In this document: piece by piece, positions 1 through 64,000 of the stretch | How positions within the stretch are numbered: position 1 is the stretch's first letter | How the letters are laid out: every line of letters begins with the position of its first letter | NCBI RefSeq assembly: GCF_003992725.1 | Contig: NZ_RZNF01000012.1 | Span: 930,001-994,000, forward strand | Length of the DNA: 64,000 bases | Direction: 5' to 3' | Origin: Rhodomicrobium lacus | GTDB taxonomy: Bacteria; Pseudomonadota; Alphaproteobacteria; Rhizobiales; Rhodomicrobiaceae | Position numbers and translations under genes: made by a program | Notes under the pieces: generated by a model | What the model saw: the letters and a program-made list of their open reading frames with translations, nothing else | Databases searched by the model: none | What the model was told of the DNA's origin: nothing

Positions 1-97
1 CCAGCCGATTTTTCTCCGTCGCGCGATATCGTGGCAAATCCTATGCTAAGTTTCAGCCATTGTCCTGCACAATACCCACCCAGCACGTTTTGACGCC

Positions 98-826
98 ATG
101 GCCATGCAACGGATTTTTGTCGCAAATAAACTCGATCCCGACGGAGAGATCGCGCTCGATCCCGCGCAGGCTCACTACCTGTTGCATGTCTTGCGACTGT
201 CGGAAGGAGCGGAGCTTCTGGCGTTCGACGGCACGACCGGAGAATGGCTTGCCAGGATCGTCAAGGCAAGGAAAAGCGCCTGCTCGATTCGCCTCACGGA
301 GAAGGTGCGCGAACAAACCGCGCCAACCGGCATCCATTATGCGTTTGCGCCGCTGAAACAGGCGCGACTCGATTACATGGTGCAAAAGGCCGTGGAGATG
401 GGCGCGTCGCTGCTGCAGCCGGTCGTAACCCAGCACACCGCGGTGCCTCGCATCGGCGCCGACCGCATGAAGGCGAATGCCATCGAGGCGGCGGAACAAT
501 GCGGCGTGCTCACCCTGCCTGAGATCCGGCCGCCAGTGAAGCTCGCGGCCTTCCTTCAGACGTTCGACAAGACCCGCGTGCTGGTCTTTTGCGACGAGCG
601 CGCGACGGTCGCCTCGCCGCTCGAAGCGCTGGCGGGGCTTTCAGGAGGGCAAGTCACGGCTCTCATCGGGCCGGAAGGCGGCTTTTCGGAAAATGAGCGC
701 ACCGATCTCCTTTCCCGGAGTTTTGTTTGCCCGATTTCGCTCGGACCGCGCATCATGCGTGCGGACACGGCTGCCGTCGCCGTGCTCGCATTGCTTAACG
801 CGACCGTGGGAGACTGGCGGCGTTGA
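98..826 (+). CDS. rsmE: 16S rRNA (uracil1498-N3)-methyltransferase RsmE
   Basis: The 242-residue product methylates U1498 of 16S rRNA in the 30S subunit, using S-adenosylmethionine. An N-terminal PUA-like beta-barrel (about residues 1-70) holds the family pattern HYLLHVLRLSEG. The C-terminal half is a SPOUT knot domain, seen in the motif LIGPEGGFSENE (about residues 190-201) and in SLGPRIMRADTAA near the end, which form the cofactor-binding knot. Length is normal for the family. The start is the ATG at 98; a second Met two codons later is an alternative. The gene lies about 70 bases before gshA on the same strand and may be co-transcribed with it. Assignment rests on motif recognition. Confidence 0.95.
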   Translation: MAMQRIFVANKLDPDGEIALDPAQAHYLLHVLRLSEGAELLAFDGTTGEWLARIVKARKSACSIRLTEKVREQTAPTGIHYAFAPLKQARLDYMVQKAVEMGASLLQPVVTQHTAVPRIGADRMKANAIEAAEQCGVLTLPEIRPPVKLAAFLQTFDKTRVLVFCDERATVASPLEALAGLSGGQVTALIGPEGGFSENERTDLLSRSFVCPISLGPRIMRADTAAVAVLALLNATVGDWRR

Positions 827-895
827 AAAACCGTCTTACATTTCACTATAGTGTCGCCGAACCCCCGCACTCAGGCGGCGACAGGCAGGCCTCTC

Positions 896-2272
896 ATGTT
901 AGCGAACAGCGATAAAGCGCCTTTGATCGAAAGCCGCGACGATCTGGTGGCGGAGATTTCCAAGGGCGAAAAGCCGAAGTCGCACTGGCGCATCGGCTCG
1001 GAGCACGAGAAGATTCCCTTCTATCGCGATACGCTGCGGCCCGTGCCCTACGAAGGCGACGCGGGAATTTCGGCGTTGCTTCACGGCCTTGCGGAGCGTT
1101 TCGGTTGGAAGCCGGTCCACGATCTCGACAAGGTGATCGCCCTCGAAGCGCCAGCCGACAGTTCCGGCGGCTCCATCACGCTCGAACCGGGCGGACAGTT
1201 CGAGCTTTCCGGCGCGCCGCTCAAGACGCTGTTCGAAACCTGCGAGGAAGTCGGCCGTCATCTCGATCAGGTTCAGCAGATCGCCGATCCGCTCGGCATT
1301 TCCTTCCTTGCGCTCGGATTTTCGCCCGTGTGGACCATCGCCGAAACGCCACGCATGCCGAAGAGCCGTTACAAGATCATGACCGAATACATGCCGAAGG
1401 TCGGCGCTTACGGCCTCGACATGATGTATCGCACCGCCACCGTCCAGGTGAATCTCGACTTTGCGAGCGAGGCGGACATGGTCAAGAAGATGCGCGTCTC
1501 GCTCGCGCTTCAACCCATCGCGACGGCGCTCTTCGCCAATTCACCGTTCACCGAAGGCAAGCCCAACGGCTATCTGAGCTTCCGCAGCGCGGTCTGGCTC
1601 GACACGGACAATGCGCGCGCGGGAATGCTGCCCTTCGCGTTCGAGGACGGCATGGGCTACGAGCGCTATGTCGATTACGCGCTCGATGTGCCGATGTACT
1701 TCGTGCGGCGCGATCACAAATATATCGACGCGACAGGCCAGTCGTTCCGCGCCTTCCTTGAAGGGAAGCTGCCGCAATTGCCGGGCGAAAAACCCACCAT
1801 CGAAGACTGGGCCGACCACCTCACCACGATCTTTCCCGAGGTCCGCCTCAAGCGTTTCCTCGAAATGCGCGGCGCCGACAGCGGCCCTTGGCATGCGACG
1901 CTCTGCGTGCTCCCGGCGCTTTGGGTTGGCCTCCTCTACGATCAGGCGGCGCTCGATGCGGCATGGGATCTCGTGAAGGACTGGACGGCCGAAGAGCGTC
2001 AGCAGCTCCGCAACGATGTCCCGCGCCTCGGCCTCGCCACGCCGTTCCGCGGCGGTACGGTGCGCGATCTGGCCAGCGCAACGGTGAGGATCGCCGAAGC
2101 GGGCCTTGCCTCGCGCGCCCGCGAGCATGGTTTCAAGGACGAAAGTTCCTTCCTGAAGCCGCTGCACGACATTCTGGAAAGCGGCCTTACGCAGGCTGAC
2201 GTTCTGCTCCGGCGCTATCACCTCGAATGGGGCGGCGACGTGCGCCCGGTCTTTACCGAAAACGCTTACTGA
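896..2272 (+). CDS. gshA: glutamate-cysteine ligase (glutathione biosynthesis)
   Basis: This cytosolic enzyme joins L-glutamate and L-cysteine with ATP to give gamma-glutamylcysteine, the first step of glutathione synthesis. The protein belongs to the plant/alphaproteobacterial GCS2 type: residues near the N-terminus read [11 protein letters not shown], followed by [18 protein letters not shown] and [15 protein letters not shown], all hallmarks of that subfamily. An in-frame GTG at 851 would add 15 residues; the ATG at 896 is preferred because it fits the family N-terminus and has a purine-rich stretch upstream. The product is about 458 residues, normal for the family. A degraded copy of the last 270 bases follows the gene (see 2308-2640). 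Confidence 0.95.
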
Positions 2273-2307
2273 AAACGAAATTCCATCTCGAAAACCTGAG
2301 AGCAGCG

Positions 2308-2640
2308 ACTTTTCGCGGCCGCACTGGTGCGCGATCTCGCCAGAGCCACGGTGAGAATTGCCGGGGCGGGCCATAGCGCGCGCCGCGCTGGCGAAAGGCG
2401 TGAAGCCGCTTCCCGACACGACAAACAACAAGATAGAGCGCGCTTTTGATTTGATCGAAAGCGGATACCTCTCGCGCTTGCGAGCATGGGATCATTCCTG
2501 AAAGCGATCTTACGGCAGGCTGACGTCCGTCTCCGGCGTTATCGCCTGAATGAGGGGGCGATGTGCGCCCGTGCTTTACCGGAAACCCCGGCTGAAAAAA
2601 CGAATCTCTTCTCTCGGAAACCTGGCGCCGAACGACTCGA
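2308..2640 (+). pseudogene. scrambled relic of the gshA 3' end
   Basis: Direct comparison shows that this stretch repeats the end of the adjacent gshA. Bases 2316-2371 match 2047-2103 (both contain GGTGCGCGATCT then ACGGTGAG). Bases 2471-2500 match 2110-2157 with an internal deletion. Bases 2510-2622 match 2187-2297, including the segment around the gshA stop codon and the non-coding bases after it. A short piece near 2432-2462 resembles the gshA 5' end (909-935). Stops and frameshifts break the frame. It is best read as a decayed tandem duplication and not a gene, although a 99-codon frame (2486-2785) runs through it. Confidence 0.7.
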
Positions 2641-2933
2641 ATATCAGGAGCGATTCGTTACGAAATCTGTCGCTGCGCCCGAATTTCAGCAGTATTACAA
2701 CCTATATACTATACTGGTTGCAGGTAATACTGTTGCCGTTTTTCAACAGATTTTTGCCACACCAAACGTCAACTCATTGAAATAGTTCATTTTTCTTTCC
2801 GCGTGCGCCTCCATTGTCGTGAAAAAGTGTACTTGCCTAATCTGACAATCTTGAGTTTAGAAAAACGCCATGCGATCACAATTGTCAGTTGAGTACACAC
2901 ATCGTCACAACTCGCGGGGAAATGAGGAGAGAC
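2641..2933. other. intergenic region upstream of porin gene
   Basis: No gene is supported here. The region is more AT-rich than its surroundings and should contain the porin promoter. The octamers CTGACAAT (2842-2849) and ATTGTCAG (2881-2888) form a perfect inverted repeat about 31 bases apart. A GAGGAGA ribosome-binding site sits at 2924-2930. Confidence 0.5.
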
Positions 2934-3809
2934 ATGACTCTCACGAAATTCGCACTGGTCAGCACTGTGGCCCTCGGCACGCTTTCAATCGCTGCCCAAG
3001 CCAATGCTGCCGATATCTATACTCCGAGCACCAAGGACGCTCCGATCGTGGTCGTTCCTCCGACATGGACCGGCTTCTACTTCGGTGGTCATCTCGGCGC
3101 TGCCTGGTCGCAGATCGACACGAACAAGAACACCTACTATGACGGTTACGAGTATTACGACCATCATAACCTCGTGGGCGTCGGATACGCGCCTTTCGGC
3201 GGCAATAACCTGAATGACCAGAACGCCTTCGGCGGCGGCCAGTTCGGCTATAACTGGCAGACGGGCGGCAACTTCGTCTTCGGTATCGAAGTCGACATCG
3301 GCGGTCTCGGCGGCGAAAACGAGAAGACGTTCTTCGGTCACACGTCTGATTATTTCTCCGGCGACCTTCAGGACGGGTTCGCCGTTCGGGTGAAGTCCGA
3401 AGGCGGCTTCTACGGCGACGTCACGGGCCGTCTCGGCTACGCCTGGGGCAACACCCTCCTCTATGCGAAGGGCGGTTTTGCGTGGATCCAGCCTGAGCTG
3501 AAGGTCAGTGTGGCAGCTTACGACAGCTCCACGGGCGATACTTACGGAATCAGCCGGACCTTTGACGACACCCTCACCGGTTGGACGGTCGGTGGCGGTC
3601 TCGAGTTCCTCCTGAACCCGAACTGGTCGGTCAAGGTGGAATACCTTCACTACAACTTCGAACTCGACAACAACCGCTGGAACTGGGGCGATACAGATTG
3701 GGCAGCCAACTCGTGGAAGCTGTTCAACAACGACCTGACAATTGACACCGTCAAGCTCGGCGTCAACTACAAGTTCGGCAGCGCTCCTGTGTACACGCCG
3801 CTCAAGTAG
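2934..3809 (+). CDS. outer-membrane beta-barrel protein (Omp25/Omp31-like)
   Basis: The product is about 291 residues. It starts with a clear signal peptide (hydrophobic core ALVSTVALGTLSIA, cleavage after QANA just before ADIY). The mature part begins with the typical PPTWTGFYFGGHLGAAW and alternates aromatic and glycine-rich strands to the end (VKLGVNYKFG), as in the small eight-stranded OMP_b-brl barrels of alphaproteobacteria. The ATG at 2934 is chosen over the TTG at 2889 because GAGGAGA precedes it and the signal peptide then starts correctly. A rho-independent terminator follows directly, so the gene is probably monocistronic. The likely role is an abundant surface protein; no substrate can be inferred. 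Confidence 0.9.
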   Translation: MTLTKFALVSTVALGTLSIAAQANAADIYTPSTKDAPIVVVPPTWTGFYFGGHLGAAWSQIDTNKNTYYDGYEYYDHHNLVGVGYAPFGGNNLNDQNAFGGGQFGYNWQTGGNFVFGIEVDIGGLGGENEKTFFGHTSDYFSGDLQDGFAVRVKSEGGFYGDVTGRLGYAWGNTLLYAKGGFAWIQPELKVSVAAYDSSTGDTYGISRTFDDTLTGWTVGGGLEFLLNPNWSVKVEYLHYNFELDNNRWNWGDTDWAANSWKLFNNDLTIDTVKLGVNYKFGSAPVYTPLK

Positions 3810-3832
3810 GCTGGGGCGGTACCGTCAAACTG

Positions 3833-3862
3833 AAGGCCCCCTTCGGCGGGGGCCTTTCTCTT
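3833..3862 (+). terminator. rho-independent terminator after porin gene
   Basis: A GC-rich hairpin with arms AAGGCCCCC and GGGGGCCTTT around a TTCGGC loop is followed by TCTCTTTT, 24 bases after the porin stop codon. Confidence 0.85.
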
Positions 3863-3969
3863 TTGCCAATGGCGAGCCGGAGCCCGGCGACCGAACGCAA
3901 AACGCCGCGCATCCGCCGCGCAATTCCCGTTGCGCGCCAGCGTGAACGCGAAGATGATGGCCGGAGTGA

Positions 3970-5580
3970 ATGAAAGGGAGCCGTTCTTCCTTGTCGAACT
4001 CCACGCACAACGGCAACGCGGGAAGCGCCGGACAGGCAGCCGTGATAGCCTTTCTCTCCGAGCCTGAAACCTACGGCGTTTCCGAGGTTGAGCGTATCGA
4101 GACCCACGGCGCCATTGTCTTTCTGGCGGGGGATCGTGCTTACAAGCTCAAACGCGCCGTCAAGCTTCCCTATCTCGACTTTTCGACGCTCGAAAAGCGT
4201 CATGCCATCATCTCTCGCGAATTCGGCATCAACTCCCATGCGTCGCCCGAGCTTTATCTGTCGATCCAGCCCGTGACACGGCGCGAGAACGGCGCGCTGG
4301 CGCTTGGCGCCCCCGGCGAAACGGTCGACTGGGTGCTCGTCATGCGCCGCTTCGATCAGACGCTCCTGCTCGACGCGCTCGCCCGCGATGGCCGTTTCGA
4401 CCGCACGATCTCGGTGGATCTCGCCAACACAGTCGAGCATTTCCACCGCCACGCTTCCGTTGTGACGAACTCGGGCTTCGCGCGATCACTGCTCGGCGTT
4501 GCCGATACGCTGGAGGCGGCGCTTTGCGGTCCGGTGGCGCAATCCCACGGCGTGAATGTCTGCCCCTATATCGCGAAGCTGAGACGCGAACTCGACGATA
4601 ATTTCGCTTTTATCGAGGCGCGGCAGCGCGAGGGCTTCGTGCGACGCTGCCACGGCGACCTGCATCTCAAGAACATCGTGCTGTGGGACGGAAAGCCGAC
4701 GCTGTTCGACGCGCTCGAATTCGACGACAGGCTTTCCACGATCGACGTGCTTTACGATCTGGCGTTCCTGCTGATGGACCTGTGGCAGCGGGGGCTTAAG
4801 CTCCAGGCGAACATCATTCTCAACCACTACCTCGAAATGGCGGCGATCAGCGAAGTGAAGGGGTTGGCGCTGCTGCCGCTGTTCCTTTCGTTCCGCTCGG
4901 CGATCCGCGCGATGACGGGCATTCACGCGCTGACGGTTTGCGCGCCCCGCGACCACGACCGCCTTTTGCGCGAGGTTCGCGATTATTCGGCCTTTGCCGC
5001 CGGCGTCATCACGCCGAGCCAGCCGTCGCTCGTGGCTATCGGCGGCCTCTCCGGCACGGGGAAGACGACGGTAGCGCGTGAAGCAGCCCCGTTCATTGGG
5101 GCGGCGCCCGGAGCGCTCCACATCCGCACGGACGTCGAACGCAAGAGCATGCATGGCGTTCAGCTCACGCATCGCCTGCCGCGCGAGACATACACCCCGG
5201 AAAGCCGCGACGAAGTCTATCGCCGCGTTATCAAGAAAGCCGAAGTTGCGCTCGACAGCGGGCATTCTGTCATCCTGGACGCGGTGTTTCCCGAAGCGAT
5301 CCAGCGCATTCGGCTTCTTGAAGTTGCACAGCGGGCGGGGGCCGGGTTCGTCGGCGTCTGGCTCGACGCAGGCCCGGAGATTCTCCGCGAGCGCGTCGTC
5401 GCACGCGAGGGCGATGCTTCCGACGCGGACATTGCAGTGGTCGAACATCAGTTGCGAACGATCGAGGCGCCTGCCGACTGGCTTCATGTCGACGCGAGCG
5501 GTGAAACGGGTGCGTGCGCCGCTGCTATCGTGCGGGAACTCGCCGCGAGAGCGTTTTCAAGCGGTGCGCACACCGGTTAA
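3970..5580 (+). CDS. fused aminoglycoside-phosphotransferase-like and P-loop kinase protein
   Basis: The 536-residue protein has two parts. Residues about 30-340 resemble the COG2187 APH-like kinase fold, with the catalytic pattern CHGDLHLKNIVLWDG and FDALEFDD (Brenner-type HxDxxxxN and a metal-binding Asp). Residues about 350-525 are a P-loop kinase of the COG0645/zeta-toxin-like type, with Walker A GGLSGTGKTTVA near residue 359 and a DAVFPE segment. This combination is widespread in proteobacteria, but its substrate is unknown. The leading part is basic and weakly conserved, so the start could lie a few codons further in. The gene stands alone, convergent with the YqgE gene. Confidence 0.8.
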   Translation: MKGSRSSLSNSTHNGNAGSAGQAAVIAFLSEPETYGVSEVERIETHGAIVFLAGDRAYKLKRAVKLPYLDFSTLEKRHAIISREFGINSHASPELYLSIQPVTRRENGALALGAPGETVDWVLVMRRFDQTLLLDALARDGRFDRTISVDLANTVEHFHRHASVVTNSGFARSLLGVADTLEAALCGPVAQSHGVNVCPYIAKLRRELDDNFAFIEARQREGFVRRCHGDLHLKNIVLWDGKPTLFDALEFDDRLSTIDVLYDLAFLLMDLWQRGLKLQANIILNHYLEMAAISEVKGLALLPLFLSFRSAIRAMTGIHALTVCAPRDHDRLLREVRDYSAFAAGVITPSQPSLVAIGGLSGTGKTTVAREAAPFIGAAPGALHIRTDVERKSMHGVQLTHRLPRETYTPESRDEVYRRVIKKAEVALDSGHSVILDAVFPEAIQRIRLLEVAQRAGAGFVGVWLDAGPEILRERVVAREGDASDADIAVVEHQLRTIEAPADWLHVDASGETGACAAAIVRELAARAFSSGAHTG

Positions 5581-5634
5581 AAAGTTTAGGGGCTGCGGCT
5601 TTTCGCGAATAACGGCCGAAATGCGAAACCGGCC

Positions 5635-6249
5635 CTACGCACGGCCGGCGGCGCAGACAAGATGGGAAGGATCGATACCGATGCTCTCCATCGCACGATG
5701 ATATTTCGTGTCGAGATCGGTGGCGAAAACGATATCCGGGTCGGCCGGACAATTCAGCCAATCGTTTTCCTGAATCTCGCGCTCAAGCTGGCCGGGCTCC
5801 CAGCCTGCATAACCGAGCGCAAGGATGGCATTGTTCGGCCCGCGCCCTCGGGCGATGGCGCGCAGGATGTCCACCGTCGCCGTCAGGCAAACGCCGTCGT
5901 TGATCGGAAGCGTTGCATCGGCCACGAAATAGTCCGAGCTGTGCAGCACGAACCCACGACTTATGTCGATGGGGCCACCGAGATGCACGGCCATCGCGTC
6001 CATGCGAATGGACGTCGGCCGAGACCAGCTCATGGGGATGTCGAGCTGTTCGAGCAGCTTCGTCATCGTGATGTGCGAGGCGCGCTGATTGACGATCAAC
6101 CCCATCGCACCTTCTTCGGAATGAGCGCAGACGTAGATCACGGATCGATGAAAGCGCGGGTCCGTCGTCGAGGGCATCGCAACGAGAAGCTGCCCGTCGA
6201 GGTAGCCGTGGCTTTTGAAGCAGCCCATGTGACCGTGTCGTATTGCCAT
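5635..6249 (-). CDS. YqgE/AlgH family protein (DUF179)
   Basis: The 204-residue protein matches the UPF0301/DUF179 family: [27 protein letters not shown], then [28 protein letters not shown] and [17 protein letters not shown]. The biochemical function of the family is not firmly established; AlgH in Pseudomonas was linked to alginate regulation. The open frame extends 93 codons upstream to 6528, but that part has no family similarity, and the ATG at 6249 follows an AGGGAC element. No operon partner is seen on this strand. Confidence 0.9.
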
Positions 6250-6517
6250 GTCCCTATGGTAGCGCCTCCGCCCGCTGGTTGTGAAGACGGGACTCGAAGA
6301 AATCCTGCGCGCGCCAACTCTTTGTGATGTCAGCGTTCCTGCTTCGATAACGGGATAAACCGCAAATCGGGGAGCGGGTTTCCGGCTGCGTAAATTGCGC
6401 GCAAGCGTAGCGGGATGGTCTCGGGCCTTGGCGAGGGCGAGCGCGGCAAGTTCGCCACATGCTTGTTGGCGCATGATCGAGATCGTTTCCGGAGCGCCGA
6501 AACACCGAGCTTGAGCT

Positions 6518-6862
6518 ATGCACGTCATCGTCCAGATTTTGCAACTGATCCAGGATAGCGTTTATGCGGTTGCGCGCGTCGCCGGCTCGGCCTGGCAGTG
6601 GTGCCTGACGCAAATCATGGCCGTGCCGTGGGACCGGCTCGGTGACATGCCCGGATCGAAGGTAATCATCCTGCTCGGAAGCTCCGCCATCGTGTTCTAT
6701 TTCATCTCGAAAGCGGCTCGGGAGCTTCTGGCCGCCGGTGAAAAGGCGTTCGCGGCGATCATGACGCTGTTTCAGGTTTTCGTGCGCGCCCTGCCGCCGA
6801 TCCTCATCGCGGGCGCCACCGCCGCCGCCGGTTCGTGGGTGGTCAATAACGTCCATTTCTGA
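6518..6862 (+). CDS. small hypothetical membrane protein
   Basis: This encodes 114 residues with two hydrophobic stretches: [16 protein letters not shown] (about residues 49-64) and the segment from [15 protein letters not shown] to VV (about 91-108). An amphipathic N-terminus precedes them. No characterised family is recognised. The frame is uninterrupted, the composition is natural for a membrane protein, and it is divergent from the YqgE gene. It is probably a real conserved hypothetical, but the function is unknown. Confidence 0.6.
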
Positions 6863-7375
6863 GCGTCCAGCCTGCTTCGCGCCTATCCCAAGACAAGAGC
6901 GGCGGACTTGAAATCGGCCTCGTTTTTATGGCGTGTGCGTCGCTGCAGAAAGCCTTACGGACTCGGAATGCGACTGAAGCCGCTGATCCGGTCGCATCAA
7001 AAGTCCCGCCGCCTCAGGTGATCCGGGCCGGCCGATCGCGATCCATTCCCAATGAAGCCCGCGCGAATTCTGTTGATCCTCGCGCATGGCCCGGCTCTCC
7101 GAGTTTCATGTCGTCTCTCCACGGTTTGTTACGAGTTCAGCATATGCGCCGCTTACCAAAGTATGAGATAAATCGCGTGGGCAACTCTGGCGCCGCGCAA
7201 CGTGTCCTTTACCGTCACGGCCTGCGCAAGCGAACGGGCCCCTGCTCTGTTCGCGAGCATGCGCTGGCGGGCGGGCCTGATCGATGGCTGGGTTGTAGCG
7301 GGTTCCTTCGATGAATGCTCGCGGTTGCTCGGTCATGCCGTATATTTTTGACCGAGCCTCGACGGAGTGCCGCTT
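6863..7375. other. 513-base stretch without a convincing gene
   Basis: Short frames here (for example 6928-7314 on the plus strand) have low-complexity, non-family-like translations and no good ribosome-binding site. The 3' part must carry the promoter of the following acyl-CoA synthetase gene. No hairpin or repeat stands out. Confidence 0.4.
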
Positions 7376-10111
7376 ATGACTATCCGCAACCTCGATCTTC
7401 TCTTCAATCCCACCAATGTCGTCCTCATCGGGGCCAGCGAACGCCACGGGTCCATAGGGAAGCATGTGGCCGAAAACCTGCTCAAGGGCGGCTTCAAGGG
7501 CGAAATCGCCTTCATCAATCCGAAACGCGACGAGATCCTCGGAAAGCCGTGCTTCAAATCGGTCGACAGGCTTCCTTTTAATCCGGGCCTTGCCGTCATC
7601 GCGACACCGCCCGAGACTGTGCCGGGCGTCGTGGACGAACTTGGCCGCAAGGGATGCCGCGCGGCGGTGGTTATCACGGCGGGCGTCTCGGGCGACCTGC
7701 GCAAGCGCATGCTTGAGGCGGCGCGGCCGCATCTCTTGCGCATCATCGGGCCGAATTGCCTCGGAATGCAGGTGCCGCGCCTCGGACTCGACGCAAGCTT
7801 CGCTCAGGTGCTCGGCAAGCCGGGCAGCGTGGCGCTCGTTTCGCAGTCGGGCGCGATCACGACCGCGATGCTCGACTGGGCTGCCGTCGAAGGCGTCGGC
7901 TTCAGCCATGTGGTTTCGATCGGCGACGCGGCGGACGTGGATCTGGGCGACATGCTCGATTATCTCGCGGGCGAAACGACGAGCCGCGCCGTCTTCCTTT
8001 ATATCGAATCCGTTGGCGACGCGCGGAAGTTCATGTCGGCGGCCCGGCGATGCGCGCGTGTCAAACCCGTGATCGCCATCAAGGCGGGACGCCATCCGGA
8101 AGGCGCGAAGGCCGCCGCATCGCATACCGGCGCGCTCGCAGGGTCCGACAACGTCTATGGCGCGGCGCTCCGGCGTGCGGGTGTGCTGCGCGTGACCGAC
8201 CTCGACGCGATGTTCGACGCCGCCGAGATGCTCGCCTATGTGCCGTCGATGCCGGGCGACCGCGTGGCCGTCGTCACCAATGGCGGCGGCGCGGGCGTCC
8301 TCGCCGTGGACAGCCTGACCGATTTCCGTGGCGCGCTGGCGACGCTGGCTCCCGAGACAATCGACGCGCTGGACGCGGTGCTGCCGCCAACCTGGTCACA
8401 CGGCAACCCCGTCGACATCATCGGCGATGCCGGGCCTGAACGCTACCGCGCGACCCTCGATGCCGTGCTCGCCGACCCGACCGCGGATGCCGTGCTCGTC
8501 ATCAACTGCCCGACGGCTCTCGCCTCGTCGCTCGACGGCGCCAAGGCGGTCGTCGCGGCGGTGCAGGACATGCGCGCGAAGGGGAGGAACAAGCCCGTTA
8601 TCGCCAATTGGCTGGCGCGCCAAGACGAAACCGGCATCCGCGACGCGTTCGCGGCGGCGAAAATCCCGTCTTATGAGACGCCCGTCGCTGCCGTTCGCGG
8701 CATGATGCACCTCGTCCATTACCGCCGGGCACAAACCGAGCTGATGCAGACGCCGCCCGCCCTGCCTGAAAACCTCGTTTTCGACGCGGGCGCCGTCAGC
8801 GCCGAAATCGCGCAGGTGCTCGCGGAAAAGCGCGATCTCATGACCGAGCCGGAGGCGAAGGCCGTGCTCGCCGCCTACGGTATTCCGACCGTGCCGACGC
8901 GCGTCGCGCGGACTCCTGAAGAAGCGGGCGAGGCGGCGGCCGAGCTTCTGCGCCGTTCGCCTTCGGTCGTGGTAAAGATTTTGTCGCGCAACCTCTCTCA
9001 CAAGTCCGACATCGGCGGAGTTCGTCTCGATCTCATGTCCGCCGAAGCGGTCGAAACCGCCACGCATCAGATGCTGACGGCCATCGGAGAGGCAAGGCCC
9101 GACGCGATCCTCGAAGGCGTGACCGTGCAGCCGATGGTGCGCCGCCCGAACGCCTATGAACTCATCCTCGGCATAACGACCGACCCGACCTTCGGCCCGG
9201 TGATCCTATTCGGCGCCGGTGGAACGGGCGTCGAAGCCATCGGCGACACGGCCATGTCGCTGACGCCGCTCGACCTAAAGCTTGCGCGCGACCTCATCGC
9301 ATCGACCCGCATTTACAAGCTTCTGAAGGGCTTCCGCGATCGTCCTCCGGTCGATCTCGACGGGCTGGCGCTGTGTCTCGTGAAGCTTTCGTCGCTTGCG
9401 GTGCAGCATCGCGCCATCCGCGAACTCGACATCAACCCGCTCCTGATCGACGCCAAGGGCATGATTGCGCTCGACGCCCGTATCAAGGTGGTCGACCCGG
9501 CTGAGCACAAGCCGGTGCCGTGCGCCATCCGGCCCTACCCCGTGCGATGGGAAGCGCACGAAACGCTGCTTGACGGCTCGCCGGTCACGGTCCGCCCGAT
9601 ACGCCCGGACGACGAACATTTCTACCCCTCGTTCATGAGTCACGTGACGCCCGAGGATTTGCGCCTGCGCCTGTTCAGTCCGGTGCGGCAGTTCTCGCAC
9701 CATTTTCTGGCCCGCCTCACGCAGATCGACTACGCGCGCGAGATGGCTTTCATCGCGGTGCGTCCGGCAGAAAACGGCGGGCCGTCCGAAATGCTGGGTG
9801 TGGCGCGCTTCTTTGCCGACCCGGATTACGAGAAAGGCGAATACGCCGTGCTGATCCGATCCGATCTCAAGGGGCGCGGGCTCGGCTGGGTGCTGATGCG
9901 CCAACTCATCGGTTATGCGCGCGAGGAAGGGCTGAAGCAGCTTTATGGAAGCGTGCTGGAAGAAAATACGGGAATGCTCCAGATGTGCCAGGAATTAGGT
10001 TTTCATATCGCAAGAGACCCGGATGACGCCCGTGTTTTTGCCGTAACACTGGATCTTTCATCGCCCGCCGTTGACGAAGTTTTGAAGACTTGGCAGCATC
10101 ACGTAAAATAA
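7376..10111 (+). CDS. acyl-CoA synthetase (NDP-forming) fused to GNAT acetyltransferase
   Basis: This is a PatZ-like protein of about 911 residues. The N-terminal CoA-binding domain (NVVLIGASERHGSIGKHV) leads into a succinyl-CoA-ligase-like domain. That domain contains the phospho-histidine motif AAASHTGALAGSDN, as in ADP-forming acyl-CoA synthetases. An ATP-grasp domain follows (about residues 480-700, HKSDIGGVRLDL, ILGITTDPTFGPVI). A GNAT domain closes the protein (PVTVRPIRPDDE, GRGLGWVLMRQLIGYA, ENTGMLQMCQELGF). Such proteins act as lysine acetyltransferases on acyl-CoA synthetases or as acetate-CoA ligases; because the catalytic His is kept, ligase activity is possible. The ATG at 7376 is preferred over the GTG at 7367 because the GGAG abuts the GTG but is well spaced from the ATG. 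Confidence 0.9.
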   Translation: MTIRNLDLLFNPTNVVLIGASERHGSIGKHVAENLLKGGFKGEIAFINPKRDEILGKPCFKSVDRLPFNPGLAVIATPPETVPGVVDELGRKGCRAAVVITAGVSGDLRKRMLEAARPHLLRIIGPNCLGMQVPRLGLDASFAQVLGKPGSVALVSQSGAITTAMLDWAAVEGVGFSHVVSIGDAADVDLGDMLDYLAGETTSRAVFLYIESVGDARKFMSAARRCARVKPVIAIKAGRHPEGAKAAASHTGALAGSDNVYGAALRRAGVLRVTDLDAMFDAAEMLAYVPSMPGDRVAVVTNGGGAGVLAVDSLTDFRGALATLAPETIDALDAVLPPTWSHGNPVDIIGDAGPERYRATLDAVLADPTADAVLVINCPTALASSLDGAKAVVAAVQDMRAKGRNKPVIANWLARQDETGIRDAFAAAKIPSYETPVAAVRGMMHLVHYRRAQTELMQTPPALPENLVFDAGAVSAEIAQVLAEKRDLMTEPEAKAVLAAYGIPTVPTRVARTPEEAGEAAAELLRRSPSVVVKILSRNLSHKSDIGGVRLDLMSAEAVETATHQMLTAIGEARPDAILEGVTVQPMVRRPNAYELILGITTDPTFGPVILFGAGGTGVEAIGDTAMSLTPLDLKLARDLIASTRIYKLLKGFRDRPPVDLDGLALCLVKLSSLAVQHRAIRELDINPLLIDAKGMIALDARIKVVDPAEHKPVPCAIRPYPVRWEAHETLLDGSPVTVRPIRPDDEHFYPSFMSHVTPEDLRLRLFSPVRQFSHHFLARLTQIDYAREMAFIAVRPAENGGPSEMLGVARFFADPDYEKGEYAVLIRSDLKGRGLGWVLMRQLIGYAREEGLKQLYGSVLEENTGMLQMCQELGFHIARDPDDARVFAVTLDLSSPAVDEVLKTWQHHVK

Positions 10112-10130
10112 ATCTATTCTTATTCTAAAT

Positions 10131-10169
10131 GATGCTCAATGTGCGATATTCGGTCGCACGTTGAGCATC
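10131..10169 (+). terminator. long perfect-stem hairpin after the synthetase-GNAT gene
   Basis: The arms GATGCTCAATGTGCGA (10131-10146) and TCGCACGTTGAGCATC (10154-10169) pair over 16 bases with one G-T wobble around a 7-base loop. It lies 20 bases after the stop codon. There is only a weak T tract, so it may act as a terminator, an mRNA stabiliser or a protein-binding site. Confidence 0.6.
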
Positions 10170-10239
10170 GCCTTATTCCTTTGCACTGTAACTTCCGAAA
10201 TCGATAACGTTTCCCCAGCGAATTGGGCACGGTGGGGAC

Positions 10240-10641
10240 ATGCGCTCAAGGCATTGGATTTGCTCGTTAGCCATTATCGGCGTGCTGCTGCATGCCGGTA
10301 CGCTTGCGCGCCACCATCTCGTCGTCTTCGGCGAGACGGTTGCGGCGGCGGAAAGGCTGGCGGCTGCCGAGGCCTTCGACGAACATGCGGTGTGTCGCTC
10401 CGGCGCTGAAGACGATAGCGCAGGCGAGCGGCAAGGAAACAAAGTGCCCGGCGCGCCGAAGTCTTGCCTCGTCTGTCTTGGCCTCGCGTTCGCGCACGCG
10501 CTGCCCCCTGCGGAAGCGCCTCCCTTCCCCCCGCCGCCTGCCTACGGCGCTGTTCTTCCGGCCATTCCCCTTCATGGTTCCCACGCGACGGCGAACGTCC
10601 GGCTGCCGCAAAGTCGCGCTCCTCCCTCTCTGCAAGTCTGA
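10240..10641 (+). CDS. DUF2946-like small exported protein of the copper locus
   Basis: The 133-residue product has an N-terminal hydrophobic segment (WICSLAIIGVLLHAGTLA) that looks like a signal anchor, then a conserved-looking CLVCLGLAFAHALPP with a CxxC pair and a proline-rich tail. Size, CxxC and position directly ahead of an OprC-type receptor match the DUF2946 proteins that often sit in copper-uptake loci. The assignment is by pattern and context and is not certain. A GGTGGGG element precedes the ATG. The gene ends 70 bases before the receptor gene and is likely co-transcribed. Confidence 0.5.
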   Translation: MRSRHWICSLAIIGVLLHAGTLARHHLVVFGETVAAAERLAAAEAFDEHAVCRSGAEDDSAGERQGNKVPGAPKSCLVCLGLAFAHALPPAEAPPFPPPPAYGAVLPAIPLHGSHATANVRLPQSRAPPSLQV

Positions 10642-10711
10642 TTGTTTCTGACGCGCATTCCGGCCGTGGGGGCCGCCGCGCGTGCGAATTCTTGCACTTG
10701 AGGGAATATCC

Positions 10712-12928
10712 ATGTCGAAAGTCATCATCGCGGTGCTTGGCACCGCTGCCGCGGGGCTGTGCGCAGAGCACGCCCTTGCACAATCGAGCGACCGCCCGTC
10801 CACGCTGCCGCCCGTCACGGTGAGCACTGAAAAGGCAAAGAAGCCCGTAAAGAAGAAAGCGACGTCTTCGACCGAGGCTAACCGTGCGGCTGAGCCCGCG
10901 CCGCAAGACCTCGCCGGGCCGGAGCCGCAAACTCTCGCGAAGCCGCTGTCTGCGGCGGTGATTTCGGGCGCTACCCTCACGGAAGCCCGCCCCGGCGAAC
11001 GCGACGCGGCCGCGCTTCTGACAGCCGCGCCCGGCGTGGCCGTCGCAACCGGCGGCGGCGTCTCCAGCCTTCCCGCCATCAACGGCCTCGGCGACGAGCG
11101 CATCCGCACCGAACTCAACGGCATGCTCATCACGTCGGCCTGCGCGAACCGCATGAACCCGACGCTGTCCTATATCGATCCATCGAGCATCGGCAAGGTG
11201 GAGGTCTACACGGCGCTTGCGCCGGTGAGCAAAGGCGGCGACTCGATCGGTGGCACGATCTCGGTCGAGCGCGCGCCCGCAAACTTCGCAACCGTTCCGG
11301 GCGAGGTGCTGACTGCGGCGACACTTTCGACATTCTACCGCAGCAATGGCGACGGCTTCGGCGGCTCGGCCCGCATCGAGGCGGCGACCCAGAACCTGAA
11401 CGCCACGTATAACGGTGCGTGGAGCAAGTCGAGCAACTACGAGCGGGGCGGCGGCGAGGAAGTTCGCTCCACCGAATATGAGGCTGGGAACCACGCGCTC
11501 ACGCTCACCGCGCGAGACGGCCGCGACCTCTACGTGCTCGAAGGCACCTACCAGAAGATCCCGGAGCAGGGCTTCGTGAACCAGTGGATGGACATGCTGG
11601 ACAACGAGGGCTGGTCCTTGAAAGCGAGCGTCTTGCAGCATTACGGCTGGGGCACTCTCGATGCGCGCGCCTATTACCAGCACACCGACCATTACATGAA
11701 TTTCCTTGCCGACAAGAACGGCGGCAAGGACGCCGGCCCCAACGAGGGCATGCCCATGTACACGCGCGGCGAAGACTTCGGCTATTCGGTGAAGGCCGAA
11801 ATCCTGACCTCCCCGCGCGACAAGGTACGCGTCGGCAACGAGTTCCACGGCCAGACGCTCGACGACTGGTGGCCGCCGGTTGCGGGCAGCATGATGATGG
11901 GCCCAGACACCTACTGGAACATCAACGGCGGTGAACGAAACCGCGTCGGTACCTTCGCGGAATGGGAGCGCAAATGGACGCCATCGTGGAGCACTCTCTT
12001 CGGCGCTCGCAACGACATCGTCTGGATGGATACCGGCAACGTGCAGCCCTATAGCTGGACGTCGATGATGCAGAGTTCCGACATCGCCGCGGCTAAGGCT
12101 TTCAATGCGCGCGACCACGCCCGCACCGATGTCAACTTCGACCTGACGGCGCTTGCCCGCTACGAGCCGAACACGTCGAGCACCTACGAATTCGGCTACG
12201 CGCGGAAGACCCGCTCGCCTAATCTCTACGAGCGCTACGCGTGGGGCACGGGCATGATGTCGAGCATGATGGTCAACTGGTTCGGCGACGGCAACGGCTA
12301 TGTCGGCAATCTCGATCTCAAGCCCGAGGTCGCCCACACGATCAGCGCTACGGCAGCCTGGCGCGCGGGTTCGGCCGGGGAGTACGAAGTCAAGGTCACG
12401 CCTTATTACTCCTACGTCGAGAACTTCATCGATGTGGACGACACCGGCAACATGATGTTCACGCAGCTTAAATTCGCCAACCACGATGCGGAACTCTACG
12501 GCGTGAACGTCTCCGGCAAGGCTCCGCTGTGGTCGAGCGAAAGCTATGGCCGCTTCGGCGTGAACGGACTCATCGGCTGGGTGGAAGGCGAGCGCACCGA
12601 TGGCGTGAACCTCTATCGCATTCAGCCGCTCAACGCGAAGGGCGCCCTCACGCACAGCCTCGGCAACTGGTCGAACACGGCGGAACTGCAACTCGTCGCG
12701 GCGAAGGACAAGGTGCAGTCCCTCCGCAACGAGCTTGAGACGCCCGGCTATGCGCTCCTGAACCTGCGCACGAGCTATCTCTGGGGCAATGTGCGCTTCG
12801 ACCTCGCCGCCGAGAACGTGTTCGACAAGCTCTATTACCAGCCACTCGGCGGGGTGGACCTCGTGGACGGCGGCGCGGTGGCGGGCGTGGGCCGCTCGTT
12901 CAATGCATCCGTCACGGTGAAGTTCTAA
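10712..12928 (+). CDS. TonB-dependent copper receptor (OprC/NosA-like)
   Basis: This 738-residue outer-membrane receptor has a signal peptide (cleavage near ALAQ), a TonB-box-like LPPVTVST, a plug domain (AALLTAAPGVAV, SIGKVEVYTALAPVSKGGDSIGGTI) and a C-terminal barrel ending in an aromatic residue (SVTVKF). Two details identify the metal. CANRM (Cys144, Met148) and HYM (His327, Met329) reproduce the CxxxM...HxM copper ligand set of Pseudomonas OprC at almost the same numbering, and the loops are rich in methionine (for example GMMSSMM). It should import copper across the outer membrane using TonB energy. The ATG at 10712 has GAGGGA seven bases upstream; the earlier GTG at 10682 lacks one. 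A terminator follows. Confidence 0.88.
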   Translation: MSKVIIAVLGTAAAGLCAEHALAQSSDRPSTLPPVTVSTEKAKKPVKKKATSSTEANRAAEPAPQDLAGPEPQTLAKPLSAAVISGATLTEARPGERDAAALLTAAPGVAVATGGGVSSLPAINGLGDERIRTELNGMLITSACANRMNPTLSYIDPSSIGKVEVYTALAPVSKGGDSIGGTISVERAPANFATVPGEVLTAATLSTFYRSNGDGFGGSARIEAATQNLNATYNGAWSKSSNYERGGGEEVRSTEYEAGNHALTLTARDGRDLYVLEGTYQKIPEQGFVNQWMDMLDNEGWSLKASVLQHYGWGTLDARAYYQHTDHYMNFLADKNGGKDAGPNEGMPMYTRGEDFGYSVKAEILTSPRDKVRVGNEFHGQTLDDWWPPVAGSMMMGPDTYWNINGGERNRVGTFAEWERKWTPSWSTLFGARNDIVWMDTGNVQPYSWTSMMQSSDIAAAKAFNARDHARTDVNFDLTALARYEPNTSSTYEFGYARKTRSPNLYERYAWGTGMMSSMMVNWFGDGNGYVGNLDLKPEVAHTISATAAWRAGSAGEYEVKVTPYYSYVENFIDVDDTGNMMFTQLKFANHDAELYGVNVSGKAPLWSSESYGRFGVNGLIGWVEGERTDGVNLYRIQPLNAKGALTHSLGNWSNTAELQLVAAKDKVQSLRNELETPGYALLNLRTSYLWGNVRFDLAAENVFDKLYYQPLGGVDLVDGGAVAGVGRSFNASVTVKF

Positions 12929-12969
12929 GAAACGCGCCGTCGCGAAAATTGTAAAGAACGCTCGACAAG

Positions 12970-13001
12970 CCGGGGCACCGTTCGGTGCTCCGGTTCTTTT
13001 T
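12970..13001 (+). terminator. rho-independent terminator after copper receptor gene
   Basis: A stem of CCGGGGCACCG and CGGTGCTCCGG (one G-T pair) is followed by TTCTTTTT, about 40 bases after the receptor stop codon. Confidence 0.85.
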
Positions 13002-13107
13002 GACGGGCATGTCGAATGGCGGCCCTGCATTCTCCGCGCCTTGAACGCCCGTGCGCGCGCACCACCTGCGCCCTGTGCGATGGCGACCGGCCAAGCCCGG
13101 CGCACCC

Positions 13108-13160
13108 GGCGCCCATCGTGCCGCTTGGCGCCCATCGTGCCGCTTGGCACTCATCGTGCA
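13108..13160 (+). repeat. 19-bp tandem direct repeat, 2.8 copies
   Basis: GGCGCCCATCGTGCCGCTT occurs exactly twice in tandem (13108-13126 and 13127-13145), followed by a diverged partial third copy (13146-13160). It lies 42 bases upstream of the dgcN start, in the leader or promoter region. Confidence 0.85.
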
Positions 13161-13201
13161 AAAGGACTATGATCCCGCATCGAATTTTCTCAGGGGGCTC
13201 C

Positions 13202-14236
13202 ATGCTCATTCGCCATCCCTATCTGCTTTTTCTGAGTGACGTTCCCGATCAGCTTTCTGCCAAGACCGCGCAAGGCATCGTGGACTGGCGACGCGACTGG
13301 TGCCTCGGCCAGCTCCGTCTTCCGGGCTGCAAGGCCGACACCGGCCTTCCGGACAAGACCATTCAGCAGGCGGCCGATGAGGGCGCCAGGACGCTGATCG
13401 TCGGCGTTGTCAACGCGGGCGGCATTCTGCCGGATCACTGGATCGGCGTCATTCAAGAGGCGCTTGCGGCAGGGCTCGATGTGGCGAGCGGGCTGCATGT
13501 GCGGCTGTCGTCCATCCCGGCGATTGCGGATACCGCGCGCGAATGCGACCGCGAGCTGTTCGATGTGCGTCATTCGGATCAGCGTTTCGCCGTCGGCAAG
13601 GGCACCAAGCGCTCGGGCATGCGGCTTCTCACTGTCGGAACCGATTGCTCGGTCGGCAAGAAATACGCCGCGCTGGCGCTCGAAAAGGAAATGCGCGCGC
13701 GGGGCTTCGACGCCGACTTCAAGGCGACGGGGCAGACGGGCGTCTTCATCTCGGGGCGCGGTGTCGCCATCGACGCGGTGGTCGCCGATTTCATTTCGGG
13801 CGCCGTGGAATGGATTTCGCCCGCCGCCGATATCAGCCATTGGGACTTGATCGAAGGGCAGGGTTCGCTGTTCCATCCGTCCTTTGCGGGCGTGTCGCTC
13901 GGCCTCCTGCACGGAGCGCAGGCCGATGCGTTCGTCGTCTGTCATGAGCCGACGCGGAGAACCATGCGCGGCGTCGCTCATCCGCTGCCGACGATCCGCG
14001 AGGTGATCGACATGACGGTTCGGCTCGGGGCGCTCACCAATCCCGGAATCCGGCCCATTGGCATTTCCGTCAACACGCAGGCGCTTGACGAGAAAACCGC
14101 GACCGAAACCCTCAAACGGTTGCAGGACGAGCATTTCCTTCCCGCTACCGACCCGATCCGCTTCGGCGTCGGTCCGATCGTTGATCGTATCGCTGCGGAC
14201 TTTCCGTTGACGCGCGGCGCGGTCAAGGTCGGCTGA
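13202..14236 (+). CDS. dgcN: D-glutamate N-acetyltransferase DgcN (DUF1611)
   Basis: The 344-residue product matches the DUF1611 family, now described as DgcN, which acetylates D-glutamate in D-amino-acid catabolism. The N-terminal part resembles a Rossmann-type domain. The C-terminal part has a P-loop-like stretch GTDCSVGKKYAALAL, TGQTGVFISG, DLIEGQGSLFHPSFAG and HEPTRR. The ATG at 13202 follows AGGGGG at the right distance; the frame runs further upstream through a repeat-rich region without similarity. The next gene, starting three bases after the stop, encodes the matching racemase, which strongly supports the pathway assignment. Confidence 0.88.
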   Translation: MLIRHPYLLFLSDVPDQLSAKTAQGIVDWRRDWCLGQLRLPGCKADTGLPDKTIQQAADEGARTLIVGVVNAGGILPDHWIGVIQEALAAGLDVASGLHVRLSSIPAIADTARECDRELFDVRHSDQRFAVGKGTKRSGMRLLTVGTDCSVGKKYAALALEKEMRARGFDADFKATGQTGVFISGRGVAIDAVVADFISGAVEWISPAADISHWDLIEGQGSLFHPSFAGVSLGLLHGAQADAFVVCHEPTRRTMRGVAHPLPTIREVIDMTVRLGALTNPGIRPIGISVNTQALDEKTATETLKRLQDEHFLPATDPIRFGVGPIVDRIAADFPLTRGAVKVG

Positions 14237-14239
14237 GCG

Positions 14240-15232
14240 ATGCGCAGGCTCTCCGTCGCCATCGAAAGCTGGCCCATCGCGGGGGCGTTCACGATCTCAC
14301 GCGGCAGTCGCACGGAAGCGCGCGTCGTGGTCGCCACCGTCGAGGACGGCGGCGTGCATGGGCGGGGCGAATGCGTGCCTTATCCGCGCTACGGCGAAAC
14401 CGTCGAGGGCGTCGCCGCGAAAATCGAAAGCTTCGGCGAAGCGATCGCGGGCGGGGTGACACGAGCGGAGCTTCTGACCCTGCTCCCGGGCGGTGCGGCG
14501 CGAAACGCGCTCGACTGTGCGCTGTGGGATCTGGAAGCGAAGCTTGCGGGCAAGCGTGTCTGGGATCTTGCGGGCATTGCCGCGCCTCAACCCGCCACCA
14601 CCGCCTATACGCTGAGCCTCGGCGATCCTGCCTCAATGGAGGAGGCTGCGCGCGCGGCCAGACACCGCCCGCTCCTCAAGGTCAAGCTCGGTGGAGCGGG
14701 CGACGCGGAGCGCATCGCCGCCGTTCGCAGAGGCGCGCCGAATGCCGCGCTTATCGCGGATGCCAACGAGGCATGGAACGACGCGGTGTTCGCGGAAAAT
14801 CTGGCGGCCTGCCGCGCCGCCGCAGTCTCGCTCGTGGAGCAGCCGCTTCCGGCCGGAGCGGACGCCCGCCTCGCCGATGTCGCGGACGAAGATCGGGGCT
14901 CCATCCGTTTCTGTGCCGACGAAAGTATCCACACAGCTGCGGACCTCGGCCAGATCGCGGCGCGATATCAGGCGATCAACATCAAGCTGGACAAGACGGG
15001 CGGGCTCACCGCTGCGCTGGAACTCAAGCGTGAGGCGCTCGGCCGCGGACTGTCGATCATGGTCGGCTGCATGGTCGGCACGTCGCTTGCGATGGCGCCC
15101 GCGCTGTTGCTCGCCAACGGGGCCGACTATGTGGACCTCGATGGCCCGCTGCTGCTGGCGCGGGATCGCGACCCCGGCCTTGCCTTTGAAGGCAGCGTCA
15201 TCGGCGCACTGCCTTCCGCTCTCTGGGGGTAA
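14240..15232 (+). CDS. dgcA: N-acetyl-D-glutamate racemase DgcA (enolase superfamily)
   Basis: The 330-residue protein is an enolase-superfamily enzyme of the dipeptide-epimerase (muconate lactonizing) subgroup. The N-terminal capping domain contains GRGECVPYPRYGET. The barrel carries the catalytic Lys segment LLKVKLGG, the metal ligands in LIADANEAW, LVEQPL and ADES, and the second catalytic Lys in INIKLDKTGG. Paired with DgcN it would convert N-acetyl-D-glutamate to the L-form, feeding D-glutamate into normal metabolism. Alone, an L-Ala-D/L-Glu epimerase role would be the alternative. It begins three bases after dgcN, so the two form an operon. Confidence 0.87.
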   Translation: MRRLSVAIESWPIAGAFTISRGSRTEARVVVATVEDGGVHGRGECVPYPRYGETVEGVAAKIESFGEAIAGGVTRAELLTLLPGGAARNALDCALWDLEAKLAGKRVWDLAGIAAPQPATTAYTLSLGDPASMEEAARAARHRPLLKVKLGGAGDAERIAAVRRGAPNAALIADANEAWNDAVFAENLAACRAAAVSLVEQPLPAGADARLADVADEDRGSIRFCADESIHTAADLGQIAARYQAINIKLDKTGGLTAALELKREALGRGLSIMVGCMVGTSLAMAPALLLANGADYVDLDGPLLLARDRDPGLAFEGSVIGALPSALWG

Positions 15233-15573
15233 CGGCACGCTCGGGGTAGGAGGCGCGGAGGCCGCCCTTGTTGGGCGCCCTCGATGCGGCGATCAGCCGT
15301 GCCGCCCAAGCATGCGGCGAATTGCTTCACAGCTCTTGATTCAAAACTAACCGCGGTCTCGGATTGAACGTGCCGAAGCGCCGGGAAGCCTTCAAATTAT
15401 CCGCACCCCAGCGGAGCGAATTTGACATTTGAGTTCCGGTTGCTGCGAGTTCTCGCTCAAATGTCGAATTCAAAATCTCCAATAAACTCATGGTGTTGTC
15501 GCCGCGTGGGGCAGTTATCTTAAGGAGCCCAAGCCGGTCGGATCGGGCTTCTGGAAAGCAGGTGCGAGGTGTC
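15233..15573. other. 341-base intergenic region
   Basis: No gene or clear hairpin is seen. An AT-richer part (about 15340-15490) probably contains the promoter of the following small exported protein gene. Confidence 0.4.
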
Positions 15574-15891
15574 ATGCGTTCCGTTTGTCTGAAGGTTGCC
15601 ATGCTGTCGGCCGCGCTGAGTTTTTCTGCTGGCTGTCCTGCCAATGCCGAGGAAGAACGTGACAGCTATCTTCCTCCAAAGGAACTCGTTGCGAAAGAAG
15701 CACCAGCACCCGTGAAGAAAGTCGATCGCGGAGCTGTTGCCGCAGTTGAAAGGCGCGCCAGAACTACCGCGCGGCAGCAAAAAAGATACTTGAATCGCCC
15801 TCAAAAACGCGTGGTAAGGGTTGGTAAGGGTGGATATGCAAAACGATACGTTGTATACGATTTTCCGATGCAATCCTTTGGCGCATATTAG
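15574..15891 (+). CDS. small exported basic protein, unknown function
   Basis: The 105-residue product has a signal peptide (hydrophobic core VAMLSAALSFSAG, cleavage near ANAEE). A short, strongly basic mature part contains VERRARTTARQQKRYLNRPQ and ends in an aromatic-rich YVVYDFPMQSFGAY. I recognise no family. The ATG at 15574 is chosen because it starts the signal peptide; the frame extends upstream to 15490 with no signal-like sequence. It is probably periplasmic or surface-associated. Confidence 0.55.
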   Translation: MRSVCLKVAMLSAALSFSAGCPANAEEERDSYLPPKELVAKEAPAPVKKVDRGAVAAVERRARTTARQQKRYLNRPQKRVVRVGKGGYAKRYVVYDFPMQSFGAY

Positions 15892-15959
15892 TTAGAGACT
15901 TTTAGTCAGGCACCGTCGCTTTGGTTTGTGAACCGAAAGCGCATTTTGAGGAGTCGATA

Positions 15960-16178
15960 ATGTCTTTTCTGAAGGCGAAGCAATACTTATCCCGTTTTTG
16001 GAAGAAATACGTAGTGGCCGAGGATCACGACGAAGCTGAACGCATGCGTCAGAAGCGCATCGACAATATCATGCTGGATGTAATTGCGCGCGAGTCCATG
16101 CTCAAATGGGAAAGGGAACGGTTCAACGAAGTCACAAAGAAGCAATCCGATAGCAAGAGAACATCTCTCATGCTTTGA
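15960..16178 (+). CDS. small charged hypothetical protein
   Basis: This encodes 72 residues, highly charged and predicted helical (EAERMRQKRIDNIMLDVIARES). A strong GAGGAG site precedes the ATG at 15960. No family or function is recognised. It follows the small exported protein gene on the same strand after about 70 bases. Confidence 0.5.
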   Translation: MSFLKAKQYLSRFWKKYVVAEDHDEAERMRQKRIDNIMLDVIARESMLKWERERFNEVTKKQSDSKRTSLML

Positions 16179-16205
16179 CCGGATCGCCTTCTTTTTCCAG
16201 AATGT

Positions 16206-16679
16206 TCAGCCTTCCAGAACCTCATAGACGGCGGGCGCCTTGGCGGATCCCGTTCGGGTCGTGCGGATGAAGTTCTTCTTTTCGAGAGACTGAAGAACGG
16301 AATGAAGCGATCCGAGAGGAATCTTGGCTGCGCTGGCAAGGGAAGCGGCGCGCATTTCGACTTCGTTGTTTTCATTCTTGCGGCTACGGAGCGTTTTCAA
16401 AACCGCGGCCTGACGCTCGCTCAATTCCGAGACCACATCGCTGGTGCCCGCTTCCACGTGACTGGCGGACGAACGCCTCGGCTCCGCTTTTGCTTCGGCG
16501 CGCACCGGGGATTCGGCCGAAGTCTTGCTGCTTTCTTTCGCGGCATAGTCTCGCGCGCGCTCTTCGTCAAAGAAGGTCGCTACGACTTCCAGCTTTCTCT
16601 GATCGCCAGCTTCGACCGCCACCACTGCATAGCTGCCGTCGTCGAATGCGACCGTCTTGAACGTACCACCAATTGCCAT
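16206..16679 (-). CDS. winged-helix domain protein, putative regulator
   Basis: This is a protein of about 157 residues. The N-terminal 50 residues look like a small beta-rich domain (GGTFKTVAFDDGSYAVVAV, FFDEERARDYAA). A polar linker follows. The C-terminal 70 residues form a winged-helix pattern (LSERQAAVLKTLRSRK, then SLASAAKIPLGSLHSVLQSLEKKNFIR) like MarR-type DNA-binding domains. A role in transcription control is inferred only from this. The ATG at 16679 is preferred over the ATG at 16691 because the latter's own codons form the GAGGAAAG ribosome-binding site for 16679. Confidence 0.6.
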   Translation of the reverse strand: MAIGGTFKTVAFDDGSYAVVAVEAGDQRKLEVVATFFDEERARDYAAKESSKTSAESPVRAEAKAEPRRSSASHVEAGTSDVVSELSERQAAVLKTLRSRKNENNEVEMRAASLASAAKIPLGSLHSVLQSLEKKNFIRTTRTGSAKAPAVYEVLEG

Positions 16680-17115
16680 GACTTTCCTCATTTGCCCGTC
16701 TACTTGCCCTCTCCACTACCATTGCCGATAGTGCCAAGAAGGGGCGATGCCGCTTGAGCATTCCCGTATACATTTCTGAAATCGCACGCACACTAACCCG
16801 AAATTGGTTTCAAATCTGTTCGTGTAGCCTTCACTGGCCAGGGGGTTGCTGGCGGTTCTTTTGATCCCGGCGTTTGCAGCGTGCTGCAAACGGATGCACA
16901 TGTCGGAATCGGACCACCGGTCTGGCGATCTGACGAGACAGTTTGTTTCGGGATCAAAGAAAGTGAAACGCTTACATCATAATGGTCGGAATTTGCCCAT
17001 GATGAAGCGGACCCGTTCCAAGCAACGGAATGTGATCAGGGAGTTATCGATCTTGATCGGAGACAAGAGCCAGAGGTCTCTGCTTGAAAGCCAGCGTCCA
17101 TCTTTCTGACGTCAA
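16680..17115. other. 436-base intergenic region
   Basis: It lies between the divergent start of the winged-helix gene and the end of the sensor kinase gene. A plus-strand frame (16846-17109) could encode a basic peptide but lacks a ribosome-binding site and any recognisable similarity, so it is not called. No hairpin or repeat stands out. Confidence 0.4.
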
Positions 17116-20100
17116 TCAGATCACCGGCCACGGGCTATCTTCACGCATGAGGCGGAGCAACTCGGTCTTGAGAATGTCCGGTCGCAGCGGCTTCGCAAGC
17201 GCGGGCACGCCATGAAACGCCAGCGGAAGCTGGTCGAGCGAGTACCCCGATACGATCACGAACGGAATACCGCGCCGATTGAGTTCGAGCGCGACGGCTT
17301 CCGATGTTTCCGCTCCGAGATTGATATCGAGCACAGCAGCGCTGAAACGGAATTCCTTCAGAATTTCCAGGGCTTGCGCCACACTGCGCGCCGGCCCCAG
17401 AACGTCGAACTGCGCTTCCCTCAGCGTCTGCACGATTTCGAGGGCGACGAGCGCTTCGTCCTCCACGACAAGAACGTATCCGCGCCCCGACTGCGGCCCC
17501 ATCGGCAGAGGCTTGGCTGGAACGGAAGCTGCTGATCGTCCCTCGACCACGTTCTTCAGCGGGCATTGCAGGCGCCAGATCACACCGGTCGGCTCGAAGT
17601 CAAACTGAACCTGCGCATCGAGGCTCATTTCGGTCATCGGCCCGAGAACGGTGGAGCCGAAACCTTCCTTGGCTCGACTGTTAACGCGCGGTCCATGCGC
17701 CTCGCGCCATTCCAGTTCGAAGCTGTCGGAATCGTCACACGCGTCGTGCCGTGCGGACCAGCTGACGTGGATCGTGCCCTCGCCTGAAGAGAGCGCGCCA
17801 TATTTTCCCGCGTTCGTCGCGAGTTCATGCAAAGCCATTCCGAGCGTCTGAGCCGCCGAAGCCGAAATGAACAGCGGCGGACCGTCGAGCGAGATCCTCT
17901 GTCCAATGGCGTCGAGAAAATGCGCAAGCTGAGAACGGATCAGTTCCGCGAGAACGACGCCTTTCCACTCCGATTTGACAAGCAGATCCTGCGCGGCCGC
18001 AAGGGCGCGCACGCGCTCCTCGAAGCGCTCAAGAAAGTCTTCGGCGTTGGTGGATACGGTTTGCCGCGCGATAGCCTGAACGAGGGCGAGCATATTCTTG
18101 GATCGATGGTTCACCTCCCTCAGCAGAAGCTGCACTTCTTCCTCATGCCGCTTCCGCTCGGTGATGTCGCGAATTGTGCCGGTAAAAAAGCGCTTGCCGG
18201 CAAAATGCCATTCCGCGATGGCCGTATCGGCCGTGAAGACGGTGCCATCCTTCCGCCTGTGCATGAGTTCGCGGCCGGTACCCATTAGCATCGCTTTGCC
18301 GGTTTTCAGATAGTTGGCGATGTAGGAATTGTGGAGTGCGAGGTTCTGCTCGGGCATCAGAATTCCGATATTCTGGCCGGCGAGTTCTTCTTCGCTGTAG
18401 CCGAAGATGCGTTCTCCGGACGGATTGATCGACTGGATCAGCCCTGCATCGTCAATGACGATGATTGCATCGACGGCGGTGTCCACGATCGCGCGCAGAC
18501 GTTCTTCGCTCTCCTTTCGTGCATCGTCAGCACGACAGCGTTCCAGAAAGTCCGTGGCCTGGCGAACGAAGAGAGCGAGCCGCTGAAAATCCTGTTCCGA
18601 AAGATCGTGCGGCTGCGAAAACTGAGTGGTCAGCAATCCCAGAACTGTACCGTCCCGCACAACGAGAGGACAAAACTGGGCCGCCCGGAATCCCAGGATC
18701 TTGGCTACCTCCTGGTACTGTGGGGGCTGGAGCCGGGGATCGGTTTCGATATCCCTGATGGTGAGCGTTTCGCCGCTTCGTATAGCGTCGGCGAGAACGG
18801 GATAGTCGTCGATCCTGGTCTCATCGAAGGCACTGACGATTGCCTCGTCATAGCCTCGGACGGCTGCAAGGCGGATGATGCCGCGCTCGGCGTCGTAAAC
18901 ATGAATCCCTCCGCGATCCGCTCCCAGAAGCTCGATGGCCGCGCCGAGCACTTCATCGAGCCCGCTTGCCAGATCGCGCGCGCGCCAGAGCCTCGAACTC
19001 GCGTCATTGAGGCGGCGAAGCGCCTCCGCGTCGCGCGCCAGCGTCGCTTCGCTGTCGCGCAGGGCTTTTTCCGCAAGCTTCCATTGCGTGCAGTCGAAAA
19101 ACGCTCCCACAGCGCCCCGAATCTCTCCGTGCTCGTCGAAGAGTGGCAAGGCGTTGCCATAAATGAAACGCGTGCTGCCATCGGCATAGTGAAGTTCTAC
19201 ATCCTCGCCAAAAAAAGAGCGCCCGGTCTTCGCCGCCCAATGAAGCGGAAAATCGCCCCTCTCGATGAGGCGTCCGTCCTTCAGTGCCCTGACGAGGCGT
19301 GGCATTCCTTCAACCGTAACTTTCGCGGGCATCCCAAGAATGTCCTGCGCCATGCGATTGAGGCTGAGGCGCGAGCAGGCGCGGTCTTCTCCGAAAATCA
19401 CGCCAGCCGGGACCGCTTCAAGCACGGCTTCGAGATCGTGCCGCCTGAGCCGCTCCCGACGCTCGCTCTCGCGCAGCGCCTCCTCGGCTTGCTTGCGTTT
19501 CGTTATGTCCGTCGCGAGGACTATTGCGAAGCGCGCTCCGCCTCCGCTCTCATCGGGCAGCAGGGAAACGATCTTGTGGGTCCAGACCGACTGGCCGCTT
19601 TTGTGCACATAGCGGCCTTCAACGTCGATGAACGAGATTTCGCCCGCCTGAAGTGCCCGAGCGAGTTCGAACTGCTCCGCGAAATCGTCGGGATGGAACA
19701 GCTCGGAAAAATGCTTCGCGCGAAGCTCGCTCTCCGAATATCCGACCAGCTTGCTGTAAGCGGGATTGCATTCGAGAAAACGGCCATCGGGTCCGGTGAT
19801 GGCGATTCCGGCGAGCGAATATTTGTAGATGCTGCGGAACCGGCTTTCCCAGAGGGCGCGGTCCATTTCGGCCCGTCTCTGCTCCGTCACGTCGATCAGC
19901 GTGCCGATGGAGAGCGCCACCTTGCCCGTCGCCGGATTGACGGGACCGAGCGATTGCCCCCTGTCCAGAAGCCAGCGCACCTCCCCACCCGGACGCACGA
20001 TGCGGAATTCGTTGTGATACCGTCCCACCGTTCGCACAATGGCCTTCGCCGCCCGATGAATGCGCTCGCGGTCTTCCGGGTGGATGCAGGGGAGCACGCT

Positions 20101-20289
20101 GTCCATGCACGCCTTGCTATCCTCGGGAATGCCGAGGAGGCGCCGCATATAGCCGGACCAACGCACCTTTTCGTTGTCGATGTCGTATTCGTAAATGCCG
20201 AATCCGGCCGCTTCGCTGGCGAGCTCAAAGCAATGAAGGGCACCTTCCAGCGCAGAGAGGCCTGTTCTTTTGTCGCTCATTCCGTTCAT
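17116..20289 (-). CDS. hybrid sensor histidine kinase: PAS repeats, GAF, HWE kinase, receiver
   Basis: The 1057-residue soluble protein has four PAS/PAC units (about 20-135, 145-270, 285-415 and 600-730), each ending in patterns such as GTLIDVTEQRRAE or GTIRDITERKRHE. A GAF domain lies between the third and fourth (about 430-590). The kinase is of the HWE/HisKA_2 family: EVNHRSKNMLALVQAIARQT with the phospho-accepting His728, then ALHELATNAGKYGALS and a WRE-type ATPase part. A C-terminal receiver domain (VLVVEDEALVALEI) has its acceptor at about Asp988. No transmembrane segment is visible, so it senses a cytosolic signal. No partner regulator is adjacent. A second Met at 20280 is an alternative start. 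Confidence 0.88.
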   Translation of the reverse strand: MNGMSDKRTGLSALEGALHCFELASEAAGFGIYEYDIDNEKVRWSGYMRRLLGIPEDSKACMDSVLPCIHPEDRERIHRAAKAIVRTVGRYHNEFRIVRPGGEVRWLLDRGQSLGPVNPATGKVALSIGTLIDVTEQRRAEMDRALWESRFRSIYKYSLAGIAITGPDGRFLECNPAYSKLVGYSESELRAKHFSELFHPDDFAEQFELARALQAGEISFIDVEGRYVHKSGQSVWTHKIVSLLPDESGGGARFAIVLATDITKRKQAEEALRESERRERLRRHDLEAVLEAVPAGVIFGEDRACSRLSLNRMAQDILGMPAKVTVEGMPRLVRALKDGRLIERGDFPLHWAAKTGRSFFGEDVELHYADGSTRFIYGNALPLFDEHGEIRGAVGAFFDCTQWKLAEKALRDSEATLARDAEALRRLNDASSRLWRARDLASGLDEVLGAAIELLGADRGGIHVYDAERGIIRLAAVRGYDEAIVSAFDETRIDDYPVLADAIRSGETLTIRDIETDPRLQPPQYQEVAKILGFRAAQFCPLVVRDGTVLGLLTTQFSQPHDLSEQDFQRLALFVRQATDFLERCRADDARKESEERLRAIVDTAVDAIIVIDDAGLIQSINPSGERIFGYSEEELAGQNIGILMPEQNLALHNSYIANYLKTGKAMLMGTGRELMHRRKDGTVFTADTAIAEWHFAGKRFFTGTIRDITERKRHEEEVQLLLREVNHRSKNMLALVQAIARQTVSTNAEDFLERFEERVRALAAAQDLLVKSEWKGVVLAELIRSQLAHFLDAIGQRISLDGPPLFISASAAQTLGMALHELATNAGKYGALSSGEGTIHVSWSARHDACDDSDSFELEWREAHGPRVNSRAKEGFGSTVLGPMTEMSLDAQVQFDFEPTGVIWRLQCPLKNVVEGRSAASVPAKPLPMGPQSGRGYVLVVEDEALVALEIVQTLREAQFDVLGPARSVAQALEILKEFRFSAAVLDINLGAETSEAVALELNRRGIPFVIVSGYSLDQLPLAFHGVPALAKPLRPDILKTELLRLMREDSPWPVI

Positions 20290-20494
20290 TTCACTTGATG
20301 AGCCTGCCCTCTTTTTCAGGCTCGCGCGTCGAGAGACGCTGTCGAAATATCAATGATCAAGCTACCCCAAGCTTCAACAGGAAAGGAACCGCCTATGTAA
20401 GGAATTTGAACCTGCGTTCAACGCACGCCGCGCGGCTTAATGCCGGGACTGGCACCAGCGGCAGCGCCGCTGTTGTCCTGTCGAAAAAGGAAGA

Positions 20495-22117
20495 TTACTG
20501 AAATCGCAGGCGAACGGAAATCAATCCTCGAAGAGTGTTAAGAAACATAACGTTGCTTGCTTCGATAATATCCTTTCTCGTTAACACGTCTTCGCTGACA
20601 TCACCACGGGCGAGAAGCTCCGCGCGGAGCGTTCCCGGCAAGAGGCCGCAGGTTTCAGCCGGTGTAACGAGCTTGCCGTTGCGCATGATGGCGACATTGC
20701 CCCTAGTAAACTCCGTGATCTCGCCTCGCTCGTTGAAGAGGAGCGTGTCGAAGACGGCGCCATCCTTCGGGGCATGCGCTTCGTAAACGGCGCGGTTCGT
20801 CGTCTTGTGCCGCAGGAATTCGTCATCGCTTGAGACGGGCGATTGCGCGAACACCACGAAGGGATCGGCGGGCGTGGCGGGAAGCGGCCCGGTTTCAAGC
20901 GTCAAGGCACCCTCCCGCGAGAGGAGAAGTCGCAGGCGATGCGCGCCCGTCGCGTGGTCTGCGCAAATGTCGGCCACAGCGCGGCGCACCTCGTCTTCGT
21001 CGAAGGGAAAGCCGAAATGCTCAGCCGCGCGGGCGAGCCTCGCCATGTGACGATGCAGAAGAACAATCGCGCCGTCATCGATCTTCATCGTTTCCAGCAG
21101 TTCAAAAGGGGCGCTCGCGCGAAGAAGGAAACGGCGCTTCATGATGCACTCCTCATATTCGTCGGCCGCGTTCGAATCCCATGTCACGCCGCTGCCGACC
21201 CCGCAGGTGGCGGTGCCGTTCGCGATCGCGACCGTTCGGATGCCGACGCTGAAAGTCGCCGCACCGCCGGGTTCGATAACGCCGAGCGCCCCGCAATAGG
21301 GGCCGCGCGGGCCGGTTTCGAGCGCCGCGATGGATTTCATCGCCGCGATCTTCGGCGCGCCGGTGACGGAGCCGCAGGGGAACAGGGCGGCGAAGATGTC
21401 GGCGAGTGCGGTCCTCGGGCGCGCGGTGCCGGTGACGGTCGACGTCATCTGCTGCACGGTGGAGAGCTTCTCGATGGAGAACAGCTTCGGCACACTTACG
21501 GTGCCGTCCACGGCGACGCGCGCGATGTCGTTGCGCAGAAGGTCCACGATCATCAGGTTTTCGGCGCGCTCCTTCGGCGAGGCCAGCAGCGCATCCGGGG
21601 GCGCGTCGGCGTGCGCGGTGCCCTTCATGGGCCGGGTGAGGATCGCGCGGGTTCGCGGTTCCCACGCGAAGAACAATTCCGGCGAGACGGACGCGATCTG
21701 CCATGGAAGCGCGGAACAATCGCCGAAATCGAGATAAAGCGCGTAGGCGTGCGGCTGGGCGCGGCGCAAGGCGTCGAACAGGCCGCGCGGGTCGCCATCG
21801 AAGCGCGAGGCGAGGCGCATGGTCAGATTCACCTGATAATGCGCACCGTCGGCGATGCCGTCGTGAATGGCCGCGATTTTTTCGCTGTAGTCGGCGCGCG
21901 TCATGTCTGCCCCCCAGCCCGAGCAAGCGAAGGCGGCGGGCGCTTCTTGCCACGGCTTCGGAGCATCGAACACGGCGAAGGCCGCGAGCGGAAAGCGCGG
22001 GTCGGGTGCAAGTGTCGTTAGCGCCATGTCGAACGCCGCTGCTGCTTCATAGGCCACGAAGCCGACGGCCCAACGCCCCTGTTGCGCGTGGTTTTCCGCC
22101 GCGCGAAGAACCGGCAC
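20495..22117 (-). CDS. pabB: aminodeoxychorismate synthase component I fused to aminodeoxychorismate lyase
   Basis: This is a bifunctional p-aminobenzoate (folate) enzyme. Residues about 1-335 are the chorismate-binding PabB domain (YQVNLTMRL, ILTRPMKGTA, NLMIVDLLRNDIARV, FPCGSVTGAPK, GPYCGALGVI, GVGSGVTWDS). Residues about 340-540 are the class-IV aminotransferase PabC domain with the PLP Lys in RHKTTNRAVYE and NERGEITEFTRGN. Together they convert chorismate and glutamine-derived ammonia to p-aminobenzoate plus pyruvate. The only canonical start is the GTG at 22117, but family-like coding continues upstream in frame to about 22225 (see findings), so the true N-terminus is probably about 36 residues longer. 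Confidence 0.88.
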   Translation of the reverse strand: MPVLRAAENHAQQGRWAVGFVAYEAAAAFDMALTTLAPDPRFPLAAFAVFDAPKPWQEAPAAFACSGWGADMTRADYSEKIAAIHDGIADGAHYQVNLTMRLASRFDGDPRGLFDALRRAQPHAYALYLDFGDCSALPWQIASVSPELFFAWEPRTRAILTRPMKGTAHADAPPDALLASPKERAENLMIVDLLRNDIARVAVDGTVSVPKLFSIEKLSTVQQMTSTVTGTARPRTALADIFAALFPCGSVTGAPKIAAMKSIAALETGPRGPYCGALGVIEPGGAATFSVGIRTVAIANGTATCGVGSGVTWDSNAADEYEECIMKRRFLLRASAPFELLETMKIDDGAIVLLHRHMARLARAAEHFGFPFDEDEVRRAVADICADHATGAHRLRLLLSREGALTLETGPLPATPADPFVVFAQSPVSSDDEFLRHKTTNRAVYEAHAPKDGAVFDTLLFNERGEITEFTRGNVAIMRNGKLVTPAETCGLLPGTLRAELLARGDVSEDVLTRKDIIEASNVMFLNTLRGLISVRLRFQ

Positions 22118-22449
22118 GACATCGGCGGCGCGCTCGGCGACGAGCAGTTCGCGCGGCCCGGCGAAGCCAAGGCTAAGCGGCGGCGCATCGTCCTTCGGAA
22201 AATCGATTAAGGCGCGGGCGTACAGCGGACGATCCTGAGGCTTCGGAGTGCTGGCCGGAGCCTACCAACCCGACCGGCCGCTGCAAATCACGTTTTATGA
22301 TCGGCCCCTGGGGTATCGGCGAAGTGGCGGCCGGACTGAAACGCCCACCCCCGGCGAAAGACGAAGACGCGGCTTGACCGGGCAGGGCTTGCGCGCGACA
22401 CGCGCCGGGAGCACTCTGAGCGAAAAAGATACATAAGCTCGGAGGAAAC

Positions 22450-24072
22450 ATGGGCTACGATTATGTCATCGCCGGGGGCGGTTCGGCGGGTTGCGTGCTC
22501 GCGAACCGGCTCTCCGCCGATCCGTCGATCAAGGTCGCGCTTCTCGAAGCGGGAGGCCGCGACTGGAATTTTCTCATTCATATGCCGTCCGGTTATGCGG
22601 GCCTGATGCGAACGGGCTGGGTCGACTGGGGCTATCACACCGAGCCGCAGGCGGGCCTGTACGGGCGTCGGCTTTATTGGCCACGCGGCAAGGTCCTCGG
22701 CGGCTCAAGCTCCGTCAACGCGATGATCTACATTCGCGGCGTGCCGAGCGATTACGACACGTGGGCGCAGCTCGGCAATCGCGGCTGGGCGTGGGACGAT
22801 GTGCTGCCCTATTTCAAAAAGGCGGAAAACTATTCAGGCGGCGCGGACGAGTATCACGGCGGCGACGGCCCGCTGAAGGTGTCGCGGCCGGGCGTCGTCA
22901 ATCCGCTGAACGTGGCATGGATCGAGGCGGGCCAGCAGGCGGGCCACCCCTACACGGACGATTTCAACGGCGCGTCGCAGGAAGGCTTCGGCCCCATCGA
23001 CTGCACGGTGTCGAACGGCCGCCGCGCGAGCGCCGCGGTGTGCTATCTGAAGCCGGTGATGGACCGGCCGAACCTCACCGTGATCACGCGGGCGCAAGCA
23101 ACGCGCATCATCGTGGAAAGCGGACGCGCGGTCGGCGTGGAATATGCGCACGGCCGCGAGAAGCGCACCATTCGCGCCGCACGCGAGGTGATCGTCTCGG
23201 GCGGCGCGATCAACTCGCCGCAATTGCTGCTGCTCTCGGGCATCGGCCCGGCGGACGAGATCGCACCGCACGGCATCAGGCCGGTGCATCACCTTCCCGG
23301 CGTCGGCAAAAACCTTCAGGATCACATCCACGGCGCGATCAAGCACTACTGCCCGAAGCCCGTCTCCTACTATAACATCGTCAAGCCGAGTGCGCTCCTG
23401 CGGCACGTCGCTTACTATCTGATGACGCACAAAGGGCCCGCGTCGATCGTGGGGCTGGAATCGCTCGCCTTTCTCAAGACGCGGCCCGAGATTGTTGCGC
23501 CGGATGTGCAGTATCACTTCGCGGCGATCCTTTACGCCGATCACGGGCGCAAGATGATCCAGCGCCATGGATATATGGGCTATTACAACGTGCAGCGGCC
23601 CGAGGCGCGTGGCGAGATCGCGCTGAAATCGGCGGACCCGCTGGCGCATCCGGCGATCCAGCCGAACTATCTTCAAAACGAGGCCGACCTGCGCACGTTG
23701 CGAGACGGTTTCAAGATGCTGCGCGATGTCTTCGCGCAACCCGCGTTCGATCCGTATCGCGGCGAGGAATGGCAGCCGGGCGCGAAGGTGCGCACCGACG
23801 CCGAAATCGACGATTACAACCGTCGCACGGCAGAGACGATCTATCATCCGATCGGCACCTGCAAGATGGGGCAGGACGCCATGGCGGTGGTGGACGAGAC
23901 GCTTCGCGTGCGCGGGCTGGAGGGACTGCGCGTGGTGGACGCATCGATCATGCCGCGCCTCATCAGCGGCAACACCAACGCGCCGACGATCATGATCGCT
24001 GAAAAAGCGGCGGATATGATCCTGTCGGGAGCGATAGCGTCTTCCTCGGATGACGCTGCGCTGGCGGCGTGA
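22450..24072 (+). CDS. GMC-family FAD-dependent oxidoreductase (choline dehydrogenase-like)
   Basis: The 540-residue flavoenzyme carries the N-terminal FAD-binding GGGSAGCVLANRLS, the GMC signature WPRGKVLGGSSSVNAMIYIRG in two overlapping parts, a second signature VSGGAINSPQLLLLSGIGP, and the C-terminal active-site region YHPIGTCKMG with NTNAPTIMIAEKAADMI. It oxidises an alcohol substrate and passes electrons from FAD to an acceptor. Many such proteins are annotated choline or alcohol dehydrogenases; the substrate cannot be told here, and no betaine genes are nearby. A strong GGAGGAAAC precedes the ATG. It is divergent from pabB. Confidence 0.9.
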   Translation: MGYDYVIAGGGSAGCVLANRLSADPSIKVALLEAGGRDWNFLIHMPSGYAGLMRTGWVDWGYHTEPQAGLYGRRLYWPRGKVLGGSSSVNAMIYIRGVPSDYDTWAQLGNRGWAWDDVLPYFKKAENYSGGADEYHGGDGPLKVSRPGVVNPLNVAWIEAGQQAGHPYTDDFNGASQEGFGPIDCTVSNGRRASAAVCYLKPVMDRPNLTVITRAQATRIIVESGRAVGVEYAHGREKRTIRAAREVIVSGGAINSPQLLLLSGIGPADEIAPHGIRPVHHLPGVGKNLQDHIHGAIKHYCPKPVSYYNIVKPSALLRHVAYYLMTHKGPASIVGLESLAFLKTRPEIVAPDVQYHFAAILYADHGRKMIQRHGYMGYYNVQRPEARGEIALKSADPLAHPAIQPNYLQNEADLRTLRDGFKMLRDVFAQPAFDPYRGEEWQPGAKVRTDAEIDDYNRRTAETIYHPIGTCKMGQDAMAVVDETLRVRGLEGLRVVDASIMPRLISGNTNAPTIMIAEKAADMILSGAIASSSDDAALAA

Positions 24073-24098
24073 CGCCCATCGTCACGCGCCCGTTCCGA

Positions 24099-24126
24099 AG
24101 CCAGGGCGGCTTGCCCCGGCTCTTTC
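24099..24126 (+). terminator. probable terminator between GMC gene and hspQ
   Basis: A hairpin with arms AGCCAGGGC and GCCCCGGCT (one A-C mismatch) is followed by CTTTCC. It lies 26 bases after the GMC stop codon and just past the end of the convergent hspQ. Confidence 0.5.
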
Positions 24127-24130
24127 CGTC

Positions 24131-24487
24131 TCAGTTCGCGCCAGGCCCCCGGAAGCGGTAGCCGCCGTCCTCCAGCTCATCGAACAACTCGCCGAGCTGC
24201 GGATGGCGCAACGGCTCGCCGCTGTCGTCCGGCAGCAGGTTCTGCTCGGAGACATAGGCGACGTATTCGGTTTCCTCGTTCTCGGCAAGCAGGTGATAGT
24301 ACGGCTGATCCTTCTCCGGGCGAATATCCTCCGGGATGGCAAGCCACCATTCATCCGTGTTGGCGAACTCGGGGTCGACGTCGAAGATAATTCCCCGAAA
24401 CGGGAAAAGACGATGCTTCACGACTTCCCCGATGGCAAACCGCGCGCGCCGTTCTTTCACCATGGCGTTATTGAATTCTTCCCGCAT
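24131..24487 (-). CDS. hspQ: heat-shock protein HspQ
   Basis: The product is 118 residues (110 if the second Met at 24463 is used). It matches HspQ/YccV: ARFAIGEVVKHRLFPFRGII, DVDPEFANTDEWW, DQPYYHLLAENEE and YVSEQNLLPD. HspQ is a small cytosolic hemimethylated-DNA-binding-type protein that in enterobacteria promotes degradation of DnaA and serves as a Lon enhancer or specificity factor. The region from the second Met onwards is the conserved part. Confidence 0.93.
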   Translation of the reverse strand: MREEFNNAMVKERRARFAIGEVVKHRLFPFRGIIFDVDPEFANTDEWWLAIPEDIRPEKDQPYYHLLAENEETEYVAYVSEQNLLPDDSGEPLRHPQLGELFDELEDGGYRFRGPGAN

Positions 24488-24536
24488 CCTTTAAAAACTT
24501 TGCACTAATGCTGCTGGGCTACAAGATGTCACACGG

Positions 24537-25571
24537 TCACTGGGGCGCGCCGTCTTTGGCTTCGACGAGGTTCGCGAGGTCTACGATGACCTTGGCCTGT
24601 TTCCAGGTCGCGTCGTCCTGCATCTTGCCGTCGACCATTACCGCGCCCGTGCCATCCGGCATGGCTTCGAGGATGCGCCGGGCAAAAGCCGCCTCCCCCG
24701 GATCCGGCGTGAAAACACGGCGCGCGATCTCGATCTGCGAGGGATGCAACGTCCATGCCCCCGCGCAGCCCTGAAGGAAGGCGTTGCGGAATTGCGCTTC
24801 GCACGCCGCCGCGTCGGAGAAATCGCCGAACGGACCGTAAAAGGGCTTGAGGTCATAGGTGGCACAGGCGTCCACCATGCGGCCCACGGTGTAATGCCAC
24901 AGATCCTGCTGGTAGAAGGCACGCGGCGCATCGCCCGCCGCGTCCGCAAGCACGCCGTAGGACGGATGGCCGCCGCCGACGCGGGTCGTCTTCATGGCGC
25001 GGCTCGCGGCGAGGTCGGCCGGCCCGAGGCTCATGCCGTGCATGCGAGGGCTCGCGCCCGCGATGTGATCGACATTCGCCACGCCTTCCGCCGTTTCGAG
25101 CAGGGCGTGGATCATGACGGGCTTCTTGATATTGTGCTTCGCCTCAAGCTGGGCGAGCAGCTGGTCGAGATAGTGAATGTCCCACGGGCCTTCCACCTTC
25201 GGCAGCATGATGACGTCGAGCTTGTTGCCCACCGCACCCATGATCTCGACGATGTCGTCGAGCACCCACGGGCTGTTCAGCGCGTTGATGCGCGTCCAGA
25301 GCCCCGTGCTGCCGAACTCGTTTTCCTGAGCGAGCTTGATGAAGCCCTTGCGCGCGGCCTCCTTCTCGGTCGCGGGGATCGCGTCTTCGAGATTGCCGAG
25401 CACCACGTCGACCTGCTTGATGAGGTCCGGCACCTTCGCGCGGATCTTCTCTACATGCGGGGCGACGAAGTGGATCATCCGTTCGAGGCGCACGGGCTTT
25501 TCCACGAACGGAGCGGGAGCACCCGCTGCGAGGGGCTTGAAGAATTTGGATGGGGTCTTTGTCGCTGCCAT
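24537..25571 (-). CDS. CoA-ester lyase (malyl-CoA lyase-like, HpcH/HpaI family)
   Basis: The 344-residue protein belongs to the HpcH/HpaI aldolase and citrate-lyase beta-subunit family. It shows the conserved [11 protein letters not shown] (acidic metal or substrate ligand), [11 protein letters not shown] (Arg for CoA ester), [38 protein letters not shown] and [12 protein letters not shown]. These fit L-malyl-CoA/beta-methylmalyl-CoA lyases, which split malyl-CoA to acetyl-CoA and glyoxylate in the serine cycle or ethylmalonyl-CoA pathway. No other gene of those pathways is adjacent, so the exact substrate is inferred. It is divergent from the GT8 gene. Confidence 0.85.
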
Positions 25572-25743
25572 GGAAGCCTCCGCCGAATGCTCCCTCTATT
25601 TGCCTTTGTGGACCCAGCGGGTCAAGCAGCGGAAAACCATTGAGCCCAAAGACGAATGACAGACCCTTGTGGATCGAACACGGGCCGAGCTGTATGGTCG
25701 TCGCCTCCGGGATACAAGCAGCAGCCAACGATGCGGTGAAATC

Positions 25744-26832
25744 ATGCGCACGGCCGATTCTTCGAACGAAACGACGAGAGAGCCCTACGTGATCGCGGAG
25801 GACGGAACGCGCGCCCCCGGCATATCACCAGCCTATGCAGACCGATCCGCGATACCGATAGTCACATGCTTCAACCGCAAATACATGCCGGGCGCCGCCG
25901 CGCTGTTTGCGTCCATAGCCGAGCACGCATCGCCCGAGCGTCTCTACGATCTGGTGGTGTTCACCGACGATCTGGCGAGTAACGACCGCCAGAAACTCAG
26001 GCTCTGTCTCCTTGAAAAGCCAAATATATCCCTCCGCTTCTTTGATGTCACTGCGTATTATTCCGATTTCGCCATCAAAGGATCGGGCTACTTTACGAAA
26101 GAAGCTTTCTATAGGATTCGTATTCCAGAAATAATGCTATCCTGCGATAAAGTCTTGTATATCGACGCAGACACTGTCACCAACCGCGATCTGGCCGAAT
26201 TGTTCGATACTCCGATGGATGGGCACTGCATAGCGGCAGCTCCGGATATGTTTTATACGCTGCTTGGCCAAATCGGAGCCGACCGCAATAAGAAAGGGCC
26301 TATACAGGAGATCAGACGGAACGGAACCTATTTCAACTCCGGCGTTATCTTGTTCAATGTCCATGAAATGAAGGCGACAAACGCAAGCGCCGGTATTATC
26401 CGCGTCATGCAAGAGCATGAATATCGCCTGATGGATCAGGATATTCTCAACATAGCGTTGGCCGGCGCCACCAAGTTCATAGACTGGAAGTGGAATTCGC
26501 TCCTGTTTTTGGAAGGGGATCATCGCATGCCCCGGGAATTTCACGCCAAGATCGTCGAAGCGAAACGCGATCCTTATATCGTTCACTTCACGGGACCGGT
26601 GAAGCCCTGGCACAATGCCGATCTCAACATGGCGCAACACTACTGGCGCTACGCGTTGAAGACGCCTTTTTATGATGAACTCATAGAAAACATGCACCGC
26701 GGCCGTCAGCTTCACCGCAAGGATATCGTTCGTGGCAGCGCAAGTGTGGTCCGTTACATCCTGCTTCCATTCGGCAAGCGCCGCAAGAAGCGCGATGCAA
26801 TCTTGAATTTCGCCCGGGACAGGTTCGCCTGA
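25744..26832 (+). CDS. glycosyltransferase family 8 protein
   Basis: The 362-residue enzyme has the GT8 retaining-transferase features: VTCFNRKYMPGAAALFASI at the N-terminus, the metal-binding DxD in LYIDADTVTNRDL (Asp141, Asp143), a FNSGVILFNV segment, DQDILN and the C-terminal HFTGPVKPWH (HxxGxxKPW). Members include lipopolysaccharide galactosyl- and glucosyltransferases, so a role in surface polysaccharide is likely. Codon usage looks less GC-biased (many AT-rich third positions) than in neighbouring genes, which may mean horizontal acquisition. The ATG at 25744 is the first within the plausible N-terminus; the ribosome-binding site is weak. Confidence 0.85.
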   Translation: MRTADSSNETTREPYVIAEDGTRAPGISPAYADRSAIPIVTCFNRKYMPGAAALFASIAEHASPERLYDLVVFTDDLASNDRQKLRLCLLEKPNISLRFFDVTAYYSDFAIKGSGYFTKEAFYRIRIPEIMLSCDKVLYIDADTVTNRDLAELFDTPMDGHCIAAAPDMFYTLLGQIGADRNKKGPIQEIRRNGTYFNSGVILFNVHEMKATNASAGIIRVMQEHEYRLMDQDILNIALAGATKFIDWKWNSLLFLEGDHRMPREFHAKIVEAKRDPYIVHFTGPVKPWHNADLNMAQHYWRYALKTPFYDELIENMHRGRQLHRKDIVRGSASVVRYILLPFGKRRKKRDAILNFARDRFA

Positions 26833-26863
26833 GCCTGCCCCGGGGCGGCTGCAATCGTTGCGT

Positions 26864-27538
26864 TCAAGCCGGGTGATGCGCGCCTGCTTCGGGGAGCGAC
26901 CCGTCTGCCCCGCTTTCGCGCGCGCCGAGCGCCGCGAAGATCAGGCTCAAGCCGGTCAACAGCAATTCGATGCCGACAAACAGGCCGAGGACCCAAAGGC
27001 CGGTCGACGGCCAGCCCGCGATCACGAACGCCGCGATCACGAAATCGACCAGCGCGACGAACAACAGAAGAACCCACCGGCCCGTGTCGGGTTTGATCGA
27101 GAAGGCGAACGCGATGGTCGCGATGCCGTGCGCGATGAAATAGGCGGTCAGGACCAGCGTGAGCGACAGCGACCCCTGAACGGGAAACAGCGCGAGCACG
27201 AGGCCGAGGATCGCCATCAGCGCGGACAGCAGGATGTGCCAGATATAGCCAGGCGCGCGCGGCGAACGGATGGTAGAGATGGCGGAGAAGACCCCCGCAA
27301 AGAAAAGGAGCCAGCCGACGAAGGCCGCCACCGCGATGGAAGCGAGCACCGGCACGGCAATAGCCGCCGCTCCGAGCAGCACGAGCAGCACGCCTTCGGC
27401 CGTGAACCACTTCCAATGTTCACGAAGGCCCTTTTGCACGGCAGCCTCCAGCTCTTTTTCTGCGGCCTCGAATCTCTTTGGATCAAAATCCTGCGAGCGA
27501 TCAGGGAAGGGACGTTCCGGAATGCTGGGGGAAGTCAT
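26864..27538 (-). CDS. HdeD-family membrane protein (DUF308)
   Basis: The product has about 224 residues, with a charged N-terminal 45 residues followed by six hydrophobic segments (for example VLLVLLGAAAIAVPVLA, LLFFAGVFSAI, GLWVLGLFVGIELLLTGLSLIF). This matches the HdeD/DUF308 family of inner-membrane proteins, whose members are linked to acid resistance in E. coli; function here is not known. The ATG at 27538 has AGGAG seven bases upstream. It ends convergent with the GT8 gene, with about 30 bases between. Confidence 0.8.
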   Translation of the reverse strand: MTSPSIPERPFPDRSQDFDPKRFEAAEKELEAAVQKGLREHWKWFTAEGVLLVLLGAAAIAVPVLASIAVAAFVGWLLFFAGVFSAISTIRSPRAPGYIWHILLSALMAILGLVLALFPVQGSLSLTLVLTAYFIAHGIATIAFAFSIKPDTGRWVLLLFVALVDFVIAAFVIAGWPSTGLWVLGLFVGIELLLTGLSLIFAALGARESGADGSLPEAGAHHPA

Positions 27539-27911
27539 GGGCAACTCCTATGGTGTCGGGGCGGATGCGCGCTTGCTTGATCGGTGTTCGCGAACCAAAG
27601 TCGGGAGGTGCGTTCCTCGGATACGGGGGGCGATGCTCCCCTTCAGGTGCTCTGGCGCACAGGTTTGCTCAACTCACCGATCCTAGTGCGGTTCAGAAGC
27701 TTGCATTTGATGATCGAGCCAGCGGCAGGGGTGAACCAGATGCAAAATTCAATGCACTAGACGCCTGACGCATTGGCAGGCACCATTCCGTTGTAGACCG
27801 CGCGCCGTTTCGGCAGGCTTGCGTGAAACCGAACAAATCGACCAATCCCATCGGCTTTCGACGCGTCGAACCGACGACGCAAGAAGCGGCAACAACGACA
27901 GCCCGACAGTC
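27539..27911. other. 373-base intergenic region between hdeD-like gene and rlmJ
   Basis: The two flanking genes diverge, so both promoters lie here. No gene, convincing hairpin or repeat was found. Confidence 0.4.
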
Positions 27912-28754
27912 ATGAATTATCGCCACGTCTTTCATGCCGGAAACTTTGCGGACGTCATCAAGCACGCGGTTCTGGCCTTCTGCATCGATTATCTGCTGCG
28001 GAAGGAAAACCCGCTCTGCCTTGTCGATGCGCATGGCGGCGCGGGTCTTTACGATCTGCGTTCGGACGATGCGGAGAAAACGGGCGAGTGGGCCAAAGGC
28101 ATCGGTGCCCTCATGAACGCGGCGACCGGTGCCGGGATGGCCGAGCGTGTGGCGGCGCTGGAGCCCTATCTCCGGCTCGTGCGCGAGGATGTCGGGGACG
28201 GCTTCTATCCCGGTTCACCGCTTCTGCTTGCGCGGCGGCTGCGGCGACAGGACAGGCTGATCGCGAACGAACTGCACGCCTCCACCCGCGACGCGCTTCA
28301 TGGCACGCTGGCGGAATTTCCGGCCGCGCGCGTGACCGGCATGGATGCCTATGAGTGCATTCGCGCGACGATCCCGCCGAAGGAGCGGCGCGGTCTCGTG
28401 CTGATCGACCCGCCGTTCGAGGAAAAGAACGAGTTCGAAACTCTCATCAGGCAGATGCGCGAATGGAAGAAGCGCTGGGCGACCGGCGTTTTCCTGCTGT
28501 GGTATCCGATCAAGGCGGTTTCGCCGACCGATGCCTTGAAGGCTGAGGCGGCCGCGCTCGGCCTGCCTCGCACATGGTGTGTGGAAACGCTGATCTATCC
28601 GCGCGGCCGCGCGCTAAGCCTGAATGGCTGCGGATTGATCCTGTTCAATGCGCCCTTTACCGTGCCGGAGGCCGTCGAGACGGCACTCCCGACGCTCGCG
28701 GACGCGATGCGCCTGCACGAAACGCACACGGCGTGGCTCGTGCCCGGCACGTAA
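27912..28754 (+). CDS. rlmJ: 23S rRNA (adenine2030-N6)-methyltransferase RlmJ
   Basis: The 280-residue protein begins MNYRHVFHAGNFADVIKHAV, the hallmark of RlmJ (COG2961). It has the SAM-binding LVDAHGGAGLYDL and the catalytic N6-methyltransferase motif DPPF at residues 166-169 (VLIDPPFEEKNEF). It methylates A2030 of 23S rRNA. The open frame runs 31 codons further upstream, but the ATG at 27912 matches the family N-terminus exactly. It is convergent with the bactofilin gene, separated by only five bases. Confidence 0.95.
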   Translation: MNYRHVFHAGNFADVIKHAVLAFCIDYLLRKENPLCLVDAHGGAGLYDLRSDDAEKTGEWAKGIGALMNAATGAGMAERVAALEPYLRLVREDVGDGFYPGSPLLLARRLRRQDRLIANELHASTRDALHGTLAEFPAARVTGMDAYECIRATIPPKERRGLVLIDPPFEEKNEFETLIRQMREWKKRWATGVFLLWYPIKAVSPTDALKAEAAALGLPRTWCVETLIYPRGRALSLNGCGLILFNAPFTVPEAVETALPTLADAMRLHETHTAWLVPGT

Positions 28755-28759
28755 GCCGA

Positions 28760-29248
28760 TCAATAGCCGCCGTCGTTGGGCGTGAAGGCATCGCTGTTCG
28801 AGGGCGTGAGATCGAGCACGGCCTCGCCCGTCTTTGCCGGAGCGATGGGCTCGTCGAATGAGCGCTCGTCTTCGGTCCAGCGCAGCGTGCCGTCGTAACG
28901 CGTGCCCATTTCGATGCCGATGCCTTGATGGAAGATGTCACCTTCGACCTTCGCGGATGATTGCAGCATGACGCGGCGGCCGCGAATGGTGCCGTTCACC
29001 TTGCCTTGGACGGTGACTTCCTGATTGGCGATAATGCCGCCGTTCACGCGGCCGTTCGCCGTCACGATGAGCGAGGTGCAATAGATGTTGCCCTCGATGA
29101 CGCCATCGAGCGTCACGCTGCCCGTGGAGGTCACATCGCCGATGATCGTTAGATCGTTTGAAATATTGGAATCGCCGGTGGAGTGGACGCTGCGGCTCGG
29201 CGTGACGGGGGAATAATTCGGCTGGTTGAGGGCAAACGGTGTCGCCAT
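28760..29248 (-). CDS. bactofilin (polymer-forming cytoskeletal protein)
   Basis: The 162-residue protein contains the bactofilin beta-helix core: ISNDLTIIGDVTSTGSV, DGVIEGNIYC, TANGRVNGGIIANQEV, GKVNGTIRGRRVML and VEGDIFHQGIGIE. Polar disordered tails flank it. Bactofilins polymerise without nucleotide and scaffold cell-wall or stalk enzymes. No partner peptidase gene lies adjacent. The ATG at 29248 has AAGGT just upstream. Confidence 0.92.
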   Translation of the reverse strand: MATPFALNQPNYSPVTPSRSVHSTGDSNISNDLTIIGDVTSTGSVTLDGVIEGNIYCTSLIVTANGRVNGGIIANQEVTVQGKVNGTIRGRRVMLQSSAKVEGDIFHQGIGIEMGTRYDGTLRWTEDERSFDEPIAPAKTGEAVLDLTPSNSDAFTPNDGGY

Positions 29249-29411
29249 GGGTGACCTTCAAGCGTGACGAGTGGCGTTGATCCAAAGCGGATGCCGGCTG
29301 CGCTTTCGCGGCCGTCCTGCCTCTCTAGCCGGTCATTCTGGACATTTGCAAGGCAAAGCTTCGCCGATTTTAATAAAGCGTTAAGCGCTTGCCCGCTGAA
29401 ATCGGCGGAAT

Positions 29412-29440
29412 GAAAACGGCCGGGCGAAAGACCCGGCCGC
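29412..29440 (-). terminator. rho-independent terminator after asd
   Basis: A perfect stem CGGCCGGG/CCCGGCCG with a 7-base loop is followed on the minus strand by TTTTCATT. It starts 24 bases after the asd stop codon. Confidence 0.85.
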
Positions 29441-29463
29441 GATCTGTGTCTTGAAGGCTGTGC

Positions 29464-30489
29464 TTACGCCCGCTTCTCGATGAGCCCGCGATTGATGATG
29501 AGTTCCGCGATCTGCACGGTGTTGAGCGCCGCCCCCTTGCGGAGGTTGTCGGACACCACCCAGAGCGACAGCCCGTTCTCGACCGTCGGATCCTCGCGGA
29601 TGCGGCTGACATAGGTCGCGAACTCGCCGACGCATTCGACGGGCGTGATGTAGCCGCCGTCCTCGCGCTTGTCGACAACGAGCAAGCCCGGGGCTTCCCG
29701 CAGGATGTCGCGCGCCTCCTTTGCGGAGATCGGGTTCTCGAACTCGATATGCACCGCCTCTGAATGGCCGACGAACACGGGCACCCGCACGGCGGTGGCG
29801 ACGAGCTTGATCTTCGGATCGAGGATCTTTTTCGTCTCCGCGACCATCTTCCACTCTTCCTTCGTGAAGCCGTCATCGAGGAACACGTCGATGTGCGGGA
29901 TCACGTTGAAAGCGATCTGCTTCGTAAACACCTCGGGCGTGGGCGCGTCGGTGACGAAGATGCCCTTCGTCTGGTTCCACAGCTCGTCCATCGCCTCCTT
30001 GCCCGCGCCGGACACGGACTGATAGGTGTCGACGACGACGCGCTTGATGGTGGCGGCGTCGTGCAGCGGCTTCAGCGCCACGACGAGCTGAGCGGTCGAG
30101 CAATTCGGGTTCGCGATGATGTTCTTCTTGCGGAAGCCGGCGACCGCGTCGGCGTTCACTTCCGGCACGATCAGCGGCACGTCGATGTCGTAGCGCCAAG
30201 CGCTCGAATTATCGATGACGACGCAGCCGGTCTTCGCGATCTTCGGCGCCCATTCCTTCGAGACATCGCCGCCCGCGGACAACAGCGCGAAATCGCAGCG
30301 CGAGAAATCGAACGTCGCGAGATCGTGGCATTTGAGCGTTTTGTCGCCGAACGAAACTTCCACGCCGACGGAGCGGCGCGACGCAATCGCGAAAACCTCT
30401 TTCACCGGGAATTCGCGCTCGTCGAGGATGTTCAGCATTTCGCGGCCCACATTGCCCGTGGCGCCGACGACAGCGACGTTATAGCTCAT
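29464..30489 (-). CDS. asd: aspartate-semialdehyde dehydrogenase
   Basis: The 341-residue enzyme reduces aspartyl phosphate to aspartate semialdehyde with NADPH, on the way to lysine/diaminopimelate, threonine and methionine. It shows the NADP-binding VAVVGATGNVGREML, the catalytic cysteine in IIANPNCSTAQ (Cys130), VVVDTYQSVSGAGKEAM and VPVFVGHSEAVHIEF (active-site His region). The start ATG at 30489 matches the family. A terminator follows, so it is a single-gene unit. Confidence 0.96.
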   Translation of the reverse strand: MSYNVAVVGATGNVGREMLNILDEREFPVKEVFAIASRRSVGVEVSFGDKTLKCHDLATFDFSRCDFALLSAGGDVSKEWAPKIAKTGCVVIDNSSAWRYDIDVPLIVPEVNADAVAGFRKKNIIANPNCSTAQLVVALKPLHDAATIKRVVVDTYQSVSGAGKEAMDELWNQTKGIFVTDAPTPEVFTKQIAFNVIPHIDVFLDDGFTKEEWKMVAETKKILDPKIKLVATAVRVPVFVGHSEAVHIEFENPISAKEARDILREAPGLLVVDKREDGGYITPVECVGEFATYVSRIREDPTVENGLSLWVVSDNLRKGAALNTVQIAELIINRGLIEKRA

Positions 30490-30676
30490 GGTTTCATCCT
30501 TTTTAGAGGTCGGCGGAATGTATGCGCGCTTTGCCTTCGTGAAAAGAGTTTTTGCACGCCGCCTTTCTTCTCGCCGCTTTCAAAGCTGCACTCTTTTTCG
30601 GCAAGTTGAGCAGAAGTTATGCAGAATGTTCGTGACCTGAAAAAAATGTTCGCGCGACAAAAGCCACGGTTTCGGT

Positions 30677-30699
30677 AAATTTACACTTAGTGTAATTTC
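30677..30699. promoter_or_regulatory. palindrome upstream of ferredoxin-rubrerythrin gene
   Basis: TTACAC (30681-30686) and GTGTAA (30690-30695) form a perfect inverted repeat around TTA, extended on both sides by A/T matches. It lies 76 bases before the start codon of the next gene, in the position of an operator. The regulator is not identifiable. Confidence 0.45.
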
Positions 30700-30770
30700 A
30701 AGCCTCGCAAGGTCGGGCAATCCGGCAACGAACTGCAGTCTCGTGCTCCGGCGCGAAAAAAGGAGATACC

Positions 30771-31658
30771 ATGGCGAACATTACATTTTCTTCCCCGAGC
30801 CTGGCAAAGGATGTCACGGTTTACGCTGTAGCGGGCGATAGGGGGACCATTCTCGCCGTTGCCAAGGAGCACAAGATCCCGATCCCGTTTGACTGCCAGG
30901 ATGGCGAATGCGGTTCCTGTCTCATCGAGGTGAAGCAGCTCGATTCGCAACGCGCTCACGCCATCTCGCTCACTGAGAAGGAAAAGGAGCAGCTCCGCCA
31001 GCTCGGCAAGATCACGGCCGAGGAAATCAAGAACGCTGAAACCAGCGACGTGGCACCGCGCTTCCGCCTCGCATGCCAGTATATCGTGCGCGACGAAGAC
31101 ATCATCGTTTCGTTCGTGGGCGACGAGACCGTTCCCGCCAAGGGTCCGGCCGTCACGAAAGCGGCGCGCGTCTACAAGGGCGGCACCGAGATCCGCAGCC
31201 TTGAGGAGTTTTTCGGATATGCGGTGAAGGTCGAGGAAGACGCCGCGATCCACTACGACCAGCTGTCGAAGTCCATGGCGGATGTCGGCAACACAGAGGT
31301 CGCCGAACTTTTTGCCAAGCTTGCCGAGTTCTCCCGCCTGCATCTGGCGGAAGCGCAGAAGCGCGCCGGCACCATCGACCCCAGCCTGCATATCCCCGCC
31401 GACTACGTCTGGCCCGACCATGTGACGCCGGAGCGTACAGCGCTTTGGGCTGGCGATCCGACGCTGTCGCGCCTCGATGCGCTGAAGGCCGCCCTTCAGG
31501 GCGAGAAGCGTGGCTACGAGTTCTATTACGCCGTGGCCCATGTGTCGAAAGACCCGGCCATCGTCGCCGAAGCGAAGCAATTCGTGAAAGAGGAAGCCGA
31601 GCACGTTGCGGAGCTTGAGAAGTGGATCGCCCGCGAGGAATATGCCCGCAAGGGCTGA
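30771..31658 (+). CDS. 2Fe-2S ferredoxin fused to rubrerythrin-like (ferritin-fold) domain
   Basis: The 295-residue protein has a plant-type [2Fe-2S] domain in residues 1-115, with ligands Cys42, Cys47, Cys50 and Cys102 (FDCQDGECGSC and LACQ). Residues about 140-290 are a four-helix rubrerythrin-like domain: EEDAAIHYDQL in the first half, then GEKRGYEFYYAVAHV and KEEAEHVAELEKW (EExxH) in the second. The first half shows EFSRLH in place of a standard EExxH, so one di-iron ligand may be missing. A redox or peroxide-reduction role is inferred, with the ferredoxin feeding the di-iron site. A strong AAGGAG precedes the ATG, and a terminator follows. Confidence 0.85.
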   Translation: MANITFSSPSLAKDVTVYAVAGDRGTILAVAKEHKIPIPFDCQDGECGSCLIEVKQLDSQRAHAISLTEKEKEQLRQLGKITAEEIKNAETSDVAPRFRLACQYIVRDEDIIVSFVGDETVPAKGPAVTKAARVYKGGTEIRSLEEFFGYAVKVEEDAAIHYDQLSKSMADVGNTEVAELFAKLAEFSRLHLAEAQKRAGTIDPSLHIPADYVWPDHVTPERTALWAGDPTLSRLDALKAALQGEKRGYEFYYAVAHVSKDPAIVAEAKQFVKEEAEHVAELEKWIAREEYARKG

Positions 31659-31685
31659 TCAAGCCTCAGCAGGTTCGCTCAGACC

Positions 31686-31715
31686 GGAGCGCCGCCGCGG
31701 CGCTCCTTTTTTTTT
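31686..31715 (+). terminator. strong rho-independent terminator
   Basis: A stem GGAGCGCCG/CGGCGCTCC with loop CCG is followed by nine T residues, 27 bases after the ferredoxin-rubrerythrin stop codon. Confidence 0.93.
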
Positions 31716-31912
31716 GCTTCTGGCGAACGCGCTCAGCCGCGCCGCCTCCCCTCGCGAAGCGCCCGTTTTCGTCAGGACAACCCGGGCGATGGAACCAATT
31801 GGCTGGCCTGGTGATCGCAGGCAAACGGCCTTTGCGGCGCGCCGCCTCCGAAAGATCGCGGGCGCCTCCGTCTTCGCGCCGACGACCCCGACCGCCGCAG
31901 GAGGATGAAGCC

Positions 31913-32587
31913 ATGACCGGCAGCGCATTTCTGTTCGATCTCGACGGCACGCTCGTCGATAGCGTGTATCAGCACGTGCTCGCCTGGAACGAGGCGCTGC
32001 GCGCGGAAAACATCGGCCTTTCAGTATGGCGCATCCATCGCAAGATCGGCATGAGCGGCGGCCTTTTCACGAACCAGCTTCTTCGCGAGATCGACCGCGA
32101 GGTGACGCCCGATCAGGTCCAGCGGCTCAGGGAGCGGCACGCGCGTGAATATCTGCGCCTGGCGAAGTCCGTCGTTCCTCTGCCGGGCGCGCGCGAGCTT
32201 CTCGCCGGTCTGACAGATGCAGACATTCCGTGGGCCATCGCCACCAGCGGGCGCATGGAGACAGCCGCGCCGAACCTCGCGGCACTGGGCGTCGATCCAG
32301 CGAAGGCCGTCGTGGTGACGCGCGATCAGGTGCGATTTGCGAAGCCCGATCCGGACCTCTTCATCGAAGCGGCGCGGCGGCTCGAAGTGCCGATCGAGAG
32401 CGCAATCGTTGTGGGAGACAGCATTTGGGACATGCTCGCGGCCGCGCGATGCCGGGCGCTCGGCGTGGGGCTTCTCTCCGGCGGCTACGGGCAAGCCGAG
32501 CTTGAGAACGCCGGTGCGCTCCGAGTCTACGAAGACCCTGCCGATCTCCGCCGCCATCTCGACGAAGTGGCCTCGCGGACACGATGA
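31913..32587 (+). CDS. HAD-superfamily phosphatase (phosphoglycolate/beta-phosphoglucomutase-like)
   Basis: The 224-residue hydrolase has the four HAD motifs: FDLDGTLVDS with the nucleophile Asp, IATSGR, a Lys in FAKPDPDLF, and VVGDSIWDMLAA. A helical cap follows motif I. Small sugar or glycolate phosphates are plausible substrates; the exact one is unknown. The ATG at 31913 follows GGAGGA at good spacing; the frame extends upstream through the terminator of the preceding gene and that part is discarded. Confidence 0.88.
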   Translation: MTGSAFLFDLDGTLVDSVYQHVLAWNEALRAENIGLSVWRIHRKIGMSGGLFTNQLLREIDREVTPDQVQRLRERHAREYLRLAKSVVPLPGARELLAGLTDADIPWAIATSGRMETAAPNLAALGVDPAKAVVVTRDQVRFAKPDPDLFIEAARRLEVPIESAIVVGDSIWDMLAAARCRALGVGLLSGGYGQAELENAGALRVYEDPADLRRHLDEVASRTR

Positions 32588-32741
32588 AACGGGAGGCAAT
32601 CAGGTGCGAGCGTCTGCCGTCGAAGCGAGCGCGTCGTTCGAAGCGACCGTTCGGGCGAGCGCCGGGAACCGCGAGCCGAGCGATCAGCGCTCGCATCGGA
32701 CGCCTCGCCGGAAGCGCACCGGTGCATAAGCTCGCATTTGC

Positions 32742-34046
32742 TCAGGGTTGGTGCGCCGCGCTTTCGGCAAGCGACGGCAACTGAGCGTTTTTTCCAATCT
32801 TCGCGCTCAGCAGAGAGGGGAAAGCGGCGCGCACAGCCATCGTCGCAACCATGGAAGCGGCGCCGCCGGCCGCCAGAACGGTCGAAACAGAAAATGCCTG
32901 GGAGGCCGCCCCCGTCTGGAAGCCGCCGATGGCCGGAGCCGCCGAGGATTGCAGGAGCCAGAGGCCGAAGACGCGCCCTCTCAGCCGATCCGGCACGTGA
33001 CACTGCAACAGCGCACCCCTCAGGATTTCGCCAGCCGCCCCAAAAAAGCCCATCAGGCCGAAAAGCGCCGAAGCGGACCCGATGTCTGGCGCCGTCGCGG
33101 CAACCGCAACGCAAAGTCCCCAGCACGCCGTCAGCATCAACAGCACCCGCCCAGGCTGCCGGAGATGGCGCGCCCATCCCGACGTCAGCGCTGCGAGCAG
33201 ACCGCCTACGGCGGGCGCCGTATAAAGGAGGCTCGCGTAAGCCGTTCCACCTGCGAAAATATCGAGGGCGAGTTGTGGAATGAGAACGTGCGGGACGACA
33301 AAAAGACATGTCAGGAAATCCGTCGCCAGCAAGCCCGCAACAACAGGGTGCGTTCTGAAGAAGACGAGCGCATCGAGCATGCGAGGGCCGTAAAGGTCGC
33401 CATCGTCCGCGGATTTCGGAGGCAGCGGCGGCAGGCGAGCCAGCAAGACCGGCGTAATCGAAGCGCCGATTGCGACGAAGGCGTAACAGAACGCGAATCC
33501 GGGCCCGGCGATGAGAAGACCTGCGACGGGCGGCCCGATAATCGCCCCGGTTTCGATCCCAATGGCGGTAAGCGCGCCTGCGGCAGCCAGGTGCTCGCGC
33601 GCGATGAGCGTCGGAGCCGCCGCCATCAGGGCGGGAGCGCTGAAGCCGCCTGCGAGCCCGCCCAGACCCGCGGCCAGATAGATGAGCCAGAGGCGCGGTT
33701 CGGCGAGCAAGGCGTTCGCAAGCAGCGCAAGTACAGTGCAGAGGAACGCGAGCCTGCTCCAGACCATCTGCGGCTTGCGGTCGTAGCGGTCAGCCATCGG
33801 CGAGCCGAAAAGAAGTCCGAGCGCGGTTCCGCCTGCGGCCGCGAATCCGACCGCTCCGACATGAAACGACGATTGCGTGAGCGCGAAAACCTGCAGGCTG
33901 ACGGCAACGCCGAGCACGCCATAAACGAGCAGCGACGCGGTCCGCGCAAAGAACAGCATACGGAACGGCTGGCTCTCCCGCAGGGGAGCGATGTCCACGA
34001 GGAGGCGCGAGAGACGCTCCCGCAGGAGCCCCACGGAGCGGGCCAT
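32742..34046 (-). CDS. MFS exporter, EntS-like siderophore export protein
   Basis: The 434-residue protein has about 12 membrane segments and matches the EntS (DUF894) branch of the major facilitator superfamily: FARTASLLVYGVLGVAVSLQVF, GSPMADRYDRK, NALLAEPRLWLIYL and LRGRVFGLWLLQ. EntS exports enterobactin. Here the gene is the last of the exbB-exbD-tonB operon; its ATG lies one base after the tonB stop, so it is translationally coupled. No siderophore synthesis genes are seen in the window, so it may instead export a siderophore made elsewhere or a hydrolysed product. Confidence 0.83.
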   Translation of the reverse strand: MARSVGLLRERLSRLLVDIAPLRESQPFRMLFFARTASLLVYGVLGVAVSLQVFALTQSSFHVGAVGFAAAGGTALGLLFGSPMADRYDRKPQMVWSRLAFLCTVLALLANALLAEPRLWLIYLAAGLGGLAGGFSAPALMAAAPTLIAREHLAAAGALTAIGIETGAIIGPPVAGLLIAGPGFAFCYAFVAIGASITPVLLARLPPLPPKSADDGDLYGPRMLDALVFFRTHPVVAGLLATDFLTCLFVVPHVLIPQLALDIFAGGTAYASLLYTAPAVGGLLAALTSGWARHLRQPGRVLLMLTACWGLCVAVAATAPDIGSASALFGLMGFFGAAGEILRGALLQCHVPDRLRGRVFGLWLLQSSAAPAIGGFQTGAASQAFSVSTVLAAGGAASMVATMAVRAAFPSLLSAKIGKNAQLPSLAESAAHQP

Positions 34047-34047
34047 C

Positions 34048-34917
34048 CTATTTGATCGAGAAGCGCACGGGCGCGGTGATGGTCAGCGGCGCGCCGGGTG
34101 GAGGGACGGGCAGCGGAGAAGCGCGCCGCACGAGGTCGAGCACTTCCGCATCGAGGTCTGGATGTCCGGAGGGTTTTTGCAGCGAAGCCGAAAGCACCTT
34201 GCCGAAAGGATCGAGACTGAAGGTCACCGTGACTGTGCCCGTTTCGCCTCTGGCGCGCGCATCGGCCGGGTAGCGCTTGTTTCGCCCGAGATGCGTCATC
34301 AACCGGCTTTCCCATGTCGCGATGGCAACGGCCGAGGATGAGCCCGCACCGGACTGTCGTGCAACGCTCCGGTCGGACTTCTGTACCTCCGCCGCTGCCT
34401 CGATTGCGGCGACCGACGCAGGGGCGGGCTTATTCGACTTTTTCACCGGTTCGGGCCTGGGCGTTTCAGTTGGAAGCGGAACCTCGACGTTCTCCGTCTG
34501 CGGCAGAGGCGTCTTGATTTCCTCCGGCGGCTCGTCGGGCTTTTTCTCGACGGGTTTTTCAGGTTCGTCCGGCAGGGAATCGGGCGTTTCCGATGGCTTC
34601 TCCACCGGCTCGATTGCGTTGCTCTGAACCTCCTGCGCGGCGAACATCGCATTGCCGATTTCGGTCATGTCGGTACGGGCGGCTTCATCCGCATCGATGG
34701 AGAGATCGATCATGAGCGCGGGGGGCGGTCCGGCGTTCGCCTGAATCTCAGGCTGTAGAGCAAGACCGAGGCCGACGAGCGCGGCAATCCCCGCAACTGT
34801 TGCGCAGGCGGATCCCCAAAGTGCAACCTCTGCGGCGCCGTTGCCGTTCCGCTCCAGCAATCTGTCGGAAAGCCGCATCAACGCGTCGTCGATGCCGCGA
34901 AAGCGAGACGCCGTCAT
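34048..34917 (-). CDS. tonB: TonB energy-transducing protein
   Basis: The 289-residue protein has a single N-terminal membrane anchor (about residues 30-55). A long Pro/Glu/Lys-rich periplasmic linker follows (for example EPEKPVEKKPDEPPEE). The C-terminal TonB domain contains RYPADARARGETGTVTVTF and ends in APVRFSIK. It carries proton-motive energy from ExbB-ExbD to outer-membrane receptors. The ATG overlaps the exbD stop by four bases (ATGA). Its place in an iron locus suggests service to the catecholate receptor at 41.5 kb, and possibly to the copper receptor too. Confidence 0.9.
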   Translation of the reverse strand: MTASRFRGIDDALMRLSDRLLERNGNGAAEVALWGSACATVAGIAALVGLGLALQPEIQANAGPPPALMIDLSIDADEAARTDMTEIGNAMFAAQEVQSNAIEPVEKPSETPDSLPDEPEKPVEKKPDEPPEEIKTPLPQTENVEVPLPTETPRPEPVKKSNKPAPASVAAIEAAAEVQKSDRSVARQSGAGSSSAVAIATWESRLMTHLGRNKRYPADARARGETGTVTVTFSLDPFGKVLSASLQKPSGHPDLDAEVLDLVRRASPLPVPPPGAPLTITAPVRFSIK

Positions 34918-35372
34918 GGGGCGCTCGGGGCGGACGGCGGCGGCACACCTACGGTTTCGAGCCCGACGAGCGCAACCTTCAGGTAGCCCGCATCGCGCAG
35001 CACGTTCATTACGGCCATGAACTCGCCATAGGGCACGCCCTTGTCCGCGCGGAGATAGATGCGCGTCTCGCGGTTGCCCGACGCAGCGGTGTCGATCGCT
35101 CCGGCCAGCGCATCGCGAGAAATCGCCTCATTGCCGAGCGCGAGCGTAAAATCGCCCTTGAGCGTAAGATACAGCGGCTTCTCAGGTTTTTGCGCGGGCT
35201 TCGCCGTGGAGGCAGGCAAGTCCACGTTCACATCGACGGTCGCGAGCGGCGCCGCCACCATGAAGATGATGAGCAGCACGAGCATCACGTCGATCATCGG
35301 CGTGACGTTGATTTCGCTCGCCTCCGGCAACTCGTCGCCGTTACCATGATTATCCAGAAATCCTCCGGCCAT
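34914..35372 (-). CDS. exbD: biopolymer transport protein ExbD
   Basis: The 152-residue protein has a short cytosolic N-terminus, one membrane helix with the functional Asp in EINVTPMIDVMLVLLIIFM, and a periplasmic domain (IYLRADKGVPYGEFMAVMNVLRDAG). This is the ExbD/TolR pattern. The ATG at 35372 is right for the family; the frame extends upstream inside exbB and that part is a shadow. It follows exbB after four bases and overlaps tonB. Confidence 0.93.
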   Translation of the reverse strand: MAGGFLDNHGNGDELPEASEINVTPMIDVMLVLLIIFMVAAPLATVDVNVDLPASTAKPAQKPEKPLYLTLKGDFTLALGNEAISRDALAGAIDTAASGNRETRIYLRADKGVPYGEFMAVMNVLRDAGYLKVALVGLETVGVPPPSAPSAP

Positions 35373-35376
35373 GGTC

Positions 35377-36351
35377 TTATTCCGCAGCCTGCCCGAAGCG
35401 CACGACGCGGCTCGACGGCACCTTGCGATAGTCGAGATCGCGGCTGATGAGGCACAATAAGCCAGCAGCCACGTCGCCGAGCAGCGCGCGGTAGGCCTGT
35501 ATCCGCCGAACGAAGCCGTTGTAGACGATGACGGCGGGGATCGCCGCAACGAGCCCGATGGCTGTAGCCAGGAGCGCTTCGGCGATACCCGGCGCGACGA
35601 CGGCGAGGTTTGTCGTCTGAGCCTTCGAGATGCCGACGAAGCTGTTCATGATGCCCCATACGGTGCCGAACAGGCCGACGAAGGGCGCGATGGAGCCGAT
35701 TGTTGCGAGCACGCCCGTGCCTTGCGAGATGCGCCGCCCGGCCGACGCCTCGATGCGTGAAAGCATGAGTTGCACGCGCTGCTTCAGTCCCTCGCCGCCC
35801 GCGTGATCGATGGCACCATCTGACAGGGCCACCTCGCGCGCTGCCGCGGAGACCATTTCTCTTGCGGGACCGCCGTTCCTTTCCGTGGCCGAAAGCGCTT
35901 CGGCCATCGTCCGGGCCTCGCGAACGGCGTCGAGCGTGTGTCGCGCGCTCCGCCGGGCCCCGGCAAGCTCGATCGTCTTTGCGAGAAGGATTGTCCACGT
36001 CGCCAGCGAAGCCAACGCGAGGCCGATCATGACCGCCTTAACGAGGCTGTCCGCTGCCATGAACATGCCCCAGGGGGACAGGTCGCGCGGGAGATCGGAG
36101 CGTTGCACCACCGGTGCGGCTTGCGTGCCGGGCGCCGGCGCGGCTTCCGGCTGCGCGGCGGCCTGGGCCGACAAAAGAGGCGCCGAGCCGCGCTCGTCGC
36201 CCGGATGAGCGGATGCATGCGAGGGCGGTGCTGCGGGCGATGGAGGCGCGTTCTGCGCCAGCACCCTCGCGCCGGGATCGAGAGCGAGCGCCGCAAACAG
36301 CAGGACAGCGGAAAGCCGGATGGATTTCGCGAGCCGAACGCAATCAGTCAT
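35377..36351 (-). CDS. exbB: biopolymer transport protein ExbB
   Basis: The product has about 324 residues. A signal-like N-terminus (LSAVLLFAALALDPGARVLAQ) and a long Ala/Pro-rich periplasmic segment (about 30-100) precede the MotA/TolQ/ExbB channel domain: LSPWGMFMAADSLVKAVMIGLALASLATW, then IGSIAPFVGLFGTVWGIM and LLATAIGLVAAIPAVIVYN. With ExbD it forms the proton channel that powers TonB. The Ala/Pro-rich N-terminal extension is longer than in E. coli ExbB but common in alphaproteobacteria. It is the first gene of the operon; the ATG at 36351 fits a signal peptide start. Confidence 0.92.
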   Translation of the reverse strand: MTDCVRLAKSIRLSAVLLFAALALDPGARVLAQNAPPSPAAPPSHASAHPGDERGSAPLLSAQAAAQPEAAPAPGTQAAPVVQRSDLPRDLSPWGMFMAADSLVKAVMIGLALASLATWTILLAKTIELAGARRSARHTLDAVREARTMAEALSATERNGGPAREMVSAAAREVALSDGAIDHAGGEGLKQRVQLMLSRIEASAGRRISQGTGVLATIGSIAPFVGLFGTVWGIMNSFVGISKAQTTNLAVVAPGIAEALLATAIGLVAAIPAVIVYNGFVRRIQAYRALLGDVAAGLLCLISRDLDYRKVPSSRVVRFGQAAE

Positions 36352-36621
36352 GTGAATTGCCGGTCTTTCGATGGTGACAATGGATGCGCTTCGCCACCTC
36401 TGCCCCCCGAACCTTGGTTCAATGATCCCGACGCCACCGATGTTCGCCATTTGGCAAGGGACAAGGCAGCGGACTCTCCTCCGGACGGAAACGCAGCAAT
36501 GGCAATGCCCCGAACGAATACAGCATTACCATGATGGCGGGCAAGCCAGCCGGGCCTCAATGAATGGTTCTCATCAGAATTTGGTACGGAAGCACAATAT
36601 TCGTGGCGCAATTGCACGAGA

Positions 36622-36665
36622 TTTATAATTATTCTAATTACGCCGCTTGTTATAATTATTCTAAG
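36622..36665. promoter_or_regulatory. two iron-box-like direct repeats in the divergent exbB / siderophore-import promoter
   Basis: TATAATTATTCTAA occurs exactly twice, at 36624-36637 and 36651-36664, with a 27-base period. The longer frame TTTATAATTATTCTAAT (36622-36638) differs from the rhizobial Irr box (ICE, TTTAGAA-N3-TTCTAAA) at only two positions. It lies between the divergent exbB operon and the siderophore-import operon, so iron control of both by Irr, or by Fur or RirA, is inferred. The rest of 36352-36742 is AT-rich and holds no gene. Confidence 0.6.
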
Positions 36666-36742
36666 TCTCGTATTTTTTACTTTGGCACGTCTGGCGCTTT
36701 GATTTTGCGCATGTTAAAGCGATGCGCCCTTTGCAAGGTGGG

Positions 36743-37693
36743 ATGAAAAGGACGCGCGCCGTGTTGGCAAAAATTATACTTAACGTCGCCCTGATGCTGA
36801 CCGTCGCATTGACGGTTTCGGTCCCTTCAACGGGCGCGCGGGCGGAATTCGTTATCGAGCACGCGCAAGGGCGAACCGTGCTGACGAAAAGACCCGAGAA
36901 GGTGCTCGTTCTCGACATCAACACGCTCGACATTGCGGATGCTCTCGGGGCGCAGCCCGCCGGTGTGCTGGGGTCGAACCTTCCGCCATGGCTCAGGAAG
37001 TATGCCGATCCGCGATATGCCCGGATGGGAACTTTGTTCGAACCGGATCTCGAAGCCATCAACGCGGCCGGTGCCGATCTCGCAATCGTCGGCGTGCGCT
37101 CGCGCGGCAAGCTGAAAGACGTGGCCGCGCTCGTGCCCGCCGTCGATCTCTCATTCGATCAGGACAGGATCGTGGAAAGCGTGAAGGCCAACATCGCAAA
37201 GGTGGGCGCGATTTTCGGCAAGGAGGCCGAAGCCGCGCGCCTCGTGGCCGACCTCGATTCCCGGGTGACGGCGTTACGCGCGCGTGCAACAGGTGCGGGA
37301 ACTGCTCTGATCCTCGTCACAAATGGCGGCAAGGTGGGCGCATACGGCCCGACGTCGCGCATAGGCTGGCTGCATCGCGAACTCGGCTTCAAGACGGTAG
37401 AAAGCAAGATCGACGACCGCTTCCATGGCGGCGACGTGGTGTCGTTCGAGTACATCCTTGAGAAAAACCCGGACTGGATCTTCGTCATCGACCGCGACGC
37501 GGCTGTCGGGACCGCCAGCAGGGGCGGTTCGGCGGCAGCCGTGCTCGACAACGAACTCGTCCGGCAGACGAGCGCGGCAAAGCTGGGCAAGATCGTTTAT
37601 CTCGACCCGTCGGCAGCCTATATCGCGCCGGGAGGTTATACGGCGCTGACAATTCTGATCGCGCAGATTCAGGCCGCGCTCGACCGGAAATAA
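36743..37693 (+). CDS. siderophore ABC transporter, periplasmic binding protein (CeuE/FatB-like)
   Basis: The 316-residue protein has a signal peptide (IILNVALMLTVALTVSV, cleavage near ARAEF) and the class III binding-protein fold of the FatB/CeuE/YclQ group: RPEKVLVLDINTLDIADALGA, NLPPWLRKYADPRYARMGTLFEPDLEAI and EYILEKNPDWIFVIDRD. These proteins bind ferric catecholates. The ATG at 36743 gives the better signal peptide; an ATG at 36722 is seven codons earlier. It leads a four-gene import operon and is divergent from exbB. Confidence 0.88.
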   Translation: MKRTRAVLAKIILNVALMLTVALTVSVPSTGARAEFVIEHAQGRTVLTKRPEKVLVLDINTLDIADALGAQPAGVLGSNLPPWLRKYADPRYARMGTLFEPDLEAINAAGADLAIVGVRSRGKLKDVAALVPAVDLSFDQDRIVESVKANIAKVGAIFGKEAEAARLVADLDSRVTALRARATGAGTALILVTNGGKVGAYGPTSRIGWLHRELGFKTVESKIDDRFHGGDVVSFEYILEKNPDWIFVIDRDAAVGTASRGGSAAAVLDNELVRQTSAAKLGKIVYLDPSAAYIAPGGYTALTILIAQIQAALDRK

Positions 37694-37699
37694 CGCGGC

Positions 37700-38662
37700 A
37701 TGCGCACCCTCCTCTTAGCCATCGTCGCGATGCTGGCGCTCGCCTGTGTGAGCCTCCTCGTCGGGGTGACGCATATGCCCATATGGGCCCTACTTTCGGG
37801 GCATGATGACGGACATGCGGCGCGCATTCTCGCGATCAGCCGCATTCCGCGTACAATGGCGCTCATACTGGCGGGCGCGTCCATGGCCATCGCCGGCCTC
37901 ATCATGCAGATGATGATCCGCAACCGCTTCGCCGAGCCGACAACATCCGGCACGGTGGAAGCCGCAAGTCTCGGCTTGCTGACCGTCACGATCATGGCGC
38001 CCGACCTGCCCGTGATGGGAAAAATGCTGGTAGCGGCCGCTTTCGCGCTCGCGGGAACGCTGCTGTTTGTGCGCCTCCTGCGGCTTGTGCCCCTCCGCGA
38101 TCCGCTGATGGTGCCGCTTCTCGGCATCATGCTGGGCGGGGTGATCCACGCAGTCGCTACCTTCATCGCCTACCGCTTCGATCTCCTGCAGTCGCTGCTG
38201 GCCTGGACCATGGGCGATTTCTCTGGCGTTCTGCGCGGGCGATATGAACTGCTCTGGGTCGGCGGGCTGCTTGCCGCCGTCGCCTGGATCGCCGCCGACC
38301 GGTTCACCGTGGCGGGGCTCGGGCGCGACTTCACCACCAATCTCGGCCTCAATTACAAGCGCGTTCTGGCGCTCGGCCTTGTGATCGTCTCAATGGTGAC
38401 ATCGGCGGTCGTCGTGACGGTTGGCATGATCCCGTTCCTCGGTCTCATCGTCCCGAACGTCGTAAGCCTCACCGTCGGCGACAACATGCGCCGTGCGGTG
38501 CCGTGGGTGGCCGTGCTGGGCGCGATCTTCGTCCTCTCGTGCGACATCCTCGGGCGCATCATCCGCGAGCCCTATGAAATTCCGCTTGGAACCGTCGTCG
38601 GCGTCGTCGGCAGTGCAATGTTCCTTTGGCTCGTTTTGCGGAAGCGTTCGCATGCTGCCTGA
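37700..38662 (+). CDS. siderophore ABC transporter permease (FecCD family), first subunit
   Basis: The 320-residue protein has about nine membrane helices and FecCD features: RIPRTMALILAGASMAIAGLIMQMMIRN, PTTSGTVEAASLGLL, and MIPFLGLIVPNVV in the region that contacts the ATPase. It pairs with the next gene, as CeuB/YclN-type with CeuC/YclO-type. It starts six bases after the binding protein gene, and its 3' end overlaps the next gene by 11 bases. Confidence 0.9.
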   Translation: MRTLLLAIVAMLALACVSLLVGVTHMPIWALLSGHDDGHAARILAISRIPRTMALILAGASMAIAGLIMQMMIRNRFAEPTTSGTVEAASLGLLTVTIMAPDLPVMGKMLVAAAFALAGTLLFVRLLRLVPLRDPLMVPLLGIMLGGVIHAVATFIAYRFDLLQSLLAWTMGDFSGVLRGRYELLWVGGLLAAVAWIAADRFTVAGLGRDFTTNLGLNYKRVLALGLVIVSMVTSAVVVTVGMIPFLGLIVPNVVSLTVGDNMRRAVPWVAVLGAIFVLSCDILGRIIREPYEIPLGTVVGVVGSAMFLWLVLRKRSHAA

Positions 38663-39617
38663 CCGGAACGCACGGCCGCGCACCGTCCTTTTGCTGCTCG
38701 CCGCGCTGGCGGTCGCGGCCATCGTTGCCTTCATGACCGTTGGCGCGAAAGGCAACTGGGACTTCGTGCTGAAGTTTCGCGGCCTGAAGCTCGCGGGGCT
38801 GGTGCTTGTCGCATGGGCGATTGCACTGTCGACGGTGCTGTTTCAGACCGTCACCAACAACCGCATCCTCACGCCTGCCCTCATGGGCTTCGACGCGCTC
38901 TACATCCTGATTCAGACGATGCTTGTCGCGCTGCTCGGGACGGCGGCCGTCGCCATGCTCGACCATAATTCCGTGTTCGCACTCAACGCCGTCGCCATGG
39001 CGCTCTTTTCCGGGCTGCTGTTCCGCTGGCTGTTCGCGGGCGAGGAACGCAGCCTCCACCTTCTGGTGCTCGCGGGGATCATCTTCGGCGTCTTCTTCAA
39101 GAGCCTCGCGTCGCTCATGCAGCGGCTGCTCGACCCGAACGAGTTCATGGTCCTGCAAGACAGCTTCTTTGCGAGTTTCAACCGCATCGATGCCACGCTG
39201 CTCGGCGTTTCGGCGGCGATCGTCGCTGTCGTCTCTGCCGTAGTGATCCCGATGCTGCCGCGTCTCGATGTGCTCGCGCTCGGCCGACCGATGGCGATAA
39301 GCCTCGGTGTCAACTATCGGCGCGAGGTTTCGCTCGTTCTCATCGCGGTGGCTCTTCTCGTATCGGCGTCCACGGCGCTTGTCGGTCCCGTCACCTTCTT
39401 CGGGCTGCTCGTCGCGAGCCTCGCGCATGCGCTGATCGGAAACGCTCGCCACGCGATGCTCATTCCGGCCGCTGTTCTTCTCAGCATAATTTTCCTCGTC
39501 GGCGGGCAGACGATTCTAGAACGCGTCTTCGGTTTCGACACGGCGCTTTCGGTCATCATCGAGTTCGTCGGAGGCATAGCGTTCATCATTCTCATCGTGA
39601 GAAAGGCCATCAGATGA
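38652..39617 (+). CDS. siderophore ABC transporter permease (FecCD family), second subunit
   Basis: The 321-residue membrane protein of the FecCD family has LKLAGLVLVAWAIALSTVLFQ, NNRILTPALMGFDALYILIQT and LVGPVTFFGLLVASLAHAL. It forms the heterodimeric channel with the first permease. The ATG at 38652 lies inside the end of the preceding gene, and the stop overlaps the ATPase gene start (ATGA), showing tight translational coupling. Confidence 0.9.
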   Translation: MLPDRNARPRTVLLLLAALAVAAIVAFMTVGAKGNWDFVLKFRGLKLAGLVLVAWAIALSTVLFQTVTNNRILTPALMGFDALYILIQTMLVALLGTAAVAMLDHNSVFALNAVAMALFSGLLFRWLFAGEERSLHLLVLAGIIFGVFFKSLASLMQRLLDPNEFMVLQDSFFASFNRIDATLLGVSAAIVAVVSAVVIPMLPRLDVLALGRPMAISLGVNYRREVSLVLIAVALLVSASTALVGPVTFFGLLVASLAHALIGNARHAMLIPAAVLLSIIFLVGGQTILERVFGFDTALSVIIEFVGGIAFIILIVRKAIR

Positions 39618-40372
39618 TCCTCGCGAACGAAGTCACGAAGCGCTACGGCGACGCGGTGGTGGTCGATGGCCTGAGCGTGACGATCCCGAAGGGTGGCATC
39701 ACATCGATCATCGGTCCGAACGGAGCGGGAAAATCCACCTTGCTTTCGATGCTGGCCCGCCTCCTCAGAATGGACGGCGGCAGCGTCACCGTCGGCGGCC
39801 TCGACGTCACCACCACGGCGTCGGATGTGATCGCGCGGCGACTGGCCATCCTCCGGCAGGACAACCACCTGTCAGCGCGGCTCAGCGTCCGCGACCTCGT
39901 CACCTTCGGCCGCTTTCCCTATTCGAAAGGGCGCCCGACGCTGGACGACAAGCGCCACGTCGAGCGCGCGCTTTCCTATCTCGATCTCGGCGCGCTGGCC
40001 GACCGCTATCTCGACGAGCTTTCGGGTGGCCAGAGGCAGCGCGCGTTCGTCGCCATGGTATTGTGTCAGGACACGGATTATGTGCTTCTGGACGAGCCGC
40101 TCAACAACCTTGACATGAAGCATGCGCAGTCGATGATGAAAACGCTGCGTCAAGCGACGCGCGATCTCGGCAAGACCGTCGTCCTCGTGCTTCACGACAT
40201 CAATTTCGCGTCGTGGTACTCGGATTTCATCGTCGCGCTGAAGGATGGCAAGCTTGCCGTCGCCGGCTCGGTGGACGAAGTGATCCGCGAAGATATGCTC
40301 CGCGGTATCTACGGGATGGAAATCCAGGTCCATGCGGTGGCAGGACGGCGGATCGCCCTCTATTACGAATAA
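39614..40372 (+). CDS. siderophore ABC transporter ATP-binding protein
   Basis: The 252-residue ATPase has Walker A GPNGAGKSTLL, the signature LSGGQRQRAF and Walker B YVLLDEPLNNLDM, and an H-loop in VVLVLHDINFASWYSD. It powers the two FecCD permeases. It overlaps the second permease gene by four bases and ends five bases before the convergent AraC-type gene. Confidence 0.93.
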   Translation: MILANEVTKRYGDAVVVDGLSVTIPKGGITSIIGPNGAGKSTLLSMLARLLRMDGGSVTVGGLDVTTTASDVIARRLAILRQDNHLSARLSVRDLVTFGRFPYSKGRPTLDDKRHVERALSYLDLGALADRYLDELSGGQRQRAFVAMVLCQDTDYVLLDEPLNNLDMKHAQSMMKTLRQATRDLGKTVVLVLHDINFASWYSDFIVALKDGKLAVAGSVDEVIREDMLRGIYGMEIQVHAVAGRRIALYYE

Positions 40373-40376
40373 GCCT

Positions 40377-41336
40377 TCAGGAATTCATGCGCGCGGTGCG
40401 CCCGGGCGGGAAGCCGTAGGTTCGCTTGAAGGCGCAGGTGAAGTTCGACGCGTTGGAATAGCCCGCGATGTAAGCCGCCTCCGCGATGGTGATGCCTTCG
40501 CGGCAGAGCGCCGTCTTCGCGAGTTCGAGTTTCCTCTGGCGGATGAAGGCCTGCACCGTGATACCGAAATGAGCCTTGAAGGCACGCTGCACGGTGCTGG
40601 CGCTTGCCCCTGTTTCACGGGCGATCTGTTCGATCGTGAGATTTTCCGAGAGGTTGGCGATGATGAAGTCGCGCACGCGGCGGCCCTGTCTCGCGGCGCT
40701 CAGCGAAGGCAGAGGATCATCCGCTCCCCGCTCCGCGAGCAGCGCATCGAACGCGAAGCGCAGCATGTCGAGCGCGCGCGCGTGCCTGTTGAGGCGGCAA
40801 AGCTCGGGACGCGAAACTGCCGGTTCCAGAAGCTCGCGCGCCGCCCAGACGAATTGGCGGCTCGGCGTCCAGGCAAAATGCGACAAATGCCTCGAAAGGA
40901 AGTCATGCAACGGCGGCGAACCTTCCGTCTCTTCGAGATAGAGACCGTCCAGCCAGTCCGGCGGGCATGAGATCTGAATTTTCCTCATTCCCGGAGAACT
41001 GCCGAAGTGGCCGAGAACACTCGGCCGCGTCAGGTTTATCATCATCGCACGTACCGGTTCAGCGCCGGCGCCACTTTGAAAAACGAAGTCCTGGTGGTCG
41101 ATACGGAAGCGCTGGCTGCCCTGGAAGATCGCCATCAGCATCAATTTTGGCGGGATCTCGGAGAGGGTCGGAGCCGTTCGTGGCGCGGGAGCGACCGGAA
41201 CGAGAGGCTTTTCCAGAATGCCCACCTTCGGCAGCAGCCGCTGTCGCTTTTCGACGGCGCTGGCGCCGTCATCGAACGCTTCGATTGCAGAATAGCGACA
41301 GTCTGAACCGAAGACGTCGCGATGGTCGTTTTGCAT
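40377..41336 (-). CDS. AraC-family regulator, PchR-like
   Basis: The protein has about 319 residues. The C-terminal 100 residues carry the double helix-turn-helix of AraC regulators (LTIEQIARETGASASTVQRAF, then ITIAEAAYIAGYSNASNFTCAFKRTYG and PPG). The N-terminal part, with MLMAIFQGSQRFRIDHQDFVFQSG, resembles the effector-binding half of PchR-type regulators that bind ferric siderophores. It faces the TonB receptor gene across a 124-base gap containing an inverted repeat, its probable target. An ATG at 41396 would add 20 residues without a ribosome-binding site, so 41336 is used. Confidence 0.85.
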   Translation of the reverse strand: MQNDHRDVFGSDCRYSAIEAFDDGASAVEKRQRLLPKVGILEKPLVPVAPAPRTAPTLSEIPPKLMLMAIFQGSQRFRIDHQDFVFQSGAGAEPVRAMMINLTRPSVLGHFGSSPGMRKIQISCPPDWLDGLYLEETEGSPPLHDFLSRHLSHFAWTPSRQFVWAARELLEPAVSRPELCRLNRHARALDMLRFAFDALLAERGADDPLPSLSAARQGRRVRDFIIANLSENLTIEQIARETGASASTVQRAFKAHFGITVQAFIRQRKLELAKTALCREGITIAEAAYIAGYSNASNFTCAFKRTYGFPPGRTARMNS

Positions 41337-41407
41337 ATCCTTTTGACATTCTCCCAAATTTCCAACGTCAGCCCCATAAGATATCCAGAGAAACATCTGG
41401 GTGCAAG

Positions 41408-41436
41408 CTAAGGTTTTCTGAGTATTTAAACCTTAG
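41408..41436. promoter_or_regulatory. 9-bp perfect inverted repeat between AraC-type gene and TonB receptor
   Basis: CTAAGGTTT (41408-41416) and AAACCTTAG (41428-41436) are exact reverse complements, 11 bases apart, and end 24 bases before the receptor start codon. The site is a candidate operator for the adjacent AraC/PchR-like regulator or an RNA hairpin in the leader. Confidence 0.55.
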
Positions 41437-41460
41437 GTTGCGTAAAAGGGGCGGCAAAAA

Positions 41461-43779
41461 ATGGGCACTACAACTTCAGACTATCAGAAGAATTATTATA
41501 ACTGTAGATCGGCGACGATTACTGCGAGTTATTCTAGTTCCAGAATTTCAGTAAAGCGCGACCGTGTCCTAGCTCTGCTGGGCTGGAGCCTTGTCACAAG
41601 CGCGAGCCTTTTTACCCTGGACGCAGTCACGGTTCCGGTTCAGGCGCAAGGAACGGGCCAGATCGGCGAGATCGTCGTCGAAGGCAAAAAGAAGGTGAAA
41701 AAGCCCGCGCCGAGGCAGCAGGCCGCGCAGCCCGTCGAGTTGCCCCGGCAGGAGCCGCAGGCGCAGGAGGAGAGCGGCAACGGCCCGGTTCAGGGCTATG
41801 TCGCGCAGAAAAGTCTAACCGGCACCAAAACCAACACCCCGCTCATCAAGACCCCGCAGTCCATCTCCGTCGTGCCGCGCCAGCAAATCGAGGACCAGGC
41901 CGCGAAAACCGTGGCTGAGGCGCTCCGCTACACTGCGGGCGTATTTACGGAATATCGCGGCAGTTCGAACCTTCACGACGAAATGTTCGTACGCGGCTTC
42001 AGCTACGTGCCGCGCTACCTCAACGGCCTTCTCTACGGCTCCGGCTCTTTCGGCCAGATGGACCCGTATTTCCTTGAAAGGGTGGAGGTGATCAAAGGGC
42101 CCGCCTCGGTGCTTTACGGGCAGGCGAACCCCGGCGGCATCGTGAACCTCGTCAGCAAGCTTCCGACTGGCGAGACGCACCGCGAAGTCTTCGTCGAATT
42201 CGGCAGCGAAAACCGCTTCGCGACCGGCTTCGATGTCGGCGGTGTGGTCAGCCCGGAAATTTCCTATCGCGTCGTCGGCGTGGGCCTCGATAGCGATGGG
42301 GAGGTGAACTACACCGAGAAGAAGCGTGTCGGCATCATGCCTTCCGTGATGTGGACACCCACCGAAAACACAAAGCTCGTCGTGGATGGCATGTACACCT
42401 ACGAGCCAAACGCGGGCTTTCGGAACTTCCTCGAAGCGAAAGGCACGATGTACCCGACGTCGTATGGCTACGTGCCGCATGACTTCTACATGGGCGAGCC
42501 CGGCTACGACAAATACGAACGCACGCAATACTACATCGGCTATCTATTCGAGCACCGCTTCGACCCGACGTTCACGGTGCGCCAGAGCGCGCGCATCTCG
42601 CGGATCGAGACCATGTTCAACACAATGGTCGAATGGGGCGTGGTCGACGACAACACCTTTTCAAGAAAGGCTGGGGCCGGCCCTGAGGAATTGACGCAGT
42701 TCACGGTCGACAATCAGGTGCAGGCCGACCTCAAGACCGCCTTCGTGAAGCACAAGGTGCTGGGCGGTGTGGATTACCGCTGGTCGCGGCGCGACTACCA
42801 GTGGGGCTATGCGGCGACTCTCAGCTATATCGACTGGAACAATCCCGTTTACGGCCAGCCTGTCGATACAAACATCGTCAACAACACCGACAACAAGACG
42901 ATCACCGATCAGGTCGGCCTCTACCTTCAGGATCAGATCGAGATCGGCCGCCTGAACCTGCTTGCGGGCGTGCGCCACGATTGGGCCTCGAACGAGGTTA
43001 CGGACTACCTCAAGAGCGGCGCGAAGACCTCACAGGACGACACCGCTACCACCTGGCGGGCAGGTGCGATCTACAATTTCGAAAACGGCATCTCGCCCTA
43101 TGTGAGCTTCAGCCAGTCCTTCGAGCCGGTAACGCAGGCACCCGCCACGGGACAGGCTCCCTTCAAGCCGACGACCGGCGAGCAGTATGAAGCCGGCATC
43201 AAATATGCCCCTCCCGGCACGCGCATGCTGTTCACGGCGGCCGTTTTCGACCTGACGAAACAGAACGTGCTGACGCGCCAGAAATCGTCCGATCCCTATA
43301 CGCAGATCGGCGAAATCCGCAGCCGTGGCCTCGAACTCGAAGCCCATGCGGAACTGACCGAGAATATTTCTGCGGTGGCGAGCTATAGCCATATCGACAT
43401 GGAGGTGACGGATAACCTCGACAGCACGATTCTAGGCAAGATGCCGGCGCGCGTGCCGATCGATCAGGTGTCGCTCTGGGGCAAGTACGATTTCAAGGAC
43501 GGTGCGTTCAACGGCCTCGGCCTCGGCGCGGGCGTGCGCTTCATCGGCGAGAGCTGGGGCAACGATACGAACACCTTCAAGGTGCCGGCGGTCACGCTTT
43601 TCGATGCTTCCGTCAGCTACGACCTCAGCGCTTCCTTCCCGAACCTCAAGGGTACGAAGCTTCAGGTCAACGCCACGAACATTTCCGACGAGCAGTATGT
43701 GGCATCCTGCGCCAGCGCCGGGGCGTGTTTCTACGGTTCCGGCCGTGCTGTGACGGGGCAGGTCAAATATTCATGGTAA
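41461..43779 (+). CDS. TonB-dependent siderophore receptor
   Basis: The 772-residue outer-membrane receptor has an unusually long N-terminal leader of about 60 residues that ends in a signal peptide core (VLALLGWSLVTSASLFTLDAV, split here) cleaved near VQAQ. A TonB-box-like IGEIVVEG follows, then a plug (TPQSISVVPRQQIEDQ, ERVEVIKGPASVLYGQANPGGIVN) and a barrel ending VTGQVKYSW. It resembles the FhuA/FoxA/FiuA siderophore receptor class; no signalling (STN) domain is visible. No other canonical start exists before the signal core, and AGGGG lies at proper distance from the ATG at 41461. The stop overlaps the esterase start. Confidence 0.9.
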   Translation: MGTTTSDYQKNYYNCRSATITASYSSSRISVKRDRVLALLGWSLVTSASLFTLDAVTVPVQAQGTGQIGEIVVEGKKKVKKPAPRQQAAQPVELPRQEPQAQEESGNGPVQGYVAQKSLTGTKTNTPLIKTPQSISVVPRQQIEDQAAKTVAEALRYTAGVFTEYRGSSNLHDEMFVRGFSYVPRYLNGLLYGSGSFGQMDPYFLERVEVIKGPASVLYGQANPGGIVNLVSKLPTGETHREVFVEFGSENRFATGFDVGGVVSPEISYRVVGVGLDSDGEVNYTEKKRVGIMPSVMWTPTENTKLVVDGMYTYEPNAGFRNFLEAKGTMYPTSYGYVPHDFYMGEPGYDKYERTQYYIGYLFEHRFDPTFTVRQSARISRIETMFNTMVEWGVVDDNTFSRKAGAGPEELTQFTVDNQVQADLKTAFVKHKVLGGVDYRWSRRDYQWGYAATLSYIDWNNPVYGQPVDTNIVNNTDNKTITDQVGLYLQDQIEIGRLNLLAGVRHDWASNEVTDYLKSGAKTSQDDTATTWRAGAIYNFENGISPYVSFSQSFEPVTQAPATGQAPFKPTTGEQYEAGIKYAPPGTRMLFTAAVFDLTKQNVLTRQKSSDPYTQIGEIRSRGLELEAHAELTENISAVASYSHIDMEVTDNLDSTILGKMPARVPIDQVSLWGKYDFKDGAFNGLGLGAGVRFIGESWGNDTNTFKVPAVTLFDASVSYDLSASFPNLKGTKLQVNATNISDEQYVASCASAGACFYGSGRAVTGQVKYSW

Positions 43780-45413
43780 AAGAGCGAACCCCATTCCCTG
43801 CCCGGTCTCTTGCCCGGGCGGGCCTTTTCGCGGTGATGATGACAACAGCTTTTCCGCATGCATCCATGGCGGCCGAGGGCCTTCCGCTTCGCCTCGATCC
43901 CGGCGCTTCGATAGAAGTGAATGTCGCGGCGACGGCTCCGGTCGTCATCGATGCCGGAACGCGCCCCGGCGATTACGTGGCGGGCGTGGTCGACGCCGGA
44001 GGCTCCGCAGTCACGCTCGAACTCTTGGCGGACGGCAAGCTCGTGCGACAGTTTTTCCTCAACGCGGCAGGGAGAAGCGATTTTCGCTATGTCGCCGATG
44101 AGGGTGACGTGCTGCGCCTCAGCGCGAGGGGGGCGGGGCGCGTGCTTGTCAGGCTCGACAAGCGCATCGGCGTGGCCGAACAGGTCGCGCCACCGAAAAA
44201 GCCGGTCAGCCCGATGATGGCGGACCTCGCCGCGAAAGTGGCGGCGGGCGAGAGCACGGATGCCTTCTGGCGGATTGCTGCCGAGAGGGGGACGCCCCTC
44301 GTCGAGCCGGGCCCGGAGGGCAAGGCGATCGTCACCTTCCTGATGCGCGGAGCCAGACGCGGCGTTCGCATTCTCGGCGCCCCGAGCACCGATCACGATC
44401 CGATGGAGCGGCTCGGCGACAGCGACGTCTGGTTCAAGACATATGTGCTCCCCTCCTCGACGCGGCTTTCCTATAAAATTGCGCCAGACGTGCCCGACCT
44501 CGCGGGCACCGAGCGTGAGCGGCGCGTCGCGATCCTCGCGACCGCAAAGGCGGACCCGCTCAATCGCGCGCCGTGGCCGGCAGAAGCCGGCGACGCCTAC
44601 AATCAAAGCTCAACCTTCTCATTGCCGGACGCGCCCGCGCAGCCCTGGATCGCCCCCGTCGGCGCGCCTTCGGGCCAACTTTCGACCCTCGCCTTCGCAA
44701 GCGCGAAGCTCGGCAATGCGCGCGACGTGACGATTTACACCCCTCCGCACTTCAACCCGGCCGATCCCGGAACCGTGCTGCTCTTCGTGTTCGACGGTCG
44801 CGAGTATCAGGGCAAGGTTCCAACCCCGCTTATTCTCGACAATATGATCGCGGCGCGCGTGATCCCCCCAACGGTTGCCGTCTTCATTCCCAACATCGAC
44901 GGCGATACAAGGGCTACCGAGCTTCCCGGCAACGAAACCTTCGCCGATGCTCTGGCAGGGGAGCTGCTTCCCGAGGTGCTTGCAGCGACCTCGCTCCGGC
45001 ATAGCCCCGCGCGCACCGCTCTCGCGGGATCGAGCTTTGGCGGGCTGGCCTCATCGACCATCGCCCTTCGTCACCCGGAAGCGTTCGGGAATGCCATCAG
45101 CCTGTCGGGCTCCTATTGGTGGCACCCCGACGACGCCGAACCCGCGCGAGCGAATCATGTCGCCGCGCTCGTCGCAAAGACGCCTCGCCGAGACGTCCGC
45201 TTCTTCCTGAGCGCGGGGCTTTTCGAGGCTGGAGGCGGCGGACGCCCGAGCATTCTTGAGACAAACCGTCATCTGCGCGACGTGCTCGAAGCGAAAGGCT
45301 ATGCAGTGATCGCGCGCGAATATGCGGGCGGCCACGACTATCTCGTATGGCGCGGAGCGCTGTCGGATGGGCTGCTGGCGCTCTTCGGCCGCGCTGAAAT
45401 TAAGGCACCTTGA
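43773..45413 (+). CDS. periplasmic siderophore esterase (enterochelin esterase Fes/IroE-like)
   Basis: The 546-residue protein has a signal peptide (LARAGLFAVMMTTAFPHASMA). An N-terminal Ig-like enterochelin-esterase domain (about 200-280, VTFLMRGARRGVRI, DVWFKTYVLPSSTRLSYKI) precedes an alpha/beta hydrolase of the esterase D type (VTIYTPPHFNPADPGTVLLFVFDG). The nucleophile is Ser421 in GSSFGG and the base His521 in GGHDYLVWR. It would cleave trilactone or related catecholate siderophores. The signal peptide places it in the periplasm, unlike cytosolic Fes. It starts inside the end of the receptor gene (ATGGTAA), so uptake and hydrolysis are coupled. Confidence 0.87.
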   Translation: MVKERTPFPARSLARAGLFAVMMTTAFPHASMAAEGLPLRLDPGASIEVNVAATAPVVIDAGTRPGDYVAGVVDAGGSAVTLELLADGKLVRQFFLNAAGRSDFRYVADEGDVLRLSARGAGRVLVRLDKRIGVAEQVAPPKKPVSPMMADLAAKVAAGESTDAFWRIAAERGTPLVEPGPEGKAIVTFLMRGARRGVRILGAPSTDHDPMERLGDSDVWFKTYVLPSSTRLSYKIAPDVPDLAGTERERRVAILATAKADPLNRAPWPAEAGDAYNQSSTFSLPDAPAQPWIAPVGAPSGQLSTLAFASAKLGNARDVTIYTPPHFNPADPGTVLLFVFDGREYQGKVPTPLILDNMIAARVIPPTVAVFIPNIDGDTRATELPGNETFADALAGELLPEVLAATSLRHSPARTALAGSSFGGLASSTIALRHPEAFGNAISLSGSYWWHPDDAEPARANHVAALVAKTPRRDVRFFLSAGLFEAGGGGRPSILETNRHLRDVLEAKGYAVIAREYAGGHDYLVWRGALSDGLLALFGRAEIKAP

Positions 45414-45743
45414 GGTGGCACGCCTCTGCGCGTTTGCAACTCTTTAAAGAGCGGCGGGTGCGAATCCGCCCTCACATTTTTGCTTTCCGCGAAGGGTTCC
45501 CAGCGGGATCGGAAGCTATTCGGCAGGCTGGCACACCCGGCCGAAAAAGATACGCTATCCCACCAATTATAATGGACAGCGAAATCAATAACTTGAAAGG
45601 TGTTGACGCACCATAGACATTGAAGATCAGAACTTCAAACGAACGTCTTCGTCGCTCAAGTCTGCGCCCCCATTTTTCCGCGTGCGCGCGTGGTCTAACA
45701 ATGCGCTGATATCGCAGCGCGTATTCAAACCGAAAGATTGCGG
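45414..45743. other. 330-base intergenic region between iron locus and nuclease-ATPase operon
   Basis: The flanking genes converge here. No clear hairpin terminator with a T tract is seen for either, and no gene is supported. The stretch 45540-45620 is AT-rich (contains ATTATAATGG). This is the left boundary of the putative defence module; no direct repeat or integrase scar was noticed. Confidence 0.4.
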
Positions 45744-48700
45744 CTACGTCAGCGACCCAGGGTAGGGGTTAATCGACACTGCGCGAGCCTTCTCCATTAC
45801 CTCCCCAGCCGTCGGCGGGTTCTTGGCGTGCCAGCTCAGACAAAGCGGCGTCTGGATCTTGAACGGGCGGGCGGATCCTTCGGTCGAAAAATAAAACTCA
45901 CCGAGCTTGAGGCGACCCACATCATCGGCTTCGCCGCCCTTTGCTCGAACCAGATCCTTGATCGCCTCGATGGCAGTCGGTGAACTCATCCTCCCGTAGA
46001 CGTGCGTCGTGCAATTGGACACGATGCCGTTGTCGATGCCTTTCGGCAGCTGCGTCGCGAGGATCATTCCGAGGCCGTATTTGCGCGCCTGAGCCGCGAG
46101 CGACTTCGCACTTTCCTTGCACGGCGTGCCAACTTGCGACGGCACGAAATTCTGAGCTTCGTCCATCACGTAGAGCAAACCGGTCTCGCTCGGATTGGCC
46201 TTGATCCAGGTGAAAAGCGCCATCTGCAGCTGGTTCACGAAGGCCTGCTTGGCGGCCTCGCTTGCAAGCCCCGAGAAGTTGATGACCGAAATGCGCGTCC
46301 TGCCCTTCGCGCCAAAGAAAAGCTGGGCGGGATCGAGCTTCACACCGGCTGAGCGCAGCAGCGGATTCGTGTCGACAGCGGCGCGAAGCTGGTCGGCCAT
46401 GTCGCTTGCGAGTTTGTAGGAGTCCTTGATCTGGCTCACTCCGTCGGGAAGCTCGGACAGAAGCCGGATGAAGTCTTCGAGCGAGTCTGTGCCGTCCTTC
46501 GCGAAGAAACGAAGCGCAGCGGCAAGCACGCCTTGTCTTAGCGTTGCCCTTTGGCCGCTGCCGCCGAGATAAGGCGTCAGCGTCGCGAGCGCCATGGCGA
46601 TGGCCTGCTCGCGTTCGTCCTGAGCCTCGCGGCCCTCTCCGATGCGCGAGAAGTCAGGCAACAGCGGCAGCGACATCGGGCGGCCGCTGCTCGCGCCCGG
46701 CGTCCAGATCACGACATCCGTGTTCTCGTGATACCTCTCAGCCCTGCCGGCGTCCTCGGCAGACATATCGGCGGGCGTTTCCGGCCAGCGGTCGCCGAGA
46801 CGCGAAAGGTCGTTGTTGATATCGAGAACGATGGCGGGAATGCCAAGAAGGGCGGCCTCCTCGACGATTCGCCGCAGCAGCACGGTCTTGCCGGAGCCCG
46901 ATCCGGCGATGATGGCGACGTGGCGCGGCAGGAGGGCTGCGTCGAGAGATACGGGGTCGCCGAGCTGGCCGCGCTCGAACCTCCGCCCGAGCGGGATCAG
47001 ACGCGGCGCGTTCTTTCGCTCATGCTGGCTGGCATCGCTTCTCGCGTGATCGCCGCTTTTAGGGGAGCCTGCACGCGTGCTGTCGCGCGCCGCGGAATTG
47101 CCGGGGGAAGACCCGTTGTCCGCTCCGTTGCCGGCGGGCCCCACCCCTCCGCTTCCGGGGCCACCTGCCGGGCCACCACTCGGCCTGTCGTCACCCGATG
47201 GGTTGCCATCGTCCGACAGGAACGGCGGCGGCGCAAGCTCCACGCTCCTGAAGAAATCCGTCTCGAACAACGGCTTCTTGCTGCGCAGCCAAGCCTCGAA
47301 TTCGATATTGTCCTGCTTCGCGAGCGAACGAAGCGCGGCAAAAATACGGAGATCCTTTTCAGCGGGCACGATGATCTTGCCGCCCGCCTTCCTGAACTGA
47401 TCCAGCAGCGTTTCGGTTTTCTTGCCCGTCGGGAGCGGAGAAGTGCGCAGCACATAGAGATGGCGGAATTTCAGCGCCGTATCGATGCCGGATGCCGTCA
47501 TCGCCGCCTTGAGGCGCGACTGGAATGCGATTGCGTTTACGTGCTCGATGATGCGGAAGCAGTAATGCTGTTCGCGGTCGCCCTCGTCATGGAACGTGAA
47601 GGACACGCGCCCATGCAGCGAAGGCCGCTTCTGGTCGGGGTCGCGCTGCGCCTCGGCATCGATTGCATCGGGCAAGTCATAATGCTTGACGAGGAACTGA
47701 AGCGTGGAATCGAGCAGCGCGCGAAGGTCGTCCTCGCCCGCGGGCGTGAACAGCGGCGCGACATTGGCCGCCGCCACCTCGCGCTCGAACGCTGCTTCGA
47801 TGTCGGCCCGTGGCGGCGCTGTCTCAGCGGAAGCTGCCTTGTCTTCCAGCGACAGGCATTCTGTAACGCGGCCTTCGGCGACGCATTTCCGGCGAAAGTC
47901 TTCGCAGCGCTTCAGAAGCTGGCGCGGCGTGTAGTCGACAGCGGCGTCCAACGACTCGCCTGTAAACGGCCATGTAGGATAGGGCGGCGTAAAGCCGTAC
48001 TGCTCATAGGCTGGAGCCAGACGCGCTGCGATGAGCGCTTCCGCCGTCTCGCGCGTTTGCAGCGTTTTTAAAGGCAGCCCGCTCAGGTAGCGATCGCGGA
48101 TCGAAGCCGTTGCGCCGCCCTCGATAATTTTCCAGGTCGCTTCGAGGCATGAAACAACCGTGACTGCTCGCCGCTTCTTCTCATGGATTTCCATCAAGCC
48201 TTCAGCGAGAAGCTCCACGATAGCCTTCGCCTCAAGTTCTTCTTCATTCGTTTGCTGTACCGCCCGAGCGCGTGCCTGCGCGTTGCTGGCGCTGACGATC
48301 GCATCAATCTGATCGACCGCGATGAGAGTGGGGCCGACAAGACTCATCAGCCATGAAAGCCCCTCGACGACCTTGATCGGTGAGTTCTCTTCCCTCAAAC
48401 CGAGCGGCCGCGCTTCTTCCTGATCGACGTCCATCCCCTGCAGCCAGGCATGCGCAACGCTATGGTAGTCGAGATCCTCCGAAATCATCAGGACGAGTGC
48501 GGTCACCACGTCGCGATGCTTAAGGGTGGCGGAACGATCCACCCTCGACAGCGCCGAAAGGAAGAGTTTCACAATTTCGGTGACGAGCTCGCGGGCATCC
48601 TTCTGATACCATTTCGTTGCCGCCGCGAGATCGCTCTTGATACCGAGGTAATCGGCGAGACGGCTTATGAGCAGATCGTATTGGGTTTGCCGGCCAGGTG

Positions 48701-49052
48701 TCCGTACCTGCAGCGAACTCAGAAAACCGAGCGCAACGGACGACCAGAAATCTTTCACGCCGACGAAGTCGAGAAGGACGAACCATCCGTTTGCCCTCCA
48801 GACACGCCGACGCAATTCGCCGATTAGGTGGGTTTTTCCGAAGCCCGCCGGCCCGACAAGAACCTTGCCGAGCGGTTCATTGTCGCTTTCAACCTGCGTC
48901 CGCGACAGGAAATAATCCATGATGTCGTCGGTCGCCGACTGGTTGATGTTCGACACGTGATAGTGCGGGTCTGTCCAGACGCTTTTCAACTGTCTTGTCC
49001 AGTCGAAATTCACCGAACGAAAGGCTTCAAGCGGAGCTTCGGAAACAGGCAT
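45744..49052 (-). CDS. dual ATPase: N-terminal AAA/STAND-like and C-terminal HerA-like (DUF87) domains
   Basis: The 1102-residue protein has two separate nucleotide-binding modules. The first (about 40-400) has Walker A GPAGFGKT (67-74) and a Walker B-like LIAVDQID (243-250), resembling AAA/ORC or KAP-type NTPases. The middle region (about 420-610) has no recognised domain. A Gly/Pro/Ser-rich linker spans about 611-680. The second module (about 685-1095) is HerA/FtsK-like: AGSGSGKT (716-723), YVMDEAQNF (961-969, Walker B) and the conserved LATQLPKGIDNGIVSNC (998-1014). HerA-type motors move along DNA and team with nucleases in repair and phage defence. The ATG overlaps the preceding stop (TAATG), so it is coupled to the two upstream genes. 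Function as an anti-phage motor is inferred. Confidence 0.85.
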   Translation of the reverse strand: MPVSEAPLEAFRSVNFDWTRQLKSVWTDPHYHVSNINQSATDDIMDYFLSRTQVESDNEPLGKVLVGPAGFGKTHLIGELRRRVWRANGWFVLLDFVGVKDFWSSVALGFLSSLQVRTPGRQTQYDLLISRLADYLGIKSDLAAATKWYQKDARELVTEIVKLFLSALSRVDRSATLKHRDVVTALVLMISEDLDYHSVAHAWLQGMDVDQEEARPLGLREENSPIKVVEGLSWLMSLVGPTLIAVDQIDAIVSASNAQARARAVQQTNEEELEAKAIVELLAEGLMEIHEKKRRAVTVVSCLEATWKIIEGGATASIRDRYLSGLPLKTLQTRETAEALIAARLAPAYEQYGFTPPYPTWPFTGESLDAAVDYTPRQLLKRCEDFRRKCVAEGRVTECLSLEDKAASAETAPPRADIEAAFEREVAAANVAPLFTPAGEDDLRALLDSTLQFLVKHYDLPDAIDAEAQRDPDQKRPSLHGRVSFTFHDEGDREQHYCFRIIEHVNAIAFQSRLKAAMTASGIDTALKFRHLYVLRTSPLPTGKKTETLLDQFRKAGGKIIVPAEKDLRIFAALRSLAKQDNIEFEAWLRSKKPLFETDFFRSVELAPPPFLSDDGNPSGDDRPSGGPAGGPGSGGVGPAGNGADNGSSPGNSAARDSTRAGSPKSGDHARSDASQHERKNAPRLIPLGRRFERGQLGDPVSLDAALLPRHVAIIAGSGSGKTVLLRRIVEEAALLGIPAIVLDINNDLSRLGDRWPETPADMSAEDAGRAERYHENTDVVIWTPGASSGRPMSLPLLPDFSRIGEGREAQDEREQAIAMALATLTPYLGGSGQRATLRQGVLAAALRFFAKDGTDSLEDFIRLLSELPDGVSQIKDSYKLASDMADQLRAAVDTNPLLRSAGVKLDPAQLFFGAKGRTRISVINFSGLASEAAKQAFVNQLQMALFTWIKANPSETGLLYVMDEAQNFVPSQVGTPCKESAKSLAAQARKYGLGMILATQLPKGIDNGIVSNCTTHVYGRMSSPTAIEAIKDLVRAKGGEADDVGRLKLGEFYFSTEGSARPFKIQTPLCLSWHAKNPPTAGEVMEKARAVSINPYPGSLT

Positions 49053-49753
49053 TATCTTTCAATCCAAAGAATATGACGAGGTTCACCGGCAAAGGAAATG
49101 GAAGCCGCGCGGTCGGCATCAGTGATCTCCGCGCGATTGTCGAGAGGATAGAGCACGGCAGCATCCTCTCGCTGCATGAGGGTAAGCGCTTCATCCAGCG
49201 TAGCGCGCTCCACATCCGCGAGCCGCGTGCGGATGTCCTTCAGAAGGGCACGCGTGTTGAAGCGGCCGCCGGTAGCGTCGAGATACGCGGTGCGGATGCG
49301 GTCGCGAAGCGAGCCTGCGGGCACCTTCGGCGGCGTCTTGTCATGGCCGTTCGCGCCATTCACCGGAGGTAGAGTCTGCGCGCCGAGCACGTCTGCCAAT
49401 GCCAGTCCACGCGCGTTGAGGAAGGCATCGAGCTTTACGAGCCAGCCGCGCAGGATTTCTGCGCCGGCGTTCGATTGCGCGGGCAGCGCATGGCCCAGGT
49501 TTTCGTTGGCCCACGCCCAACCCTTGTCCGAAACCTCGATCCAAATCTTCTGGCCGACCTTCCACCATTTGATGAGCCCCGCGTCTTCCAGCGCTTCACG
49601 ATCCGCCTTTTCCGGCGTCGGTTTCAGATCACCACGAAATGCACCAGCGTTTTCCTTGGCCAGTAGCGCCCACATTATGAGCGCCTGCTTTTCGGGCGAC
49701 GTCTTCTTTCCGCCAGTCTTCTTGCCAGCTTCGGTCTTGGTCTTGGCTGCCAC
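49052..49753 (-). CDS. small winged-helix-like protein of the nuclease-ATPase operon
   Basis: The 233-residue product has a Lys-rich N-terminus (MAAKTKTEAGKKTGGKK). A segment that reads like a winged helix follows (KQALIMWALLAKEN, ADREALEDAGLIKWWKVGQ, IWIEVSDKGWAWANE, about residues 20-85). A second helical part (about 140-220) contains DRIRTAYLDATGGRFNTRALLKDIRTRL. No named family is recognised. DNA or nucleoprotein binding is inferred. It starts with GTG one base after the nuclease stop, with GGAGG inside the nuclease 3' end as ribosome-binding site, and its stop overlaps the ATPase ATG. This fixes it as a genuine coupled gene. Confidence 0.72.
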   Translation of the reverse strand: MAAKTKTEAGKKTGGKKTSPEKQALIMWALLAKENAGAFRGDLKPTPEKADREALEDAGLIKWWKVGQKIWIEVSDKGWAWANENLGHALPAQSNAGAEILRGWLVKLDAFLNARGLALADVLGAQTLPPVNGANGHDKTPPKVPAGSLRDRIRTAYLDATGGRFNTRALLKDIRTRLADVERATLDEALTLMQREDAAVLYPLDNRAEITDADRAASISFAGEPRHILWIER

Positions 49754-49754
49754 C

Positions 49755-50837
49755 TCAAACCTCCATTGTCATCGTCTGGCGGCGCAGGCGCACCAGATCG
49801 CGGATCTTTTCGAGGGCTTTTTCGCAGTCCTGCGCGATCTCATCATTGGCAAGGCGAAGCACGACATAGCCGCTCAGCATTAGCTCATAATCGCGATGGC
49901 GGTCGCGCGCAAAGGCTGACCGGCTTCCGTGGCTCTCATATCCATCAAGTTCCACAACCAGACGGCCCTCGGCCCACAGAAGATCCACCCGGGGCTGCGT
50001 ACCGCGTTCGGTCGTGACCGTTTGGTTGAAGGCGAAGAGCGCGCCAAGTTCAGCGTCGGCCGCAAGCATCGTTGCCACCTTCTTCTCGATGTCGCTCAAA
50101 GGATGGGGCGAGCCGCGCCAAGGCGCGATCCAAGGGGCAAGGGCTTCGCTTCGTGGCACGGTCGCAGGTGCCCTTTCTCCCACGATGCGCGCGCCATGAA
50201 GAATGCGGTCGAAAGGTGGTTCGTTCGGCGGAAGACTGTCGAACAGGACGACGACGCCGCAAAACTGCGCGATCCATTCAAGCGCGCGCACGAAAGCGTC
50301 AGACGGCGCGTTGCTTTCGCCATCTGGGAACGTCACCGCCATCACAAGTCCGTCTGGCGCTATCGCCTTCGTTAACTGCTCGATGCTGGCGGCGAGGGAA
50401 AAGCCATCGACAAGCGGGAGCCTGGCGTGAAGTGCCGAAAGCGCAGCCAGTTCCGCCCAACGAGGCTGCACGCCCGCGACGTTTTTGGCCGCTTCGTTCG
50501 CCAGAACGCGAACGGCATGCCGCCCGAGTGAATCGTTGGTGCAAATGCCGAAGTCGACACCCGCCCCCGCGTACCAACGGGGCCACAGCCGCAACGCGGA
50601 AGATGCCATGAAGGAGGCAATCTGCTGGACTACGTCTTGCGAAGATCTCCACGGCTGGGTGGTCCGAAACAGCACCCGAATGAAGTTTCGAGGCAGTTCG
50701 GCTTGATCAATGAGTGTCCGCAGGTCGCCTGGCTCTAAACCGGCGAGGGAAAGCGGCATCCCCCGTTTGGCATTCAAGACGAATGTTGCGACATCTGCCG
50801 GATTGAGAACTTGGTCGCTATCGCAAAAAGGAAGCAA
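49755..50837 (-). CDS. protein with C-terminal DUF559-type PD-(D/E)xK nuclease domain
   Basis: The protein has about 360 residues. The C-terminal part (about 247-345) fits the DUF559/Vsr-like endonuclease fold: Glu251 in SDIEKKVA, Asp285 in PRVDLLW, Glu296 and Asp298 in VVELDGYE, then ESHG and RDRHRDYELMLSGYVVLRL. These are the acidic catalytic residues of PD-(D/E)xK nucleases. The first 245 residues have no recognised domain. The frame continues upstream from the TTG at 50837 for about ten more codons without an ATG, so the start is uncertain. It is first in a three-gene coupled operon and is the likely effector. Confidence 0.78.
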   Translation of the reverse strand: MLPFCDSDQVLNPADVATFVLNAKRGMPLSLAGLEPGDLRTLIDQAELPRNFIRVLFRTTQPWRSSQDVVQQIASFMASSALRLWPRWYAGAGVDFGICTNDSLGRHAVRVLANEAAKNVAGVQPRWAELAALSALHARLPLVDGFSLAASIEQLTKAIAPDGLVMAVTFPDGESNAPSDAFVRALEWIAQFCGVVVLFDSLPPNEPPFDRILHGARIVGERAPATVPRSEALAPWIAPWRGSPHPLSDIEKKVATMLAADAELGALFAFNQTVTTERGTQPRVDLLWAEGRLVVELDGYESHGSRSAFARDRHRDYELMLSGYVVLRLANDEIAQDCEKALEKIRDLVRLRRQTMTMEV

Positions 50838-51023
50838 AGTCTCGTAACATTGATTGATAAACCTGCCGATCGCTTAAGCTTAGACGTGACGGCTTTGATT
50901 TGCAAGATTACAATGACCACTGGTGTTCTCTAAAAGCCCTCTGTCTGCAAGGCCTCCCGATGCACGCCATGTCGAGCACGGTCTGTTGGGGAACCGGCTT
51001 TTCACGATGCCCCGCTGAATCAA

Positions 51024-51049
51024 AAAGCTCCCGCCGAGGCGGGAGCTTT
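51024..51049 (-). terminator. strong hairpin terminator between NYN gene and nuclease operon
   Basis: The arms AAAGCTCCCGC and GCGGGAGCTTT pair perfectly around a 4-base loop; because the stem is A-rich on the left and T-rich on the right it can work in both directions. It lies 75 bases past the stop of the minus-strand NYN gene, separating it from the nuclease operon. Confidence 0.85.
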
Positions 51050-51064
51050 GTCAGCAGTGTGAAG

Positions 51065-51086
51065 GCGGCCACGGGGCCGCTTTTTT
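51065..51086 (+). terminator. second hairpin with T tract, plus-strand orientation
   Basis: GCGGCC and GGCCGC pair around ACGG, and six T residues follow on the plus strand. No plus-strand gene precedes it, so either a short untranslated RNA ends here or the hairpin is incidental. Confidence 0.5.
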
Positions 51087-51124
51087 CGATGGTTGCGAGT
51101 TCACGCGGCGCGGATGCGCGCCCG

Positions 51125-53059
51125 TCAATGCTTGAAGCTGAACCGCTGTTTCGGCGCCTGCTCCGGCTCCAGCTCGCGATCGAACCCGAAATCCGGCGGG
51201 AGCGGAATATCACTGCGGGGATCCGGCGGCGGCAAGGCGGAATCCGCCATGTAGCTGCGTGGATTGGGTGCCGGCCTTTGCACACCGACCGGCGTCAAGG
51301 GCGTTGCCTGTTGACCAGCGCTGGAATTGATCGTCGTCTGGCCGACGGCCGACCACTGGCTGGCGCCGAACCAGACCTGAACGAGTTGATGCTCGTCTTC
51401 GGTGAGCTTCACTCCCGCATGGTGGCACTTCGCCAGCACGAAATCGCGATAGGCGCGCGCCACGGCCGCCGGGGAGCGGGTATGTTCAAGCCATGGGTCG
51501 ATCTCGTCCACCGCGTCGAGCACGAAAGACACGTCCTTCATCGCGACGCGAAGCCCCTCGCGCGTGGCCCGCTCGACGACCGCCTGCGCTGTCTTCACGG
51601 GAGCGAATCCGCGCTCGTGAACCTCGGTCGCGATGAGCGTGAACAGCAGCTGATATTCGCTTGGAGGAAGCGGCGGCGCCTTGCAGGCGTCGTAGATGCG
51701 GGTGATCGAGGTTTGCAGTTCTGCGAGCTTGGACGAGCCCGTTTCCTGCGGCTGAGGTTGCGGAACAGGCTGCCTGTCCACAAGCTTCTGCGGAGCAGGC
51801 TGCGGCGACGCCAGATCGACGCGCTCCTCGATCCTGTGCCGCGTGGGATCGTAGACGAAATGCGGCGGCTTGTCCGTGAGACGGAAGTTGTCGGGCAGCG
51901 TGGCGTTGAGGAAGTTCAGGAATCCGCCGGAGCCTGCCCAGTTCGTGCCCAGCGTCTTCGCGTGACCGAGGATTTTTTGCGCGCGGTCTGCCAGATAGGC
52001 GATCGGAACGGGCTTCTCGGAGGATTGCACCACATCGAGGACGAGATTCAGGATCTCCGCCCCGATCGACTGGAAGTCCTCGATCAGGGATTGCACCGCC
52101 GAATTCGCATGCCCCGAAGGCAGCCTGCGCTTTGCCGGTTCCTGCGGAAGGTTATAGCCGCTGTAATTTGGCGCGGCGGGGATCGCCTGCGAAGGTGCTC
52201 CATAAGCGGGAGGCGCCGGAATGGCCTGGGCCGGTGCGCCGTAAGCAGGCGTCGGCGCGGGTATCGCCTGTGCGGGCGCGCCGTAGCCCTGAAACGAGGG
52301 ATGACCGTTGAAGCCGGCTTGCGGCACTGCCGGAAGCGATGACGCTGGCGCATGCGCCGCCGGAAGAGTGGCGGGAGGCGTGTGCGAGCGGCTCTGCTCG
52401 TAGCCCGGCTGTCTTGCGCCGTCATAGCCGAGGCGCGGCGCACGGTCCTGACCGATCATCGGCGCATCGCCCGCCGTCTCGCCGAGAAGGAAGGAGATCA
52501 TGTCGCGTTCTTCGATCCAGCCGTCGCTGAACGCCTTGTAGATATCCGCTGTGCTTTCATTCGCATAGACCACGGTGCGGCGGTCGTGCGAACGAAGATG
52601 ATGCAGAACGGGCGTGAAATCGGCGTCGCCCGAAAGGACGATGAATTCGCCGAAGCGCGTCGGATGCTCCAGAAAATCGCGGATGTCGCACGCGATCTTG
52701 ATGTCGGTGCCGTTCTTGAACTGGTTGGAAAGCGGCTGGCAATCCACAACTTCGAGCCCCGCCATCATGAAATTCACGCGGACGTCGGCGAAGTTGTGCG
52801 GATCGTGCGGGCCGCCACGGCTGACGAGCTTCCGGCCCGGATTGCCATAGCAGCGCGCCACGGCGAATCGCCGCCGCACATAATCGGAATGCGACTTGAA
52901 GCGGACAAGCCCGCCCGTCGCGATTCGAGCCATCCATTCAGCCGGATTGCGGGCGAATCGCCCGGCGGCTTCCTCGCTCTGGCGGCGCAAGGATAGATAC
53001 ACGTTGTCGAAATCGACGAACAACGCGGAAAGGCAGACCTCCGCGGACCCCGGAATCAT
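51125..53059 (-). CDS. NYN/LabA-type putative RNase with LOTUS (OST-HTH) domain
   Basis: The 644-residue protein starts with an NYN (PIN-like) nuclease domain (about 10-190): LFVDFDNVYLSL (Asp16, Asp18), GTDIKIACDI (Asp119) and LSGDADFTPVL (Asp145, Asp147) supply the acidic metal-binding residues. A disordered Pro/Ala/Gln-rich region contains three copies of AYGAPAQAIPAP. An OST-HTH/LOTUS domain follows (SLIEDFQSIGAEILNLVL to DKPPHFVYDP), and near the C-terminus an OHA-like helical part (SEYQLLFTLIATEVHERGF, EIDPWLEHTRSP, QLVQVWFG). NYN plus LOTUS domains point to RNA cleavage with guided RNA binding. The ATG at 53059 is preferred; the frame reaches 53116. Confidence 0.85.
   Translation of the reverse strand: MIPGSAEVCLSALFVDFDNVYLSLRRQSEEAAGRFARNPAEWMARIATGGLVRFKSHSDYVRRRFAVARCYGNPGRKLVSRGGPHDPHNFADVRVNFMMAGLEVVDCQPLSNQFKNGTDIKIACDIRDFLEHPTRFGEFIVLSGDADFTPVLHHLRSHDRRTVVYANESTADIYKAFSDGWIEERDMISFLLGETAGDAPMIGQDRAPRLGYDGARQPGYEQSRSHTPPATLPAAHAPASSLPAVPQAGFNGHPSFQGYGAPAQAIPAPTPAYGAPAQAIPAPPAYGAPSQAIPAAPNYSGYNLPQEPAKRRLPSGHANSAVQSLIEDFQSIGAEILNLVLDVVQSSEKPVPIAYLADRAQKILGHAKTLGTNWAGSGGFLNFLNATLPDNFRLTDKPPHFVYDPTRHRIEERVDLASPQPAPQKLVDRQPVPQPQPQETGSSKLAELQTSITRIYDACKAPPLPPSEYQLLFTLIATEVHERGFAPVKTAQAVVERATREGLRVAMKDVSFVLDAVDEIDPWLEHTRSPAAVARAYRDFVLAKCHHAGVKLTEDEHQLVQVWFGASQWSAVGQTTINSSAGQQATPLTPVGVQRPAPNPRSYMADSALPPPDPRSDIPLPPDFGFDRELEPEQAPKQRFSFKH
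52171..52290 (-). repeat. coding tandem repeat in the NYN-LOTUS gene
   Basis: About three in-frame copies of a 12-14 codon unit encode AYGAPAQAIPAP variants. The stretch forms a flexible linker between the nuclease and LOTUS domains and is prone to length variation. Confidence 0.75.
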
Positions 53060-53407
53060 AGCTCTATACCCCGCTCGGACCATCGTCTGCCAACATGACC
53101 CCTCAAACCGGCACACGATAGTTTATTTAAATTTATGGCCATTTAGCAAGGCTCCTGCTCAGCCCGCTCCAACTCCGGCCACTCTCATTTCGGAAACGTG
53201 AAGCGAATTGCAAAGCGGGCTCCTTGCCCCAGATCGAGCCTCGTCCGCATTCGAGGCCCGAAATCCCGCTGTCGCTCGCGCCACTCCGAGAAGCTAAGGC
53301 ATTAAATGTTAAACGGCTCCCCCGTGCAAGCCCAACCTCCGCGCGCGGAGCTTATCCACATGGTGCGGAGCGGAGAGGACTGAAAACTCCCCGCGCCGTT
53401 GCATCTC
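53060..53407. other. 348-base intergenic region upstream of NYN-LOTUS gene
   Basis: The promoter of the NYN gene should lie in the AT-rich part near 53110-53150 (contains TTTATTTAAATTTATGG). No gene or hairpin terminator for the RND operon, which ends at 53408, was found. Confidence 0.4.
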
Positions 53408-56400
53408 CTATTGACCGGCCTTTACAAGCTCTGGCTGTACCGTGGCGTTTTCTTGCCCGGGCCGTTGGGTTCGTCTCTCGACGCCCGGCACAGCAACCCG
53501 GAACACAAGCGCGTAAAGCGCCGGCAGAAATGTCATCGTGAGCACCGTTGCGGCGAGGATTCCGCCCATCATCGCCACCGCCATCGGCCCCCAGAACGAA
53601 GACCCCGCGAGCGGAACGAGCGCCAGCACGGCCGCCGTCGCCGTCAGCATGATCGGGCGAAAGCGTCTGACCGCCGAGCCGACGATGGCATTATAGGTGT
53701 CGATTCCCGCAGCGAGATCCTGCTGGATCTGGTCCACGAGAATCACCGTGTTGCGCATGATGATGCCCGCGAGTGCGATCACGCCCAGAATCGCCACGAA
53801 GCCGAAAGGCATCTGCGTCACGAGCAGAGCGAACGAAGCGCCGATGATCCCGAGCGGCGCCGTCACGAGCACCAGCAGCGTGTGCGAGAAACTCTGCAAT
53901 TGCACCATCAGCAGAAGGAGGACGACGATGACGAGGATCGGCACCTTCGCGGCAATCGACGTCTGCCCCTTGGCCGATTCCTCGACGCCGCCCTGCATTT
54001 CGATGCGATAGCCGAGCGGCAGACCAGCGCGGAGCGGCGCGAGTTCCTTGTAGATGGCGGTGACGACGTCGACCGACTGAACGCCATCCGGGATTTGTCC
54101 GCGAACGGTGATCGTCGGCAGGCGGTCGCGCCGCCATTCGACACCCGGTTCAAACACGAGCCGCGCCTTCGCGACCTGAGACACGGGTACGGCCCCGCCC
54201 GACGAGGTCTTGACGTAGGCGTTTTCCACCGCTGTAAGCAGGCCGCGCGTGCGATCGGGCTCGCGAAGAACCACGCCTATGGTCTGGTCCTTCTCCCGGA
54301 ACTCCGCGAGCGTGTTGCCGGACAGCACCGTTTGCAGCGTCTGGCGCACCGCATTCGAGGTGACGCCGATAGCGCGCGCGCGGTCCTGATCGATATCGAG
54401 TTGCAGCGTCGGCGCAGGCTCAAGCCAGTTGTCGTGCAAATTGAAGACGAGCGGGTTCGCGGCGGCGGCCTTCGTCACCTCGTTCGCGATACGGCGTACC
54501 TCCGCACGGTCGGGCCCCTGCACGCGGAGCTGGATCGCCCAGCCCACCGGCGGCCCCAGCGTCAGCGGCTCTACCTTGAAGCGCACATTGGGGAATTCCG
54601 CCGACAGCAACGCGCGGATCCTGTGGACCACCGCATCGCGCATTGCCGTGCCTTCGGTGTTCTTCGGCAAAACGAGAAATTGCGAGAAATTCTTGGTTTG
54701 AAGCTGCTGATCGAGTGGGAGGAAAAAGCGCGGCGCGCCCTCGCCTACGAAGGCGGTGAAGGTCGCCACGTCGGGATCGGCGAGCAGCTTCTGTTCGAGC
54801 TTCTTCGCCGCGGCATCCGTTTCGGCGTATGACGAGCCCTCCGGAAGCCAGAGGTCGACGAGAATTTCGGGGCGATCCGAGCCGGGGAAGAACGACTTCG
54901 GCACGAACGCGAACCCGATGAGCGCCAGGATGAAGGTTGCGGCGGTGATCGAAACGACCTTCCTGCGATGCAGGATGCAAAACGCGATTGCCGCGCGGAG
55001 CCGCCGATAGATGGGCGTATCGTAGACGTCATGGTGCTCCGGGTTTTCCACCGGACGGTGACGCAGCATCGTGTGCCCGATATAGGGCGTGAAATAAACG
55101 GCGGCGAACCACGAGATGACGAGCGAAAGGCCCACCACCCAGAACAGGGAATTCACATATTCCCCCGATGTGCTCGCTGCGAAACCCACCGGGATGAAGC
55201 CCGCTGTCGTTATCAGCGTGCCCGTCAGCATCGGAAAGGCCGTCGATGTGTAGGCAAACGAGGCGGCCCGGACCTTGTCGAAGCCTTCGTCGAGCTTCCG
55301 CTCCATCATTTCGACGGCAATCATGGCATCGTCGACGAGAAGGCCGAGTGCGATGATCAGCGCGCCGAGCGAGATGCGCTGGAGATCGATTCCGATGATG
55401 AACATGGCGAGGAACGTCGCGGCGAGAACGAGCGGGATCGTCAGCGCGACGACCACGCCCGCTCGCCAGCCGAGCGCCAGCAGCGACACCGCGAGCACAA
55501 TCAGCAGCGCCTCGCCGAGCGCCTTCAGAAACTCGCCGATGGCCTTCGTCACCACGGCGGGCTGATCGGAAATCTTCGTGAAAGTCACGCCCACCGGCAG
55601 TTCGTTATGAATCTGCGCGAGACCGGTTTCGAGCGTCTTGCCGACTTCCACCACATTATAGCCGTTCGACATGACGACGCCGAGCAGCACGGCCTCGTTG
55701 CCGTCGTGGCGGATGCGGGCGACCGGCGGATCTTCGAGGCCCCGCTTTACCTCCGCGATATCGCCGAGGCGGACGGTCTGCGCGCCCGCGCGAAGGCGAA
55801 GCTCGCGGATTTCATCGACGGTCATGATCGAGCCCTGAACGTCGAGCCGGACCGCTCGCTCGCTTGTCTGCACCGAACCGGCCGGCGCCTGACTGTTCTG
55901 CCCGTCCAGCGCCGCCTTGATGTCCGCTACGGCTATATTGCGTTCGGCCAGCACTCGCGACGGAATCTCGATGTAGACCTTTTCCGGTTGCACGCCGAGC
56001 AGGTCCACCTTGCCGACGCCCTCAACGCGGAGCAGGACATCGCGTGCGCTTTTCGCGAAGTCGCGCAATTCCGGATAGCTGAAGCCCTTACCCTCGATGG
56101 CGTAGAGCGCGAGGTAGGTGTCGCCGAACTCGTCGTTGAAGAAGGGCCCGACGACGCCCGCGGGCAGGTTCTGCTTGATGTCGCCGATCTTCTTGCGAAC
56201 CTGGTAGAATGCATCGGGCACGTCGCGCCCCCTTGCATCGCCGCGCAATTCCACGAACACCACCGCACTGCCCGGATGAGTGTAGGACTGCACATAATCG
56301 AGATGGGGCGTCTCCTGAAGCTTGGTCTCGATCTTGTCGACAACCTGCTCCTGCATCTCGCGTACGGAGGCTCCGGGCCACTCGACCTGAACAACCATCA

Positions 56401-56581
56401 TTCGGAACTGGAAGTCCGGGTCTTCCTTCTGGCCGAGGTTCTTCAGCGCATAGATGCCCATCGCGAGGATAAGAACCAGCAAGAACCGCGTCAGGCTTCC
56501 ATGGCGAATGGCCCATGCGGAGAGATTGAAGCCGCCGTTGTCTTCGTGCCTTGCGGAAGCACGCTCGTTGGAGGGTTCCAT
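53408..56581 (-). CDS. RND efflux transporter permease (AcrB/MdtB-like)
   Basis: The 1057-residue inner-membrane protein has the RND layout: twelve helices in two repeats with two large periplasmic loops. Visible landmarks are FLLVLILAMGIYALKNLGQKEDP at the N-terminus, GALIIALGLLVDDAMIAVEMMER in helix 4 with the proton-relay Asp pair, and GVIALAGIIMRNTVILVDQI in the second half. It exports drugs or other amphiphiles with a periplasmic adaptor and an outer-membrane channel; no channel gene is adjacent. It is the last gene of an operon with the adaptor gene, 26 bases apart. Confidence 0.93.
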   Translation of the reverse strand: MEPSNERASARHEDNGGFNLSAWAIRHGSLTRFLLVLILAMGIYALKNLGQKEDPDFQFRMMVVQVEWPGASVREMQEQVVDKIETKLQETPHLDYVQSYTHPGSAVVFVELRGDARGRDVPDAFYQVRKKIGDIKQNLPAGVVGPFFNDEFGDTYLALYAIEGKGFSYPELRDFAKSARDVLLRVEGVGKVDLLGVQPEKVYIEIPSRVLAERNIAVADIKAALDGQNSQAPAGSVQTSERAVRLDVQGSIMTVDEIRELRLRAGAQTVRLGDIAEVKRGLEDPPVARIRHDGNEAVLLGVVMSNGYNVVEVGKTLETGLAQIHNELPVGVTFTKISDQPAVVTKAIGEFLKALGEALLIVLAVSLLALGWRAGVVVALTIPLVLAATFLAMFIIGIDLQRISLGALIIALGLLVDDAMIAVEMMERKLDEGFDKVRAASFAYTSTAFPMLTGTLITTAGFIPVGFAASTSGEYVNSLFWVVGLSLVISWFAAVYFTPYIGHTMLRHRPVENPEHHDVYDTPIYRRLRAAIAFCILHRRKVVSITAATFILALIGFAFVPKSFFPGSDRPEILVDLWLPEGSSYAETDAAAKKLEQKLLADPDVATFTAFVGEGAPRFFLPLDQQLQTKNFSQFLVLPKNTEGTAMRDAVVHRIRALLSAEFPNVRFKVEPLTLGPPVGWAIQLRVQGPDRAEVRRIANEVTKAAAANPLVFNLHDNWLEPAPTLQLDIDQDRARAIGVTSNAVRQTLQTVLSGNTLAEFREKDQTIGVVLREPDRTRGLLTAVENAYVKTSSGGAVPVSQVAKARLVFEPGVEWRRDRLPTITVRGQIPDGVQSVDVVTAIYKELAPLRAGLPLGYRIEMQGGVEESAKGQTSIAAKVPILVIVVLLLLMVQLQSFSHTLLVLVTAPLGIIGASFALLVTQMPFGFVAILGVIALAGIIMRNTVILVDQIQQDLAAGIDTYNAIVGSAVRRFRPIMLTATAAVLALVPLAGSSFWGPMAVAMMGGILAATVLTMTFLPALYALVFRVAVPGVERRTQRPGQENATVQPELVKAGQ

Positions 56582-56607
56582 TGTGTCGCGTCCCGATCGA
56601 GTTCTGT

Positions 56608-57765
56608 TCAGTAGGTCCGCGAGCCGTGGGCGGCTACCGTCGGGGAGAAATCCTGCGAGAGACGCACTTCCATGCCGTCTCTCAGAAACTGAATGCCGCC
56701 GCTGACAACGATCTCGCCCGGAATGAGGCCGGACGTTATGCGCACGCCATCCTCCGCCACTCCCCCGAGCGTCACTTCGCGGCGTGCGACCGTCTCGCGC
56801 GCCTTGTCAGCGACATAGACAACGGGCTTTCCCCCGTCTTCGGTAAGCGCGGTCAGAGGCACGACGACAGGCGGCGTCGCCTCCTTGACGCGAAATGTAA
56901 CGGACGTCGTCATGCCAAGGCGCATTTCCGGCTTCGGATGCGCGATCGCCACGCGAACGGCATAGGTGCGCGAGGCCGTATCTGCGGCGCTGGCGATCTC
57001 GCGGATCTTGCCGTCGCTGCTTACTTCGGGCGCCGACCAAAGCGCGATGCGGGCAGGTTCGCCGACGCTGAGCCGCGCGATTTCATTCTCCGGCACTGCG
57101 GCCGCGACCTCTACGGATTCCGTGAGGGCGAGAGAAATCACCGCCTGGCCCGCGCTCACCACCTGCCCCGGCTCGGCGCGGACAGCCGTTACGATACCGT
57201 CCTTGTCGGCGACAAGAAGCGCATAGCTTGTTGCGTTCGCAGCCTGATCGAGCTGATCTTTCGCCGAGGTGTACGCTGCCGTTGCGGCGTCGTAGTCCAG
57301 CTTCCGCTGGTCATAGACGGCCTTGGCGATGAAGCCCTTCGGAAGCAGATAGGCCGCGCGGTCGAAGGCATCTTTCGCAACGTCGACGCGCGCCTTCGCG
57401 CTCTGAACACTGGCGCGAGCGCTGTTTTCCGCGAGCTTCAGGTCCACTTCGTCAAGGCGCGCGATCTTCTGGCCCGCCTTCACCTGTTCGCCGACATTCA
57501 CGAAGCGCTCGACGATCTTGCCCGCAACTCGAAAGCCGAGCTGGCTTTCAATGCGAGGCGCAATCACGCCTGAGTAGGTGAGCGTGCGTTCAGCCGATGG
57601 CGGCTGGACGACGAAAGTCTTGACCGGGCGAGCGGGTTGCGACGCCTCCTGTTTGTCGCCGCATGCCGCGAGAGCGAGCGGGAGGAGAAGAAGGGTCACA
57701 GCACCCCGAACCTGCCACCGGGTGTGAAATGATGAATTCTCATAATCGTCATCAAAGGACAGCAT
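56608..57765 (-). CDS. RND efflux periplasmic adaptor subunit (lipoprotein)
   Basis: The 385-residue membrane-fusion protein has a lipoprotein signal (TLLLLPLALAACGDK, lipobox Cys near residue 35). The biotinyl-like barrel and hairpin regions follow (GVIAPRIESQLGFRVAGKI, VNVGEQVKAGQKIARLD, KDGIVTAVRAEPGQVVSAGQ), then the beta-barrel with KPEMRLGMTTSVTF and the C-terminal DGVRITSGLIPGEIVVSGG. It links the RND pump to an outer-membrane channel. It lies between the TetR regulator and the permease. Confidence 0.92.
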   Translation of the reverse strand: MLSFDDDYENSSFHTRWQVRGAVTLLLLPLALAACGDKQEASQPARPVKTFVVQPPSAERTLTYSGVIAPRIESQLGFRVAGKIVERFVNVGEQVKAGQKIARLDEVDLKLAENSARASVQSAKARVDVAKDAFDRAAYLLPKGFIAKAVYDQRKLDYDAATAAYTSAKDQLDQAANATSYALLVADKDGIVTAVRAEPGQVVSAGQAVISLALTESVEVAAAVPENEIARLSVGEPARIALWSAPEVSSDGKIREIASAADTASRTYAVRVAIAHPKPEMRLGMTTSVTFRVKEATPPVVVPLTALTEDGGKPVVYVADKARETVARREVTLGGVAEDGVRITSGLIPGEIVVSGGIQFLRDGMEVRLSQDFSPTVAAHGSRTY

Positions 57766-57790
57766 GGATTCAGCCTCTTCTGCTTTTGCC

Positions 57791-58381
57791 TTAAGCCCTC
57801 AGGGCTGAAAGAACGAACGCGGCCATATCCGAGGCCGAAGGCGTCCTTGGGTTTGAACCGAATTGCGCGACGACGACCGGATGGGAGCAGACCATGATTG
57901 CGCCAACGGTGCGCCTCGCGGCCTGCTCAGGGTCTTGAGCGCGAAACTCGCCGGACGCAATGCCGCTTGCGATGATTTCGGCAACCATTTCGTCAATGAA
58001 ACGAAGATGTGGCTCGATTACATCCCACTGCTCGTCCATGGCAACCACAACCATGTCGTGGACCTTCCTGTCATTGATGAGTGTGTTGCGAGTATGGTCC
58101 GACAGATGTTCGATGAACCGTGTCAGGCGGTCGCTCGCCGCGCCGCTTGCGCTTGCAATCGTCCGCAGACTGGTATGCAGCGTCGCGATGATGCGGGCGC
58201 AGATCGCCTCGTTGATCTCGGCCTTGGACCCGAAGAAACGGTACACGTTGGCGGGTGACATGCCGCATGCATGGGCGATGTCCGCGACTGTGGTCTTGGA
58301 GTAGCCGAAATGGCGAAACAGACGCTCGGCCTCCCCGAGGATGCGATCGCGCGTGATCTCAGCGGTCGACGTTTGCGTCAT
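57791..58381 (-). CDS. TetR-family regulator of the RND efflux operon
   Basis: The 196-residue repressor has the N-terminal TetR helix-turn-helix (RDRILGEAERLFRHFGYSKTTVADIAHACGMSPANVYRFFGSK, about residues 10-52, given in part) and a helical ligand-binding C-terminus. It is the first gene of the RND operon, 25 bases before the adaptor gene, so it most likely represses the pump and itself and is released by a pump substrate. Confidence 0.9.
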   Translation of the reverse strand: MTQTSTAEITRDRILGEAERLFRHFGYSKTTVADIAHACGMSPANVYRFFGSKAEINEAICARIIATLHTSLRTIASASGAASDRLTRFIEHLSDHTRNTLINDRKVHDMVVVAMDEQWDVIEPHLRFIDEMVAEIIASGIASGEFRAQDPEQAARRTVGAIMVCSHPVVVAQFGSNPRTPSASDMAAFVLSALRA

Positions 58382-58410
58382 AGGCTATTTTCACCTGCGG
58401 CTGACTTGTG

Positions 58411-58421
58411 ACGAATTTCGT
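58411..58421. promoter_or_regulatory. 11-bp palindrome upstream of the TetR gene, putative operator
   Basis: ACGAATTTCGT is a perfect palindrome around a central T, 30 bases upstream of the TetR start codon in AT-rich DNA. Position suits an autoregulatory operator. It is short, so confidence is low. Confidence 0.4.
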
Positions 58422-58519
58422 TTTTTATCACTAATCAGAGAATGCGGCAGATGCAAGGTGGTTCCGTGGATGGCTGGCATTCACTTTTAGATAAGATTTA
58501 TTGATAGCTCAAGAACGCG

Positions 58520-58545
58520 AAAAGCCCCGCAGGGCGGGGCTTTTC
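58520..58545 (-). terminator. hairpin terminator after DUF992 gene
   Basis: AAAAGCCCCGC and GCGGGGCTTTT pair perfectly around AGG. It lies 48 bases past the stop of the minus-strand DUF992 gene. The A and T edges allow use in both directions. Confidence 0.82.
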
Positions 58546-58592
58546 AAAGTGACGCTCTCGCTGAGGATGCCTTCGAGGCTTCCGCCGAGGCT

Positions 58593-59048
58593 TTAGCGCA
58601 GCTGCAGCCGAGCCGCGCCGGCGCCGACCGCGAGACCGGTCTGAGCCTTCACGCTGACGGGCTGAAGCGAAACGGTGCGACCGCTGCCGCCGACGAGGAC
58701 ATTCGCGCCCGCGCCGACGCCGAACGAGACGTCAGCCGATGCGCCGACATAATCGCCGCGCAGCGCGTGGCGGCGCAGGCTCGTCGGAGCGTAGACGGCC
58801 CAGACGAGGACGGCCTTGTCGCGGATGCCGACATCGGGGCCAAGGCGTTCGATCTTCGCGACGTAGTTTTCACGATGGCCGTAAGCGCTCGTAAAAACGC
58901 AGCGGGCTTCCTGCGTGGAGCCGACGAACACGCCCTGCGAAGGCGCCGTGAAGCAGCGCAACACGCCCGCGCGCACGCCGGCGTCGGCGGTCGTGGTCAT
59001 TCCGAGCGCGATTGCGGCGCCCGAAAAGAAAGCAACAAGTTTATTCAT
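58593..59048 (-). CDS. DUF992 family exported protein
   Basis: The 151-residue protein has a signal peptide (LVAFFSGAAIALGMTTTADA). The mature part matches DUF992: GVRAGVLRCFTAPSQGVFVG, RCVFTSAYGHRENY, AVLVWAVYAPT, GDYVGASADVSFGVGAGANVLVGGS and SLQPVSVKAQTGLAVGAGAA. Function is unknown; the family is common in Hyphomicrobiales and probably periplasmic. The ATG at 59048 with GGAGGGAG upstream starts the signal peptide; the frame extends further upstream without similarity. Confidence 0.88.
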   Translation of the reverse strand: MNKLVAFFSGAAIALGMTTTADAGVRAGVLRCFTAPSQGVFVGSTQEARCVFTSAYGHRENYVAKIERLGPDVGIRDKAVLVWAVYAPTSLRRHALRGDYVGASADVSFGVGAGANVLVGGSGRTVSLQPVSVKAQTGLAVGAGAARLQLR

Positions 59049-59238
59049 AGTGTTCTCCCTCCATATTCGGTTCCCCACCTTCAAACTCCAGCTATGCGGC
59101 AAAGTTCCGGCACAGCGATGGCGGGGACGAATCGGACTCAAAGACAGGCACGATTTGAATGCTGCTATTTGAGTCGCAGCAGCCTCGTCCACAATAAAGT
59201 TGTGTCAAAATATTTCCGGTTGATTTGCTTTTATTATA

Positions 59239-60279
59239 CTATCTTGAGTAGAGGTTGCGCAAATGCACCGTGAGTGCCTCCCGCAGAATGTGCGCCACCC
59301 GTTCCATCTCGCGGAGAGGCTCGTAAGTCCAGCTTTCTATTCGGCCGTCGAACATGCGAACGCGTCCGCTCCCTTCGAGACGCCGGACGAACTCCCCGAA
59401 CTTGTTACGGCCGCCTTCTCGTCCGCGCCTGAACGGCAAACGGGCGATATGGACGGGCCTTCCCGTGCTTGCCGCCTCGGTGATCATGTTGATGGAATCG
59501 CACGTCACCACGAAGGCGTCCGCGTGCGCAAGCATGCCGAGATAGGGGTTCGCGCCGTTCTGACCGTCATAGATGTACGCGCCGGAGCCTGCCAGCGCCT
59601 CGGTGAGCGCGGCCATATTGGCCTCGCCCGTGCGCCGCGACCCGCTGACGAGAAGACCGAACCCTTGCGCCGCAAGCGCGGCAAGCTGCGCGCCCAGCAC
59701 CGTCATATCCTCAGGGCGAAGGTCGTAGCGCGAATTGACGCCGCCGATCGCCACCGCAACACGGGGGCGGGGGATGGCGGCGAATGCGTCCGCCCAGCGA
59801 GGCGCCTCGGCCGCGAGCCTCGCCGGGGTTATGATGTGTAACGAGCCGTCCATCGTGACGATATTGTCACCCGTCACGCCGTCATGCCACGGCACCACGA
59901 TGCGGTCGAACGAGCCACGCCGCACGACGGGATCCTGTATCTGCACCGTGAAGGTGCGTCCCTCGCTCGCCTCGCGCAGATATATAAGAGGCAGCGCGCC
60001 GGGCCGCCCGGTCGCGATGGCGATATCGGGCCACGGCGCTTCGAGCGATGCGCCGCTGCCGCTAAAGGCGAAGCGCTTGAATGCGGTGACGTACGGGCTG
60101 GCAATGCGCCACGGCTTGCGCAGCACGACGCGTTTCAGCACCGGTTCGAGGCCCATCGCTTCCGCAAGACCGAGCGACTGATTTTCGAGGCCGGGACGCC
60201 CGTCGCCGATAACCCAGCAACTCGGGAGCGGATGCGGCGACAAGCGGTCTCCGGCGGCTTCGGCAACGGTCTCATTCAT
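59239..60279 (-). CDS. ELM1/GtrOC1-like protein (mitochondrial fission ELM1 family)
   Basis: The 346-residue protein resembles the ELM1/DUF1022 family: CWVIGDGRPGLENQSLGLAEAMG, AIATGRPGALPLIYLR, VQIQDP, VVPWHDGV, VAVAIGGVNSRYDL, LLVSGSRRTGE, ADAFVVTCDSINMITEAASTGRPVHI. The fold is glycosyltransferase-like (GT-B). The plant protein affects mitochondrial fission, but the bacterial function is not established; a nucleotide-sugar role is plausible. It is divergent from the GT39 gene. Confidence 0.87.
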   Translation of the reverse strand: MNETVAEAAGDRLSPHPLPSCWVIGDGRPGLENQSLGLAEAMGLEPVLKRVVLRKPWRIASPYVTAFKRFAFSGSGASLEAPWPDIAIATGRPGALPLIYLREASEGRTFTVQIQDPVVRRGSFDRIVVPWHDGVTGDNIVTMDGSLHIITPARLAAEAPRWADAFAAIPRPRVAVAIGGVNSRYDLRPEDMTVLGAQLAALAAQGFGLLVSGSRRTGEANMAALTEALAGSGAYIYDGQNGANPYLGMLAHADAFVVTCDSINMITEAASTGRPVHIARLPFRRGREGGRNKFGEFVRRLEGSGRVRMFDGRIESWTYEPLREMERVAHILREALTVHLRNLYSR

Positions 60280-60566
60280 GGCGTTTGCTCGCTTCTCTCG
60301 CCCTTCGCGCCGGTTGGCTTCCGCGCCACTTGACAGCCGAACGCAGAGCCCCGGCGCCGGATGGGTCCGCGCGACGCTCTAGCACGCACCTTCCATGGCG
60401 TAAACGGGCAGCCAATCGCAAGCGTACGACCCGGCACAAGGTCGGCCTTATAAAAGCGCCATCTGACGATTGCAGATGCCACCGGAAGGCGCGAGCTGCG
60501 CAATTGGAGTTGATGCACCGCGTCGTCTCGGCTATCGAGCCCGGGAACAAGGTTGGAGTTGTGCCG

Positions 60567-62138
60567 ATGGTTTCGGTCGCGGAAGCGGCGTTGCGCGGGA
60601 AGGCAGATCCTTCGTCGCGGGCCCCTGTCGGGACCCTGGGGCTGACGCTCGGGCTCTTCGCGGTTTCATGCCTCATCGTCGCACGCTTCGTGCTTGCCGC
60701 GACGACCGACCTTGCCGAAGACGAAGCCTATTACTGGATGTGGTCGAAGCATCTGGCAGCCGGATATTACGACCACCCCGCCATGATCGCCTGGTGGATC
60801 CGCGCGGGCACCGAGATTTTCGGCGACACGGCTTTCGGCGTGCGATTCGTCGGCCTCCTGAGCACCGTCGCGGGATCATATCTCCTTTGGCGCGCGAGCC
60901 TTGCGCTGTTCGCCGACCGCGCGGCGGCGCTTCTTGCCGTCGTGTGGATGAACGGGACTATCCTTTCCGCCGCCGCCGGTATCGTCTCGACGCCCGACAC
61001 GCCGCTCGCCTTTTTCGCGACATGCGTGCTGTTCGCGCTCGCGAAGCTTATCGAAACGGAGCGAGGCGCATGGTGGCTCGGTGTCGGCGGGGCTCTCGGC
61101 CTCGCCTTCATGAGCAAATACACCGCCGCGCTCATGCTGCCGGGCCTTTTTCTGTGGATGGCCGGCACGCGCGAAGGCCGCCGCTGGTTCCTGCGACCTG
61201 AGCCGTATCTCGGCGCTCTCGTCGCCATCGCGGCAATCGCCCCCGTCGTCTGGTGGAACTACGCCCACGACTGGGCGTCTTTCGCGAAGCAGGCGGCGCA
61301 CGGCGTCAAGGACAAGCCTGCAAACGCCTTCGCGAGCGTCGGCGAACTGCTCGGCGGACAGGCGGGATTGGCGACGCCCCTCATATTCCTTTTCTGCCTG
61401 TGGGGCAGCTTTTACGCGCTCGCACGCGGATTGCGGCGCGGCGATGCGCGGTGGCTTCTGCTGGGCGGGATCGCCGCCCCGATGTGGGCATTCTTCATCG
61501 TCCACGCGGCGAGCCAGAAGATCCAGCCGAACTGGCCGGGGCTCGTGTACCCCTTCGCGATCCTCGCAGCCGTGCACGGCGGCCTTGCGGTGCTGGGGCA
61601 TCGCCGCGCGCTCACGCTCCGCACCGCCTTCGTTGCCGCCCCTTTCATCGGCGCGGCTTTCACCCTTGTCGCGCTGCTTCAACTTGGCACGGGCGCGATT
61701 CCCATCGAGGCGAAAAAAGACCCGACGACGCGCATGAAGGGCTGGTCGGCGCTCGGCGCGGACATCGACCGTCTTCGGCGCGAGCATGGCGCGGGCCTCG
61801 TGCTGACGGATCGTTATGCCATCACGGGCGAACTGGCCTTCCACGGCATGGGCGCGGATGGCGTCGTGCAGATCAACGACCGGATCCGCTATTCCAATTT
61901 TCCATCGCCGGATGAATCCCGGCTGAAGGACGCGCCCGCGCTGCTGGTGCTCAAGGCGGGATCGCAGCAGAAGGCGTTCCCCGCCTTCGACAGCGCCGTT
62001 CAAATCGCCACCGTCACGCGACCGGGCGGATTGCAGCCCCGCGACGCTTATGCTGTATTCCTCCTCAGTGGATATCGCGGCGGCCTCTTCGCCTGCGATC
62101 CGGCGACCAGACAGGGCAAGACATGCAGCCAGATGTGA
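60567..62138 (+). CDS. GT39/ArnT-like membrane glycosyltransferase
   Basis: The 523-residue protein has about ten membrane helices and the GT39/PMT_2 acidic motif at the first periplasmic loop (TDLAEDEAYYWMWSKHLAAGYYDHPAM). It transfers a sugar from a polyprenyl-phosphate donor to a lipid or protein at the periplasmic face. The ATG at 60567 is chosen because GGAG lies eight bases upstream; the ATG at 60513 is possible. Its last 16 bases overlap the next gene, which encodes the probable donor-forming enzyme. Confidence 0.85.
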   Translation: MVSVAEAALRGKADPSSRAPVGTLGLTLGLFAVSCLIVARFVLAATTDLAEDEAYYWMWSKHLAAGYYDHPAMIAWWIRAGTEIFGDTAFGVRFVGLLSTVAGSYLLWRASLALFADRAAALLAVVWMNGTILSAAAGIVSTPDTPLAFFATCVLFALAKLIETERGAWWLGVGGALGLAFMSKYTAALMLPGLFLWMAGTREGRRWFLRPEPYLGALVAIAAIAPVVWWNYAHDWASFAKQAAHGVKDKPANAFASVGELLGGQAGLATPLIFLFCLWGSFYALARGLRRGDARWLLLGGIAAPMWAFFIVHAASQKIQPNWPGLVYPFAILAAVHGGLAVLGHRRALTLRTAFVAAPFIGAAFTLVALLQLGTGAIPIEAKKDPTTRMKGWSALGADIDRLRREHGAGLVLTDRYAITGELAFHGMGADGVVQINDRIRYSNFPSPDESRLKDAPALLVLKAGSQQKAFPAFDSAVQIATVTRPGGLQPRDAYAVFLLSGYRGGLFACDPATRQGKTCSQM

Positions 62139-63265
62139 CTGAAGCGCGGCGCATCGAGGCCGTACCCGCGATTGCCAAGGGGCCGGATCTCACCGTTATC
62201 GCGCCCACGTTCAACGAGCGCGACAACGTCGAGCCGCTGATCGAAAAGCTCGCCGCCGCGCTTTCCGGCGTCCATTGGGAAGTCATCTTCGTCGACGACG
62301 ACTCGCCCGACGGGACCGCCGCCCATGTGCGCGAAGTGGCCCGCCGCGATTCCCGCGTGCGCTGCGTTCAGCGTCTTGGACGGCGCGGGCTGACGTCGGC
62401 CTGTGCGGAAGCCGTCCTCGCCTCCTCCGCCCCCTATGTGGCGATCATCGACGCCGACTTGCAGCACGACGAGACGCTTCTGCCGCGCATGCTCGAACTC
62501 CTGCAAAGGGAGCCGGAAACGGATGTCGTGATCGGCAGCCGCTACACGGAAAAGAGCCTGTCGGAAGGCTTCACGCGCGCGCGGCAGGCCATGAGCTTCA
62601 TCGCCACGCGCCTCGCGCAGACCATCCTGCGGGCGAAGCTTTCCGATCCCGTATCCGGCTTCTTCATGGCGAAGCGCGAAGTCTTCGAGGGCTCGATCCG
62701 CAACCTCTCGGGCATCGGCAACAAGATCCTCGTGGATGTGTTCGCGTCGTCGCCGCGCCCCCTGAAGTTCAAGGAACTGGCCTACCAGTTCAAGGCGCGC
62801 CTCCACGGCGAAAGCAAGCTCGATACGTTGACCGTCTGGGAATATCTCGTCCTGCTTGCCGACAAGAGCCTCGGGCGCATCGTGCCTGTGCGCTTCCTGT
62901 TGTTCAGCCTCGTCGGCTTTACGGGCGTGCTCGTGCATCTCGGCGTGCTGCGCGCAGCCCTTGTCGCAACGCCGCTTTCGTTCGCGACCTCGCAGGCCCT
63001 CGCAACTCTCGTCGCCGCGATCTCGAACTTCTTCCTGAACAACTGGCTGACCTATCGCGACAAGCGCCTGACCGGCTGGCAGATCATACCGGGGCTGATC
63101 ACCTTCCTGCTCGCATGCAGCGTCGGCGCGGTCGTGAACGTGGCGTTTGCTGAAACGGTCTTTGAGATGACCGCGCTATGGTGGCTCGCCGGGATCGCGG
63201 GCGCGGCGGTCAGCGCCGTGCTGAATTACGCGACGACATCGATCTTCACCTGGCGGAAGCGGTAG
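62123..63265 (+). CDS. GT2 polyprenol-phosphate sugar synthase fused to GtrA-like membrane domain
   Basis: The 380-residue protein has a dolichol-phosphate-mannose-synthase-like GT2 domain (about 20-250): VIAPTFNERDNVEPLIEKL, FVDDDSPDGT, IIDADLQHDETLLPRM and DPVSGFFM. A GtrA-like domain with four membrane helices follows (about 255-375, VRFLLFSLVGFTGVLVHL, NFFLNNWLTYRDKRL). It makes a polyprenyl-phosphate sugar and may help flip it. The overlap with the GT39 gene indicates that donor synthesis and transfer are a unit, probably for lipid A or other envelope decoration. Confidence 0.88.
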   Translation: MQPDVTEARRIEAVPAIAKGPDLTVIAPTFNERDNVEPLIEKLAAALSGVHWEVIFVDDDSPDGTAAHVREVARRDSRVRCVQRLGRRGLTSACAEAVLASSAPYVAIIDADLQHDETLLPRMLELLQREPETDVVIGSRYTEKSLSEGFTRARQAMSFIATRLAQTILRAKLSDPVSGFFMAKREVFEGSIRNLSGIGNKILVDVFASSPRPLKFKELAYQFKARLHGESKLDTLTVWEYLVLLADKSLGRIVPVRFLLFSLVGFTGVLVHLGVLRAALVATPLSFATSQALATLVAAISNFFLNNWLTYRDKRLTGWQIIPGLITFLLACSVGAVVNVAFAETVFEMTALWWLAGIAGAAVSAVLNYATTSIFTWRKR

Positions 63266-63301
63266 CGACGAAGCAAGAGACCAGGACGGGCAGTCGGGCA
63301 A

Positions 63302-63652
63302 ATGACCTTTCTCTTCATCAAAGCCTTGGTTTCCGCTGCAATAATCGTCGCCGTTTCAGAAGTAGCGAAACGAAGCTCCACCACAGGCGCGCTCATTGTT
63401 GCTCTGCCGCTGGTGTCGGTGCTGAGTATGATCTGGCTCTGGGCTGAAACGGGCGATCGCGCGAAAATAGCGGCCCTTTCCGAAGCCACGCCGTGGTTCA
63501 TTCTGCCAAGCTTGCCGATGTTTTTTCTGATCCCCGCGATGCTGCGTGCGGGTTATGGCTTCTGGATCACGCTTGGAGCGGGGCTTCTGCTCACCGCCGC
63601 GCTCTATATGCTGATAACCGTGATCCTTGCACGTATGGGCATTGCCCCGTAG
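63302..63652 (+). CDS. DUF3147 family membrane protein
   Basis: The 116-residue protein has four hydrophobic segments (for example FIKALVSAAIIVAVSEVA, IVALPLVSVLSMIWLW, ATPWFILPSLPMFFLIPAML, GAGLLLTAALYMLITVIL) and fits DUF3147. Function is unknown. It follows the GT2-GtrA gene after 36 bases and may belong to that operon. Confidence 0.75.
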   Translation: MTFLFIKALVSAAIIVAVSEVAKRSSTTGALIVALPLVSVLSMIWLWAETGDRAKIAALSEATPWFILPSLPMFFLIPAMLRAGYGFWITLGAGLLLTAALYMLITVILARMGIAP

Positions 63653-63702
63653 TCGCGGCCTGTTTCCGTGTGACGCCTCTTCGCTCGTAAACGTTTCGGG
63701 CA

Positions 63703-63730
63703 AGAAGGCCGGGCGCTCGCCCGGCCTTCT
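63703..63730. terminator. bidirectional hairpin terminator between DUF3147 gene and clpB
   Basis: AGAAGGCCGGGC and GCCCGGCCTTCT are perfect arms around a 4-base loop, placed between two convergent genes. TGTCTTCTC follows on the plus side. Confidence 0.75.
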
Positions 63731-63766
63731 GTCTTCTCAAAACAGCTTAAGTGATTGCGCCGCGCG

Positions 63767-64000
63767 TCAGGCCGCGAGGCTGAACGGGCGGTCGTTGATG
63801 ATGAGCCCGTCCGAACCCGCCGTGATGCGCACCGTGTCGCCATCCTTCACGGCGCCCGCAAGGATCAACTCCGACAGCGGATCCTGCACCGCGCGCTGGA
63901 TGACGCGCTTCAAGGGCCGCGCGCCATAGGCCGGCTCGTAGCCGCGATCCGCAAGCCAGTTCCGGGCCTTCTCATCGACATCGAGCACGATCTTGCGCTC
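63767..64000 (-). CDS. clpB: ATP-dependent chaperone ClpB, C-terminal fragment (runs off the window)
   Basis: Only the last 77 residues are present. They match the small C-terminal (D2) domain of ClpB: LDVDEKARNWLADRGYEPAYGARPLKRVIQR (in part), then DPLSELILAG and VRITAGSDGLII. ClpB is the cytosolic disaggregase working with DnaK. The frame continues past position 64000 on the minus strand; the truncation is due to the window edge. Confidence 0.9.
   Translation of the reverse strand, partial: ERKIVLDVDEKARNWLADRGYEPAYGARPLKRVIQRAVQDPLSELILAGAVKDGDTVRITAGSDGLIINDRPFSLAA

Follow-up and report, generated by a model that had tools for sequence, protein, structure and literature searches.

A three-gene unit on the minus strand

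In the window (the whole 64,000-nucleotide stretch of Rhodomicrobium lacus DNA that was analysed), we found three genes, A, B and C, all on the minus strand and overlapping or abutting one another over ~5.1 kb. The features of the locus are as follows.

49755..50837, minus strand: gene A, 360 aa from TTG at 50837 (TTG at 50777 is an alternative start)
49797..49988, minus strand: DUF559 domain of A, residues 284-347 (Pfam E 4.2e-10, above cut-off)
49052..49753, minus strand: gene B, 233 aa, Lys-rich, two predicted winged-helix domains
49499..49681, minus strand: winged helix 1 of B, residues 25-85, MarR-like, low confidence (secondary structure of the model; ZitR profile match, E 0.006)
49064..49318, minus strand: winged helix 2 of B, residues 146-230 (pLDDT ~70-88 from residue 151 onward)
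45744..49052, minus strand: gene C, 1102-aa AAA+/restriction-fold/HerA protein
47883..48872, minus strand: AAA+ module of C, ~residues 61-390, Walker A GxxGxGKTH (K73), Walker B hhhhDQID (D247, D250)
47229..47786, minus strand: restriction-nuclease-fold domain of C, residues 423-608, from the structure model, catalytic signature not intact
45783..47015, minus strand: HerA/FtsK-type ATPase of C, ~residues 680-1090, with K722, Walker B DEAQ (D964-E965), R990 and Q1001
50930..51075, no strand: dispersed repeat of ~140 bp, one of 7 copies, the other six 81-87% identical to it

The junction from A to B reads TGA-G-GTG and that from B to C reads TAATG; re-reading of the sequence bore out the strand, coupling and coordinates given in an earlier note on this DNA. 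The parts that note had named (a DUF559 nuclease, winged helices, an AAA+ ATPase and a HerA motor within three genes) also hold, by Pfam matches and structure models, but it had overlooked the restriction-fold domain of C and a nuclease-free, near-core relative.

The trio is placed between two gene-order breaks, and the dispersed repeat lies at one such break, between the trio and an NYN gene. We found GC3 values of 0.66 for A and 0.68 for B vs a mean of 0.77 (sd 0.047) over the 37 called window genes of at least 200 aa, trio included; the C value of 0.735 differs from that mean by less than one sd. Rfam gave no match in 45000-51500.

A looks like an intact nuclease

The C-terminus of A is a DUF559 PD-(D/E)xK nuclease domain, and the N-terminal region (~1-240) has no assigned domain. 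The A profile also matched a solved endonuclease-like protein, 3hrl, at 252-353 (E 1.3e-9). In an alignment of 9 rows, E251, D285, H303, D312 and R315 are invariant, E251 sitting upstream of the Pfam-matched stretch. As for the two nuclease residues singled out before, E296 is kept in 9/9 rows, whereas D298 is kept in only 8/9, being absent from the A protein of locus L024. Judged by its sequence, A seems to be an intact DUF559 nuclease. With PADLOC, the window A reached only E 0.049 at best, the L028 A matched DpdF (E 6e-5) and mREase_II (E 8.9e-5), and the L022 A had no match.

B has two predicted winged helices

B had no Pfam, NCBIfam or PADLOC match at E up to 1, and a structure model built from 4 sequences predicts two winged helices. 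Winged-helix chains align to this model over 142-233 with Z up to 7.9, and Foldseek returned nothing for it at E 0.001 or better. DndG and SspB are not among the 50 structural matches listed for B, though kinship may still exist. A B-like match in genome G030 was rejected as a further trio: it has another neighbourhood, with an Hsp70-like protein, and no A or C match better than E 0.02 within 18 kb.

C joins two ATPases with a predicted restriction fold between them

In the AAA+ module, one Pfam match, AAA_22 (64-137, E 1.4e-7), exceeds its cut-off, AAA_16 (61-192, E 4e-7) falls just short of its own, and an ORC-CDC6-like match reaches only E 0.004. Its Walker A and DQID Walker B motifs are invariant; this part of the C model is too poor for structural placement. 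The second ATPase passes the Pfam cut-off for DUF87/HerA (E 8.8e-10, starting at residue 700), and the C profile found solved HerA-type chains (best E 9.8e-11). Both Walker lysines proposed earlier, K73 and K722, proved invariant in 8/8 aligned rows, window included, as are the HerA hallmarks R990 and Q1001.

The C model, built from 5 sequences, is weak (mean pLDDT 53.7), and Foldseek found nothing for it at E 0.001 or better. The best structural match of residues 423-608 has Z 6.8 (119 residues, rmsd 3.4) against a caution line of Z 8. Among the 50 matches listed, of 629 chains with Z of at least 2, there are 38 that we take to be PD-(D/E)xK proteins, with the same protein filling several rows; RNA polymerase subunits, APOBEC2 and acetyl-CoA carboxylase are among the remaining 12. 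FokI is among the matches to this domain, through its nuclease part. The second-strand acidic residue is missing in 7/8 rows and the Lys of ExK is His (mapped by eye), and the domain as modelled is presumed inactive.

The trio recurs as a unit and is sporadic

We found 10 C loci in all. In the tenth, L025, the contig edge falls inside C and gene order is not assessable; in the 9/9 loci whose contig permits checking, A, B and C are adjacent and in the same order, so the triplet does recur elsewhere, a point the earlier note had left to be checked. The trio loci span Alphaproteobacteria, with a copy in Methylobacterium aquaticum among them, and Actinomycetota, mostly with differing neighbours; the Actinomycetota range comes from two plasmid-collection records, since the genome samples were drawn from the order, phylum and class to which the window belongs. 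A single scan across all GTDB contigs was sensitive to close relatives only.

In the sample of the window's order, A is present in 3/397 genomes, full-length trio-type C is confined to the same three, and B occurs in these and as one half-length match in a congener. The trio is absent from the 4 other genomes of the genus. Full-length carriers number 2/398 in the phylum sample and 1/279 in the class sample. Distances for A, B and C correlate at 0.91-0.95 over 8 loci, which common descent alone would yield likewise. In the orthologue L023, C has a disrupted reading frame. Plasmid-collection matches H4-H14 were set aside as trio members, covering 14-34% of C; the three opened (H4, H5 and H7) lie in other settings, two directly behind SIR2 genes.

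Neighbourhoods of the trio loci

Neighbour genes were predicted by codon usage, except for L028, where annotation was used; those scanned for the window itself were the NYN gene (Pfam) and the NYN and esterase genes (PADLOC). Across 19 neighbours at all 10 C loci, PADLOC gave a clear defence setting in L023 and a weak one in L028. The L023 trio adjoins a serine recombinase and a short pAgo (E 3.5e-168) with its partner of the REase-PNTD type (E 7.8e-139), and the L028 trio adjoins a PIN/VapB pair and a helicase with BrxHI as top PADLOC model. The other scanned neighbours resemble ordinary chromosomal or plasmid genes. The suggested placement in defence islands was thus clear at the first of these loci, weak at the second and not seen among the neighbours scanned elsewhere. 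That the trio comes without a methylase stood: Pfam matched none among 20 neighbour proteins of 7 loci.

C was unmatched in the phage collection and, searched with a profile, in viral contigs, and a phage origin of the trio was rejected on these results.

Of the nine C loci outside the window, three come from the plasmid collection, although one of these, an 11.8-Mb record, is more likely a chromosome. These records, the recombinase beside L023 and weak matches to the coupling ATPase TraD and the DNA-import ATPase CedD would suit a module for mobile-element maintenance or transfer (incompatibility, conjugation control, plasmid stability) that cuts competing elements and not phages. We regard this as quite improbable: among 17 neighbours of L022, L024, L026, L027, L029 and L030, Pfam found no relaxase, integrase or replication gene.

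C has a near-core relative without a nuclease

We found a full-length relative of C in two-gene loci (L031-L038) of the same order (hhalign E 1.5e-58, 990 columns). It occurs in 100/103 genomes of one bacterial family with largely constant chromosomal neighbours, lies behind a gene of ~380 aa, and the two-gene locus adjoins one gene for cell-wall synthesis and another for a CAP-domain protein. The A-type nuclease is absent from it. Homology of B to the ~380-aa protein is not claimed; hhalign aligns the two at E 0.1, and only their C-termini are colinear.

Hence, one chassis serves both a near-core machine of the cell and a sporadic version armed with a nuclease, and it need not be defensive, given the nuclease-free near-core locus. 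Tentatively, one AAA+/restriction-fold/HerA chassis might lead two lives, as a near-core nuclease-free machine in one family and as a sporadic DUF559-armed defence elsewhere, the trio being derivative or ancestor of a housekeeping DNA motor. If true, this would directly exemplify the exchange of a whole motor between defence and chromosome biology; pairing the trio with its near-core relative gives a rare chance to compare the same motor with and without a cutting subunit.

The relative also bears on a NurA-HerA-like cellular machine for repair or chromosome processing, whose motor and DUF559 nuclease would act on breaks in the cell's own DNA by resection or trimming. The 990-column homology to a protein so widely kept, in largely constant surroundings, points that way, as does the top NCBIfam match of C, a DNA-break-repair HerA model, albeit at 41.5 bits vs a cut-off of 800. 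However, the relative lacks an A-type nuclease and the trio itself is rare, missing from its congeners and scattered over two phyla, and we consider repair unlikely.

Comparison with known systems

PADLOC called no system for the trio, and PADLOC and NCBIfam models name no such set, in keeping with the earlier failure to match a named system. The top PADLOC model for C is mad8 (E 7.2e-26 at 686-1067), a likeness of its HerA part to MADS. MADS includes a methylase, whereas none was found among the scanned trio neighbours, and of the MADS models only mad8 finds a match in the three proteins at E up to 1. Beside the L030 trio, the ATPase of an ordinary ABC transporter matches mad3 (E 9.2e-21) and also mad8 (E 1.2e-9), so the mad8 model is unspecific. 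MADS identity, which requires several Mad components, was therefore rejected.

HerA-DUF4297, HerA-SIR2 and NurA-HerA likewise place a HerA motor beside a nuclease or effector gene, and C is distantly similar to solved HerA chains. In contrast to these two-gene systems, C adds an AAA+ module and a restriction fold, the partner is DUF559 and there is an extra winged-helix gene; C scored 32.8 and 37 bits vs HerA_antiphage cut-offs of 800 and 850 (NCBIfam), and this assignment was rejected. Avs was also rejected, with a weak match to Avs2 (E 0.018; 8.6e-4 for the L028 copy).

DndFGH, as described in PMC10853773, resembles the trio in being a three-gene set with a nuclease, a HerA/FtsK motor and a winged-helix protein (DndG). 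In the trio, however, the nuclease (DUF559) and motor are separate proteins. DndFGH was rejected: the best DndH model gave a marginal 16.4 bits over 65 residues, and no DndF-type match to A, B or C was found.

The closest description is that of the Orc/Cdc6-HerA/FtsK capture systems, predicted in 2024 by Rakesh, Aravind and Krishnan (PMC10853773). As set out in its text, the class combines AAA+, an inactive restriction-fold domain after the AAA+ core and then a C-terminal winged helix, HerA, an active nuclease from one of two families (one AbiJ-like) and winged helices; in a subset, 2-4 winged helices sit in a protein of their own, kin to DndG, SspB and FokI (PMC10853773). The trio shares an AAA+ module, though its likeness to the Orc/Cdc6 type is faint, a HerA/FtsK ATPase in C, a seemingly intact PD-(D/E)xK nuclease, a protein with two predicted winged helices and scattered occurrence; a presumed inactive restriction fold between AAA+ and HerA is also there, with caution given the weak model of C. 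Set against the text of PMC10853773, the trio differs in having AAA+, restriction fold and HerA fused in one protein, which may prove no difference. It differs in its DUF559 nuclease, a name missing from the main text of PMC10853773, where a figure or supplement could remove the difference. It may also differ after the restriction fold, where the weak C model shows no winged helix, residues 565-604 being helical only. On the text of the 2024 prediction, the trio is best called a variant of this class and not, as first proposed, an undescribed system, because its domain combination belongs there (PMC10853773). No experimental test of the class was seen in the descriptions covered or among the open-licence papers searched, where those that name DUF559 alongside HerA or phage defence systems deal, judging by title and opening of the abstract, with other subjects.

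Proposed function

A, B and C form a genetic unit with conserved active-site residues and assigned domains, those of B and the middle of C by weak models. Taking the evidence together, the trio is probably a nuclease machine that is directed against invaders and spreads horizontally, and belongs as a variant to the predicted capture systems. Arguing for this are the conserved order, co-occurrence of A and C, sporadic presence, gene-order breaks, low GC3 of A and B, the L023 and L028 neighbourhoods, the restriction fold between AAA+ and HerA, and invariant R990 and Q1001. Against it are the mostly ordinary neighbours, lack of phage or viral matches, the near-core relative, the absence of a PADLOC system, the weak C model, the L024 A without D298 and the broken L023 C.

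For such an anti-invader machine we infer a defence function, complex formation, a ring, translocation, cleavage and a target. C would form a HerA-type ring pumping double-stranded DNA; its AAA+ module would load or switch this motor, and its restriction-fold domain, presumed inactive, would sense DNA ends or an inhibitor. The two winged helices of B may bind DNA and tether the nuclease, and the DUF559 domain of A would cut DNA fed by the motor. Self DNA would be spared without a methylase, probably by an AAA+ switch triggered only by a phage trigger or by unusual DNA (ends, or replication, conjugation or packaging intermediates). Being compact, the three-gene form can be transferred whole to a laboratory host, so that the capture class becomes testable.

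The nuclease, winged-helix and ATPase genes recur as a unit

Three minus-strand genes adjoin in the window, with TGA-G-GTG at the A/B junction and TAATG at the B/C junction:

50837-49755, minus strand: gene A, first of the trio, DUF559 nuclease protein (360 aa)
49753-49052, minus strand: gene B, middle gene, winged-helix protein (233 aa)
49052-45744, minus strand: gene C, last gene, AAA+/HerA protein (1102 aa)

Coordinates, strand, junctions and the Pfam domains of A and C bear out the three-gene observation of the earlier note. Using tblastn of A, B and both halves of C against fetched loci, we found the trio adjoining and in the same order in 9/9 assessable loci, window included, so it does recur as a unit elsewhere. 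A tenth C locus (L025) was left out of this count because its sequence starts inside C. Where the start could be placed, neighboring trio genes overlap or lie no more than about 17 bp apart.

Other loci with the trio adjacent and ordered (tblastn)
L022: Hyphomicrobiales MAG
L023: Rhodoplanes elegans, C frame-broken
L024: Bradyrhizobium sp.
L026: Methylobacterium aquaticum plasmid
L027: Nonomuraea gerenzanensis
L028: Tsukamurella tyrosinosolvens plasmid
L029: genome G048
L030: genome G218

Over eight loci, the pairwise distances of the three proteins are correlated (0.91 to 0.95), as common host descent would also give. In 397 genomes of the order (apparently an identical set for the A, B and C searches), the A profile matched three (E 1e-25), and a single-protein search with C matched 38 (E 1e-30), three of them full-length and the same three as for A, the other 35 belonging to a distant family. 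Full-length carriers numbered 2/398 in the phylum sample (G000 and G218 again) and 1/279 in the class sample (the window's own genome).

A has a nuclease domain and C appears to hold an inactive restriction fold

The DUF559 nuclease domain lies at the C-terminal end of A (residues 284-347, E 4.2e-10, over the Pfam cut-off), and the A profile matches the solved endonuclease-like protein 3hrl (E 1.3e-9). Residues E251, D285, E296, H303, D312 and R315 are invariant in 9/9 aligned rows, and D298 is kept in 8/9. PADLOC gave only a chance-level match to the window's A (E 0.049) and none to its B, for which no family match was found. The predicted model of B (mean pLDDT 61) has two winged helices, the second better formed; across the 397 genomes the B profile found the three trio carriers and, in one congener, a half-length match to a different winged-helix protein. 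At L065:8323-10511 (G030:C23), a winged-helix protein similar to the N-terminal half of B (E 7.8e-10) is followed by an Hsp70-like protein with weak HscA matches.

C has an AAA+ module at its N-terminal end and a HerA module at its C-terminal end (Pfam), with Walker A and Walker B intact in both halves in 8/8 aligned rows. Its predicted model covers residues 1-626 at poor overall quality (53.7); residues 423-608 are mostly formed reasonably, in the order helix-strand-strand-strand-helix-strand. With this model, Foldseek had no match reaching E 0.001. Its list was re-examined with VIA-align, which for residues 423-608 returned, among others, VC1899, Card1, Cdn1, Avs4, XisH, the HerA-DUF4297 nuclease, Cap4, BstEII, MspJI and FokI. 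We take 38 of the 50 matches listed, with several rows per protein, to be PD-(D/E)xK-fold proteins; the other 12 include RNA polymerase subunits, APOBEC2 and acetyl-CoA carboxylase. Since the best Z (6.8) is below the VIA-align caution line of 8, the restriction-fold argument is carried by the uniformity of the list. With positions mapped by eye, 7/8 rows lack the acidic residue that the second strand should carry, and His replaces the Lys of ExK. Hence, from the fold list and the canonical catalytic residues that are not intact, C looks like it carries an inactive restriction-fold domain between its two ATPases.

A nuclease-free relative of C is near-core

In the 35 genomes, the C-related protein (mostly about 1120-1240 aa) aligns mainly with the HerA half of C (27-34% identity). 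Comparing a profile of eight of these relatives with C, we found 990 columns aligned at E 1.5e-58; hence, the kinship is full-length. The relative occurs in 100/103 genomes of one family (E 1e-100) and adjoins a ~380-aa gene in 8/8 loci (L031-L038); the four copies of this gene that were scanned had no Pfam match. Next to the pair lies a CAP-domain gene (8/8 of the loci read) and, in 6/8, a transglycosylase/PBP gene. Since the A profile matches only the three trio carriers among the 397 genomes, loci of this type are without an A-type nuclease. The two-gene ATPase locus is fixed and near-core, which weakens the claim of an inherently defensive chassis.

The trio resembles predicted HerA/FtsK capture systems

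The best PADLOC model for C was mad8, a MADS component (E 7.2e-26, HerA part only). This model is not specific: an ordinary ABC-transporter ATPase at L030:5461-6156 matches both mad3 (E 9.2e-21) and mad8 (E 1.2e-9), which we read as a generic P-loop match, so both models need a stricter cut-off. Scores of C against the NCBIfam models of HerA defense systems were far below cut-off.

The closest printed description (PMC10853773) is that of the predicted HerA/FtsK capture systems, which comprise an Orc/CDC6 ATPase, HerA/FtsK and an active REase, with AAA+ core and winged helix separated by an inserted, inactive REase and, in a subset, an added protein with 2-4 winged helices. PMC12839542 takes up the same idea and also describes capture systems related to BREX. 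As described in PMC10853773, the class shares with the trio its HerA component and, with caution, its restriction fold. The AAA+ module of C may be of the Orc/Cdc6 type (ORC-CDC6-like model, E 0.004); for the C-terminal winged helix of the class, the model of C has only helices, at 565-604; and B, with its two predicted winged helices, may be kin to DndG/SspB/FokI. DUF559, a name absent from the main text of PMC10853773, may be one of the two nuclease families of the class. Hence, we file the trio as a variant that would work like a capture system and is probably a member of the class. The earlier note had called the trio a candidate undescribed defense system; no PADLOC or NCBIfam model names it, but this predicted class has a similar part set.

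The defense interpretation of that note is partly supported: it gains from the conserved unit and the HerA and nuclease content and loses from the near-core relative. The trio is most likely an anti-invader nuclease machine. The domains, the conserved residues and the linkage of the genes are shown, and we infer each mechanistic step beyond them: the AAA+ switch would govern the HerA ring of C, which would hand DNA through the winged-helix adaptor to the DUF559 nuclease of A.

Defense genes accompany the trio at two loci

A Pfam scan of 20 neighboring proteins from seven loci gave FMN dehydrogenase, NnrS, QueC, nitrile hydratase, ABC transporters, PAS proteins, subtilase, alpha-2-macroglobulin and others; ABC-transporter ATPases (L024, L030) were the sole family recurring between loci. 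No methylase was among them, in keeping with the earlier claim that the module has none.

PADLOC was run on 19 neighbors covering all 10 C loci. At the Rhodoplanes locus (L023:6117-16313), a serine recombinase lies upstream of A, and C is followed by a short prokaryotic Argonaute (E 3.5e-168) with its REase-PNTD-type partner (E 7.8e-139), which we take to be a short-pAgo nuclease system (SPARDA). At the Tsukamurella locus (L028:5885-21951), the trio sits within an interrupted ribosomal-protein operon, together with a PIN/VapB pair and a helicase (best model BrxHI, E 1.9e-28); this record, labelled plasmid, may be chromosomal. The remaining 15 of the 19 neighbors had no match at E 0.001. The defense company is real, yet confined to two of the 10 C loci, one weak, and a defense-island setting is supported to that extent.

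The trio is absent from four congeners, a mobile pattern

None of the four congeners has the trio. Homology with three of them stops at 51122-51127, directly behind the NYN gene, and on the other flank homology with one stops at 45389, at the esterase gene. A ~140-bp dispersed repeat lies beside the trio (50930-51075), one of seven copies in the genome, the other six being 81-87% identical to it. In the congeners NYN is followed by a gene that here lies on a different contig, with a second repeat copy about 550 bp away. One copy of the repeat, at G000:C7:298575, sits near a gene-order break. GC3 values of A and B fall ~2 standard deviations under the mean of the 37 window genes (trio included), and that of C is within one. 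ABC transporter, AraC-type regulator, TonB receptor and esterase genes occupy window 36743-45413, presumably a siderophore uptake cluster; its esterase is present in only 1/4 congeners.

Follow-up and report, generated by a model that had tools for sequence, protein, structure and literature searches.

The described systems closest to the locus studied here form the Orc/Cdc6-type HerA/FtsK capture class, in which an Orc/STAND ATPase, a HerA translocase, a restriction endonuclease (REase) and a winged helix-turn-helix domain (wHTH) occur in mobile neighborhoods and are predicted to intercept invading DNA (PMC10853773). In the model given in the main description of the class, the ATPase and the wHTH localize the apparatus and HerA pumps DNA to the nuclease; an inactive REase separates the core of the Orc ATPase from the wHTH at its C-terminus (PMC10853773). 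The class is a prediction, and the literature searched contains no experimental test of it.

Here, we describe a cassette of three genes (A, B, and C) in a 64,000-nt stretch of DNA from Rhodomicrobium lacus, referred to below as the window. The cassette presents a conserved architecture, intact motifs, coupled gene junctions and a linkage of its three genes that is maintained at unrelated sites. We consider it fairly probable that A-B-C is a co-translated Orc/Cdc6-type HerA/FtsK capture module directed against invading DNA.

Results

Two ATPases in a single frame

Gene C lies on the minus strand at positions 45744 to 49052, where one unbroken frame of 1102 aa runs from 49052 to 45744; the plus strand across this interval is interrupted by stops. 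A preliminary description of the window had recognized the single frame and had given no strand for it. The encoded protein is a fusion of an AAA+/STAND-like ATPase, an alpha/beta middle domain, a disordered linker and a HerA translocase. Pfam searches matched AAA_22 (1.4e-7) and AAA_16 (4e-7, best stretch at residues 61-192) in the N-terminal part and DUF87/HerA (8.8e-10) in the C-terminal part, in agreement with the initial proposal that two different P-loop ATPases are joined in one chain. The motifs also lie where they were first placed: Walker A at 67-74 (G67-T74), the Walker B-like motif LIAVDQID at 243-250, the HerA Walker A at 716-723 and the HerA Walker B at 961-969, near D964-E965. 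An alignment of seven sequences (the window protein and six homologues that are 34-59% identical to it) revealed that G67, G70, G72, K73, T74, D247, Q248, D250, G719-T723, and D964-E965 are invariant.

The frame of gene C is unbroken in seven of eight relatives from Alphaproteobacteria and Actinomycetota. A fusion created by sequencing error can be ruled out because other genomes carry full-length homologues in one frame. The AlphaFold2 model of gene C (16-row alignment) reached a mean pLDDT of 75.7 and presents two confident regions flanking a disordered stretch at residues 614-682; its pTM is only 0.45, so that the model does not inform on how the domains are arranged with respect to one another.

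Domains of gene C

The N-terminal domain (residues 28-400; positions 47853 to 48971, minus strand) is, from its profile matches (AAA_16, AAA_22, nSTAND1 and BrxC_BrxD) and motif alignment, clearly an AAA+/STAND P-loop ATPase, putatively of the Orc/BrxC-D-like kind, and it was modeled with a pLDDT mostly between 75 and 94. In addition to Walker A (67-74) and the D247-Q248 pair of Walker B, it contains a conserved arginine (Arg321). Across the N-domains of the family, AAA_16 was matched in 14 of 15, nSTAND1 in 10 of 15 and BrxC_BrxD in 3 of 15, and a glutamine stands beside the Walker B aspartate in all 15 aligned domains. A D-Q Walker B is typical of nSTAND1 ATPases. The conservation of this pair, together with the nSTAND1 matches, suggests a slow, switch-like ATPase; D247-Q248 is more in keeping with a switch than with a second motor.

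The N-terminal ATPase is followed by a middle alpha/beta domain (at about 420-605, delimited here as residues 418-606; positions 47235 to 47801, minus strand), which was missed in the earlier domain account that correctly listed both ATPases and the linker. The AlphaFold2 secondary structure orders a helix at 437-457, strands at 464-469, 481-487 and 493-501, a helix at 507-521 and a strand at 530-535, and in this order the domain resembles an inactive REase-like core. No catalytic D/ExK pattern was conserved in it across the family alignment. Profile searches with the middle domain returned no match and we therefore infer its fold from the predicted secondary structure. No C-terminal wHTH was identified beyond the middle domain of gene C.

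The low-complexity linker (residues 611-682; positions 47007 to 47222, minus strand) is rich in Gly, Pro, Ser, and Ala. The Gly/Pro/Ser-rich character reported for it previously was borne out by its composition (49% G+P+S vs. 20% in the whole protein) and it is predicted to be disordered, with a pLDDT below 50 at residues 614-682. This is the least conserved part of gene C, with 17% identity against 42-57% in the other regions, and among the close relatives its length ranges between 43 and 86 residues.

Finally, the HerA/FtsK-type translocase domain (residues 685-1090; positions 45783 to 47000, minus strand) was assigned from the DUF87 match and from its best PDB matches: HerA of anti-phage and repair complexes (Z of 24-28), DndH-C (Z of 26), and VirB4, which is also near. 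The fold search was dominated by HerA structures: HerA-NurA and archaeal HerA were the top matches of gene C in both Foldseek and VIA, the VIA rows covering only residues 469-1087 of the model. The mad8 profile and the HerA defense profiles of PADLOC matched all or nearly all members of the gene C family; such matches reflect homology of the motor more than membership in a system.

Partner genes and cassette structure

The context of gene C had been described without its two partner genes. Gene A (positions 49755 to 50837, minus strand) encodes a protein of about 360 aa, its own start codon being uncertain, with a C-terminal DUF559/Vsr-like endonuclease domain (DUF559 in Pfam, 4.2e-10; PDB 3hrl, 8e-10). 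Its Vsr-like residues D285, E296, H303 and D312 are invariant in eight homologues, and the nuclease motifs of gene A are intact, as are the HerA motifs of gene C. Judging from the DUF559 match and the conserved acidic residues, gene A is predicted to encode an active REase.

Gene B (positions 49052 to 49753, minus strand) encodes 233 aa, with a predicted C-terminal winged helix (146-233) and a probable N-terminal winged helix of the MarR/ZitR-like type. The model presents the wHTH order at residues 146-233 with a pLDDT of 75-90. Its top Foldseek matches are mostly winged-helix proteins or regulators but have E-values of at least 0.15, none of them significant, and the match to the ZitR profile is weak (E = 0.02). 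We conclude that gene B probably encodes a winged-helix, DNA-binding protein. A 3097-aa SNF2-related protein encoded by a Rhodovastum plasmid (L080:9518-18811) contains, close to its N-terminus, a domain that is 41% identical to the C-terminal domain of gene B (residues 148-233).

One base separates the end of gene A from the start of gene B, and the stop of gene B overlaps the start of gene C (TAATG). Because the junctions overlap or leave a single base, translational coupling of the three genes is implied, with C as the last gene of a cassette of about 5.1 kb. The cassette includes neither a DNA methylase nor any other gene that would mark self DNA.

The NYN gene at positions 51125-53116 was considered as a fourth member and rejected, since sister genomes devoid of the cassette retain it, the other cassette loci are without a homologue of it, and terminator-like hairpins lie between it and the cassette. 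Two hairpins follow this gene at positions 51020-51080, the second with a T run; the automatic scan listed neither. Genes for an RND efflux pump, a membrane-fusion protein and a TetR regulator (positions 53408-58381, minus strand) lie upstream of the NYN gene and are common to the sister genomes.

Distribution and mobility

The A-B-C order is kept in all nine loci that we compared across Alphaproteobacteria and Actinomycetota (the window, L001-L006, L049, and G616; L007 was left out since it begins inside gene C at a contig end). The flanking genes differ among these loci: the Tsukamurella cassette, for instance, lies among ribosomal protein genes. In the plasmid collection, A and B were never found without C, with the exception of the single gene B C-terminal domain in the giant SNF2 protein. 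Three of the nine loci were drawn from this collection. Two of them seem to be chromosomal, to judge from the length of the Nonomuraea record (11.8 Mb) and from the ribosomal genes in that of Tsukamurella; we therefore make no claim of plasmid carriage. Phage and viral collections contained no relative.

None of the four other genomes of the genus carries gene C. In the fetched stretches of sister genomes, the DNA matches the window up to position 45389 and again from 51122, and the segment from 45390 to 51121, a 5.7-kb gap containing the whole cassette and short flanks, has no match. Both flanks were found in sister genomes and no clean empty site was, because the two flanks sit there in different contexts. 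We found no convincing terminal repeats or att sites flanking the cassette, no tRNA by it, and no integrase, relaxase or replication gene alongside it. The patchy presence and the differing flanks across the nine loci nevertheless indicate mobile neighborhoods, and horizontal spread of A-B-C as a module would be the best explanation of these patterns. As side observations, the Rhodoplanes copy of gene C (L005, around 10270) is frameshifted, which may be a sequencing error, and a broken C-terminal remnant of gene C alone is found in G197 (L048, G197:C23:4181-4711).

Fusion as the rule

Functions such as those of gene C had been thought to reside usually on separate proteins. This is not supported for its family, since every close homologue is fused and so are the members of a second family; the description of the capture class likewise has components combined "in single or multiple polypeptides" (PMC10853773). 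When split versions were sought among HerA matches on plasmids, no split ATPase partner was identified: three of those examined were Sir2-HerA pairs and one was an unclassified ATP-binding protein from Nocardia.

The second ATPase-HerA family (P0004; profile built from 10 aligned proteins of about 1120-1240 aa, from the same taxonomic order) aligns with the gene C family along almost its full length, over 1002 columns (hhalign E = 8.6e-61). At all 10 Hyphomicrobiales loci sampled (L039-L047 and L050; e.g., L039:6659-11289), a gene of about 380 aa is followed by the 1120-1240-aa fusion in the same chromosomal order, which also includes a divergent, small lipoprotein-like gene. The sequence pattern of the 380-aa proteins raised the suspicion of a wHTH-like fold, but their profile comparison with gene B was unconvincing (probability of 7%). 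No homologue of gene A was found at these loci. As this nuclease-less locus of two genes holds one conserved chromosomal place, a resident role is suggested for the same engine, and the locus probably encodes a resident DNA-handling complex.

The window genome also carries a distant ATPase-HerA fusion of 1018 aa (L016, 8380-11436, minus strand; G000:C12, about 126379-129435), with AAA_22 and HerA_C matches at opposite ends and a glycosyltransferase gene nearby. Each of the five genomes of the genus gave related matches, and the protein represents a probable third fused family. The three groups have in common the Walker A of both ATPases, the DE of the HerA Walker B, the D-Q of the N-terminal Walker B and an arginine equivalent to R321.

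Discussion

Several lines of evidence favor a role of the cassette in defense: the A-B-C linkage, the gene junctions, the DUF559 match of gene A with its invariant Vsr-like residues, the HerA fold, the PADLOC matches, the patchy presence, and the fit to the class described in PMC10853773. Against this, the neighborhood in the window, with its RND pump and an enterochelin-esterase-like gene, is no obvious defense island, and neither the middle domain nor gene B gave significant matches. The cassette is also devoid of a modification gene by which self DNA would be spared.

By homology, gene C would hexamerize through its HerA domain, and its AAA+/STAND domain may act as a nucleotide-dependent switch. 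Together with gene B and the middle domain, this switch would recognize invading DNA or load on it, and would then permit the HerA ring, tethered by the flexible linker, to pump double-stranded DNA, which is the known function of HerA. The DUF559 nuclease of gene A would cut the DNA on delivery. We infer the oligomerization, gating, target recognition, and cleavage set out here, as well as the function in defense; it is plausible, as was suggested from the first inspection of the fusion, that the hexameric DNA motor would be under the direct control of an ATPase with a sensing or assembly role.

Alternatively, the cassette could be a machine for DNA repair or end resection of the HerA-NurA type, with HerA pumping broken ends to DUF559 instead of NurA. 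HerA-NurA and archaeal HerA are indeed the top structural matches and a nuclease and a translocase are encoded together, but we regard this as unlikely, given that the cassette is patchy, changes sites and is absent from sister genomes, that it includes an extra ATPase domain and gene B, and that DUF559/Vsr and NurA are distinct nuclease families. There is a similarly small, marginally lower chance that A-B-C is a module by which a mobile element is maintained, transferred or partitioned, and that its ATPase and wHTH would bind a site while HerA moved the DNA of the element; the FtsK/TrwB-like fold of the translocase and the gene B domain of the plasmid-borne SNF2 protein are compatible with such a role, whereas the lack of an integrase, relaxase, replication gene or terminal repeat with the cassette, the intact nuclease of the operon and the lack of relatives on viral contigs or phages argue against it. 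The least probable alternative is a resident complex for chromosome management, the role suspected for the P0004 family, with A as an accessory nuclease. It draws on full-length profile homology to the syntenic, nuclease-less Hyphomicrobiales locus and conflicts with the non-syntenic, patchy distribution of the A-B-C family.

We retain the capture module as our preferred reading. The ATPase-HerA engine itself is not tied to defense, since the related family is chromosomally fixed and without nuclease. It is possible, though doubtful, that the ATPase-middle domain-HerA architecture is an old stand-alone engine, present as the fixed two-gene locus in part of the Hyphomicrobiales and as the solitary, genus-conserved gene of the window genome, from which A-B-C was derived as a mobile restriction device by the addition of a DUF559 nuclease. 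The cassette constitutes a small, complete and clonable version of a predicted HerA-based defense class, and its motor and switch, being in one chain, make the gating of a HerA pump by an Orc/STAND domain directly testable. The nuclease-less chromosomal relatives offer a comparison of defense and resident roles.

Among known systems, HerA-NurA and DndF/DptF-DptH were the comparisons initially proposed, and both are apt for the HerA domain; the cassette as a whole has neither NurA nor a DndFGH set. Like HerA-NurA, it combines a HerA translocase with a nuclease, and it differs by its extra ATPase and wHTH; the genes neighboring the fusion include DUF559 and no NurA. DndFGH/DptFGH likewise associates a P-loop ATPase, a wHTH protein, and a HerA motor, and the HerA domain of the cassette is similar to DndH-C (Z of 26). 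That system, however, consists of three large separate proteins with another DndF architecture, whereas the cassette comprises DUF559, a 233-aa protein and a fusion of which only the HerA part matches DndH, and has no phosphorothioate link. Sir2-HerA (Nezha) and DUF4297-HerA also pair a HerA ring with a partner effector; in the cassette, the effector is a DUF559 nuclease and the HerA chain carries a whole extra ATPase domain. Among PADLOC profiles, mad8 of the MADS system gave the strongest match to the HerA domain of gene C (7.2e-26), and no methyltransferase or other mad gene was present among the neighbors scanned. Some members of the gene C family have an N-terminal ATPase related to BrxC/BrxD of BREX and to BREX-related capture systems (PMC12839542); the cassette neighbors scanned included no PglZ, PglX, or methylase.

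The Orc/Cdc6-type HerA/FtsK capture class, to which A-B-C would belong, is already published (PMC10853773), and we compared the exact DUF559 arrangement with the main description of that class. The REases in this description belong to two families, one of them AbiJ-like; that of A-B-C is DUF559. The cassette resembles the class in the HerA/FtsK translocase provided by gene C, in its predicted active REase and in its mobile neighborhoods, and would also do so in its candidate Orc/Cdc6-like ATPase, its probable wHTH and a putative inactive REase beside the ATPase, the last assigned from secondary structure.
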